The position numbers and the translations under genes are program-made. The notes under the pieces were generated by a model. That model saw nothing but the letters and a program-made list of their open reading frames with translations, was not told where the DNA came from and ran no database searches. From an uncultured OM43 clade bacterium (GTDB taxonomy: Bacteria > Pseudomonadota > Gammaproteobacteria > Burkholderiales > Methylophilaceae), in the NCBI GenBank assembly GCA_902558495.1, contig CACEEB010000009.1, positions 1 to 42,191 on the forward strand: a DNA stretch of 42,191 bases, written 5' to 3'. Below are positions 1-42,191 of the stretch, in pieces (the first letter of the stretch is position 1; each line of letters starts with the position of its first letter).

Positions 1-2
1 GA

Positions 3-551
3 AAACCTTTTGAATGGTGTGAGACATTGCAAAATGAGATTAAATTAATAAAACTTGTCGATTTATGGTGTAAACAAAATTTAATTAAATTGATTGTTGC
101 AGGTAGAGAAGGAGAATTTATTGATGAAGAGTATGATTATTACAAAAAGCATTTAAAATTAAGTGATTGGGATTTTATAAACACAAACAAGAAAAATAGT
201 TATGATCAAGTGGATCAGGCTGAAGTAGTTATTACGCTTGATTCTACTCTCGGTTATGAATCCTTAGTTAGAGGAAATAAAACATTATTTTTTGCTACAC
301 GTAAATACGAAGAACAAATACTTTATCCGTTTGGATGGCCGATTAGACTAGATTCAGAGGGATTTTTTTGGACAACGCATTCAGATAAAAAAGAATTTGA
401 TAGGATTATGAATCAAATATTTAATCTTGAAAAAAACCGTTGGAAAAAATTGTTAAGTCAATTAAATCCTGATTTATTTATAGAAGATTCTGGTAATATA
501 AAATTTAATTTGCTCCTAAAAAATATTTTAAAAGAAAAGCAAACATGTTAA
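3..551 (+). CDS. Surface carbohydrate biosynthesis protein, C-terminal part (5' end outside window)
   Basis: The frame is open back to the first bases of the window, so this is the C-terminal 182 codons of a longer protein. The TTG at 27 is only the first in-window start-like codon and is unlikely to be the real start. The most telling stretch is ITLDSTLGYESLVRGNKTLFF near the middle. Together with the aromatic-rich segment after it (FGWPIR), it resembles the C-terminal nucleotide-sugar-binding half of putative surface-carbohydrate biosynthesis proteins of the kind found in Leptospira and marine bacterial O-antigen loci. The substrate cannot be read from the sequence. Its stop overlaps the start of the next gene by 7 bases, so it belongs to the same operon as pseB. 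The family call is from motif memory and is moderate; a partial glycosyltransferase of the GT-B fold is the alternative. Confidence 0.6.
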   Translation, partial: KPFEWCETLQNEIKLIKLVDLWCKQNLIKLIVAGREGEFIDEEYDYYKKHLKLSDWDFINTNKKNSYDQVDQAEVVITLDSTLGYESLVRGNKTLFFATRKYEEQILYPFGWPIRLDSEGFFWTTHSDKKEFDRIMNQIFNLEKNRWKKLLSQLNPDLFIEDSGNIKFNLLLKNILKEKQTC

Positions 552-1534
552 AAAAATCGTCCATATTAATTACTGGTGGAACAGGTTCTTTCGGATCTTT
601 TATTGTTCCAAAATTACTAAAAGAATTTAATCCTAAAAGATTAGTCATATTCTCAAGAGATGAGATGAAACAATGGGAAATGGCTAAATCTTACGATAAT
701 GATGAGAGAGTTCGTTTTTTTATTGGAGATATTCGGGATAAAGAGAGATTAGCAAGAGCATTGAATGGTATTGACTATGTAATTCATGCTGCTGCAACTA
801 AAATTGTACCAACGGCTGAATATAACCCATTTGAGTGTATCAAAACTAATATTATGGGAGCTATGAATTTAATTGAGGCATCAATAGATAGAAAAGTAAA
901 AAGAGTAGTAGCACTTTCTACAGACAAAGCAAGCAGTCCAATTAACTTATATGGTGCAACAAAACTAGCATCTGACAAGCTTTTTATTTCAGGAAATTCT
1001 TATTCTGGTTCCTCTGAAACAAGATTTGCAGTAGTTAGATACGGAAATGTTATGGCATCAAGAGGATCTGTAATACCTCTTTTCCTTAATCAAAGTGTAT
1101 CTAATGAGGTGTTAATAACAGATAAAAGAATGACAAGATTCATGATTACTCTTGAAGAAGCTACAGATTTAGTGACTCATGTTTTTGATGATATGGCTGG
1201 TGGTGAAATATACGTTAGAAAAAATCCCTCAATGAATATTGTTGATATAGCATCTGCTTGTGCTCCCAAAGCAAAACAAAAAATTATTGGTATCAGACCT
1301 GGCGAAAAGCTCCACGAACAAATGATTGGGCCGGAAGATGCACCATTTACATATGAGTATGATCAATATTTTAAAATATTACCAGCCATCCATAATTGGT
1401 ACGTTGAGCCACATAGAAGTGCAGGTGGAAGACTCGTAAGACCAGATTTTACTTACAGCTCAGATAATAATGATTCTTGGATGTCTGTAGAAAATCTTCA
1501 AGATTGGATAGTTAAAAATTTTAATAATGCATGA
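545..1534 (+). CDS. pseB: UDP-N-acetylglucosamine 4,6-dehydratase (inverting), PseB
   Basis: Soluble extended-SDR enzyme that converts UDP-GlcNAc to the 4-keto-6-deoxy-L-arabino intermediate, the first step of pseudaminic acid synthesis. In the 329 residues the NAD-binding glycine motif GGTGSFG is at 11-17, T126-D127-K128 supplies the acid/base residues, and Y136 and K140 complete the active site. The Asp-to-Tyr spacing of 9 matches the known PseB/FlaA1 arrangement. The segment PINLYGATKLASDKLF is nearly diagnostic for PseB. Length is normal and there is no N-terminal membrane domain, which separates it from the PglF/WbpM-type enzyme at 28361. It overlaps the upstream gene by 7 bases and pseC by 8 bases, so translation is probably coupled. 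The direct pseB-pseC pairing makes the assignment secure, although the final sugar could be a pseudaminic acid variant. Confidence 0.93.
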   Translation: MLKKSSILITGGTGSFGSFIVPKLLKEFNPKRLVIFSRDEMKQWEMAKSYDNDERVRFFIGDIRDKERLARALNGIDYVIHAAATKIVPTAEYNPFECIKTNIMGAMNLIEASIDRKVKRVVALSTDKASSPINLYGATKLASDKLFISGNSYSGSSETRFAVVRYGNVMASRGSVIPLFLNQSVSNEVLITDKRMTRFMITLEEATDLVTHVFDDMAGGEIYVRKNPSMNIVDIASACAPKAKQKIIGIRPGEKLHEQMIGPEDAPFTYEYDQYFKILPAIHNWYVEPHRSAGGRLVRPDFTYSSDNNDSWMSVENLQDWIVKNFNNA

Positions 1535-2693
1535 TTATATTCCATACGGTTGTCAGGATATCAACCAAAAAGATATCGATGAAGTTGTCTCAGTTCTTAA
1601 ATCAGAGTTTATAACTCAAGGACCAATTACTCCACAATTTGAAAAAGCTGTTGCCAGTTACTCAAAATCTAAATTTGCTGTAGCAACTAATAGTGCTACC
1701 TCTGCACTTCATATAGCTTGCCTGGCGCTTGAGTTAAAAGCCGGTGATATAGTTTGGACCTCCCCAATATCTTTTGCAGCATCAGCTAATTGTGCAAGGT
1801 ACTGTGGGGCTGAGATTGATTTTGTTGATATTGACTCAGATACTTTTAATATAAGTATTGAAGCCCTAACTAATAAATTACGTGAAGCTGAATCTAGAGG
1901 TAAATTACCCAAAATAGTTATCCCTGTTCACTTTGGTGGAAGTCCTTGTGCAATGAAAGAAATTTACATTTTAAGTAAGAAATATGGTTTTAATATAATT
2001 GAAGATGCTTCACATGCCATTGGTGCAAAATTAGATAGCCATATGGTCGGAGATTGCCATTATAGTGATATTACAGTGTTTAGTTTTCACCCAGTAAAAA
2101 TAATCACATCAGGGGAAGGCGGCGTAGCTTGTACCAATAAAAGCGAACTTGCTAGTTCGATGCTCAGATTAAGGACGCATGGAATAATAAAGTCTGAAAA
2201 AGATTTTTGTGAGAAATCACATGGCCCATGGTACTACGAACAAATTGATTTAGGCTTTAATTATAGATTAACTGATATTCATTCAGCTTTAGGTTTGAGC
2301 CAACTCTCTAGAGTTGATAGCTTCGTTAAGAAGAGAAATGAGTTAGCAAAAATATACGATGTTGCATTTGATAATCTGCCAATTCAAAGACAAATTCTCC
2401 AAAGCTCATGTTACTCCTCATACCATTTATATGTAATAAGAGTTAAAGTAAAAGAATCTAAAAAATCTCACATAGAAATTTTTAAGGGATTAAGAGATGC
2501 GAATATTGGTGTAAATATTCATTATATTCCAATTTATTTGCATCCATATTATCAAAAATTAGGTTTTGAGTTAGGCTATTGCCCAGAAGCTGAAAATTAT
2601 TATTCTGAGGCAATTAGTTTGCCTATATTTCCTAAATTAAGTAAAAAGAATCAAAATTTTGTTATAAACAATTTAGAGAAGTTAATTTTATAA
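1527..2693 (+). CDS. pseC: UDP-4-amino-4,6-dideoxy-N-acetyl-beta-L-altrosamine transaminase, PseC
   Basis: PLP-dependent DegT/DnrJ-family aminotransferase that aminates C4 of the PseB product, using glutamate as donor. The protein has 388 residues, normal for PseC. It opens with the family signature IPYGCQDINQKDIDEVV and has ITQGP at 29-33. The segment around residues 77-104 (VWTSPISFAASANC, then YCGAEIDFVDID) is typical of PseC rather than generic DegT proteins. Lys191 in FHPVKIITSGEGG is the expected internal-aldimine lysine, and the glycine-rich loop after it is intact. The ATG lies 8 bases inside pseB, the usual pseBC coupling. A second, more divergent DegT enzyme at 25681 serves another branch. 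Confidence 0.92.
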   Translation: MHDYIPYGCQDINQKDIDEVVSVLKSEFITQGPITPQFEKAVASYSKSKFAVATNSATSALHIACLALELKAGDIVWTSPISFAASANCARYCGAEIDFVDIDSDTFNISIEALTNKLREAESRGKLPKIVIPVHFGGSPCAMKEIYILSKKYGFNIIEDASHAIGAKLDSHMVGDCHYSDITVFSFHPVKIITSGEGGVACTNKSELASSMLRLRTHGIIKSEKDFCEKSHGPWYYEQIDLGFNYRLTDIHSALGLSQLSRVDSFVKKRNELAKIYDVAFDNLPIQRQILQSSCYSSYHLYVIRVKVKESKKSHIEIFKGLRDANIGVNIHYIPIYLHPYYQKLGFELGYCPEAENYYSEAISLPIFPKLSKKNQNFVINNLEKLIL

Positions 2694-2695
2694 AA

Positions 2696-3562
2696 TTGTT
2701 ATCAAGAATATCATTAGGAAGTGCACAATTCGGCCTGGATTATGGCATTGCGAACTCAACTGGAAAAGTTAAAAAAAGTGAATTAAGACTTATTTTCAAA
2801 AAGGCCTTACATTGCGGGATAAATACAATAGATACTGCTATTGATTATGAGGACAGTGAATCTAATATTGGTGATTTGAAACCAATAAAATTTAATATTG
2901 TTACAAAACTCCCTAAGGTACCCAGCAATTGTATCAATATAGGTGACTGGGTAAAGGATAATGTAAGCAATTCTTTAAAAAAGTTAAATGTTCCCTCATT
3001 ATATGGAATATTACTTCACCGTCCTTTTGATATAAAAAAATACAAAGATTTGTATAATGAATTGAACAAAATAAAGGAAAGCGGTGCTGTTAAAAAAATT
3101 GGTATTTCAATATATTCTCCATCTGAATTAGACGATCTTCTTCCTACATATCAATTTGATCTTATACAGACACCTTTAAATATTTTTGACAGAAGGATTG
3201 TCGATTCAGGTTGGCTGAGAAGACTTTCTGACCTGGGAATAGAAATACATACAAGATCATGTTTTCTTCAAGGGTTACTTTTGTTGAAAAAGCACGAAAG
3301 GCCTTTATTTTTTGATAGGTGGAGTAATATTTTTGATAAATGGGATTCTTTCCTTCTTGAAAGTAATAATGATCCGGTTGGGGTATGCTTAAAATATCCG
3401 CTTTCATTTAAGTCAATAAATCGTGTAATTATTGGTGTGGATGGTTATAAACAGTTTAATCAAATTCTTCATAATGTAGATAATATTAATGAATTATCAA
3501 CTCCTAACATAAAAGCTAATGATTATAAATTGATTAATCCTTCGGAATGGGTTTTCAAATGA
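2696..3562 (+). CDS. Aldo/keto reductase of nonulosonate cluster
   Basis: Aldo/keto reductase superfamily protein of 288 residues with a TTG start two bases after the pseC stop. The N-terminus is LGSAQFGLDYGIAN, a form common in AKRs from polysaccharide loci. The catalytic tetrad is complete: Asp46, Tyr51 (five residues on, as in the family), Lys71 and His108 in LLHRP. The C-terminal segment RVIIGVDGYKQFNQI matches the cofactor-binding end of the barrel. AKRs of this subtype often sit between pseC and pseF in nonulosonate loci, where their substrate is not settled; a sugar or keto-sugar reduction is plausible. The stop overlaps the next gene as ATGA. The superfamily is certain and the substrate unknown. 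Confidence 0.82.
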   Translation: MLSRISLGSAQFGLDYGIANSTGKVKKSELRLIFKKALHCGINTIDTAIDYEDSESNIGDLKPIKFNIVTKLPKVPSNCINIGDWVKDNVSNSLKKLNVPSLYGILLHRPFDIKKYKDLYNELNKIKESGAVKKIGISIYSPSELDDLLPTYQFDLIQTPLNIFDRRIVDSGWLRRLSDLGIEIHTRSCFLQGLLLLKKHERPLFFDRWSNIFDKWDSFLLESNNDPVGVCLKYPLSFKSINRVIIGVDGYKQFNQILHNVDNINELSTPNIKANDYKLINPSEWVFK

Positions 3563-5580
3563 GCATTATTGCAATTGTGCAGGCTAGAATGGGATCAACT
3601 AGACTTAAAGCAAAGGTCTTAAGAAAGATTAATGGAGTACCGTTAATTAAATTACTTTTATTAAGATTAAGTAAATCAACTTTACTCGATAAGATAATAG
3701 TTGCTACGACTTCTAATAAAGAAGATATTGAATTAAAAAACTATGTAGAAAGCATTGGGTATGATTGTGAAATTGGTAGTGAAAAAAATGTAATGGACAG
3801 GTACATAAAAGTAGGCGTTATGAATAAAGCAAAAATTATAGTAAGAATTACAGGAGACTGTCCATTAATAGACCCACAAATAGTAGATAAAGTTATAAGT
3901 GAATTTACATCAAGAGAATTTGACTATGTTAGTAATATTTCTCCACCTACATTTCCAGATGGACTAGATGTTGAGGTTTTTAAATTATCATCTCTTATTG
4001 AAGCATCAAATCAAACTTCAAAATTATATGATTTAGAGCATGTGACGCCTTACTTTAGAGATTCAGGATACTATACAACTTATAATATTAAGAATAAAAA
4101 AGATTATTCGCACATAAGACTTACCGTTGATGAACTTATTGATTTAAATGTAATAAAAAATATTTTTACTTATTTTCATCCGAATTATTATTTTAGTTGG
4201 ACGGACATAATAGATTTGCATAAAAAAGAACCTAATTTATTTACTAATCATAATCTTCAAAGAAATGAAGGGGCAAATATGGGATCAGGACAAAAATTGT
4301 GGAAAAGGGCAAAAGAAATTATTCCAGGTGGAAATATGCTTTTATCAAAACGTCCAGAAATGTTTCTTCCGGATGAATGGCCATCTTATTTTTCTAAGGC
4401 AAAAGGTTGTAAAGTATGGGATTTAGACGGTGTTTCATACACTGATATGTCCATAATGGGTATTGGTACAAATATTCTTGGCTATGCAAATGAGGAGGTA
4501 GATCAAGAGGTTGTTAACACCGTAAAATCAAGCAATATGTCAACATTAAACTGCCCTGAAGAAGTGTATTTAGTAGAAAAACTAATTGAGATGCATCCTT
4601 GGGCAGATATGGGAAGGCTTGCAAGGTCTGGAGGAGAAGCTAATGCCATTGCAATAAGAATTGCTAGAGCAGCTAGCAAAAATGATAATGTAGCAATTTG
4701 TGGATACCATGGGTGGCATGACTGGTATTTAGCAGCAAATCTTAAAAAAGATGAACTAGGAAGTCATCTAATACCTGGATTAGAACCAAATGGGGTTCCT
4801 GAGAACCTAAGAGATACAGTATATCCTTTTAAATATAATTGTTTTGAGGAGCTTGAGGATTTAGTAAATACTAAGAATATTGGCATAATAAAAATGGAAG
4901 TTTTGAGAGGAGAGTCCCCAAAAAATAATTTCTTAAAAAAGGTAAGAGATTTAGCAACAAAAAAAAATATTATTTTAATTTTTGATGAATGCACTTCAGG
5001 CTTTAGAGAAACATTTGGTGGAATACATAAGAAGTTTGAAGTTGATCCAGATATGGCTATGTTTGGTAAGGCAATGGGTAATGGGTATGCTATTACAGCA
5101 GTTATAGGTAAAAAAGAGATAATGCAGTCGGCACAATCTTCATTTATAAGTAGTACATTTTGGACTGAAAGAATAGGCCCTACAGCCGCATTAAAAACGA
5201 TAGAAATAATGAATAGAGAAAAAACATGGGAATACATTACTAGATTGGGTTTATATATCAGAGATTGTTGGCAATTATTAGCAGACAAACATGGTTTAGA
5301 AATTTCAGTTTGGGGTATACCTTCATTATCTGGCTTTAATATAAAATCAACAAAATTTCTTGAATATAAAACTTTTATAACTCAAGAGATGTTGAAAAAT
5401 GGATTCTTAGCGGGAAATTGTATTTATGTATGTAAAAGTCATAATAAGAAGATTGTTGACGAGTATATGTATTATTTAGATTCTATTTTTAAAATATTAA
5501 GAGAGTGTGAGGATGGTAGGGATATTAACAAATTATTGAAAAATTCTATTTGTCATAGTGGTTTTAAGCGTTTAAATTAA
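3559..5580 (+). CDS. SpsF/PseF-like cytidylyltransferase fused to class III (GSA-type) aminotransferase
   Basis: Two-domain protein of 673 residues. Residues 1-235 are a nucleotidyltransferase of the SpsF/CMP-sugar synthetase type: QARMGSTRLKAKVL at 8-21 is the nucleotide-binding loop, and TGDCPLIDP (98-106) and DGLDVEV (134-140) are further landmarks. Residues 242-650 form a glutamate-1-semialdehyde-aminomutase-like aminotransferase with YHGWHD (383-388), the PLP-ring Asp476 in FDECTSGFR, and the Schiff-base Lys504 in FGKAMGNGY. In related loci the first domain activates the nonulosonate with CMP (the PseF role), so I infer that here. The aminotransferase may aminate a sugar or aldehyde intermediate. 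The start at 3559 gives an ATGA overlap with the previous stop; an in-frame ATG at 3547 is less likely. The domains are clear and the joint function is inferred. Confidence 0.85.
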   Translation: MSIIAIVQARMGSTRLKAKVLRKINGVPLIKLLLLRLSKSTLLDKIIVATTSNKEDIELKNYVESIGYDCEIGSEKNVMDRYIKVGVMNKAKIIVRITGDCPLIDPQIVDKVISEFTSREFDYVSNISPPTFPDGLDVEVFKLSSLIEASNQTSKLYDLEHVTPYFRDSGYYTTYNIKNKKDYSHIRLTVDELIDLNVIKNIFTYFHPNYYFSWTDIIDLHKKEPNLFTNHNLQRNEGANMGSGQKLWKRAKEIIPGGNMLLSKRPEMFLPDEWPSYFSKAKGCKVWDLDGVSYTDMSIMGIGTNILGYANEEVDQEVVNTVKSSNMSTLNCPEEVYLVEKLIEMHPWADMGRLARSGGEANAIAIRIARAASKNDNVAICGYHGWHDWYLAANLKKDELGSHLIPGLEPNGVPENLRDTVYPFKYNCFEELEDLVNTKNIGIIKMEVLRGESPKNNFLKKVRDLATKKNIILIFDECTSGFRETFGGIHKKFEVDPDMAMFGKAMGNGYAITAVIGKKEIMQSAQSSFISSTFWTERIGPTAALKTIEIMNREKTWEYITRLGLYIRDCWQLLADKHGLEISVWGIPSLSGFNIKSTKFLEYKTFITQEMLKNGFLAGNCIYVCKSHNKKIVDEYMYYLDSIFKILRECEDGRDINKLLKNSICHSGFKRLN

Positions 5581-6225
5581 ATGAGAATATTTCTTTTAGT
5601 AAGTTCAAAAGAACATCCAATCATTCCAATGCTTAATGAATGGAAAAAGAATAACAGTTTAGGTAAACAAATAAAAATAATTAATCATAAAAAGGATTTG
5701 GTAAAGGGCGATATTTTATTTTTGATTTCATGCAATGAAATTCTTAATAGTAGTGAAATTAAAAAATTTAAAAAAGTTTTTGTTCTTCATGCAAGCGATT
5801 TACCAAAAGGTAGGGGTTGGTCCCCACACATTCACAGCATTCTTAATAATAAAAATGAGATAACTGTAAGTCTAATCGAAGCAAATAAAGAAGTTGATAA
5901 AGGTGATATTTGGCTTAAAGATAAATTCCAATTAGAGGGACATGAGTTATTTAATGAAATTAATGAAATTTTATTTAGAACAGAGCTTAATTTGATGTCA
6001 AAACTCATAAATAATATTGAGCAAATAATTCCAATCAAGCAATCAGGAAATCCAGGAAAATATAACAAAAAAAGAACTCCTAAAGACAGTGAATTGAATC
6101 CAAACAAATCTATTGCTAGCCAGTTTAATTTACTTAGAATTTCAGATCCAAAAAGATTCCCAGCATTTATTAAGTTAAATAACCATAAATACCTTATTAA
6201 TATTGAAAAAATTGATGATAAATAA
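5581..6225 (+). CDS. Formyltransferase-like protein of nonulosonate cluster
   Basis: A 214-residue protein starting directly after the preceding stop (TAA then ATG). It carries a formyltransferase core, LHASDLPKGRGWSPH at 69-83, followed by a segment ending in EVDKGDIW (104-111). These match the His-x-Ser-x-Leu-Pro...Gly and Asp-x-Gly motifs of methionyl-tRNA and sugar N-formyltransferases. His70 and Asp106 would be the catalytic pair. The Asn that normally lies two residues before the His is Val68 here, which is odd. It is too short for a tRNA formyltransferase with its C-terminal domain. In this setting it probably acylates an amino sugar, for example the C4 amine made by PseC, using N10-formyl-tetrahydrofolate. 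The role is inferred from position and motif. Confidence 0.75.
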   Translation: MRIFLLVSSKEHPIIPMLNEWKKNNSLGKQIKIINHKKDLVKGDILFLISCNEILNSSEIKKFKKVFVLHASDLPKGRGWSPHIHSILNNKNEITVSLIEANKEVDKGDIWLKDKFQLEGHELFNEINEILFRTELNLMSKLINNIEQIIPIKQSGNPGKYNKKRTPKDSELNPNKSIASQFNLLRISDPKRFPAFIKLNNHKYLINIEKIDDK

Positions 6226-6237
6226 AGGAAAAGAAAA

Positions 6238-6429
6238 ATGAATGATATTAATCAAAAATTAAAACTAATTGATGAAATAGAAAAAATTCGAACCCAAAAT
6301 AATATCAATTGGATGGACTTGCTGAGAGTAGCTTTTAAACACGCACCAGATGAGACTAAAGTACTTGTAAGAAAAATAAATAAAGATGATAAAAGGATAT
6401 CTGAAATTTTTGCAAAACTAGGCGAATGA
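6238..6429 (+). CDS. Small conserved companion protein of PseI (63 aa)
   Basis: A 63-codon gene between the formyltransferase-like gene and pseI. An AGGAAA-type ribosome-binding site lies just upstream of the ATG, and the stop is shared with the pseI start as ATGA. The protein is charged and helical-looking: an N-terminal helix with alternating Lys/Ile/Glu, then INWMDLLRVAFKHAPDE, then a basic segment ending DDKRISEIFAKL. From memory, very similar short proteins with an N-WMD-LR-A pattern are found next to pseI/neuB-type genes in other loci, but I know of no assigned function. There is no signal peptide, membrane segment or metal motif. Good translation signals and tight coupling argue that it is real. 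Confidence 0.75.
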   Translation: MNDINQKLKLIDEIEKIRTQNNINWMDLLRVAFKHAPDETKVLVRKINKDDKRISEIFAKLGE

Positions 6430-7484
6430 AGATGCAAAATATTAAATTAGAAAATAAATTGATTGGATCAAATAAAAAGCCATTTATTATTGCAGAAATG
6501 TCAGGAAACCATAATCAATCATTAGAGCGTGCTTTAGAAATAGTAAGAGCTGTTGCAGAAACTGGTGCTGATGCCTTAAAGCTTCAAACTTATACTGCGG
6601 ACACAATGACTCTGGATCATGAAGGATCAGATTTTAAAATTTCGGATTCAAATAGCCTGTGGAAAGGTAAATCACTTTATGAATTATATGGTGAAGCTCA
6701 TACACCATGGGATTGGCATAAGCCAATTTTTGAGCTTGGAAGGAGCTTAGGTTTAATAGTATTTAGCTCTCCCTTTGACTCTACTTCAGTTGATTTTTTA
6801 GAAACATTAAATGTTCCATGCTATAAGATAGCCTCTTTTGAAATAACTGATTTATCATTAATTGAGTATGTTGCTAGTAAGAAAAAACCTATGATTATGT
6901 CAACTGGTATGGCAACTAATAATGAAATTAGGGATGCTGTAAATGCAGCAACTTCAAATGGTTGTTCAGAATTGATATTACTTAAATGTACCAGCGCATA
7001 TCCAGCTACTGCAGAAGATGCAAATTTAAATACCATTGTAGATATCAAAAAAAACTTTAATTGTAATGTTGGTTTGTCAGACCATACAAAAGGAATTGGA
7101 GTTGCTGTGGCTAGTATTGTTTTAGGAGCGTCTGTAATAGAAAAACACTTTACTCTAGATAGAAACGATGGAGGTGTAGATAGTGAATTTTCTATGGAGC
7201 CAGATGAAATGAAGCAATTAGTTGATGAAACCCAAAAAGCATGGTCTTCATTGGGAGACGTCTCATACGGACCAACTAAATCTGAAGAAAATTCTCTTAG
7301 ATTTAGAAGGTCACTATACATTGTAAAAGATTTACAAACGGGCGATATATTGTCAGAACAAAATATTAAATCAATACGTCCAGGATATGGAATAGCTCCA
7401 AAATATCTTAAAGATATTATAGGAAAAAAAGTCACTAAAAATATAAAAAAAGGGACAGCATTTAATTGGAAGCTAATTAGATAA
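6426..7484 (+). CDS. pseI: Pseudaminic acid synthase, PseI (NeuB family)
   Basis: Condenses a 6-carbon 2,4-diamino-2,4,6-trideoxy sugar with phosphoenolpyruvate to make the nine-carbon nonulosonate. The 352-residue protein has the NeuB TIM barrel (about 1-280) and a C-terminal SAF/antifreeze-like domain (about 290-352, with SLYIVKDLQTGDILSE). Barrel landmarks are IIAEMSGNHNQS (21-32), FSSPFDSTSVDFLE (113-126), STGMATNNEI (159-168) and the metal ligands His220 (SDHTKG) and His241 (EKHFTLDR). The 21-residue spacing equals that of the Mn-binding histidines in NeuB. The E-M-SGNHN and D-GGVDSEFSM forms favour PseI over LegI/NeuB. Its ATG overlaps the small-gene stop as ATGA. Confidence 0.92.
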   Translation: MKMQNIKLENKLIGSNKKPFIIAEMSGNHNQSLERALEIVRAVAETGADALKLQTYTADTMTLDHEGSDFKISDSNSLWKGKSLYELYGEAHTPWDWHKPIFELGRSLGLIVFSSPFDSTSVDFLETLNVPCYKIASFEITDLSLIEYVASKKKPMIMSTGMATNNEIRDAVNAATSNGCSELILLKCTSAYPATAEDANLNTIVDIKKNFNCNVGLSDHTKGIGVAVASIVLGASVIEKHFTLDRNDGGVDSEFSMEPDEMKQLVDETQKAWSSLGDVSYGPTKSEENSLRFRRSLYIVKDLQTGDILSEQNIKSIRPGYGIAPKYLKDIIGKKVTKNIKKGTAFNWKLIR

Positions 7485-8552
7485 ATGGACACTAATAAAA
7501 GCCCCAAGATACTAGATTGTACTCTAAGAGACGGAAGTTATGCTATTAACTTTACTTTTTCTGAGAGCGACACTCAAGAAATATCAAGTAATATTGATAA
7601 ATTAAACATTCCTTATATAGAGGTAGGTCATGGTGTTGGTCTAGGAGCGAATAGGCTTGGAGTAAATTTTTCATCTGCAACTGACATTGCATATATGAGA
7701 GCAGCAAAAACATCAGTTAAGCAGGGCAAATGGGGTATGTTTTGTATACCAGGTATAGCTAATCTTGATGATGTTAAGCTTGCTTGTGATCATGGTATTC
7801 AATTTATAAGAATAGGAAGCAACATAGATCAAATTGAGGACTCAAAAAAATTTATAGAGCTTGCAAGAAATTTGGGCATTGAGGTTTTTGCAAACTTTAT
7901 GAAATCTTATACTCAAACACCTAAAAAATTTGCCAAGTTAATGAAACAATCCTATGAATATGGTTCGGAGTTAATATATTTAGTTGATTCAGCAGGGGGT
8001 ATGCTTCCTAAAGAATTGATTGAATATATATATGAGGCAAATAATTTAGAACCTAAGATTCCTCTTGGTTTTCACGGTCACAATAATCTTGGTCTAGCTA
8101 TGGCGAACGCTTTGATTTGTGCAGAGCAGGGTGTAGATATTATTGATTCTTCTTTTCAGGGTTTAGGAAGAAGTTCTGGGAATGTTCCAACTGAACAATT
8201 AATTTGTGCATTGCATAGAGCAAATTATGAGATAGAAATAGATCCTATAGAAGCAATGCATTTTGGTGAAACTTACATAAGGCCAAGAATAAAAAATAAA
8301 GGGCATTGCTCTCTAGATGTAATGGCTGGATACGCACAATTTCATTCAAGTTATATGCCGGATATATTGGATATTGCTAGGGAATTCAACGTTGATCCCA
8401 GAGAGATTATTCACCAATTATGTAAGATTGATAAACTTAATGCACCCAAAAATCTTATAAGGGATATTGCAGGAAAAATTGAAAAAAATAAGTTTTCCTT
8501 AGACATGGAGCCTCCATGGAATAATTATTTTGGTAATGAGCAAGATTTTTAA
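7485..8552 (+). CDS. DRE-TIM metallolyase, 4-hydroxy-2-oxovalerate aldolase-like (MhpE/DmpG type)
   Basis: HMGL-like TIM-barrel protein of 355 residues that follows pseI directly (TAA then ATG). LDCTLRDGSY at 10-19 holds the Arg-Asp catalytic pair and the Asp metal ligand. His197 and His199 in GFHGHNNLG are the other metal ligands, and the following GLAMANAL helix is typical. Known relatives cleave or form 4-hydroxy-2-oxo acids from pyruvate and an aldehyde. The usual partner, acetaldehyde dehydrogenase DmpF, is absent, so aromatic degradation is not the job. Such aldolases occur in nonulosonate and O-antigen loci. Here it probably supplies a carbon skeleton, either for the acyl group handled by the next genes or for an unusual sugar. 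The family is firm and the reaction open. Confidence 0.8.
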   Translation: MDTNKSPKILDCTLRDGSYAINFTFSESDTQEISSNIDKLNIPYIEVGHGVGLGANRLGVNFSSATDIAYMRAAKTSVKQGKWGMFCIPGIANLDDVKLACDHGIQFIRIGSNIDQIEDSKKFIELARNLGIEVFANFMKSYTQTPKKFAKLMKQSYEYGSELIYLVDSAGGMLPKELIEYIYEANNLEPKIPLGFHGHNNLGLAMANALICAEQGVDIIDSSFQGLGRSSGNVPTEQLICALHRANYEIEIDPIEAMHFGETYIRPRIKNKGHCSLDVMAGYAQFHSSYMPDILDIAREFNVDPREIIHQLCKIDKLNAPKNLIRDIAGKIEKNKFSLDMEPPWNNYFGNEQDF

Positions 8553-9967
8553 TGAATGCCTCAAATATACTAAACAAAGTTTTTAAAGAGCGCTGGAATT
8601 CTGAGGGGCTAGTTGTAAATAATCGAAGTTTTTTATATAAAGATATTTATCAAAAAGCATTAGCAATAAAATTACACCTCAACAAACTCGGCTGTAATGA
8701 AGGGGATAAATTAATTCTTAAACTTCCAAATGGATCAGTATTTTTCCATAGCTATCTTGCCTCTATTATTGGAGGATTTACATTTATTCCTATAAATATC
8801 GATACAACCGATGATAATTTTTTATTAATTAAAAATAAAGTAAATCCAAAGCTTATTATTGACGATGAAAAAATACTAGGAGATTTAAAAACTTTTTCAG
8901 TTAGATATCCTGACTTTAATTATCCTATCAATCAAGATGCTGGAATTTTTTTTACCTCAGGGACTACAGGCTCACCCAAAGGCGTTGCACATACATTAAA
9001 CAATTTGGTTTTAAATGCAATTTCTTTTAATAGCATGATGGGTATTGAAGATACCTGTCGTTTATATCATATTTTTCCAATGTCATATATGGCAGGTTTT
9101 CTTAACTCTATATTGTTGCCAATAGTATCTGGAGGAACTGTAATTCTAGGAAACCAATTTAATGCAATGAATGTATTTGGGTTTTGGGATGACATACTGC
9201 ATAAGAAAATTAACACCCTTTGGCTAAGCCCAACTATGGCATATATGTTAACAAAAATAAATCGTGATAAAAATATAAAAGAGAAAATTAAAGACAAGTT
9301 ATCCAATATATTTTCTGCAACTGCACCATTGCAGACTCATATAAAAAAATCATTTTATGAGACATTTGGATATTATCTGCAAAATAGTTATGGCATGTCA
9401 GAATTACTACTTGTCTCTGCACAAAACATGCATGAAGCAGGATCAAACGAAACCTCTGGTACTATGCTCCCAGAGATTTTAAGTAAAACAGAATTTAATA
9501 AGCAATCTAATAGTCATGAGTTATTAATTAAAACTCCTTTTATGTTAAGTAATTATTTTATGTCTGATGAGGTAAATTATATAGACAGTAAAGGATATTT
9601 TATAACGGGTGATATTGCAAAAGTTGATGATAAAAAATTAGATATTACTGGCCGTATTAAGGATATTATTATTCGAGGTGGAATAAATATTTCACCTAGA
9701 GAAATTGAAAGGGTAATCTATAACAACAAAATTGTGAAAGAGGTTTTTGTAATAGGACAACCTGATGAATTTTGGGGTGAAATAATAATTGTGTTTCTAT
9801 CAATTAATCTATCTTGTGATGTTAAAAAAGTAAAAAAAGAGATAAATAAAATTTGTAAAAGCAATTTACCTTCATCCATGATGCCGGACAAGTTTATTTA
9901 TGTTGATAATTTACCAAAAACATTATCAGGTAAAATAGAACGTAGGAAATTAGTAGAATTTTTATAA
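8552..9967 (+). CDS. AMP-dependent acyl-CoA/acyl-ACP ligase (ANL superfamily)
   Basis: Adenylate-forming enzyme of 471 residues that overlaps the aldolase stop by one base (TAATG). Core motifs are in order: the ATP loop FTSGTTGSPKG (134-144), YGMSE (280-284), TGD (352-354), the hinge GRIKDIIIRGG (367-377), and the C-terminal catalytic Lys461 in LSGKIERRKL. It is slightly short for an acyl-CoA synthetase (usually 500-550), mainly in the N-terminal part, but no motif is missing. It would activate a small carboxylic acid as the acyl-AMP and pass it to CoA or, given the acyl carrier protein at 12641, to the phosphopantetheine arm of that carrier. The substrate cannot be read from the sequence; a short polar acid is likely from context. 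Confidence 0.85.
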   Translation: MNASNILNKVFKERWNSEGLVVNNRSFLYKDIYQKALAIKLHLNKLGCNEGDKLILKLPNGSVFFHSYLASIIGGFTFIPINIDTTDDNFLLIKNKVNPKLIIDDEKILGDLKTFSVRYPDFNYPINQDAGIFFTSGTTGSPKGVAHTLNNLVLNAISFNSMMGIEDTCRLYHIFPMSYMAGFLNSILLPIVSGGTVILGNQFNAMNVFGFWDDILHKKINTLWLSPTMAYMLTKINRDKNIKEKIKDKLSNIFSATAPLQTHIKKSFYETFGYYLQNSYGMSELLLVSAQNMHEAGSNETSGTMLPEILSKTEFNKQSNSHELLIKTPFMLSNYFMSDEVNYIDSKGYFITGDIAKVDDKKLDITGRIKDIIIRGGINISPREIERVIYNNKIVKEVFVIGQPDEFWGEIIIVFLSINLSCDVKKVKKEINKICKSNLPSSMMPDKFIYVDNLPKTLSGKIERRKLVEFL

Positions 9968-9990
9968 TTAGATGATTGCTGAGGAAGTTT

Positions 9991-10668
9991 ATGGCTAAAA
10001 AAATTATTGATTTGACAATGAGTATTAAGGAGGGGATGCAGACTTTTCCAACGTATTGGCATCCATTTGTTGAAATAACTCAGTTAGGTAGACATGGTAT
10101 TGAGAATAGAGAAACGAGGAAGTTAGTTCTGGGAACCCATACTGGCACCCATATGGACGCTCCTAGGCATTTTATTAAAGATGGTAAATGTATTGACCAA
10201 ATTTCTTTAGATCAGCTTGTGGGACCTGCTTCGGTAATTGATTTATCATCATTTGAAGCTTTTAGTGAGATTCAGAAGGTGGATCTTGAAGAACGTTTGG
10301 GCGATAGACCATGTGAGCGTGTATTACTTCGATATGATTGGGATAAAATGCTTGGGTCAATGAAATATTTTAATGAGACACCATTCATGTCTGAGGAGGC
10401 TGCTCAATGGCTTGTAGATAAAGGATGTGTGCTTGTTTGTATGGATACTCCAATGCCTGATAATCCTAAAAATGGAAAAGGAAGTGATAACGACTCCCCA
10501 ATACATAAAATTTTACTAGGTAATAATGTCATCATATGTGAGTATTTAATCAATTTATCTAAATTATCTCAACCAATTGTAGATATATATATCGCACCAT
10601 TAAAAATAAGTGAAGGTGATGGAGCCCCAGTAAGAGCATTTGCTATAGAGAATGATATTAAAAAATAA
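9991..10668 (+). CDS. Cyclase-family (kynurenine formamidase-like) metal-dependent hydrolase
   Basis: Protein of 225 residues with the PF04199 cyclase fold signature HTGTHMDAPRHF at 50-61, which provides the metal-binding His and Asp residues. The N-terminus IIDLTMSIKEGMQTFP is also characteristic. Relatives hydrolyse formyl-kynurenine, isatin or cyclic imides and lactams. Its role in a glycan cluster is not established; hydrolysis of an amide, formyl or lactone intermediate in the acyl module is an inference. I chose the ATG at 9991 because a GAGGAAG ribosome-binding site sits at 9981-9987; a TTG at 9976 would place that site inside the gene. The 23-base gap from the ligase gene is one of the larger gaps in this part of the operon. 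Confidence 0.8.
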   Translation: MAKKIIDLTMSIKEGMQTFPTYWHPFVEITQLGRHGIENRETRKLVLGTHTGTHMDAPRHFIKDGKCIDQISLDQLVGPASVIDLSSFEAFSEIQKVDLEERLGDRPCERVLLRYDWDKMLGSMKYFNETPFMSEEAAQWLVDKGCVLVCMDTPMPDNPKNGKGSDNDSPIHKILLGNNVIICEYLINLSKLSQPIVDIYIAPLKISEGDGAPVRAFAIENDIKK

Positions 10669-10672
10669 ATCA

Positions 10673-11863
10673 ATGGATTCAAATAGTAAAAAAAAAGAAA
10701 ATCCTATTTATTTCCTTAACAATGATTGCATCATTAGTATTAAAGACGAAATACCCATAATTTCAAATCCTAGATTAAGAATACATATTGAACCAGATAT
10801 TTCCTTAATAGTAATTCTTTTGCAAAATTCAAAGGGCTTGCATAAAGAAGAATGGAAGGAAAATTTAAAAAATCATAAAGCTAAAAATAGAACTAACAGA
10901 TTAATTGGCAGCAATGGTTTGGTTGGGGATCATTCTGGTTTTAGCAAAAAATTATCAACGAGATTGTATAGCGGGGAACAGCTTTTTGATTTATTGGTTG
11001 ATGAAGCAATTTTGATAAAAGAAAAAAAAGATGCAGAAATGAGGTGTAGTAAATTAGATAGTTTATTTGATCAAAAGAATCTTGGTACATTTCATGAAAG
11101 AGTTGGACAATATGTATTGCTTGGATTAAAAGAAAAAGAACCATGGCGAGCATGGCAGAACCAAAAGTTTACAAAAAATGGTAAAGAGTTGATTGGCAAT
11201 AATTATAAACAAATTCAGAAACCCTTTTTTGACAATTTTTTTAAAAACAAAAATATAAATGGATTAAGTATTCTTGACTTTGGATGTGGCAATGGATATT
11301 TCAGTAATAAGCTTGCTGATTTAGGTGCAAATGTAACTGCAATGGATATGTCAAAAGAATTATTAAATTTAGGTATAAAAAATTATAAAAAGAATACGTC
11401 TAAATTAAATTTCTTATTGGTTAGCGACATAAATAATACAATTAGCACACTAAAAAAAATAAAAAGAAATTCAGTTGATATAATTTATTTACAAGACACA
11501 TTACTGTTGTTAATGAATCCTGAAAATGGCCTAAAGAACAAAGATTTACATAAGCTAATATCTACATTTAAAGAGATACTGTCAGACGATGGTGAAATAT
11601 TTGCTATGGAGCCTAATGCAATATTTTGGCTTTCTAGTAGATACGGTGACGACGCAAAACCCTTTACTATCATTACGGAATATAGGAACCAAGTATTTAA
11701 TGTGGTACCAACTATTGGGGAATTTATTTCACTTTTCTCCAATGCTGGATTTGGTTTGTCAAGCTTATGTCACCCTCCACACACTGATAATAAGCATGAA
11801 GATTTTGCTTATATAAATGAATTCCCTGTATGGGATTTTATGACTTTTAAAAAGTTAAAATAA
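10673..11863 (+). CDS. Class I SAM-dependent methyltransferase with extra N-terminal region
   Basis: About 396 residues. The C-terminal half is a Rossmann methyltransferase: motif I is LDFGCGNGYF at about 201-210, then an acidic residue in VTAMDMSKELL, and a motif-III-like IYLQDTLLLL segment. The first about 190 residues do not match a family I recognise and may bind the substrate or the acyl carrier. In an acyl-decoration module the enzyme probably O-methylates the acyl group or the sugar. C. jejuni carries a methyltransferase (Cj1300) in the comparable region. An in-frame ATG at 10652 would overlap the previous gene by 17 bases; neither start has a strong ribosome-binding site, and 10673 lies four bases after the preceding stop. 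Confidence 0.78.
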   Translation: MDSNSKKKENPIYFLNNDCIISIKDEIPIISNPRLRIHIEPDISLIVILLQNSKGLHKEEWKENLKNHKAKNRTNRLIGSNGLVGDHSGFSKKLSTRLYSGEQLFDLLVDEAILIKEKKDAEMRCSKLDSLFDQKNLGTFHERVGQYVLLGLKEKEPWRAWQNQKFTKNGKELIGNNYKQIQKPFFDNFFKNKNINGLSILDFGCGNGYFSNKLADLGANVTAMDMSKELLNLGIKNYKKNTSKLNFLLVSDINNTISTLKKIKRNSVDIIYLQDTLLLLMNPENGLKNKDLHKLISTFKEILSDDGEIFAMEPNAIFWLSSRYGDDAKPFTIITEYRNQVFNVVPTIGEFISLFSNAGFGLSSLCHPPHTDNKHEDFAYINEFPVWDFMTFKKLK

Positions 11864-12637
11864 TTGATTGATAAAAAAATATTAATTCAAGAATTTGATA
11901 AAGTTTTAGGGAATGATGAGCGTCCTATTGTCATCTTTTCTTCAATATGGCCTTTCTTTAAATCATTAAATTCATCCAATAATGAAACTTTAGATTTAAT
12001 ATTAGAATCTTTTATGATTTCTGCGAAAAATAGATTGGTAATGATGCCATCTTTTACAAAAGGCTTCATAAATGGAGTATGTAATTTAGATAAAGCAAAG
12101 AGCTTGAATGGTTTATTTTCAGAAAGATTTAGGGAAAAGTATAGTACCGTAAGATCACGTAGTGCCTTTTTTTCTTTCTCTGCTTGTGGGGAGTATGCTG
12201 AACAAATTCTGTCCTTAAAGCCTAAGAATGCATGGGGAAAAAATTCAATTTATGAATGGATGGAGTTATGTAATGCTAGGATGTTGATGCTAGGTACTCA
12301 CAGCACACACTGTAGCTATTTACACAGGATTGAATGGTTTAATAAAGAAAGAATTATTTATAGGGAAAATAAAACTTTTAAAGGCTATTTAAAAATTAAT
12401 AATGAATTAATAGAAAGTCAGGAGACATTATTTGTGAGAAAGAGTAATCCTGAGGCAATAAACGATTTTTCCCACCTTAAAAAATATTTAACAGAGGCAG
12501 GTATGCAATCATTTAAAATACTAGAGGTTCCAGTATTTCTATATGACGTTTCTTTAATTACTGACAGCATTATGCCGGTCTTTAAAAAAGATCCTTTAAA
12601 TGCACTTGTAAATAGGAAAGACTTCTTAGAGGCATAA
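11864..12637 (+). CDS. AAC(3)-family (Antibiotic_NAT fold) N-acyltransferase
   Basis: Protein of 257 residues with a TTG start abutting the previous stop. Features of the aminoglycoside 3-N-acetyltransferase family (PF02522) can be seen: LVMMPSFTKG (58-67), FSERFREKYSTVRSRS (85-100), the short loop SFSACGEYA (104-112), and THSTHCSYLHRIE (145-157) with His154 and Glu157 in the catalytic position. Members in glycan clusters acylate amino sugars and do not confer drug resistance. With an acyl ligase upstream and a carrier protein immediately downstream, I infer that it transfers the activated acyl group to an amine of the nonulosonate or its precursor. It is slightly shorter than AAC(3) enzymes at the C-terminus. 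Family confidence is good; donor and acceptor are inferred. Confidence 0.78.
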   Translation: MIDKKILIQEFDKVLGNDERPIVIFSSIWPFFKSLNSSNNETLDLILESFMISAKNRLVMMPSFTKGFINGVCNLDKAKSLNGLFSERFREKYSTVRSRSAFFSFSACGEYAEQILSLKPKNAWGKNSIYEWMELCNARMLMLGTHSTHCSYLHRIEWFNKERIIYRENKTFKGYLKINNELIESQETLFVRKSNPEAINDFSHLKKYLTEAGMQSFKILEVPVFLYDVSLITDSIMPVFKKDPLNALVNRKDFLEA

Positions 12638-12640
12638 ATT

Positions 12641-12892
12641 ATGTGTCAAAAAAACAAAATTATGAAGCTAATAAATACGATAATTGAGGATTCTAGTGAT
12701 TCTATTTCTTCAACAGCAATTGATTTATTTGAGGAAGAATTAATAGATTCATTTGCTATTGTTGAAATAGTTACATCACTTGAAAAGCTATTTAGTATTG
12801 ATATACCCTTTGAAGAGATGACTATCCAAAACTTTAGGTCAATAGACGCTATCGATTTTTTAATAAGTAAGATACAAAAAAATAATGAATAA
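12641..12892 (+). CDS. Acyl carrier protein
   Basis: An 83-residue acidic four-helix carrier protein. The phosphopantetheine site is Ser37 in EEELIDSFAIVEIV, followed by the typical helix and the ENF-like FEEMTIQNFRSIDAI segment. The ATG at 12641 is preceded by AGAGG at 12628-12632 with 8-base spacing. A second in-frame ATG at 12662 (76 residues) has no such site, so I prefer the first. It is a stand-alone carrier, distinct from a fatty-acid AcpP by sequence (DSF rather than DSL) and by context. It would hold the acyl unit loaded by the ligase at 8552 for use by the methyltransferase and the AAC(3)-type transferase. It overlaps the next gene by 8 bases. Confidence 0.88.
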   Translation: MCQKNKIMKLINTIIEDSSDSISSTAIDLFEEELIDSFAIVEIVTSLEKLFSIDIPFEEMTIQNFRSIDAIDFLISKIQKNNE

Positions 12893-14159
12893 ATTTCTTC
12901 ATAAATGGGCTAGTGACTTATTTCCAATTAATAGAAGCATTACTGGCAAGGGAGTCCGAGATACATTATCCTATATTAAAGATATTATCCCGAATCTAAA
13001 TGTTTATAGTATTCCCTCAGGAAAAAGAGTTTTTGATTGGGTTATTCCTAACGAGTGGGAAATAAACGAGGCATTTATTGAGGATCAAAATGGTAATAGA
13101 GTAATAGATTTTGCAAATAATAACTTGCATGTTGTGGGGTATTCAGAGCCTGTTGATAAATGGATTGATATTGATGAACTGAATAATTATTTACATTCAA
13201 TACCTGAACAACCAAACGCAATACCATATGTCACCTCATATTATAATAAAACGTGGGGTTTTTGCCTAAGCGAAAATCAAAGATCTAAATTAAAAGACAA
13301 AAAATATCATGCAGTCATTAGGTCAAAGCTTAAAAAAGGTTTTTTAAATTATGGTGAACTAATAATTCCCGGCAAATCAAAAAAAGAAATTTTGTTATCT
13401 ACCTATATTTGTCACCCTTCAATGGCAAATAATGAAGTTTCTGGTCCGGTTGTAACAGCTGCGATTGCTAAGGAATTGGAACAAAATAAACTTAACTATA
13501 CTATTAGGATAGTTTTTATACCGGAAACAATTGGATCCATAGCATATTTGTTTGATCATTATCAAGCATTAAAAAAAATGGTCATAGCTGGATTTAATAT
13601 AACTTGCGTTGGTGACAATAATTGTTATTCATACCTTCCATCTAGAGATGGTAATTCAATATCTGATAAGGCAGCACTTCACGCTTTAAAACATGTTGAC
13701 TCAAACTTTATAAAATATTCATGGTTAGACAGAGGTAGTGATGAAAGACAGTATTGTGCTCCTGGTATAGATTTACCAATCGCTTCGATATTAAGAAGTA
13801 AGTACGGCGAGTATCCCGAATACCATACTTCTTTAGACGATTTAAGCTTTATATCTGAAGATGGCTTACAAGAGAGCGTAGATATTTATATCAAAGTTAT
13901 TAAAATTATTAACGAAAATTACACTCCTAAGCCTTTAATTTTATGTGAGCCTAATATGGGTAAAAGAGGCTTATATAGTCTAATTAGCAAGCAAAATAGC
14001 AATACAAAGGGCGTAATAGATATGATGAATATTATTTCACTATGTGATGGTGTTAATACAATTTTAGATATTTCTGAAGAAATTAATTTACCTTTTTGGG
14101 ATGTTAATGAAATTATTAAAGTTCTTATTAAGGAAAATATAGTCAGTCCTTTCAAATAG
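12885..14159 (+). CDS. DUF4910 (DUF2172) aminopeptidase-fold protein with C-terminal winged helix
   Basis: Protein of 424 residues, M28-like zinc-peptidase fold. The N-terminus LHKWASDLFPINRSITGKGV is diagnostic for the DUF4910 family. Likely metal and catalytic residues lie in STYICHPSMANNEVSGP (His177, Glu184 region), FIPETIGS (about 215-222) and PEYHTSLDDL (about 329-338). The last about 60 residues (MMNIISLCDGVNTILDIS onward) look like the winged-helix tail of this family. A relative, C. jejuni Cj1295, is required for addition of a di-O-methylglyceric acid group to flagellin pseudaminic acid, so despite the peptidase fold a role in acyl-group formation or attachment is the best guess. The start overlaps the acyl carrier gene by 8 bases. 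Confidence 0.82.
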   Translation: MNKFLHKWASDLFPINRSITGKGVRDTLSYIKDIIPNLNVYSIPSGKRVFDWVIPNEWEINEAFIEDQNGNRVIDFANNNLHVVGYSEPVDKWIDIDELNNYLHSIPEQPNAIPYVTSYYNKTWGFCLSENQRSKLKDKKYHAVIRSKLKKGFLNYGELIIPGKSKKEILLSTYICHPSMANNEVSGPVVTAAIAKELEQNKLNYTIRIVFIPETIGSIAYLFDHYQALKKMVIAGFNITCVGDNNCYSYLPSRDGNSISDKAALHALKHVDSNFIKYSWLDRGSDERQYCAPGIDLPIASILRSKYGEYPEYHTSLDDLSFISEDGLQESVDIYIKVIKIINENYTPKPLILCEPNMGKRGLYSLISKQNSNTKGVIDMMNIISLCDGVNTILDISEEINLPFWDVNEIIKVLIKENIVSPFK

Positions 14160-14168
14160 CATCAAAAT

Positions 14169-15914
14169 ATGAAATCAAAGAAATTATTCGTAGTACCCTC
14201 CGCTTACGATAAATCGTTAAAATTAGACGAACCTTTACTTTTCTTAGGAACATGGTGTTTTCCTACAGAAAAAAAAGAATTATTGTTAAATTTGGATTAT
14301 AAAATACTTAAACCAATAATTTTTGAAAACCACATAAAAGATAAACAGCATAAAAATATTAGAATTTTTCAAGAAAAATTATTAAATATTTTAGTTGTTA
14401 TTTTAAACAATCAACACAACGTAAAATTTTCAAAAAAATCATGGAATATATTAATTGGTCATTGGCTTAGAAGAGCAACAGAAACAATGCTTAATAGGAT
14501 TTATATTGTAAAATCAAGCATAGAAAAGTTTCAGTTAAATGGAATATATTCTTTTGATAAATATGATCTATCTGTTGAGGATCCAAGAAGCTTTATTTAT
14601 GCTGCTGGAGATAACAAGTGGAATTCAGCACTAATTAGTAGAATATATCGATTCTATATAAAGGATTCTGATTTTTTTCAGTCAAATGATAGTGTTAGTA
14701 ACAGTTTTTACTTAGAAGAAAAAGATCTATCAAAATTAAAAGCTACAGCAAGTAAAATTTTAAAAGTTTTTTCAAAGAAAAAAGATGCTTTTATGATTAG
14801 TACCTACCTTAATTTTTTTGATAATTTTTTTTTAAATTTATCGTTAGGCCAAATTCCTCAGATACCCATAACACCAAAGCTATACAATAGAAATAAAACC
14901 GATATTTTATTGAGAAAAAAATTAAAAGAAATTCTTTTGAAGAATAAAGATAGTTCACAATTTAACAAGGATCAAAAGATTCTATGTAGTTTAATTTTTG
15001 AAATTATGCCAAGAAATTATTTAGAAGATTTTAATTTAATGGAAAAGACCGTTGATAATATTGGATGGCCATCAAAACCAAATTTTATATTTACCTCAAA
15101 TGAATTTGATACAAATGATATTTTTAAATTATGGACTATTAAAAAAATGCAAAAAGGTACTAAATATTATGTTGGTCAGCATGGAAATAATTATGGTACA
15201 AATAAGTATGTTAAGGATACTGTAGAGGAATTAACAGCTGATAAGTTCATCACATGGGGTTGGACAGCTAATGGAAAACAATATAAAAAAGGATTTATCT
15301 TTCGAAATAAAAAAATAAAAAATAAAGTTAATAATGGGCATTTACTAATGATTGAAAACACGACCAATCATAAAATATCTATATGGGACCAAGATATTGA
15401 TTTTTTGAATCATCTGAAGAATCAATCTAAATTAATTAAAAATTTAAATTTCGCTCCCAAGAAAAATCTTTTAATAAGACTCCATAATGAACACAATAAA
15501 ATGCATTTGAATGAGAAATCTATTATTTTAAAAAACAATCCTGATGTAAATATTGATGATGGGTTGACTGATATTTATAGTTTGTTTTCCAAGTCTAAGC
15601 TTATTCTACATAATTATGACTCAACAGGACTTCTTCAGACATTGGCTAATAATAAACCTTCATTGGCTTTTTTTAGTAATGGTTTTGATCATATTCGGGA
15701 AGAGGCTATTCCATATTATGAGTTGTTAATAAATTCTGGAATCATACATTTTGACTATCTTTCACTAGCAAATAAAATTAATTCTGTATGGGATGATGTT
15801 GATAGTTGGTGGAGTGATAAGTCAGTTCAAGAGAATATAAGACAATTTTGTCATAATTACGCAAGAGTAGTCGATAGTAATAAGAATGAAATTAAAAGAA
15901 TTCTAACTAGTTAA
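14169..15914 (+). CDS. LIC12162-family putative transferase
   Basis: A large protein of 581 residues. The opening (KLFVVPSAYDKSLKLDEPLLFLGTWC, read in two parts: a short strand and then FLGTWC at about 26-31) is the mark of the LIC12162 family first noted in Leptospira O-antigen loci. A central WPSKPNFIFTSNEFDTND and the GQHGNNYGT segment (about 337-345), plus HNYDSTGLLQTLANNKPS near the C-terminus, look like a GT-B nucleotide-sugar site. It may transfer the CMP-activated nonulosonate; many nonulosonate clusters contain this family. There is no signal or membrane segment. The family call is fairly firm and the biochemical role is inferred. Confidence 0.78.
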   Translation: MKSKKLFVVPSAYDKSLKLDEPLLFLGTWCFPTEKKELLLNLDYKILKPIIFENHIKDKQHKNIRIFQEKLLNILVVILNNQHNVKFSKKSWNILIGHWLRRATETMLNRIYIVKSSIEKFQLNGIYSFDKYDLSVEDPRSFIYAAGDNKWNSALISRIYRFYIKDSDFFQSNDSVSNSFYLEEKDLSKLKATASKILKVFSKKKDAFMISTYLNFFDNFFLNLSLGQIPQIPITPKLYNRNKTDILLRKKLKEILLKNKDSSQFNKDQKILCSLIFEIMPRNYLEDFNLMEKTVDNIGWPSKPNFIFTSNEFDTNDIFKLWTIKKMQKGTKYYVGQHGNNYGTNKYVKDTVEELTADKFITWGWTANGKQYKKGFIFRNKKIKNKVNNGHLLMIENTTNHKISIWDQDIDFLNHLKNQSKLIKNLNFAPKKNLLIRLHNEHNKMHLNEKSIILKNNPDVNIDDGLTDIYSLFSKSKLILHNYDSTGLLQTLANNKPSLAFFSNGFDHIREEAIPYYELLINSGIIHFDYLSLANKINSVWDDVDSWWSDKSVQENIRQFCHNYARVVDSNKNEIKRILTS

Positions 15915-16942
15915 TGAAACTATCCATTTGCATACCCACATTTAATAGAGCAAATCATTTAGCAGATTGCTTAAACTCATTAATTATTTCTAAACAAAAT
16001 ACAAAAAATGATTTTGAAATATGCGTTTCAGATAATAATTCAACTGATAATACTGAAAAAGTTGTAAAAAATGCTCAAAAGAAAGTTTTAATAAAATATA
16101 TCAAAAATAATTCTAATATCGGCTTCCCAGGAAATTGCATAAAGGTGGTTGAAATGGCCTCTGGTGAATTTGTTTGGATTATAGGTGATGATGATCTAAT
16201 CCTTCCTGACGCTATTAATAAAGTTTTACATTTAATTAAAAATAATTCAAATATTGATTTTTTTTATTTAAATTCATTTCATTTAGATAAAAACTATCTT
16301 GATAAATATCCAAGACCATTTGACACGAATAATCTTCCTCATGGTATGGAACCATTCTCAAAATATAAAAAAGATGGGCAACTACCTTTTTTAAAACTTA
16401 TAGATCCAAAGATATCCTTTGATTTTCTTGGAGGGATTTTTTTATACGCCTTTAAGAGAGAAAACTGGATTAAAAATATTGATAATTTAAGTTTAGAATC
16501 TATCAATGATTTAAGAAGATTTTCTTCATTTGAAAATACCTTTCCTCATGTAAAAATAATATCTAAAGCTTTTAAGCATTCTATGGCCTATTTTAATAGT
16601 GATCCGTTAAGTGTAAATTTATCAGGGGTAAGAGAATGGGCTGCAATGAGCCCTCTTGTAATGTCGATAAGGTTGTCAGAAGGTTTAGGGGAATATAGAA
16701 AGCATGGCTTACCGTTAGCTAAATATATTATTGCAAGAAATTTTGCTCTAAATAATTTTTTTTCAGATTATATTAAACTAGTCTTCCATCGAAAAAATTC
16801 AGGAGGTATTTACATTAACCTCATTAAAGTATTGATGCATAATTGTCTATACCCAAATTTTTATTTCTCAGCAATTTATTTTTTTGCAAGAAAATTAAAA
16901 AAACTGATTACTTCCTTAGTTCATAAATTTTCTACTAACTAA
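15914..16942 (+). CDS. GT2-family glycosyltransferase (abequosyltransferase-like)
   Basis: Family 2 glycosyltransferase of 342 residues that starts on the last base of the preceding stop (TAATG). LSICIPTFNRANHLADCLNSL (3-22 region) is the N-terminal nucleotide-binding strand, VSDNNSTDNT (38-47) the first acidic motif and IIGDDDLIL (89-97) the metal-binding DxD. The GDDD form and the overall length resemble RfbV abequosyltransferases, which use CDP-3,6-dideoxyhexoses. That fits the CDP-sugar genes directly downstream, so I infer that it adds the CDP-6-deoxyhexose made by this cluster. The donor is not proven by sequence. Confidence 0.82.
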   Translation: MKLSICIPTFNRANHLADCLNSLIISKQNTKNDFEICVSDNNSTDNTEKVVKNAQKKVLIKYIKNNSNIGFPGNCIKVVEMASGEFVWIIGDDDLILPDAINKVLHLIKNNSNIDFFYLNSFHLDKNYLDKYPRPFDTNNLPHGMEPFSKYKKDGQLPFLKLIDPKISFDFLGGIFLYAFKRENWIKNIDNLSLESINDLRRFSSFENTFPHVKIISKAFKHSMAYFNSDPLSVNLSGVREWAAMSPLVMSIRLSEGLGEYRKHGLPLAKYIIARNFALNNFFSDYIKLVFHRKNSGGIYINLIKVLMHNCLYPNFYFSAIYFFARKLKKLITSLVHKFSTN

Positions 16943-16957
16943 CTAACTTATATCATT

Positions 16958-18037
16958 ATGAATACAATTGATTTAAAGCTAAAAAAATATTTTAAAGGAA
17001 AGAAAGTTTTTATTACTGGTCATACTGGTTTTAAGGGTTCTTGGCTATCTTATTTACTTCATAAAGTAGGTGCTGAGGTAATGGGGTACGCCCTAAAACC
17101 AAAAAGTGATAATGATCATTTCTGTTTACTCAATTTACAAGAAAAAATAAATCATGTTGAAGGTGATATAACAGATTCAGAACATCTAAATAAAAAAATA
17201 ATTAACTTTCAACCTGACTATGTTTTTCATTTAGCTGCTCAAGCTCTTGTTCATTATTCGTATGCTAATCCATTCGAGACTTATTCCGTAAATGTTATGG
17301 GTTCATTAAATCTTTTAGATGCTGTAAAAAATACATCATCAATAAGATCATTAATTTATGTTACTTCTGATAAATGTTATGAAAATATTGAAATAAACAG
17401 AGGTTATCATGAAGAAGATACTCTTGGTGGACAGGATCCTTATAGTTCTTCTAAAGCTGCTGCTGAAATTTTATTTTCTTCATACTATCGTTCCTTTTTA
17501 TCAGACAAGAATAGTCTGGGAGCAGCATCAGTAAGAGCAGGAAATGTAATTGGTGGAGGTGATTGGTCTGCAAATCGAATAATCCCCGACTGTATAAAAG
17601 CTATTGAAAAAGATATACCTATTTTATTAAGACATCCTAATGCAACAAGGCCATGGCAACACGTTCTAGAACCTTTATCAGGATATTTATTACTAGCTAG
17701 TAAGCTTTATGATAATCCATCAAAATTTTATGGATCTTGGAATTTTGGGCCATCACATAATGACTCAATCACTGTTAAACAAATAGCTTCATTGATAATT
17801 GAAAATTTAGGTAAAGGTACAATTGAAATTCAAGAGCCTGAGAAGAACATCCATGAAGCTAAATTACTTCAATTAAATTGCACCAAGGCAAAAAAATTAC
17901 TTAATTGGCATTCAAGGTGGGATTCAAAAAAAACCTTACAGTCGACTGCCGACTGGTATAAAAGTATAATGAATGGTGAAAAAGCTGAGGATATTACCTT
18001 TAAACAAATTTGCGAATTCTTCCCGGAGATAAAATGA
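16958..18037 (+). CDS. rfbG: CDP-glucose 4,6-dehydratase
   Basis: Extended SDR of 359 residues that removes water from CDP-glucose to give CDP-4-keto-6-deoxyglucose. The NAD motif is GHTGFKGSWL (21-30), where the lysine-containing form is typical of RfbG/DdhB. T136-S137-D138-K139 and Tyr162-Lys166 (PYSSSKAAAE) form the active site. NVIGGGDWSANRIIPD and HPNATRPWQHVLEPL are near-signature stretches for the family. With rfbF at 18513 it makes up the first two steps of a CDP-6-deoxyhexose branch. There is a 15-base gap from the upstream GT gene, and the stop overlaps the next start as ATGA. Confidence 0.93.
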   Translation: MNTIDLKLKKYFKGKKVFITGHTGFKGSWLSYLLHKVGAEVMGYALKPKSDNDHFCLLNLQEKINHVEGDITDSEHLNKKIINFQPDYVFHLAAQALVHYSYANPFETYSVNVMGSLNLLDAVKNTSSIRSLIYVTSDKCYENIEINRGYHEEDTLGGQDPYSSSKAAAEILFSSYYRSFLSDKNSLGAASVRAGNVIGGGDWSANRIIPDCIKAIEKDIPILLRHPNATRPWQHVLEPLSGYLLLASKLYDNPSKFYGSWNFGPSHNDSITVKQIASLIIENLGKGTIEIQEPEKNIHEAKLLQLNCTKAKKLLNWHSRWDSKKTLQSTADWYKSIMNGEKAEDITFKQICEFFPEIK

Positions 18038-18483
18038 TTGATGGCGTTATATTAACCCCCTTGAAACAGATATTTGATGAGCGTGGCAAAGTTATGCATA
18101 TGCTTAGAGAGGATTCTCCAATTTTCTCGAGATTTGGTGAAATATACTTTTCATGTACTAATCCCGGAGCAGTTAAAGCTTGGCATCTTCACAAGGAATT
18201 AACACTAAACTATGCCGTAATTTATGGCCAAATAAAATTTGTACTTTATGATGAGAGAAAAGATAGTCCAACATGCGGTGAGATCCAAGAACTTTTTATG
18301 TCGCCTGAAAATTATTTTTTGGTAACTGTTCCCCCAGGAATATGGAATGGGTTTAAGAGTGTTGGTAATTTAACTTCAATTCTTGCAAATTGTGCAACCT
18401 TACCTCACAGTCAAAATGAAATTATGAGAAGACCTGCAAATGATAAAAAAATCCCATACAAATGGGAGCTAGAACATCGTTAA
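18034..18483 (+). CDS. RmlC-like cupin sugar-nucleotide epimerase
   Basis: Small cupin of 149 residues related to dTDP-4-dehydrorhamnose 3,5-epimerase. GAVKAWHLHKELTLNYAV (45-62) holds the His51-His53-Lys54 cluster at the cupin active site, and FGEIYFS and YGQIKFVLYDER are core strands. PPGIWNGFK later in the chain is the conserved RmlC-type loop. Located between rfbG and rfbF, it probably epimerises C3 and/or C5 of the CDP-4-keto-6-deoxy sugar rather than a dTDP sugar; no rmlA, rmlB or rmlD is present. The start at 18034 forms an ATGA overlap; an upstream in-frame TTG at 18010 is unlikely. The fold is certain; the positions epimerised are unknown. Confidence 0.83.
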   Translation: MIDGVILTPLKQIFDERGKVMHMLREDSPIFSRFGEIYFSCTNPGAVKAWHLHKELTLNYAVIYGQIKFVLYDERKDSPTCGEIQELFMSPENYFLVTVPPGIWNGFKSVGNLTSILANCATLPHSQNEIMRRPANDKKIPYKWELEHR

Positions 18484-18512
18484 TTTAAATAAAAAAATAA
18501 GGTTATAAAACT

Positions 18513-19280
18513 ATGAAAGTGATACTTTTAGCAGGCGGTTTTGGAACTAGATTATCAGAATATACAGAAAATATTCCTAAACCAATGGTACGAGTTGGAG
18601 ATGATCCGATACTCATTCATATAATGCGCCATTATGCAGAATATGGCCATAAAGAATTTTTTCTTGCGCTAGGCTATAAATCTAGAGTTATTAAGGAATT
18701 TTTTCTGAACTATAAGGAGTTAAATTCAGATTTTCTAATTGATATGAATGAAGGGAAAATTAAATTTTATAATAGTCCAAAGGATAATTGGGCAGTCTCA
18801 TTAATAGATACTGGAATTGATACACTTACTGGTGGGAGGCTAAAAAGAATGCAGCAATATATTAATAATGAGACATTTATGCTTACATACGGTGACGGTG
18901 TTGGGAATGTAAATATTGATAAGCTCATTAATTATCATAAAAGTCATGGCAAGTTAGTTACTATGACTGCAGTAAGGCCAGCAGCTAGATTTGGTGAGCT
19001 AACAATTGTTGACGATAAGATTACATCATTCAAAGAAAAACCACAGCTTGAAAAGGGTTGGATTAATGGAGGTTTTTTTGTTATGGAGCCGGAGTTTCTT
19101 GATTATATAGACGATGATAATACGATGTTGGAGAGGACACCAATTGAAAAAGCAACAAGTGAGGGACAGGTCATGGCATATAAACATGATAAATTTTGGC
19201 ATTGTATGGATACAAAAAGAGATCATGAGCTTTTAGAAAAGCTTTGGTCAAGTGGAGATAGGCCTTGGACAAAAAAATAA
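18513..19280 (+). CDS. rfbF: Glucose-1-phosphate cytidylyltransferase
   Basis: Makes CDP-glucose from glucose-1-phosphate and CTP. The 255-residue protein has the nucleotide-binding motif LAGGFGTRLSEYTENIPKPM (6-25), Lys23 for the sugar phosphate, LTYGDGVGNV (metal-binding Asp) and the C-terminal DTKRDHELLEKLW, all typical of RfbF/DdhA. Length is normal. An AAGG ribosome-binding site sits at 18499-18502. The 29-base gap after the cupin gene is one of the few real gaps in the operon. It is listed after rfbG and the cupin here, whereas in Salmonella and Yersinia the order is rfbF-rfbG-rfbH. Confidence 0.93.
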   Translation: MKVILLAGGFGTRLSEYTENIPKPMVRVGDDPILIHIMRHYAEYGHKEFFLALGYKSRVIKEFFLNYKELNSDFLIDMNEGKIKFYNSPKDNWAVSLIDTGIDTLTGGRLKRMQQYINNETFMLTYGDGVGNVNIDKLINYHKSHGKLVTMTAVRPAARFGELTIVDDKITSFKEKPQLEKGWINGGFFVMEPEFLDYIDDDNTMLERTPIEKATSEGQVMAYKHDKFWHCMDTKRDHELLEKLWSSGDRPWTKK

Positions 19281-19284
19281 AATA

Positions 19285-20211
19285 ATGAAAATTTTAGTAA
19301 CTGGAGGATACGGTTATTTAGGGGCAAACATTGTAAAATTTCTGTCAGACAAATATGAAGTTATTACTGGCTCTTCAAACAAAAATTTAAAAAAAATTAA
19401 TTCAATATCTTATGAGTGGGATAACCTTCCAAGTTTAGTAAAAGCAACAAGGGAAGTTGATGTCATTATTCATGCCTCGGGAATAGGTTCGTCTGCAGCT
19501 AAAAATAATCCTGCTTTAACTAATAAATTAGAGGTCAATGGTACAAATAATTTAATAGAATCATCTATTAAAAATAAGGTCAAAAAAATTATCTATTTAT
19601 CTTCAGCTCATGTGTATAAAAGCCCTTTGAATGGTCACATAACTGAAAATGTAGTTCCTATCAACACACATCCTTATGCAAAAGCAAAGCTAGATGCTGA
19701 AGCTATATTTAAAAAAAAGTGCATGAGCAATGGAATTGAATTAGTAATTTTAAGACTTTCAAATATTTTAGGCGCCCCATTGTTTATCAATTCAAATTGC
19801 TGGTCGCTACTCCCACATGATCTTTCCTTACAAGCAATAAAAACGAAAATCTTGAAGATTAATAACAACCCAAACATAGAAAGAGATTTTCTCTCACTCG
19901 ATAGTTTTTTATTGGTAATAAAAGAGATTTTAGATACTAAATTTAAAGATGATTTTATCTATAACTTAGGAAGTGGTAAGTCAATTAAAATTTATGATAT
20001 TGCAAAGATGATTATGAATAGAGCAGAAATATTATTTGGAAACAAGTATTCGCTAGTTCTGGTTAGTGATGAAAGAAAAATTGATGAAAAATTGATTTAT
20101 GATGTACACAAAATATCAAAGTATGAAAAAATTAAAACTATCCTTACTAAAGATAGTTTAATTAAAGATATTGATAAGCTTTTACTATTTTGCCATCATG
20201 AAATGGAATAA
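19285..20211 (+). CDS. NAD-dependent epimerase/dehydratase (SDR), CDP-sugar 4-reductase or epimerase candidate
   Basis: Extended SDR of 308 residues. GGYGYLG (7-13) binds the cofactor, and Ser106/Ser107 with Tyr131-Lys135 (HPYAKAKLDAE) form the catalytic set. Following rfbG, the cupin and rfbF, it most likely reduces the 4-keto group of the CDP-6-deoxyhexose, completing a CDP-linked 6-deoxy sugar. Because rfbH (the 3-dehydrase) is absent, the product would keep its 3-OH and would not be abequose, paratose or tyvelose. I use the ATG at 19285, as the reading frame upstream to 19252 overlaps rfbF with no motif. The exact product cannot be read. Confidence 0.78.
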   Translation: MKILVTGGYGYLGANIVKFLSDKYEVITGSSNKNLKKINSISYEWDNLPSLVKATREVDVIIHASGIGSSAAKNNPALTNKLEVNGTNNLIESSIKNKVKKIIYLSSAHVYKSPLNGHITENVVPINTHPYAKAKLDAEAIFKKKCMSNGIELVILRLSNILGAPLFINSNCWSLLPHDLSLQAIKTKILKINNNPNIERDFLSLDSFLLVIKEILDTKFKDDFIYNLGSGKSIKIYDIAKMIMNRAEILFGNKYSLVLVSDERKIDEKLIYDVHKISKYEKIKTILTKDSLIKDIDKLLLFCHHEME

Positions 20212-21127
20212 AATATTGAAAAAAAATTTAAAACCAAAAATATCAGTAATTATTCCTAGCTATCTTCATGCACATCTTATTTCACGTGCAATAGATTCTG
20301 TTCTAAATCAAACATATACTAATTGGGAAATTATTGTGGTAGATAATTTTTCAGATGATGGAACTAATTTAATTCTAAAAAAATATATGTCCCAAAATCA
20401 TAATATTGCTTTTTATAGGATTAAAAATAATGGAATTATTGCTAAATCAAGAAATTATGGTATTCGTAAGGCTAATGGCGATTTTATTGCATTTCTCGAT
20501 GCAGATGATTGGTGGACTGATGATAAATTAGCTAATTCAGTAAATGCAATAAACAATGGCTTCGATTTTATTTATCATAATGCCAAAGTAATTAGCCCAA
20601 AAAAAAATATTTTTAATCAAAAATTATTTTCCTCAAAGCCAAAATCACCACTGATCATAAATTTTTTAATTCATGGTGTAACAATCCCGAATTCAAGTGT
20701 TGTTGTTCGAAAGAGTGTATTAGAAGACATTAATTATATTTCAGAGGAGACTAAGCTTATCGGCGTTGAAGATCAACATACTTGGTTAAGAATCTCAATT
20801 TATACTGATAGTTTTTGCAAGATTGACAAAATTTTAGGTTTTTATTGGTCGGATGAATTTAATAATTCAAAACCTTCCTCTAAATTATATGATAAATTTA
20901 TCTATCTTCATACTCAGTTTTATCAACATCTGAGTGCTAAAGAGACAATTAGAGCTGAGGCTTTTTTAAATTATAAGCTTGGAAGAGTTGCATTCCAAAT
21001 CGGAGATTATAGTAGAGCATTAAATCATTATTTAAAATCAATCAAATCAAATCTTACCCACAAGTACCTATATAAAGCATTTATTTTTATAATAATTTCT
21101 TTTTACAAGAAAATTAAAATATTTTGA
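20198..21127 (+). CDS. GT2-family glycosyltransferase
   Basis: Family 2 glycosyltransferase of 309 residues (GT-A fold). ISVIIPSYLHAHLISRAIDSV (15-35, inverting-GT2 N-terminus), VVDNFSDDGT (47-56) and the metal motif FLDADDWW (99-106) are all present. ARNYG-type helix residues (SRNYGIRKANGDFIAF) precede the DxD as usual. The C-terminal about 60 residues include a short helical-repeat-like stretch and end in a hydrophobic, basic segment that may sit at the membrane. The ATG at 20198 overlaps the SDR gene by 14 bases; a TTG at 20171 is possible but adds a hydrophobic leader with no support. The sugar donor is unknown. Confidence 0.83.
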   Translation: MKWNKILKKNLKPKISVIIPSYLHAHLISRAIDSVLNQTYTNWEIIVVDNFSDDGTNLILKKYMSQNHNIAFYRIKNNGIIAKSRNYGIRKANGDFIAFLDADDWWTDDKLANSVNAINNGFDFIYHNAKVISPKKNIFNQKLFSSKPKSPLIINFLIHGVTIPNSSVVVRKSVLEDINYISEETKLIGVEDQHTWLRISIYTDSFCKIDKILGFYWSDEFNNSKPSSKLYDKFIYLHTQFYQHLSAKETIRAEAFLNYKLGRVAFQIGDYSRALNHYLKSIKSNLTHKYLYKAFIFIIISFYKKIKIF

Positions 21128-22491
21128 TAACTAAAGCTTTAAAATCTCATAACGATATTTTTAAAAAAAATATTTTATCCTGGTTTATTATTTTTCTTTT
21201 ATTTTATTCATATCTTACAACTGCAGGTTTTATTTTTCAAAAGTTTATTCTAGAATTTTTAGCTCAAAATAATACTCATTTATTATTATCACCAGAATCA
21301 ACTATTGCTAATGAAATTGCAATTTCATTAAATGAAAAGCTTAAATTAGATTTTTGGAAAAATTTTTCCTTAGTCCCTCAAGAAGGATATGGTATTAACG
21401 TTACTATTTTGGCATTTTTTTATTACATCCTAGGAGTTAATCCTTATACCAATATTATAATTAATTCACTTTTTTATAGTCTTTCAGCTCTATTACTTCT
21501 CCTTACGTTTCTTAAGATCTCGAATAATTCAATTTATGCTAAGAAATCAGCATTTATATGTTCAATTATTTTTTTATTATGGCCAAGTTCATTATTTTGG
21601 CTAAGTCAGATCACCAAAGACTTTATGTCTACTTTTTCACACTTATTATTAATTTTTTCATTTATATGCTTGTATCGAGTTGATAATTTAAAATCAGGTT
21701 TGTATTATCTTCTACTTTCATTTCTATCATTAATAATAATGTTCAGTGTTCGAGATCATTTTCTACAAATTCAATTTATTATGTTATTTGTGATAATTTT
21801 TATTCTTCTTAATCGCTTTTTATCTTTGAGACTTTCTTTGAAACCAAAACAGATTTATTTAACTTTTTTTATTATTATATTTACCACTTATACGTCATTG
21901 ATAATATCTGATAAAAATACTTCTAATATTGAGAGTAATTTAGTTTTAAATAATTTGAAGATTCACCAATTAAAAGATATTTCTTATGAGTATTTTCCAG
22001 ACAAGGAAACTATTTGGAAAAAATCAAATTTTATACCTAATTTTATTGATAAGCGTTTACAAGCAATTATTGCTCTAAATTTAATTAATAATATTAATAA
22101 TATTAAATTTGGGGCAAGTACTCCATTTAATACTAATTTAGAAATTAAATCTTCTTATGATTTTATAAAATCGTTGCCAGTAATTTTATATCAGGGTTTA
22201 TTTGAGCCTTATCCATTGAGGTTTGATATAAAACAACCAAAATTTCTTGTTGTAGCTATAGAAATGCTTTTTATCTATATTTGTTTCTTTTTAATTCCTT
22301 TTATAAAAAGTAAATCCTTTGATAAGATATATATAGTTATAATTTCATTTTCTATCTTCTATATTATTCCTATTACTTATACAGTTTCAACTTACGGATC
22401 TTTGTATAGGTTAAGAGGGCCATTTTTACTGATAATTGCTCTAATTATCCTTCGTATCTTTCTTGAGGAATCTTCAAAAAAAAATAAATGA
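21124..22491 (+). CDS. Polytopic membrane protein, candidate O-antigen polymerase (Wzy-like)
   Basis: A 455-residue protein with about ten strongly hydrophobic segments and TTG as start (TTGA overlap with the previous gene). One long non-membrane loop (about 265-340) rich in charged and polar residues precedes the last membrane spans, an arrangement often seen in O-antigen polymerases. The motif WPSSLFWLSQITKDFMSTF (about 153-171) resembles the Lys-containing segment of Wzy/EpsG-like and GT39-like proteins. Sequence identity within Wzy is always low, so the call rests on topology and on the neighbouring flippase and glycosyltransferases. A GT-C glycosyltransferase is the main alternative. Confidence 0.6.
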   Translation: MITKALKSHNDIFKKNILSWFIIFLLFYSYLTTAGFIFQKFILEFLAQNNTHLLLSPESTIANEIAISLNEKLKLDFWKNFSLVPQEGYGINVTILAFFYYILGVNPYTNIIINSLFYSLSALLLLLTFLKISNNSIYAKKSAFICSIIFLLWPSSLFWLSQITKDFMSTFSHLLLIFSFICLYRVDNLKSGLYYLLLSFLSLIIMFSVRDHFLQIQFIMLFVIIFILLNRFLSLRLSLKPKQIYLTFFIIIFTTYTSLIISDKNTSNIESNLVLNNLKIHQLKDISYEYFPDKETIWKKSNFIPNFIDKRLQAIIALNLINNINNIKFGASTPFNTNLEIKSSYDFIKSLPVILYQGLFEPYPLRFDIKQPKFLVVAIEMLFIYICFFLIPFIKSKSFDKIYIVIISFSIFYIIPITYTVSTYGSLYRLRGPFLLIIALIILRIFLEESSKKNK

Positions 22492-23894
22492 ATTTTTTAA
22501 CAAATAAAGGTATATCAGGATCATTTTTGTTTATATTAGCTACTTTAGTAGCTTTGTTTCGGGATGTATATTTTGTGAATGAATTTTTTAACAAAAATAC
22601 CTTTTCGATGGACGCATATTTTACTTCAATGATGCTTTTGGCGCTGATTATTAATTTTATATTTGCACCATTCCAAGAGTACTTTAATTACAATAAAAAA
22701 ATATTAAAAAATATAAATATAAAATTATTAGCTAATTTATATAGTATTGGATTTACTATATTTTTAATGATGGGTCTGTATTTATTTATTAACGATGTAT
22801 CAGATGATTATATTTACATAAAGCTAGCAAACCTCTTTATGTTAACTATAAATTTTCCGCTTGTATATTTACATTCATTGTTATTCGAATCAAAAAGGAT
22901 GCACTTAATTTCGGGGTCAAATCTCTTCTTTTCAACTTCTCTTCTAATGATCATATTTATATTATCAACATCCATGAACATTAATCATCCCATTTTAACG
23001 ATAAGTATAAGTAATTTAATAATCCAGTTTTCTATTTTCTTATTTTTTGTAAGGACACTAAGTAAGAGTGGCTATAAGATTGTTAATCAACCGAATGACT
23101 TTAGTTTATTATCCTTTTTTTCAAAAAAAATATTTCTATTAGTATCGTTTAATGCATTAATATTTTGTCCTTTTTATATTTTTTCTTTTTTAAATTTTTT
23201 CACAAATGAGGGAAATATAACTGCATTTTCATTAGCCATTAAACCTTTTTTAATATTTCAAGTTTTTATTACTTTTGTAATAAACGGTATTTTTTTTAAT
23301 AATTTATTTAATAAGGAAATTGAGGATTATACAAAAATTTTTAATATAAACTTCAATAAGATTTTTAATGGCGTGATTGTACTTACTTTAATCATTCTAG
23401 GTTTGTCATATTTATTTATACCAACTATTTTAGAATTTATTACAGTACCTAAGGTTTTAAAATTATTGATTATTGAGGTTTATTTCTTGTCCATCATATT
23501 GCTTCCAATTATTTTTATGAATGTACTTTTTTTGAAGTTACTTACACTAAATTTTTTTGGTAAATATCTTTATTATTTTTTATATTTTCTTATTATTTTA
23601 TTTATTACACTTTTCCTTGGGTTAATCGAAATTAACTCAGCATCTGATTATCTATCTTTTATATTTGTTATGAATTTAGCTCTTTTATTTTTATTATTAT
23701 TGACAGCATTTTTTCATAAAATTTTTTCATTGTATTCTTTTATAATAATAATTATTTGTATTTTTTTATTTTTATCGTCTATCTTAACTTATTTATATGA
23801 GTTATATTTCGGAACTTTTTTATTCTTTTTCTTATATCTTTCCTTATTAATTACTACTAATTATTTAAATGGTGAATTTAAACTTAACACATGA
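22488..23894 (+). CDS. Wzx/MurJ-like lipid-linked oligosaccharide flippase
   Basis: A 468-residue protein with about 12-14 predicted membrane segments and very few soluble stretches. The N-terminus has an RDVYFVNEFF...DAYFTSMMLLALIINF pattern like the first helices of MurJ and some Wzx proteins (Arg-Asp followed by Asp-Ala-Tyr/Phe-Phe). It would move the undecaprenyl-linked repeat unit to the periplasm before polymerisation by the upstream candidate polymerase. The reading frame is extremely T-rich, as expected for a membrane protein at this base composition. The stop and start overlaps on both sides are ATGA. Family confidence is moderate. Confidence 0.65.
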   Translation: MNFLTNKGISGSFLFILATLVALFRDVYFVNEFFNKNTFSMDAYFTSMMLLALIINFIFAPFQEYFNYNKKILKNINIKLLANLYSIGFTIFLMMGLYLFINDVSDDYIYIKLANLFMLTINFPLVYLHSLLFESKRMHLISGSNLFFSTSLLMIIFILSTSMNINHPILTISISNLIIQFSIFLFFVRTLSKSGYKIVNQPNDFSLLSFFSKKIFLLVSFNALIFCPFYIFSFLNFFTNEGNITAFSLAIKPFLIFQVFITFVINGIFFNNLFNKEIEDYTKIFNINFNKIFNGVIVLTLIILGLSYLFIPTILEFITVPKVLKLLIIEVYFLSIILLPIIFMNVLFLKLLTLNFFGKYLYYFLYFLIILFITLFLGLIEINSASDYLSFIFVMNLALLFLLLLTAFFHKIFSLYSFIIIIICIFLFLSSILTYLYELYFGTFLFFFLYLSLLITTNYLNGEFKLNT

Positions 23895-25021
23895 GATCAA
23901 TTAAAAAAAGAATATGTTTGATAGCTAACTCTGATATTTTCTTTGAATCCTTTTTAGTTCATCAATCAATAGTCTTATCTAATTATTATGATATTCATAT
24001 TGTTATTAATTCAGATAAACTTGATAAGTTATCAAATCAATATCCAAATCTTTCTTTCCATCATTTCTCTATTCGCCGTAAAAAATTTTTCTTAATCTAT
24101 GATTTAATTTTGTTTATAAAATTATTTTATTTTTTTTGTAAATATAATTTCGACATTGTTCATTCTTTTACTTCCAAAGTTGGATGTTTTTCAATGTTTA
24201 TCGGATTCTTATTAAGGATAAAGAATAGACACCATACTTTTACAGGACAAACTTGGTGCAAAAAAAATTTTTTTTGCTGGCCTTTATATAAGTTTGCAGA
24301 TAGGATTATTAGTTTTTTTTCAACCATTACTTTTGCAGATAGTAAGTCTCAATCTAAATATCTTTTAGATGAAAAGGTTGTTCATAAAAGTAAAATAAAA
24401 GTACTTGGAAATGGTTCTATTAGTGGAGTTGACTTGGGAAAATTTTATCCCAAAAAATCGTTAGGTATTAAAATTAGAAAAAAACTACAAATACCTTTGG
24501 ATGCTTTTGTTTTAATTTTTGTTGGAAGACTGTGCATAGAAAAAGGAATTTTTGATTTAATAAATGCTTTTTCAATATTAGATAATAAAAATATTCATTT
24601 AATTTTTGTTGGTATGCTTGATGATGATATTGTCGAATATTTACCATCAAATAAAAATATTCATTATCTAGGTTTTAAAAAAGATGTCACACCCTTTATT
24701 AATGCCTCTGATTTACTTTGTCTTCCAAGTTATAGGGAGGGTTTTGGATCTGTTGTTATTGAAGCTGCAGCAGTTGGAGTGCCCTCATTAGTTTCAAATA
24801 TATATGGTTTACAGGATTCGATTATTCACAATAAAACTGGATTGTTTCATATTCCTGCTGATCCTATTGATATTAGTAGTAAAATTAATCATATTTATTT
24901 AAACAAATCTTTTTATAAAAAAATGTCGAGTGATGCCAAATCTAGAGCGATTAAATTTTTTGATAAAGATCTAGTTATTAGATATTGGGTCAAATTTTAC
25001 AAGAGATTTCTAAATGATTAA
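23891..25021 (+). CDS. GT4-family glycosyltransferase
   Basis: Retaining GT-B glycosyltransferase of 376 residues. The C-terminal domain has IFVGRLCIEKGIFDLINAF (about 213-231) and LPSYREGFGSVVIEAAAVGVPSL with Glu283 and Glu291, the EX7E motif of GT4. The N-terminal domain has FDIVHSFTSKVG and HHTFTGQTWCK, similar to enzymes that add the second sugar to an undecaprenyl-linked HexNAc (PglA/WbpT-like). Placement next to the initiating phosphoglycosyl transferase, which it overlaps by 8 bases, supports an early step in repeat-unit assembly. There is no membrane anchor. The sugar specificity is not readable. Confidence 0.85.
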   Translation: MRSIKKRICLIANSDIFFESFLVHQSIVLSNYYDIHIVINSDKLDKLSNQYPNLSFHHFSIRRKKFFLIYDLILFIKLFYFFCKYNFDIVHSFTSKVGCFSMFIGFLLRIKNRHHTFTGQTWCKKNFFCWPLYKFADRIISFFSTITFADSKSQSKYLLDEKVVHKSKIKVLGNGSISGVDLGKFYPKKSLGIKIRKKLQIPLDAFVLIFVGRLCIEKGIFDLINAFSILDNKNIHLIFVGMLDDDIVEYLPSNKNIHYLGFKKDVTPFINASDLLCLPSYREGFGSVVIEAAAVGVPSLVSNIYGLQDSIIHNKTGLFHIPADPIDISSKINHIYLNKSFYKKMSSDAKSRAIKFFDKDLVIRYWVKFYKRFLND

Positions 25022-25616
25022 GCGTTTATTCGATTTTATTTGTTCAATATTTTTAATTATTGTTTGCTCTCCTTTATTTATAATTACTTCGATTTTCATT
25101 AAATTTACTTTAGGATCTCCTATTTTTTTTACTCAAAAGAGACCTGGCCTTAATGAAAAAATTTTTACTATTTATAAGTTTAGAACAATGAGTGAATTAT
25201 ATGATTCAGACGGAATTTTATTGCCTGATTCAAAGCGTTTGTCTAAGGTTGGTAATTTTATAAGATCTCTAAGTCTTGATGAGCTTCCTACATTACTAAA
25301 TATAATTAAAGGAGATATGAGTCTGGTAGGACCAAGACCTCTTTTGATTGAATATCTTTGTTTATATAGTGAGGAGCAAAAAAAAAGACATTTAGTAAAA
25401 CCTGGAATAACAGGTTTAGCTCAAATTAATGGAAGAAATCTCCTAGATTGGGAGGAAAAATTCAATTATGATGTGTTGTATGTAGAGAATCATAACTTTT
25501 TTTTAGATATAAAAATTTTATTTATTACTATAAAAAAAGTTGCACTTAGAGAGGGTATAAGCAGTCAAAATGAGATGACTACTGAACCTTTTACTGGCCG
25601 TAAAAAGAATGATTAA
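25014..25616 (+). CDS. PglC-type initiating phosphoglycosyl transferase
   Basis: Monotopic polyprenyl-phosphate sugar-1-phosphate transferase of 200 residues, the catalytic-core-only size typical of PglC. One N-terminal re-entrant hydrophobic segment (about 4-32, with Ser19-Pro20) anchors it. FRTMS (56-60), the catalytic Asp89-Glu90 in SLDELP, LLNIIKGDMSLVGPRP (94-109) and KPGITGLAQINGRN follow in order. It would load a UDP-linked diamino or amino sugar onto undecaprenyl phosphate. The DegT aminotransferase at 25681 and the PglF-like dehydratase at 28361 would make that sugar. An inverted repeat at 25606-25627 overlaps its last codons. Confidence 0.9.
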   Translation: MIKRLFDFICSIFLIIVCSPLFIITSIFIKFTLGSPIFFTQKRPGLNEKIFTIYKFRTMSELYDSDGILLPDSKRLSKVGNFIRSLSLDELPTLLNIIKGDMSLVGPRPLLIEYLCLYSEEQKKRHLVKPGITGLAQINGRNLLDWEEKFNYDVLYVENHNFFLDIKILFITIKKVALREGISSQNEMTTEPFTGRKKND

Positions 25617-25627
25617 TTATTCATTCT
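25606..25627 (+). terminator. AT-rich inverted repeat, possible weak terminator or attenuator
   Basis: AGAATGA at 25606-25612 and TCATTCT at 25621-25627 are perfect 7-base inverted arms around an 8-base loop, spanning the PglC-type stop codon. No clean run of T follows at once, so it would be a weak intrinsic terminator at best. The 64 bases to the next gene hold no other clear signal. Confidence 0.25.
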
Positions 25628-25680
25628 CCTTATTCGCTAATATATTTTTGTTTTTGAATACAACTTTTATTTAATAAAAC

Positions 25681-26889
25681 ATGACTAAACTTATTCCAAA
25701 ATCAGAATTTTCACCTTGGCCTTCATTTTCAAAAGATGAAGCTAAATTAATTTCTGATGTTCTTATATCAAATAAGGTTAACTACTGGACCGGCAATAAA
25801 GTTAAGCAATTTGAAAATGATTTTTCAAAATGGACTGGAGCAAAATATTCAATAGCTCTCTCTAATGGAACTGCTGCATTGGATATTGCTATAAAAGCTT
25901 TGGACATAAATAAAAATGATGAAGTTATTGTAACGCCAAGAACATTTATTGCTTCTGTATCATCGGTCTGTAATGTCGGCGCTAAACCAATTTTTGCTGA
26001 TATTGATCTTGATAGTGGAAATATTACAGCAGAATCTATATTAAAAGTTATTACAAAGAAAACAAAAGCTATTATCTGCGTACACTTAGGTGGTTGGCCG
26101 TGCGATATGGATCCAATTATGAAAATTGCTAGAAAGAATAAAATTAAAGTTATTGAGGATTGTTCTCAAGCTCACGGAGCTATATATAAAGGAAGATCTG
26201 TAGGTATATATGGAGATATTTCGACTTGGAGTTTTTGTCAAGATAAGATAATTACCACTGGTGGTGAGGGTGGTATGGTGACAACGAATAATAAAAAATT
26301 TTGGGATATTATGTGGTCCTATAAAGATCATGGTAAAAATTATAAAACTGTTTTTCAGAATAAAAAATTAAGTGGATTTAGATGGCTTCACGAAAGTTTT
26401 GGAACAAATTTTAGAATGACTGAAATACAAGCTGTTATAGGAATTTATCAATTGAAACAAATGAAAAAATGGACAAACATTAGAAATAGAAATGCCTCGC
26501 AGATAATAAATTCTCTTAGAGATTTTGAAGGAATTTATATTCCTTCTTTTCAAGATAAATTTAAGAGGTATAAACAAGATTGCGTTCATGCTTATTATAA
26601 ATTATACATTTATCTTGATTCTTCCTATTTAAAGATATTAGGTTCAAGGGATAAAATTGTTGATCAAATAAATAAAGAAGGTGTACCTGCAAGTGGAGGA
26701 AGTTGCCCAGAAGTTTATTTAGAAAAGGCTTTTACTAGAAAAGGATTAAGTCCAAAAAAACGTTTACCAAATGCAATGAAAATTGGAAAACAATCAATTG
26801 CACTAATGGTACATCCGACCCTTAAAAAAGAAGAAATCGAAAAAACTATTTTTGTAATTAAGAAAATTATCACCAAAGCAAGAAAATAA
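25681..26889 (+). CDS. DegT/DnrJ/EryC1/StrS-family sugar aminotransferase
   Basis: PLP-dependent aminotransferase of 402 residues. SNGTAALDIAIKAL (61-74), TPRTFIASVSSVCNVGAKPIFADID (85-109), EDCSQAHGA (159-167) and the aldimine Lys189 in WSFCQDKIITTGGEGG are all present. It is distinct from PseC at 1527: the WSFCQDK form and the longer C-terminus point to another sugar. With the membrane dehydratase at 28361 it could form a UDP-4-amino-4,6-dideoxy-HexNAc in the manner of PglE. It is the last plus-strand gene of the main operon and ends one base before the convergent gene on the other strand, with no terminator between them. Confidence 0.85.
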   Translation: MTKLIPKSEFSPWPSFSKDEAKLISDVLISNKVNYWTGNKVKQFENDFSKWTGAKYSIALSNGTAALDIAIKALDINKNDEVIVTPRTFIASVSSVCNVGAKPIFADIDLDSGNITAESILKVITKKTKAIICVHLGGWPCDMDPIMKIARKNKIKVIEDCSQAHGAIYKGRSVGIYGDISTWSFCQDKIITTGGEGGMVTTNNKKFWDIMWSYKDHGKNYKTVFQNKKLSGFRWLHESFGTNFRMTEIQAVIGIYQLKQMKKWTNIRNRNASQIINSLRDFEGIYIPSFQDKFKRYKQDCVHAYYKLYIYLDSSYLKILGSRDKIVDQINKEGVPASGGSCPEVYLEKAFTRKGLSPKKRLPNAMKIGKQSIALMVHPTLKKEEIEKTIFVIKKIITKARK

Positions 26890-26890
26890 A

Positions 26891-28258
26891 CTAACGTAGT
26901 TTTGAGTACAAATATTTTATACCCTCAAAAACCCTAGAATCTCTTTCAATAAATCTTACCAAGAATTCCTTAGAGCGATCTGTAAGTTGATCAATTATAA
27001 ATTCATTACCCATTCTGATTTTATAATTTTGGAGATAATGGTAAATTTGTTCTTTAGTATTTGCATTACCATTATCGGAAAACTTAGATACATGATAAGT
27101 AAAATTTGCATTCCTGTCATAAAGTGAATTGCAATCATGAAGTGTAGTTTTCATAAAGTTACCAATAAGAAGATCGTCGAATATCCTAAATTTTATTGCT
27201 GTTATTAAGCTATTTCTAGGTAAAGAAAAAGTAATGCCTCTTGTTGGTTTTCCCTCCATTTTTATAGTAAAAGTTTTACCTCCTACAACAAAACTAATAA
27301 AACCAAAAGATAGCTTTATCATTTCTTTTTCTTCAAAATAAGCTTTAATTATTTTTTTATCATATTTGGTAAGTTCATCGGACCAATTATCACCAAATAC
27401 TTCAGGTTTTTTTGGATTTACTATAATTGCTTTTGAATCATTTTGATAAGTTTCTAAATTATTACAATCAACTGTGCTAAATTCAGGTATAAAATCATAT
27501 TTGTCTGAAATACCCTCTCCAAAAGCTTCTTTGGGTGTAGTATATTTCTGTGCCCAAATTGAGTCTGTTCTTTGATATTGATGAAAAGAAGAGAAGGGAA
27601 TAATATGATTTGAGTCCGTAAGATTTGCATAATAATTATATTGCTCTCCAACATTTAATTTTCTCGATGCCATCGGTTCAATAAACCTTCCATCCTCATC
27701 AAAAAAATTAATCATATCTGCATCACCATAACCAGCTAAAACTAATAGATAAGAATGCTCGTAATTTTTACTAATTTTTTTTATATAATTTGAACAACCT
27801 TTAACTCCTGCATCATTAAGGTTAATGAATAATTTTCCACATACATCTATTAGTAAAATTGAATCTTGAAGGTGATTAGTTATGCATTGTATTTTAATAT
27901 TTTTTGATAATTGAACCCAATCTCTGTCTGGTAGAATATTTACATCATAATCTAGATCAGACAGATCATTAAAAATTCTAGATCCAATATGGTCAGGAAG
28001 AAGTATTTTTTTACCTTTTAATCTTTTAAGAGAATTGGGATTTAAGTGATCTGGATGACCATGAGAGAACCATATATATTTTGATTTAATAATATCTTTT
28101 TTAAGTTGACTAGGAATTCGGTGACTTAATATCCAGCTCCCAAAATATGCTGAGTCCTCATCTCCGTACCATGGATCAGTTGCAATAATTGGCGAACCAT
28201 CATATGCAATAATAGTTGCATTGCCTGTGGTAGTAATCTTTTGCTCAGAAGAGTTCAT
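26891..28258 (-). CDS. Metallo-beta-lactamase-fold protein, CMP-Neu5Ac-hydroxylase-like (no Rieske domain)
   Basis: A 455-residue protein read on the minus strand. The metal motif WFSHGHPDHL (63-72) gives His66, His68, Asp70 and His71. The surrounding pattern, DPWY near residue 28, then SHGHPDHLNPNSLKRL and ILLPDHIGS, resembles the MBL-fold portion of CMP-N-acetylneuraminate hydroxylase (which has SHxHxDHLSYPTLKxL). The N-terminal Rieske iron-sulphur domain of that enzyme is absent. The C-terminal half is of unknown type. Next to a nonulosonate pathway a sugar- or lipid-modifying hydrolase is possible. It stands alone on its strand, converging on the DegT gene and diverging from the dehydratase. 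The MBL fold is certain and the function open. Confidence 0.75.
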   Translation of the reverse strand: MNSSEQKITTTGNATIIAYDGSPIIATDPWYGDEDSAYFGSWILSHRIPSQLKKDIIKSKYIWFSHGHPDHLNPNSLKRLKGKKILLPDHIGSRIFNDLSDLDYDVNILPDRDWVQLSKNIKIQCITNHLQDSILLIDVCGKLFINLNDAGVKGCSNYIKKISKNYEHSYLLVLAGYGDADMINFFDEDGRFIEPMASRKLNVGEQYNYYANLTDSNHIIPFSSFHQYQRTDSIWAQKYTTPKEAFGEGISDKYDFIPEFSTVDCNNLETYQNDSKAIIVNPKKPEVFGDNWSDELTKYDKKIIKAYFEEKEMIKLSFGFISFVVGGKTFTIKMEGKPTRGITFSLPRNSLITAIKFRIFDDLLIGNFMKTTLHDCNSLYDRNANFTYHVSKFSDNGNANTKEQIYHYLQNYKIRMGNEFIIDQLTDRSKEFLVRFIERDSRVFEGIKYLYSKLR

Positions 28259-28360
28259 AAAAAAATTTTCTATTTAAAACCATTATTTATTAATAAGTGG
28301 GAGTTATAATGATAACCTTTTGTAACCATACTAATTAAATTAATTTTAGAAGTTATAGGA
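28259..28360 (+). promoter_or_regulatory. Divergent intergenic region with plus-strand -10 promoter element
   Basis: These 102 bases separate the minus-strand MBL gene from the plus-strand dehydratase. A consensus TATAAT lies at 28305-28310; the -35 region around 28282-28288 is weak. The next gene starts with GTG at 28361 directly after TAGGAG, which is unusually close for a ribosome-binding site. No other in-frame ATG, GTG or TTG exists between there and the upstream stop at about 28313. No ops-like or JUMPstart sequence is visible. A promoter for the minus-strand gene must also be here, but I cannot place it. Confidence 0.45.
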
Positions 28361-30190
28361 GTGAAAATCGTAAACAAAAAATTATTATCTTTATTACACG
28401 ATACTATCGTAGCTATCATAGCTATTGTTTTGTCATACATGCTCAGGTTTAATTTTTCAATTCCAAAAGTATATCAAGATCAACTATTATTTTTAATTGT
28501 TCCTATTATTTTGATAAGTTTATTTATAAATAAATATCACGAAATTTACAAAATATCTTGGCGTTTTATTTCTATATCTGACATTAAAAGAATAATGATA
28601 AGTGAAATTAACATTGTCATCATTTTGTATTTATTGGTTGCAAATCCTTTCATTAATATAATGAATTTAACAGAATTTAATAAGGTAATGCCATTTTCTG
28701 TTTTTATAATTTTTCCAATCCTACAATTTTTAGGATTAATATGTAACAGAATTTTATTTAGATTCATTACTTCGTCAAATAAAATTTCCAAAAAAAAAGC
28801 TACCAAAAAAAATATTATTTTAATAAATATTAATAAAAATACACCATCTATAATTAATGAAATTACTCAATCTTCAGATTGGAATATTGTTGCGATACTT
28901 GATAATGATGAGCAAATGCATAATAGGATTATAGAAGGAATAAGTGTTGAGGGATCTATTTCAAGTATTAGTAATTTAGTCAAACGTTATTCTATTGATA
29001 GAGTTGTGTTGTGTGGAGAACTTAAAAATTCAAAAGATGCATCTTTCTTAATTGAAATTACAAATAACTTAGGTTTAAAACTATTAACACTTCCTGCAAC
29101 AACAAACTTTGTAAGTGAAAAATATACGTATTCATCAATTAGGCCAGTACAAATAGAAGACTTACTCGGAAGGGAGACTGTTCAACTTGATTTTAAAAAT
29201 CTTACAAATTTTATTTCAAATAAAAATTGTTTAGTTTCCGGAGCAGGTGGTTCAATAGGGTCTGAAATTTGTAGACAACTAATAAATTTAAAACCAAAAA
29301 AAATTGTTTGTATAGATTTGTCAGAGGCATCACTTTACAAGATTGAACAGGAATTCAATTACTCAAAAGTTAATATTCAATATTTTATTGACGATATAAG
29401 AAATGAAAATAAATTAGATAAAATTTTTAAAAAAAATAAAATTGATATTGTATTTCATGCTGCCGCTTATAAACATGTTCCTCTTCTTGAAAAAAGTAAT
29501 GTCGAAAGCGCAATAAGAAATAATGTATTTGGAACCAAGGTTATTAGTGACTTAGCAATTCAAAATAAAGTAAAGAAATTTGTATATATATCAACCGATA
29601 AAGCGGTTAATCCTAAGGGTGTAATGGGACAGACGAAAAGATTAGCTGAATTAATATGTCAAAATCATCAAAATAATAGTAAAGAAACCCTTTTTCTAAT
29701 TGTACGATTTGGAAATGTTTTAAATAGCAGTGGTAGTGTCATTCCAAAGTTTAGAGAACAAATTGCAAGTGGCGGCCCACTTACTGTTACTCATAAAGAT
29801 ATTACAAGATATTTTATGTCAATTTCAGAGGCAGCTCAGCTTGTTATAAAAGCTTCACATTTGAGTGAAGGTAAGGAAATTTATGTATTAGAGATGGGTA
29901 AACCCATAAAGATATTTAACTTGGCAAAACAGATGATTAAACTTTCAGGATTTAAGGAGGATGAAATAGATATTATTTTCACAGGTCTTAGAGGAGGGGA
30001 AAAACTTTATGAAGAGCTTCTTTATGACGAAGAGACATCAATAAAAACTTCTCAAAATAAATTAAGAATATCTGTTGCAGAGAATTTCAAAAAAATAGAT
30101 TTTAAACTTTTAGTCTCGTGGATTCAGAGCCTAAGCTCTAAGGATGAAAAATTAATAAAAAAAGAATTATTAAATTTTATTAAAAATTAG
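28361..30190 (+). CDS. Membrane-bound UDP-HexNAc 4,6-dehydratase (PglF/WbpM/FlaA1 type)
   Basis: A 609-residue protein. About four N-terminal membrane helices (9-30, 41-57, 82-100, 112-130) are followed by a CoA-binding-like Rossmann domain (about 150-245) and an SDR catalytic domain with SGAGGSIG (293-300), Thr412-Asp413-Lys414, and Met422-x3-Lys426 in VMGQTK. Met in place of the usual Tyr is normal in this subfamily, where Asp-Lys act as catalysts. It would turn UDP-GlcNAc (or UDP-GalNAc) into the 4-keto-6-deoxy sugar for the DegT aminotransferase at 25681. It is transcribed from its own promoter and ends tail-to-tail with rfaH, overlapping it by 11 bases. Start GTG is the only candidate. 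Confidence 0.9.
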   Translation: MKIVNKKLLSLLHDTIVAIIAIVLSYMLRFNFSIPKVYQDQLLFLIVPIILISLFINKYHEIYKISWRFISISDIKRIMISEINIVIILYLLVANPFINIMNLTEFNKVMPFSVFIIFPILQFLGLICNRILFRFITSSNKISKKKATKKNIILININKNTPSIINEITQSSDWNIVAILDNDEQMHNRIIEGISVEGSISSISNLVKRYSIDRVVLCGELKNSKDASFLIEITNNLGLKLLTLPATTNFVSEKYTYSSIRPVQIEDLLGRETVQLDFKNLTNFISNKNCLVSGAGGSIGSEICRQLINLKPKKIVCIDLSEASLYKIEQEFNYSKVNIQYFIDDIRNENKLDKIFKKNKIDIVFHAAAYKHVPLLEKSNVESAIRNNVFGTKVISDLAIQNKVKKFVYISTDKAVNPKGVMGQTKRLAELICQNHQNNSKETLFLIVRFGNVLNSSGSVIPKFREQIASGGPLTVTHKDITRYFMSISEAAQLVIKASHLSEGKEIYVLEMGKPIKIFNLAKQMIKLSGFKEDEIDIIFTGLRGGEKLYEELLYDEETSIKTSQNKLRISVAENFKKIDFKLLVSWIQSLSSKDEKLIKKELLNFIKN

Positions 30191-30680
30191 TTTTTTTTAA
30201 TTTATTTTTATTAACAATTAATTTTGTTGGTTTACCTATTAAATCAAAAAGAATGGTTGCTCTTTTTTCACCATTATCTATTAAAAAAATAGCCTCAATA
30301 TTTTTATAAGGACCTTCTTTTATAGAAACCTTATCACCTTTTTTAAATGCGCGATCTAATTGCTGGAAATGTTTTTTTTCCATTAATCTAATACTGTCAA
30401 TTATTTCTTCTTTAATTTCTAATGGATCTTCACCAATTTTTAATAATTCACTTACACCGTAAGTCGATCTAATCAATCCAATATTTTTTTGAATGGAATT
30501 TTGAGTTATTTTTACAAATAAATATCTTGGGAATAAAGGCTTAATTAATTCTTTTATTTTATTTAAAGTAATCACTTCCTTTCTGAACTTAGGGAGATAT
30601 GTTTCAAAGGATTGATTTTTTAAATTTGTTTCCGCCTTATCTTCTTGGGTTGCTTTTGAATATACGACTAACCATGTCAC
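30180..30680 (-). CDS. rfaH: RfaH-type transcription antiterminator (NusG family)
   Basis: A 166-residue NusG paralogue. The NGN domain begins MTWLVVYSKATQEDKAETNL and has FPRYLFVKI (about 49-57). A linker leads to a KOW-containing C-terminal domain with FKKGDKVSIKEGPYKNIEAIF (about 112-132). The short N-terminus, YLPK and the LFPRYLFV form favour RfaH over NusG. RfaH lets RNA polymerase read long surface-glycan operons that carry an ops element. The adjacent cluster is longer than 26 kb, so this is the likely target, though its promoter lies outside the window. The start overlaps the upstream phosphatase by 4 bases (ATGA), and the 3' end overlaps the dehydratase gene on the other strand by 11 bases. 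Confidence 0.85.
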   Translation of the reverse strand: MTWLVVYSKATQEDKAETNLKNQSFETYLPKFRKEVITLNKIKELIKPLFPRYLFVKITQNSIQKNIGLIRSTYGVSELLKIGEDPLEIKEEIIDSIRLMEKKHFQQLDRAFKKGDKVSIKEGPYKNIEAIFLIDNGEKRATILFDLIGKPTKLIVNKNKLKKTNF

Positions 30681-31318
30681 TTTATATGTAACTCCCCTAA
30701 TTCATATATATCATTAATCTCTGCAAATATTTCAATATTACCCCAGTCTTCATTATATCCATAACCATAATTTGCTTTTATAAATCTTAGATTATTTTTC
30801 ATTGCGCTTATTCCATCACTCAATGTATCACCAACAAAAAAAGCTTTTTGAAAATTATGATCTTTTAATAACAAATCTTTTATCATTTGTGATTTATTTC
30901 TTTGTTTTATTCCGCTATCAGAGCATTCAATACTTAAAAAAAATTCATCCCATCCTAGATGATTTATGATCTGCAAAGTTGGTTTTTCCCTTTTATTTGT
31001 AGCAACAGCTATTTTGTGTCCCATTGAAAAAAGTTTCTTTAACGTTCGTTCACTATTGATATAAGGTATTGTATTTTTCAAAATTTCATTATCATGTATT
31101 TTAATAAAATTATCAGTAAATACTTTTAAAGATTTAGCCTGTGAGTCACCTAAGATTTCTTTTGCTGTTTCCTCTAGAGGTGGTCCAATAACAACCTTTT
31201 TAGCAAAAACTAATCTTTCCGGTGCAATTTCTTTTGTTATTTTGAGAAAAGTCTCACGTACATGTTTTTCAGAATTGATTAATGTGCCATCAAAATCAAA
31301 TATCCAATATTTTTTCAT
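30677..31318 (-). CDS. HAD-superfamily phosphatase (phosphoglycolate phosphatase-like)
   Basis: Haloacid dehalogenase-like phosphatase of 213 residues. Motif I is FDFDGTLINSE (7-17) with nucleophile Asp8 and acid Asp10. ATNKREKPTL gives motif II Thr/Lys, and FVGDTLSDGISA carries the motif IV Asp. A helical cap follows motif I, as in Gph/PGMB phosphatases. The substrate could be phosphoglycolate or a sugar phosphate; Gph-like enzymes are common in housekeeping and glycan operons alike. It lies between a Gfo/Idh oxidoreductase (1-base gap) and rfaH (4-base overlap) on the minus strand. Confidence 0.82.
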   Translation of the reverse strand: MKKYWIFDFDGTLINSEKHVRETFLKITKEIAPERLVFAKKVVIGPPLEETAKEILGDSQAKSLKVFTDNFIKIHDNEILKNTIPYINSERTLKKLFSMGHKIAVATNKREKPTLQIINHLGWDEFFLSIECSDSGIKQRNKSQMIKDLLLKDHNFQKAFFVGDTLSDGISAMKNNLRFIKANYGYGYNEDWGNIEIFAEINDIYELGELHIK

Positions 31319-31319
31319 T

Positions 31320-32324
31320 TCACAAATTTATCCAGTCTTTGGAAATAATACTTTTTTCAATTCCTTCCAAGACCTTTGCATTCCAAATAGCATCATTCAT
31401 ACCTAGTTTTTGTTCTAATTGATTTAATGCTACTTTATTGAAGTGATTGATTTCTAATACAAAGTGATTAGCCTGCGGAACTATTTCTTCCTGCATTCCC
31501 GACCCTTCAGTGGTGTAAACAACTTTTGCAGTTTTATCCTCTGGCTGCCAAACAACAGGACATTTAACTCTACCAAATAGCCCAAAGGCCTCAAATTCTG
31601 ACCTTCTTGTACATTCAAAACTAATATCAAAGGTGGCTCTTTTATTATTTCCAAAATCAATCATTCCAGTCGTTGAAATATCAGCGCCATGCTCGTTTAA
31701 TTTAGCTGATGCGTAAACCTTAATTGGATTTTCTTTAAAACATTGTCGAAGAGTATGAACTGCGTAGGGTCCAATATCCCATAGAGCTCCGCCACCTTTT
31801 TTCATATTGCGATTTATTCGATAATATCTTGCAGGTTGAATTGGAAAGGAAAACATTGAATGCGCATAATTTACTTCACCCAATATATTTGATTTTATTA
31901 TATTTTGAATGCGATCAAACTGTGGGTGAAAGGCATACATAAAGCCTTCCATAATTTTCACATTAAATCTCTTTGATTCCTCAAAAAGCATTTCAACTTC
32001 TGAAGATTTTAGCGCCATCGGCTTTTCAATGAGTACATGTTTTTTTGCTCTAATACACTTTAAGGCTATCTGAACATGTTCTTCATTTGCTAGAGGTATG
32101 TAAACGGCATCAATACGTTCGTGATTCACTATTTGATCAAGACCATTAAAAACTTGCACTGTATCTTCTAGATGAGGAGCATGCTTCAATAAGCATTCTT
32201 GTGCTGCGCCTTTTCTCCTGCTACCAATTGCAATTAAATCACCAAGGTCTGAACCTATAATGGCAGGCATGAGCCTTTCATTTACTCTTGCTGCCCCAAC
32301 AATTCCCCATCGTATTTTAGTCAT
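31320..32324 (-). CDS. Gfo/Idh/MocA-family NAD(P)-dependent oxidoreductase
   Basis: A 334-residue protein with an N-terminal Rossmann domain (WGIVGAARVNERLMPAI, 6-22) and the family's EKPMAL motif at 100-105, which contains the catalytic lysine. The C-terminal alpha/beta domain carries GGGALWDIGPYAVHTLRQCF, the usual substrate-binding His helix. Members oxidise or reduce sugars, inositols and related polyols. Here, with a phosphatase and rfaH in the same operon, the substrate may be a sugar, but nothing in the sequence fixes it. It overlaps the upstream trhO gene by 8 bases. Confidence 0.85.
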   Translation of the reverse strand: MTKIRWGIVGAARVNERLMPAIIGSDLGDLIAIGSRRKGAAQECLLKHAPHLEDTVQVFNGLDQIVNHERIDAVYIPLANEEHVQIALKCIRAKKHVLIEKPMALKSSEVEMLFEESKRFNVKIMEGFMYAFHPQFDRIQNIIKSNILGEVNYAHSMFSFPIQPARYYRINRNMKKGGGALWDIGPYAVHTLRQCFKENPIKVYASAKLNEHGADISTTGMIDFGNNKRATFDISFECTRRSEFEAFGLFGRVKCPVVWQPEDKTAKVVYTTEGSGMQEEIVPQANHFVLEINHFNKVALNQLEQKLGMNDAIWNAKVLEGIEKSIISKDWINL

Positions 32325-33255
32325 TTTTATCCCTATTTAATTGTTTTCCTATATGATCTTCTCCACGTAATTTTGCTAATTCGATTTGTTTTTGTCGCTC
32401 AATCACACTAGACCTTTTTTCATTTGTTAATTTGTTATAACAATATGGGCAGGATATTCCTTTAATGTAATGTGAGGAATTCATTTCATCTGGTGATAAT
32501 GGGTGCCTGCACGCATAGCATTGGTCATATTTACCCTCATTTAATCCATGTGTTACAGCAACTCTCTGATCAAAAACGAAACATTCACCTTCCCATAAGC
32601 TTTTATCTTTATCAATGGTTTCTAAGTACTTCAATATACCTCCTTCAAGGTGGTAAACATCTTTAAATCCTTTATCAAGCATTAGAGAGGTTGCCTTCTC
32701 ACAACGGATACCTCCAGTGCAGAACATTGCAATTTTTTTAGGTGTCTTAGGATCTAAATTCTCTTCAATAAAACTGGGTAGTTCACGAAAAGTTGAAGTG
32801 TTTGGATTTGTAGCATTCTTAAATGTACCTATATCCACCTCGTAATGATTTCTTGTATCAATTATTATCGTATTAGGGTCGCTAATAAGATTATTCCATT
32901 CTTCTGGCTTGACATATTTACCAACGTTTTTGGTTGGACTTACTCCATCAACCCCTAAAGCTACTATTTCCTTTTTTAATCTAACTTTCATTCTATAGAA
33001 TGGGTTTTTGCTTGCCCATGATTCTTTATGCTCTAGTTTAGAAAATACACCGTTAAATAAACCCTCTTTCTTTATAAATATTAAAAAATCACGAATATTT
33101 TTTTCTTTTCCTGAGATTGTTCCATTAATTCCTTCATCTGCAAGTAAAATGGTGCCTTTTATATTGTTTGCTTCGCAAAAATTATAAACATGCTCTTGTA
33201 TATTATTTTTTTTATCAAGAGTTACAAAGTGATAGAAGGCAACAGTAAGAAACAT
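32317..33255 (-). CDS. trhO: tRNA uridine(34) hydroxylase TrhO (rhodanese family)
   Basis: A 312-residue protein that installs 5-hydroxyuridine at the tRNA wobble position. The N-terminal ferredoxin-like domain has GTILLADEGINGTISG (34-49). The central rhodanese domain carries FCTGGIRCEKATSLM with Cys179 and Cys185, and a C-terminal segment has CYACRHP and CPYCY, likely a zinc site. Length and motifs match the proteobacterial form. It is the first gene of a minus-strand operon with the oxidoreductase, the phosphatase and rfaH, and diverges from ndk. No strong ribosome-binding site precedes the ATG at 33255. Confidence 0.9.
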   Translation of the reverse strand: MFLTVAFYHFVTLDKKNNIQEHVYNFCEANNIKGTILLADEGINGTISGKEKNIRDFLIFIKKEGLFNGVFSKLEHKESWASKNPFYRMKVRLKKEIVALGVDGVSPTKNVGKYVKPEEWNNLISDPNTIIIDTRNHYEVDIGTFKNATNPNTSTFRELPSFIEENLDPKTPKKIAMFCTGGIRCEKATSLMLDKGFKDVYHLEGGILKYLETIDKDKSLWEGECFVFDQRVAVTHGLNEGKYDQCYACRHPLSPDEMNSSHYIKGISCPYCYNKLTNEKRSSVIERQKQIELAKLRGEDHIGKQLNRDKND

Positions 33256-33349
33256 AGGGGCTTTGCTTTAAATATCGTTTATTTAATAGTTTAAAAATGT
33301 TATTTTAACGCTCTTTCATAAATAAATTAATTGTTTCGGAGAATTAAAC
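33256..33349. promoter_or_regulatory. Divergent intergenic region between trhO and ndk
   Basis: These 94 bases must hold promoters for both divergent genes. The only clear signal is the ndk ribosome-binding site GGAGA at 33338-33342, 7 bases before the ATG. Several AT-rich hexamers could act as -10 boxes, but none is a clear choice. No ops-like site and no terminator hairpin is visible. Confidence 0.35.
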
Positions 33350-33754
33350 ATGGCAATAGAGCAAACATTATCAATTATTAAACCAGACGCTGTCGCGAAA
33401 AATGTTATTGGGGAGATATATTCACGCTTTGAAAAGGCTGGATTAAAGATTATAAAAGCCCAAATGATTCACTTATCCAAAGAGGAGGCAGAGGGTTTCT
33501 ATGAAGTTCATAAAGAACGTCCTTTTTTTAACGACCTAGTTACATTTATGATTTCTGGTCCAGTAATGATTCAGGTATTAGAAGGAGAAAATGCTGTCTT
33601 AATGAACCGTGAATTAATGGGAGCTACTAATCCTAAAGAAGCTGATGCAGGAACCATTAGGGCTGATTTTGCTGATAGTATTGATGCCAATGCAGTTCAT
33701 GGTTCTGATTCATTAGAAAATGCTAAAATTGAAATTGATTATTTCTTTGGTTAG
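33350..33754 (+). CDS. ndk: Nucleoside diphosphate kinase
   Basis: A 134-residue NDP kinase that moves the gamma-phosphate between nucleotides through phosphohistidine. [20 protein letters not shown] (8-27) opens the fold, and the active-site His117 lies in [11 protein letters not shown]. The [17 protein letters not shown] stretch (91-107) is also conserved. It has the best ribosome-binding site of the window (GGAGA). It starts the plus-strand housekeeping run ndk-rlmN-ispG-hisS. By supplying CTP and UTP it indirectly supports nucleotide-sugar synthesis. Confidence 0.96.
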
Positions 33755-33760
33755 AATTTT

Positions 33761-34852
33761 TTGGAAAACTTACTCGAATTTAATTTAAGAGAATTAACTA
33801 AATATATTGCCCCATATGGCCATAAGGCCTACAGGGCAAAACAGCTCTTAAAATGGATTTATAAGGTTGGTCAGAAAGATTTTAATCTGATGACTGATTT
33901 ATCAAAATCCTTCAGGCAGGAGTTAAGTGAGATAGCTCAAATTAAGACACCACAAATCCATCTTGATCACTTATCAAGTGACGGAACGAGAAAATGGTTA
34001 CTTGATGTAGGGGCCAAAAATGGTATTGAGGCGGTTTTTATCCCCGAAAAAGATCGAGGAACACTTTGTATATCATCTCAAGTGGGTTGTGCTCTCGAAT
34101 GCACATTTTGTTCGACTGGAAGACAAGGCTTTAATCGAAACCTTTCATCAGCCGAAATTATTGGTCAGCTATGGGTGGCAAATAATTTGTTACGTGAGCA
34201 ACAAAATTACAAAAGTTTTAAAATAGAAGATCGTATAATTACCAACGTTGTAATGATGGGTATGGGAGAGCCATTAACTAATTACAAGCAAGTCGTTCAT
34301 GCCCTAGAAATGATGCTTGATGATAATGTTTATGGGTTAAGTCGAAGAAGAGTAACTTTATCAACTAGTGGTCTAATACCAGCAATTGATAAGCTTCGAG
34401 AGGATTGCCCTGTATCACTTGCAATATCCCTGCATGCACCTAATGATGCATTAAGGAATGAAATTGTACCAATAAACAAAAAATACCCACTAGAGGCTTT
34501 AATGAAGTCTTGTATAAGATATATTGACAAAGCACCCCGTGATTTTGTTACATTTGAATATGTGATGTTAAACGACATTAATGATTCTTTAGAGCAAGCA
34601 AAACAACTAGTTAGTTTAGTAAAAGACGTCCCTTGTAAATTTAATTTAATTCCTTTTAATCCCTTTCCTAATAGTGGATATACATGCTCAAGTAGAGCTA
34701 AAATTGAATCCTTTCAAAGGTTGCTAATGGATGCAGGGTTAGTTGCGACAATCAGAAAAACAAGAGGCGATGATATTGATGCTGCTTGTGGACAATTAGC
34801 AGGCCAAGTTCAGGACAAAACAAAAAGAACACAAAGAATACATCTAGCATGA
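33761..34852 (+). CDS. rlmN: 23S rRNA/tRNA adenine-C2 methyltransferase RlmN
   Basis: Radical SAM enzyme of 363 residues that methylates A2503 of 23S rRNA and A37 of some tRNAs. The iron-sulphur cysteines are C110-x3-C114-x2-C117 in [13 protein letters not shown], and the second catalytic Cys343 lies in [23 protein letters not shown] and [11 protein letters not shown] are further landmarks. It starts with TTG 6 bases after the ndk stop, with no nearby ATG in frame at the expected N-terminus. It overlaps ispG as ATGA. The usual pilF/rodZ genes between rlmN and ispG are missing. Confidence 0.95.
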
Positions 34853-36063
34853 TTAAAAAAAATACAACACAGGTTATGGTAGGTAATATAGCTGTTGGTG
34901 GTGGCGCACCAGTTGTAATTCAGTCTATGACAAACACAGACACATCTGATAAAAAAGAAACCGTAAGTCAAATCTTAGATTTATGGAAAGCAGGTTCGGA
35001 AATTGTAAGGATAACAGTCAATGATGAGGCTTCAGCAGCACAAGTACCTGATATAAAAAAAGATTTACTTGATAGAGGATGTGATGTGCCTCTAGTTGGT
35101 GATTTTCATTTTAATGGTCATAAACTTCTCAAAAAATTTCCTGAGTGCGCATCCTCTTTAGACAAATATCGTATAAACCCAGGGAATGTTGGTAAAGGTA
35201 GTAAAAGGGATGAGCAATTTTCAATGATGATAAAACTTGCCATTGAATATGACAAGCCAATAAGAATTGGGGTGAATTGGGGAAGCCTGGATCAAGATCT
35301 ATTGAAGGTTTTGATGGATGAAAACGCAGCATTAAAAAGTCCATTACCATCTGCAACTGTTATGAAAGAGACATTAATAAGGTCGGTACTGGATAGTGCG
35401 ATTTCTGCCGAATCTATAGGTTTGCCAAAAAATAAAATTATCGTCTCATGCAAGGTAAGTGATGTGCAGGATTTGATTGAAGTATATACAAATTTGTCAA
35501 AGCGTTGTTCATACCCATTACATTTAGGTCTTACAGAGGCAGGCATTGGTTCTAAAGGCATAGTTGCCTCTGCTGCATCCATGGGATATCTTCTTCAACA
35601 AGGTATTGGAGACACAATCAGAGTATCTTTAACGCCTCAACCAGGCGAACCAAGAACTACAGAGGTTACAGTTGCACAAGAATTACTCCAGACTATGGGC
35701 ATTAGATCATTTACCCCCTTAGTTATTGCATGCCCAGGCTGTGGTCGAACTACTTCGACTTATTTTCAAGAGTTAGCCGGTGATATTCAATCCTTTTTAA
35801 GAAATACTATGCCTGAATGGAAAAAAACTTATAATGGTGTTGAAAATATGTCTATAGCTGTTATGGGCTGTGTTGTTAATGGCCCAGGTGAATCAAAGAT
35901 GGCTAATTTAGGAATTAGTCTTCCAGGAACTGGTGAAACTCCTGTGGCCCCAGTTTATGAGAATGGCAAAAAAACAGTAACGCTCAAGGGAGATAAAATT
36001 GGTGAAGAATTTAAAGAAATTATCAATTTATACATAAAAAATAATTTCCCAAAGAAAACATGA
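34849..36063 (+). CDS. ispG: 4-hydroxy-3-methylbut-2-enyl diphosphate synthase (flavodoxin-type)
   Basis: MEP-pathway iron-sulphur enzyme, 404 residues from the ATG at 34849. That start forms an ATGA overlap with rlmN and leads straight into [20 protein letters not shown]. An open frame further upstream inside rlmN is not part of the protein. The [4Fe-4S] ligands are Cys295 and Cys298 in ACPGCGRT and Cys341 in [23 protein letters not shown] is another conserved stretch. It supplies isoprenoid precursors, including for the undecaprenyl carrier used by the glycan cluster. Confidence 0.95.
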
Positions 36064-36071
36064 GTTAATTT

Positions 36072-37334
36072 ATGGCTAAAAAAATACAATCAATTAAAGG
36101 TTTTTATGATGTTCCTCCTCAACGTCAAAAGTTATGGCGATTCATGGAGTCAAAAATTTTATCAGTGCTTGACCAATATAGTTATCAAGAGATTGGTTTA
36201 CCTATGTTGGAATCCACTGATTTATTTACTGCTGGAGTCGGGACACATACGGACATTGTTGAAAAAGAGATGTATAGCTGGACAGATCCATTAAATAATG
36301 ACGATTTAACACTGAGACCTGAGGGAACAGCAGGCTGTGTCAGAGCTGTAATTGAAGGGAGCTTAACATATAACGGCCCAATTAAATTATTTTATAGAGG
36401 GCCTATGTTTAGGCATGAGAATGTACAAAAAGGTAGACAACGCCAATTTCATCAAGTAGGTGCAGAGGCTTTTGGTTATGGCGACGCATCAAGTGATGCA
36501 GAACAGATTTTATTATTAAAACGCCTCTGGAAGAATCTTGGCCTGAATAATATAGAGCTACAGTTAAATACAATTGGTGATCCATCAGATAGAAAGTTAT
36601 ACCGCAAAGCATTGATTGATTATTTCGAAAAAAATAAATCAATGTTGGATGATGATGCGCAAAGAAGGCTGTATGAAAACCCTCTTCGAATCTTAGATAG
36701 TAAAAATCCAAAAATGCAGGATATGCTTAACAATGCTCCAAAATTAAAAGATTTTATTTCCAATGATAGTCTCAAACATTTTGATATGTTATGTAACATT
36801 CTTGATAATCATAAAGTGGAATACAGTTTAAATGACCGATTGGTGAGGGGGTTAGATTATTATAATCGTACTGTATTTGAATATGTAACAGCTGATTTGG
36901 GAAGTCAAGGTACTATTGCTGGTGGAGGGCGTTTTGATTATTTGGTTGAAAAATTGGGAGGAGACAAAACACCTGCATGTGGATTTGCTCTTGGTCTTGA
37001 GCGAATAATATTGTTATTAGAAACCAAGGAGATCACTCATCATATTAATCCTGATATGTATATTCTAAATCTAGGTCATGATGCTAGGGGTAATGCTTTT
37101 AATATTGCAGAATTATTGCGTGATCATAGCTATAAAGTTGCTGTAAATTTGGAAGGAGCCAGTTTTAAGTCACAAATGAAAAAAGCTGATAAAAGTGGAG
37201 CAAAGATTGCATTAATTCTTGGAGATGACGAAGTGGTTAAAAAATCTATTAAAATTAAACTTCTTCGAAAAGAAGTGTCACAAGAGGACGTTTTACAAAG
37301 AAATCTTTTATCTTACTTAAAGAGTATTAAATAA
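36072..37334 (+). CDS. hisS: Histidine-tRNA ligase
   Basis: Class II aminoacyl-tRNA synthetase of 420 residues. Motif 2 is FYRGPMFRHENVQKGRQRQF (about 109-128). The histidine-specific LVRGLDYYNRTVFEY (about 258-272) and motif 3 FALGLERIILLL follow in the C-terminal part of the catalytic domain. A C-terminal anticodon-binding domain begins near MYILNLGHDA. Length is normal. The ATG comes 8 bases after the ispG stop with only a weak ribosome-binding site, consistent with read-through translation. The next gene's TTG directly follows its stop. Confidence 0.96.
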   Translation: MAKKIQSIKGFYDVPPQRQKLWRFMESKILSVLDQYSYQEIGLPMLESTDLFTAGVGTHTDIVEKEMYSWTDPLNNDDLTLRPEGTAGCVRAVIEGSLTYNGPIKLFYRGPMFRHENVQKGRQRQFHQVGAEAFGYGDASSDAEQILLLKRLWKNLGLNNIELQLNTIGDPSDRKLYRKALIDYFEKNKSMLDDDAQRRLYENPLRILDSKNPKMQDMLNNAPKLKDFISNDSLKHFDMLCNILDNHKVEYSLNDRLVRGLDYYNRTVFEYVTADLGSQGTIAGGGRFDYLVEKLGGDKTPACGFALGLERIILLLETKEITHHINPDMYILNLGHDARGNAFNIAELLRDHSYKVAVNLEGASFKSQMKKADKSGAKIALILGDDEVVKKSIKIKLLRKEVSQEDVLQRNLLSYLKSIK

Positions 37335-38171
37335 TTGAATAAAGACCTTTTAGAAATAAACCAATTAACTATTTCCCCAAAAAATAATCCACAACTGCAT
37401 TTGGTGGATGATATTTCTTTTCATCTTAAGAAAGGAAAAACTACTTGTATTGTTGGGGAATCAGGGAGTGGCAAGAGCCTTACAGCATTATCCATTATTA
37501 AGCTTCTCTCTAAACAGCTTAGTGTATCTGGAAAATTCTTTTTTAATGGAGAAGACATTACCAGTATCCCTGAAAAGGAAATGCGTTTAAAGCGTGGTCA
37601 AAATATTGCGATGATTTTTCAAGAGCCAATGACATCATTAAATCCAGTTTTAACAATTGGTTATCAAATTCAAGAGGCAGTAAAGGTTCATCACAATCTG
37701 GAAAAAAATCAATTACAAAAAAGAACTGACGAGTTACTTGATTTAGTTGGAATTCCATCAAATAGGGCTTCAAGCTTTCCTGATGAATTATCTGGTGGTC
37801 AGAGACAAAGAATTATGATTGCAATGGCTATGTCTTGTAACCCAACTTTGTTAATTGCAGATGAGCCTACTACTGCATTGGATGTTACTGTTCAGGCACA
37901 AATACTTGATTTATTGGATAATTTAAAAGATAAGCTAGATATGACTATGCTATTTATAACGCATGATTTTGGTGTGGTAAATGATATTGCTGACGATGTT
38001 ATTGTCATGTTTAAGGGTAAAATTGTCGAACAAGGAAGTGTGAAGAACGTATTATCCAAGCCAAGCCACCCATATACAAAAGCTTTATTAAATTGCGTTC
38101 CAGATTCAGCTGGTAAGAAGGTTTTAAAACCAATTAATTATGAAAAACTATATAAGATGATGGCAAAGTAA
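37335..38171 (+). CDS. ABC transporter ATP-binding protein, DppD/OppD type
   Basis: Peptide/nickel-type ABC ATPase of 278 residues, TTG start abutting the hisS stop. Walker A is GESGSGKS (41-48), the signature LSGGQRQRI (152-160) and Walker B LLIADEPTTALDV (about 171-183). MIFQEPMTSLNPV is the Q-loop form typical of the DppD/OppD half, and the C-terminal HPYTKALLNCVPD segment also fits, although the cysteine-rich C-terminal iron-sulphur extension seen in some DppD proteins is absent. It forms a pair with the next gene. No permease or binding-protein gene lies nearby, so the partners must be elsewhere. Confidence 0.88.
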   Translation: MNKDLLEINQLTISPKNNPQLHLVDDISFHLKKGKTTCIVGESGSGKSLTALSIIKLLSKQLSVSGKFFFNGEDITSIPEKEMRLKRGQNIAMIFQEPMTSLNPVLTIGYQIQEAVKVHHNLEKNQLQKRTDELLDLVGIPSNRASSFPDELSGGQRQRIMIAMAMSCNPTLLIADEPTTALDVTVQAQILDLLDNLKDKLDMTMLFITHDFGVVNDIADDVIVMFKGKIVEQGSVKNVLSKPSHPYTKALLNCVPDSAGKKVLKPINYEKLYKMMAK

Positions 38172-38977
38172 TGAAAAATATTTTAGAAGCAAAAAACTTA
38201 GTAAAAGAATATAGTCAAACCCAAGGTTTTTTTTCAAGAACTAAGAATATTATTCGTGCATTAAGCCATGTTTCAATATCTATTGAAAAGGGTAAAACTC
38301 TTGCTGTTGTTGGTGAATCTGGAAGCGGCAAATCTACTCTTGCAAAAAGTCTTATTAAGCTAATCGAAGTTGATGATGGATCAATATACTTTGAGGGTGT
38401 CCATCTAAATAGTTTGACCTCAGCTGAATTAAAGTCCACACGAAGAAATATTCAAATGGTCTTCCAGGACCCTTATGCTTCACTTAATCCAAGGATGAAA
38501 ATTAAAGATATTCTTGAAGAACCGTTAATTATTCATAATATTGATGAACCTTCAGGTCGACAAAAAAAAATAAAACAAATGATTATTAGGGTGGGTTTAG
38601 AAGAAGATGATCTTAAGAAATATCCACATGAATTTTCAGGCGGTCAACGACAAAGAATTGGTATAGCCAGGGCGCTAATTTTAAGCCCAAAGTTAGTTAT
38701 TTGTGACGAACCTGTTTCAGCTCTTGATGTATCTGTCCAGGCACAGATAATTCAGCTTTTAAAATCACTTCAAAAGGAGTTTGAATTAACTTATTTATTT
38801 ATCACCCATGACTTACGAATAGTAAGACATATTGCTGATAGAGTGTTTGTTATGAAGGAAGGTGAATTAATGGAGCAAGGAAAAACTGATATAATTTTCA
38901 ATAATCCAAAAACTGCCTACACAAAGGAGCTTTTAACTTCAATCCCAGGTAATCGTAAATTAAAAAGGAATAAATAA
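38171..38977 (+). CDS. ABC transporter ATP-binding protein, DppF/OppF type
   Basis: Second ABC ATPase of the pair, 268 residues, starting on the last base of the previous stop (TAATG). Walker A is GESGSGKST (48-56), the Q-loop is MVFQDPYASLNPRM, the signature FSGGQRQRIGIARAL and Walker B LVICDEPVSALDVS. The insertion before Walker A (GFFSRTKNIIRAL) is typical of DppF/OppF. The two genes together correspond to a YejF/DppDF-like module powering uptake of peptides or a similar solute across the inner membrane. The position between hisS and yfgM is unusual for this conserved operon. Confidence 0.88.
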   Translation: MKNILEAKNLVKEYSQTQGFFSRTKNIIRALSHVSISIEKGKTLAVVGESGSGKSTLAKSLIKLIEVDDGSIYFEGVHLNSLTSAELKSTRRNIQMVFQDPYASLNPRMKIKDILEEPLIIHNIDEPSGRQKKIKQMIIRVGLEEDDLKKYPHEFSGGQRQRIGIARALILSPKLVICDEPVSALDVSVQAQIIQLLKSLQKEFELTYLFITHDLRIVRHIADRVFVMKEGELMEQGKTDIIFNNPKTAYTKELLTSIPGNRKLKRNK

Positions 38978-39603
38978 TGGCTGTAGACATAGACGATAAC
39001 GAACAAAATGAAAAATTAAGAGATATATGGACCAATTATAAGAATTTCATATTAATTGGCTTAGGTTTTTTGCTGGCCTTATATTTTGGCTTCACTTTTT
39101 TAGCAAATCAAGAGACTAAGCGCAATGAGGTGGCTTCTCAATTGTATCAAGAAATTTTAATCGAAAAAATTGAAAATTTAGAAAATATTCAACTGAAAAC
39201 CAACTCTTTAAAAAAAGATCATTTGGCTACTCCTTATGCTGGAAGGGCATCACTTCACCTCGGTCAATTATTTGCGAAGTCCAATAAGTATGAGGAATCG
39301 ATCAATGAATTAAAGTGGGCATCAGATAAAGCAAAAGAAGTTTCTATTCAATCTCTTGCTAGATATACGCTAGCTCTCACATATATCGCGACCAAAGATT
39401 ATAAGAATGCAAAAATAGCTGCTGAAAGCATCGCTAGCAATGGGTTTAATGCACTCAAAATGGATCTTATGGGTGATATTTATTTGTTGGAGGGCAATGT
39501 TGATAAGGCAAAAGAGGCGTTTATAACTGCATTGGAATTTTATAAAGACAAGAATGAACTTGCTCAAGTCATCCAAACAAAGATTGATGCCCTTGGCAAA
39601 TGA
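38977..39603 (+). CDS. yfgM: YfgM-like TPR membrane protein
   Basis: A 208-residue protein with a short cytoplasmic N-terminus (DIDDNEQNEKLRDIWTNYKNF), one membrane helix at about 24-43 and a periplasmic C-terminal part with TPR-like helices (GRASLHLGQLFAKSNKYEESINE, then YTLALTYIATKDYKNAKIAA). This matches YfgM, an ancillary subunit of the SecYEG translocon that works with the chaperone PpiD. The yfgM-bamB-der order supports the call. It overlaps the ATPase gene by one base and bamB by four. Confidence 0.88.
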   Translation: MAVDIDDNEQNEKLRDIWTNYKNFILIGLGFLLALYFGFTFLANQETKRNEVASQLYQEILIEKIENLENIQLKTNSLKKDHLATPYAGRASLHLGQLFAKSNKYEESINELKWASDKAKEVSIQSLARYTLALTYIATKDYKNAKIAAESIASNGFNALKMDLMGDIYLLEGNVDKAKEAFITALEFYKDKNELAQVIQTKIDALGK

Positions 39604-40886
39604 AATATATATTTGCTTTATTTATAGCACTTATTACTTCATCCTGTTTTTTTGGACCAGTTAAGGAATTAAAGTATCAAATTGAGGATTCTTTTGATGA
39701 GGGTGAATCTTTAGCAGAACCAAATAAAATTTCAAATTTTGCGCAGACTAAATCTTTTGAAATTATTTGGAAGTCACAAATAGAGAGTAATCCAGAACAT
39801 AAAACTCACCTTTTTCACGCAAAAGATACTTTATTCGCAATATCTTCAAGTGGTAATTTATCGGCATTTAATGTTGAAGATGGGCTTATTAAGTGGTCAA
39901 AAAGCTTTAATGTCGAAGTCTCCTCTGGATTATCAGGTAATGATTCAGTAGTAGCCTTCACCTCTAAGGATGGTTATATATATTGTGTTGATTTTGACGG
40001 TAAACTTCTGTGGAAATCATTTTTTGGACGCATACTATCGCCCCCGCTTGTTTTAGATGAATTTATGGTTTTAAGAAGAGATGATAACTTTTTTGCTTCA
40101 TTAGATATTTTAGAGGGAAATACAGTTTGGAATTATCAAGCCCCAAGCTCATCATTAACCCTGGATACTCAAGGAAAAATGATTTTTTCTGACGGGGTCA
40201 TTTATTCCGGACTTCCTAATGCAAAATTAATTGCACTTGAGGCGGCTACAGGATTTTTAATATGGGAGGCTACTATTTCGAGACCGAAAGGAACCTCAGA
40301 TATTGATAAATTAAACGATATAACTAGCCAACCTGTTATTGATAACTCCTTAATTTTTGTAGTTTCTATGAATGGAGATGTTGCTTGCCTAGATCGCAAA
40401 ACCTCAGAAGTATTGTGGACAAGACCTTTATCAAGTTTTGTCGGTATAACAGATCATTTAGATGAGGTCGTAGTAGTGCATCAGACAGATTCAATTTATT
40501 CTCTTAATAAATTAACTGGTAAATCAAACTGGAGAAATGGAAAATTGAAAGGGAGATTGTTGACAGCGGGAATTATTATCGATGATTTTTTTATAACAGG
40601 TGATTTTGAAGGATATTTACATACAATTGACGTAAATACTGGTGTTCTTGTGGGAAGACTTCTTCTTGAATCTAAGGAAAAGATTTTAAATAATCTTACA
40701 AAAAATCTAGACGATAGTTTTTACGCAATTAATGCTAAGGGATTGATTTATAAGCTTAAGTTAGTCGATGTAGATATTCCAATTGAGAATACTGAGACAG
40801 AATCAAATGCCGAGAATGATGATATTTCAGAGGAATCTACAACGCTTAAATTATTTGATAAATTAAAAGAAAAAATTCTTAATTAA
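39600..40886 (+). CDS. bamB: Outer-membrane assembly lipoprotein BamB
   Basis: Lipoprotein of the BAM complex, a seven/eight-blade beta-propeller of PQQ-like repeats. The signal peptide ends in the lipobox ITSSC with the lipidated Cys16. Repeat cores such as LSAFNVEDGLIKWSKSF, IALEAATGFLIWEAT, VACLDRKTSEVLWTR and IYSLNKLTGKSNWRN recur about every 40-45 residues. At 428 residues it is longer than usual (about 380-390). The extra part is an acidic C-terminal tail (about 393-428) rich in Glu and Asp and then a basic amphipathic end. The start overlaps yfgM as ATGA. Confidence 0.92.
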   Translation: MKYIFALFIALITSSCFFGPVKELKYQIEDSFDEGESLAEPNKISNFAQTKSFEIIWKSQIESNPEHKTHLFHAKDTLFAISSSGNLSAFNVEDGLIKWSKSFNVEVSSGLSGNDSVVAFTSKDGYIYCVDFDGKLLWKSFFGRILSPPLVLDEFMVLRRDDNFFASLDILEGNTVWNYQAPSSSLTLDTQGKMIFSDGVIYSGLPNAKLIALEAATGFLIWEATISRPKGTSDIDKLNDITSQPVIDNSLIFVVSMNGDVACLDRKTSEVLWTRPLSSFVGITDHLDEVVVVHQTDSIYSLNKLTGKSNWRNGKLKGRLLTAGIIIDDFFITGDFEGYLHTIDVNTGVLVGRLLLESKEKILNNLTKNLDDSFYAINAKGLIYKLKLVDVDIPIENTETESNAENDDISEESTTLKLFDKLKEKILN

Positions 40887-40889
40887 CTG

Positions 40890-42191
40890 ATGATTACTAT
40901 TGCGATAGTCGGAAGACCTAATGTTGGAAAATCCAGTTTATTTAATCGATTAACTAAAAGTAGGGATGCCTTAGTAGCAGATGAACCTGGCCTTACAAGA
41001 GACAGGCACTACGGAAAATTTAAAATTGAACAATCACAATTTATACTTATTGATACAGGTGGATTTGAGCCTAAAAAGAAAGTAGGTATAGCAAAAGAAA
41101 TGGCATTACAAACTAGGCTTGCTATAGATGAATGTGATCTTATCTTATTTGTGGTGGATGCAAGAGAGGGACTTCATCCAATTGATCAACATATTGCCGA
41201 TATAGTTCGTAAAAATGATAAGAATAAAATTCTCTTGATCAACAAAGCAGAGGGAATGCAAACTGAGATGGTATGTGCAGAATTTTATTCATTTGGTTTT
41301 AAACAAATTCTACCCATATCTTCTGCTCATGGGGAGGGCATAAGTCTTTTAAAAGAGATGATTATTAATTTTGATTGGCAAGAGGAACCAAGCGGAATAA
41401 CAAAAAATATTCCAAAAATTACTATTGTAGGAAGACCTAATGTTGGAAAATCAACATTAACAAATGCTTTGTTGGGTGAGGAACGATTTATAGTTTACGA
41501 TGAGGCGGGTACGACGCGTGATGCAGTATCTGCAGAATTTGTATTTAATAAAAAAGAGTTTATTCTCACAGATACTGCAGGTATTAGAAAAAAAGGAAAG
41601 GTAATTGCTACTATTGAAAAGTTTTCTATCATAAAAACACTTTCGTCCATTGAATCTTCCAATGTTGTAATCCTTGTTATTGATGCATCTGGAGGAATAG
41701 CTGTGCAGGATATGCATTTAATTGGTTTTGTCTTGGAATCTGGTAAGTCAATCGTTATTGCAATAAATAAATGGGATTCTGTATCTGCTTATGAGAAAGA
41801 AAAAATTCAAAATGAAATTGATCAAAAATTACTTTTTGTTAATTTTGCTGAGAAAGTTTTCGTTTCCGCATTAAAAGGATCTGGATTAAAATTATTGATG
41901 AATTCTGTAATAAAAGCTTTCAAATCCTCATCTCTTAAGTTCTCGACTCCTCAAATAAACGAGGTTCTTTCTAATGCAATTCAGACTCATCAACCAAAAA
42001 TAATTAAAGGTATTAGGCCTAAGCTAAAATTTGCTCACCAAGGTGGTTTAAATCCACCTACAGTAATAATTCATGGAAATCATTTAAAGGAAATTAGCAA
42101 AGATTATATAAGATATCTTGAAACTTTCTTTCGTAAAGCATTTGAGCTGGTTGGCACTCCGTTAAGAGTAGAATTAAAAAGTGGGAGAAAT
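40890..42191 (+). CDS. der: GTPase Der (EngA), 3' end cut by window
   Basis: Tandem-GTPase ribosome-assembly factor. The visible 434 codons run to the last base without a stop, so the C-terminal few tens of residues are outside. The first GTPase domain has G1 GRPNVGKSS (8-16), G3 DTGGFE and G4 NKAE. The second has G1 GRPNVGKST at about 181-189, G3 DTAGIRKKGK and G4 NKWD. A C-terminal KH-like domain (RPKLKFAHQGGLNPPT onward) follows. The ATG is 3 bases after the bamB stop. Length and motifs are normal for the family as far as visible. Confidence 0.95.
   Translation, partial: MITIAIVGRPNVGKSSLFNRLTKSRDALVADEPGLTRDRHYGKFKIEQSQFILIDTGGFEPKKKVGIAKEMALQTRLAIDECDLILFVVDAREGLHPIDQHIADIVRKNDKNKILLINKAEGMQTEMVCAEFYSFGFKQILPISSAHGEGISLLKEMIINFDWQEEPSGITKNIPKITIVGRPNVGKSTLTNALLGEERFIVYDEAGTTRDAVSAEFVFNKKEFILTDTAGIRKKGKVIATIEKFSIIKTLSSIESSNVVILVIDASGGIAVQDMHLIGFVLESGKSIVIAINKWDSVSAYEKEKIQNEIDQKLLFVNFAEKVFVSALKGSGLKLLMNSVIKAFKSSSLKFSTPQINEVLSNAIQTHQPKIIKGIRPKLKFAHQGGLNPPTVIIHGNHLKEISKDYIRYLETFFRKAFELVGTPLRVELKSGRN

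Follow-up and report, generated by a model that had tools for sequence, protein, structure and literature searches.

The window analysed here (42,191 nucleotides of contig CACEEB010000009.1, from an uncultured OM43 clade bacterium) carries a set of pseudaminic-acid genes followed by a module of seven genes, which runs from a DRE-TIM aldolase (ALD) to a protein of the DUF4910 type (Table 1). All seven are on the + strand, neighbours abut, overlap or sit at most 8 bases apart, and the first begins directly after pseI. The initial annotation had described these genes as a contiguous series, and the open reading frames, together with Pfam matches above the cut-offs, confirm that they exist, that they are contiguous, and that their coordinates and names are right.

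Table 1. Genes of the pseudaminic-acid locus and of the adjoining module, with the profile matches on which the names are based (positions in the window)
Gene	Position	Strand	Profile match and remarks
pseB-like	545-1534	+	Polysacc_synt_2, 317 bits
pseC-like	1527-2693	+	DegT_DnrJ_EryC1, 330 bits
Aldo/keto reductase	2696..3562	+	PF00248, 88 bits
PseF-like CMP-sugar transferase fused to class III aminotransferase	3547..5580	+	PF02348, 106 bits at 8-191; PF00202, 131 bits at 281-624
Formyltransferase-like	5581..6225	+	PF00551, 30.1 bits (cut-off 26.1)
pseI, pseudaminic acid synthase	6426..7484	+	TIGR03586, 517.6 bits (cut-off 340.25)
ALD, DRE-TIM aldolase	7485..8552	+	HMGL-like, 128 bits; NF006049, 271 bits (cut-off 229)
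ANL, adenylate-forming acyl ligase	8552..9967	+	PF00501, 127 bits; PF13193, 57 bits
CYC, cyclase-family metal hydrolase	9976..10668	+	PF04199, 108 bits; motif HTGTHMDAPRH
MT, SAM methyltransferase (fold-level call)	10652..11863	+	Methyltransf_31, 44 bits
AAC, AAC(3)-fold acyltransferase	11864..12637	+	PF02522 (Antibiotic_NAT), 63.6 bits (cut-off 25)
ACP	12641..12892	+	PF00550 (PP-binding), 22.1 bits (cut-off 20.8); Ser of DSF motif present
DUF4910/DUF2172/HTH_47 aminopeptidase-like protein	12885..14159	+	PF16254, 325 bits; DUF2172, 128 bits; HTH_47, 74 bits
LIC12162-family transferase	14169..15914	+	TIGR04331, 272.7 bits (cut-off 225); identical place in L036

A pseudaminic acid pathway in the window is indicated by PseI, which scores above its equivalog cut-off, and by the presence of the PseB and PseC families. 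Profile matches for the PseF-like/aminotransferase fusion were also found in other aldolase loci (e.g. L036, L039, L046 and L068). The formyltransferase-like gene occupies the slot of a PseG-PseH protein in L036, a Nitrosomonadaceae metagenome-assembled genome (MAG); this protein, used as a query, had no match in the genome of the window, a bin that is 64% complete, in a search run without a positive control. The window also encodes more sugar-nucleotide enzymes and a DegT aminotransferase.

ALD passes the cut-off of the broader family NF006049 and scores 242.3 against the HOA aldolase equivalog TIGR03217, under its cut-off of 286. Its AlphaFold model (pLDDT 93.2) has 1nvm (DmpG) as top PDB match, with a TM of 0.86 and 28% identity. 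The two proteins share the fold, the metal ligands (Asp18, His200 and His202 of DmpG, kept as D16, H197 and H199) and Arg17 (R15 in ALD). They differ in that the residue table places Tyr19 and His287 of ALD at DmpG His21 and Tyr291, the catalytic residues of that enzyme, and in that a Pfam scan of 30 window proteins (ORFs at 30180-33255 and 33761-40886 being left out) found no acylating aldehyde dehydrogenase partner. The exchange of His21 to Tyr and Tyr291 to His appears in 64/64 readable rows of window-type aldolases, of which 61 are distinct, as L040, L044 and L045 apparently duplicate the contigs of L003, L004 and L005, to judge by their equal lengths and scores; L093 and L098 are legible at only one of the two exchanged columns. 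His21 is kept in 28/28 HOA rows. Since ALD has no His at the DmpG His21 position, its aldol reaction is considered putative. In the aldolase tree a branch supported at 100/100 sets the six HOA rows apart from the rest, and the exchanged residues and the tree position exclude an ordinary HOA aldolase lying beside a sugar cluster. The aldolase type is scattered across bacteria yet uncommon, and on plasmids neither ALD (searched at E 1e-60) nor CYC (at E 1e-40) had a match. Some long aldolases have a C-terminal extension, which in L071 resembles a 2-hydroxyacid dehydrogenase (22.4 bits; cut-off 25.1), in L066 gave weak matches to other families only, and in L077, L082 and L086 gave no match.

CYC shares the cyclase family and the metal motif with kynurenine formamidase and isatin hydrolase, but scores 85 against the arylformamidase KynB equivalog TIGR03035, far under the cut-off of 223. 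By sequence its closest solved structures are the metal-dependent hydrolase 8hmo and the kynurenine formamidase 4co9, and its putative reaction is backed at the level of the fold. Judging from the translation, CYC may start at the in-frame ATG 9991 instead of TTG 9976. For the AAC(3)-like protein, phmmer returned no solved relative at E 0.01; its identification as an aminoglycoside resistance gene was rejected, the NF033082 score being 27.1, far under the cut-off of 270. The DUF4910 protein of the window matches 3k9t (E 1e-101) and carries the motif CHPSMANNEVSG, in which Asn replaces the Asp of 3k9t at the presumed metal-bridging position.

The initial annotation had compared the module with the Cj1295 region of Campylobacter jejuni, where we take Cj1295 to be of the DUF4910 type and ACP and methyltransferase genes to be present. 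In PMC3068675, Cj1295 is an aminopeptidase-like gene located just downstream of the pseudaminic-acid genes Cj1293 and Cj1294, and its loss removes the 5-N-di-O-methylglyceroyl group of pseudaminic acid, a result that upholds this part of the comparison. By gene family, the window fits a locus of the Cj1295 type, with a DUF4910 protein and with AAC(3)-like and ACP genes next to its pse genes; however, C. jejuni has an FkbH-domain gene in the locus, cj1302 (PMC7099621), and the window has the aldolase, the ANL ligase and the cyclase. An aminoglycoside N3'-acetyltransferase gene is found in the same locus as Cj1295 in strain 12567 and is a pseudogene in strain 11168, though the latter makes the dimethylglyceroyl sugar (PMC6003734), which leaves the comparison weak as regards AAC.

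The Aeromonas flagellar glycosylation islands of group II (PMC7874193) also have an ACP and an AMP-dependent synthetase, placed between pseudaminic-acid genes, but differ by a 3-oxoacyl-ACP reductase, luxC and luxE; a term search of the main text of that paper gave no "aldolase". For the nonulosonate clusters of Vibrionaceae (PMC7371886), the terms aldolase, acyl carrier, CoA ligase, cyclase, formyltransferase and hydroxybutanoyl were absent. DUF4910 and DUF2172 had zero occurrences among the literature matches listed.

In 29 sampled DUF4910 loci, some on short contigs, AAC was located within 6 kb in only nine. DUF4910, AAC and FkbH, the last searched with a profile built solely from the L120 domain, occur together in four genomes and, with AAC and FkbH fused, on plasmid NZ_CP021332.1 of Maritalea myrionectae (L120). 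Like the window, this plasmid has an AAC(3)-like gene and a DUF4910 gene carrying the NNELSG motif, with pseB and a NeuB-family gene next to them; unlike the window, it has an FkbH domain fused to AAC(3) in place of the aldolase, ligase and cyclase, there is an intervening reductase gene, and the stretch holds no ACP-profile match. None of the five FkbH loci presented an ACP-profile match near DUF4910, and no match to an FkbH-type acyl loader lies within 6 kb of the DUF4910 gene of the window.

The search of public genomes with a profile of four aldolase sequences yielded 63 loci, which are not mutually independent and many of which are MAG contigs; the three duplicated contigs are counted once and L094, an ordinary HOA aldolase, is included in the denominators. 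The genome scan located loci by two short peptide patterns, with a flank of at most 10 kb and many contigs ending before that. Within 10 kb of the aldolase were found ANL in 42 loci (with a profile that would also pick up unrelated ligases), CYC in 37, ACP in 34, AAC in 25, DUF4910 in 24 and a PseI-profile match in 24. ANL and CYC are both within this distance in 37/63 loci and not both nearby in the other 26. The L036 locus has the seven genes of the window and the LIC12162 gene in identical order, with one extra methyltransferase-like gene after CYC. In the control, 19.5-kb regions around 20 ordinary HOA aldolases, ANL and CYC each occurred once, at different loci; PseB and PseC were found in two each, and VOC, ACP, AAC, DUF4910 and PseI in none. 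The Fisher test of the 63 loci against these controls, which treats related loci as independent, gave p 8e-7 for ANL plus CYC and 0.0005 for PseI.

ALD-ANL-[VOC]-CYC appeared as consecutive profiled genes (same strand, gaps <1.5 kb) in 33/63 loci. The aldolase and cyclase, at first regarded as extras, are the conserved core. Methylation by MT, a step of the initial scheme, does not belong to this core, MT being rare (5/63). The VOC-fold gene, present in 24/63 loci, belongs to the usual set and was not found in the window; the acyl scheme of the initial annotation lacked this partner. The association with pseI that it drew for the ALD, ANL, CYC, ACP, AAC(3)-like and DUF4910 genes is conserved. 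The similarity matrix of ALD correlates with those of ANL, CYC, VOC, AAC and ACP (rho 0.38-0.62; 0/300 permutations), while DUF4910 tracks neither ALD (rho 0.13, 48/300 permutations as high) nor AAC (rho 0.17, 36/300), and between AAC and PseI no clear correlation emerges (0.26, 37/300).

The set of six genes (ALD, ANL, CYC, ACP, AAC(3)-like and DUF4910) is complete in 20/63 loci, and 12 of these have a PseI-profile match within 10 kb (L048 and L061 among them lying outside the equivalog scan), which is the co-occurrence with pseI on which the scheme had been staked. The remaining eight agree with a different reading, in which the acyl group goes to a different amino sugar within the glycan and pseI is merely a neighbour in a polysaccharide locus; the genes at 16958-26889 of the window, for a dehydratase, an epimerase and an aminotransferase, might make such a sugar, and in the genome of L042, one of the eight, the sole match, with 238.5 bits, is far below the PseI cut-off. 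We consider this unlikely. Five of those eight genomes have PseI above the curated cut-off elsewhere and two just below it; 1/14 control genomes is above the cut-off as well. In addition, ALD immediately follows PseI in the window and in seven further loci (L036, L037, L038, L039, L046, L060 and L097), and 17 of the 18 synthases scanned from loci with PseI matches, the window included, are of the PseI type (TIGR03586 E <= 1e-102, about its cut-off). Pseudaminic acid is also what Cj1295 acts on, according to PMC3068675.

A slightly less probable reading is that the acid is made elsewhere and that ALD and CYC are catabolic, recycling or trimming the acyl precursor by retro-aldol cleavage and hydrolysis, so that only ANL, ACP, AAC and DUF4910 would build the sugar. 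The HOA aldolases known to date act in catabolism, and L160, L161 and L168 have DUF4910 and AAC with ANL-profile matches and without ALD or CYC matches; however, the block from ALD to CYC is the tightest-linked of all, and the aldehyde dehydrogenase is absent from the 30 window proteins scanned. That the seven are unrelated tailoring genes assembled by chance in a gene-rich polysaccharide locus is very improbable, for although polysaccharide loci reshuffle often, MT is rare and the ANL-plus-CYC label takes 11 changes on the aldolase tree, this label is clustered there (0/500 shuffles as low), the L036 order is identical, blocks are conserved in several phyla, ANL plus CYC occur in 0/20 controls, and chance is contradicted for six of the seven genes unless the public loci were misassembled alike.

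We propose, with a probability of roughly 0.47, that the module replaces the N-acyl group of pseudaminic acid in the way suggested for Cj1295, using an acid derived from an aldol reaction. What was seen is the gene content, its conserved co-occurrence, the folds and the motifs, and from them we infer every biochemical step. ALD would join a pyruvate enolate to an aldehyde or ketone, giving a 4-hydroxy-2-oxo acid, and CYC would open a lactone, lactam or amide (a cyclic or N-acyl form) of that acid or of a derivative. The free acid would be adenylated by ANL and then loaded onto ACP, in parallel to DltA, which loads DltC; in the window, MT may methylate the acid or the acyl-ACP. The DUF4910 protein would remove the C5 N-acetyl group from the sugar, the role proposed for Cj1295, and the AAC(3)-like enzyme would then hand the acyl group of the ACP to the amine left free. 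This acyl group may be new; a trimethyl-pyroglutamyl group derived from a pyruvate dimer is a speculative candidate.

More tentatively, a broad but uncommon and probably laterally moving pathway might lead to an undescribed pseudaminic acid with a pyruvate-aldol N-acyl group, either a 4-hydroxy-2-oxo acid or a cyclised, methylated derivative. ALD might then represent a new subfamily of pyruvate aldolases that has swapped the catalytic His/Tyr pair seen in HOA aldolases, and DUF4910 with AAC(3) might be a common socket for differing acyl-supply units (aldolase type, FkbH type and ligase only).

In many bacteria, derivatives of pseudaminic acid serve as sugars of the flagella and the cell surface. 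The operon probably uses an unusual aldolase to make a small acid, which is then joined to a surface sugar, and the scattered recurrence of a large part of these genes in bacteria that are only distantly related points to an undescribed mode of cell-surface decoration. The module predicts a class of chemistry and supplies enzymes suitable for assay; as genome markers for such sugars it offers the RDGSY and FHSS exchange of the aldolase and the NNELSG of DUF4910. The swapped His/Tyr pair is, moreover, a natural experiment on pyruvate-aldolase catalysis.

ORF and family scans confirmed the content of the operon described in the initial annotation: a DRE-TIM aldolase (ALD), an ANL ligase (ANL), a cyclase-family hydrolase (CYC), a SAM methyltransferase (MT), an AAC(3)-like protein (AAC), an acyl carrier protein (ACP) and a DUF4910 protein lie on the same strand, with almost no intergenic space, immediately after pseI. 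The bin to which the window belongs, as contig 9, is 0.9 Mb in size and 64% complete; it gave no PseG or PseH match in a search that had no positive control. A 7-N-formyl sugar is possible in this organism, given the formyltransferase-like gene, a homologue of which lies between a PseG-profile match and PseI in three other loci (L037, L059 and L072). The profile of the CMP-sugar transferase/aminotransferase fusion also has matches in other aldolase loci, including L036, L039, L046 and L068. PMC7874193 likewise lists a class III aminotransferase, along with a keto reductase, for the Aeromonas group I islands.

Features of the window and of related loci in other genomes (L-numbers)
Feature	Location	Remarks
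pseB, pseC, aldo/keto reductase, CMP-sugar transferase/class III aminotransferase fusion, formyltransferase-like gene		Upstream of the seven genes; family scans
CMP-sugar transferase fused to class III aminotransferase	window 3547-5580	Adjoins aldo/keto reductase
Formyltransferase-like gene	window 5581-6225	Place held by a PseG-PseH protein in L036 and others
Seven genes, ALD to DUF4910	window 7485-14159	
DUF4910 motif types NNELSG and NDNLSG	window 12885-14159	Presumed metal-bridging Asp site; window gene is Asn-Glu
LIC12162-family transferase, glycosyltransferases		Downstream of the seven genes; family scans
VOC-fold protein	L060:12397-13014; L041:3617-4237	24/63 aldolase loci
AAC(3)-FkbH fusion, single protein	L120:9943-12402 (Maritalea myrionectae)	FkbH domain 290 bits vs 146.65
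Aminotransferase class I/II gene	L046:11071-12261	
Aldolase locus of Streptomyces katrae	L092:2886-6564	

A profile of four aldolases, searched against the genome_contigs collection with one genome per species (84,980 species), retrieved 63 loci with flanks of up to 10 kb per side. Profiles built here for each family identified, within 10 kb of the aldolase, ANL in 42 loci, CYC in 37, ACP in 34, AAC in 25, DUF4910, PseI and an additional VOC-fold gene in 24 each, and the window-type MT in five. The co-occurrence near pseI expected from the initial annotation was found for six families: ALD, ANL, CYC, ACP, AAC and DUF4910 are all present in 20 of the 63 loci, 12 of which have a PseI-profile match in the flank. 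In the Nitrosomonadaceae MAG L036, all genes between pseI and the LIC12162 gene, these two included, are arranged as in the window, except that one more methyltransferase-like gene follows CYC. Control neighbourhoods of 19.5 kb around 20 ordinary (DmpG-type) HOA aldolases of the same phylum contained ANL once, CYC once (in a different locus), PseB twice and PseC twice, and none contained VOC, ACP, AAC, DUF4910 or PseI.

A whole-genome search of 16 genomes with ALD, ANL and CYC but no neighbouring PseI placed eight above the curated PseI cut-off (340.25 bits), as against one of 14 control genomes. Eight of these 16 carry the six-gene locus; five passed, two were slightly under (331.5 and 330.7 bits) and one was far under (238.5 bits). 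PseI was matched at E <= 1e-102, which is about the cut-off, by 17 of the 18 synthases scanned (the window counted). Of the 12 six-gene loci that have a PseI match, 10 contributed to this set, the exceptions being L048 and L061.

The window-type aldolase has a scattered distribution and is uncommon. Of 398 genomes sampled from the phylum, 38 had an aldolase match at E <= 1e-20, and only the window's own genome and three others reached the window-type level (at least 358 bits, versus at most about 178 bits for the remaining aldolases). The 63 loci, many of them MAGs, span Pseudomonadota, Acidobacteriota, Cyanobacteriota, Nitrospirota, Myxococcota, Elusimicrobiota, Lentisphaerota and other phyla. 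Cultured bacteria that carry the module include Pseudoalteromonas phenolica (L052) and Pelagibius litoralis (L067).

The tightest block of the module is ALD-ANL-(VOC)-CYC: in 33 of the 63 loci these genes follow one another on a single strand, with no other profiled gene in between and with gaps below 1.5 kb. Similarity matrices of ALD correlated with those of ANL (rho 0.62), VOC (0.54), AAC (0.47), CYC (0.46), PseI (0.38) and ACP (0.38), none of 300 permutations being as high in any case. There was no clear correlation for ALD-DUF4910 (rho 0.13; 48/300 permutations as high), AAC-DUF4910 (0.17; 36/300) or AAC-PseI (0.26; 37/300), and DUF4910-PseI reached 0.61 over 13 loci (8/300). The aldolase and cyclase, which had been considered extra, therefore belong to the core, and the methyltransferase, proposed as a regular step and present as the window type in only five of the 63 loci, is peripheral.

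In its usual form, the module includes the VOC-fold gene, of about 210 residues, between ANL and CYC. The L041 protein weakly passes Pfam Glyoxalase (23.6 against a cut-off of 20.6), and the L060 protein has no Pfam match. The AlphaFold model of the former (pLDDT 96.1) resembles glyoxalase- and dioxygenase-type structures, such as GLOD4 (TM 0.69), and all 24 sequences share His7, Glu68 and Glu200. The gene had no match in the window's bin (64% complete) or in the L036 genome, in a search that recovered it from its source genome, L041, and from the genome of L060. The four loci with the window's MT plus ANL, CYC and AAC (the window, L036, L042 and L046) all lack VOC; L047 presents both MT and VOC, together with AAC and ACP, and no ANL or CYC match.

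The nearest fold to ALD is DmpG (1nvm; TM 0.86, 28% identity). Arg17, Asp18, His200 and His202 are retained, but Tyr replaces His21 and His replaces Tyr291 in all 64 rows readable at both positions (61 distinct). These two positions, whose residues are catalytic in DmpG-type enzymes, were not part of the retrieval patterns. In 28 HOA rows (26 from genomes, L094 and DmpG), His21 is always retained, and position 291 is Tyr in 23, Phe in three, Val in one and Cys in one. The putative Bacteroides aldolase 3dxi likewise has Tyr at the first exchanged site. In the aldolase tree, midpoint-rooted for drawing purposes only, a branch with 100/100 support sets six HOA rows apart, and the window aldolase groups (99/94) with sequences from a Roseobacter genome and from five MAGs, one of Nitrosomonadaceae, one of Chlorobiaceae and three of Pseudomonadota. 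Provided that the binning is correct, this mixture of taxa points to lateral transfer. The presence of ANL plus CYC is clustered on the tree (0/500 shuffles as low) and requires 11 changes, which implies repeated gain or loss.

The exchanged-residue aldolase was also observed in other contexts. In L053, L066, L071, L073, L074, L077 and L086 it lies near members of a protein cluster that L073 represents with an ATP-grasp ligase. Some loci have a second neighbouring cluster, weakly amidohydrolase-like in L074; these are perhaps an alternative attachment route for the same kind of acid. In S. katrae its neighbours are an HTH regulator and a gene of the fumarylacetoacetate hydrolase family, with related clusters in other actinomycete loci, and it is likely part of a different pathway. 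Acidobacteriota loci L079, L081-L085 and L087 encode aldolases of 628-781 residues, the C-terminal part being an extension. ANL, CYC and an ACP-profile match come next in these loci, and their flanks have no AAC or DUF4910. The L046 aminotransferase lies between aldolase and ligase, a position compatible with a step in which a 2-oxo acid is transaminated.

AAC and DUF4910 also occur with other partners. An Agrobacterium salinitolerans plasmid carries both with pseB, pseC, pseF, pseG, pseI and pseH, an IS3 transposase separating the two, and no ALD, ANL, CYC or ACP match within that stretch. In M. myrionectae, the AAC(3)-FkbH fusion is followed by a reductase and then DUF4910; AAC, FkbH and DUF4910 occur together in four further loci (L158, L159, L164 and L167), and none of these five FkbH loci has an ACP match near DUF4910. 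Three loci (L160, L161 and L168) combine AAC and DUF4910 with an ANL-profile match. The finding of AAC within 6 kb in only nine of 29 DUF4910 loci of sampled genomes, the window's own excluded, counts against a fixed pairing. The association varies with motif type: AAC lies within 6 kb of 31 of 42 Asn-Glu proteins and one of 11 Asp-Asn proteins (Fisher p 0.00015), or 12 of 21 and none of nine without the window and the aldolase-selected loci; five proteins have neither motif. The DUF4910-type structure 3k9t is Asp-Asn. Since M28 peptidases use the Asp at this position to bridge their metals, the metal site may be changed in the Asn-Glu type.

Pseudaminic acid N-acyl modification with a Cj1295-type protein is already known in C. 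jejuni, where dimethylglyceroyl pseudaminic acid is formed. PMC7099621 describes an FkbH-domain gene, cj1302, which is a pseudogene in strain 12664, where dimethylglyceroyl sugars are absent; they are also absent in strain 12661, but there cj1301 is reported missing instead. Strain 11168 makes these sugars, yet one of its genes, for an aminoglycoside N3'-acetyltransferase, is a pseudogene according to PMC6003734, so a different transferase must act in it. For Cj1295, PMC3068675 proposes cleavage of the 5-N-acetyl group and then re-acylation. By analogy, such an N-acyl replacement is the likeliest of the schemes considered for the module. ALD would form a 4-hydroxy-2-oxo acid, ANL would produce the ACP thioester acting as acyl donor, CYC, which is related to hydrolases that open amides and lactams, would act on a cyclic or N-acyl form by opening or trimming it, and MT would add a methylation step. 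The acyl-supply unit differs from that of C. jejuni, and no earlier description of it appeared among the top-ranked matches listed in openly licensed PMC papers.
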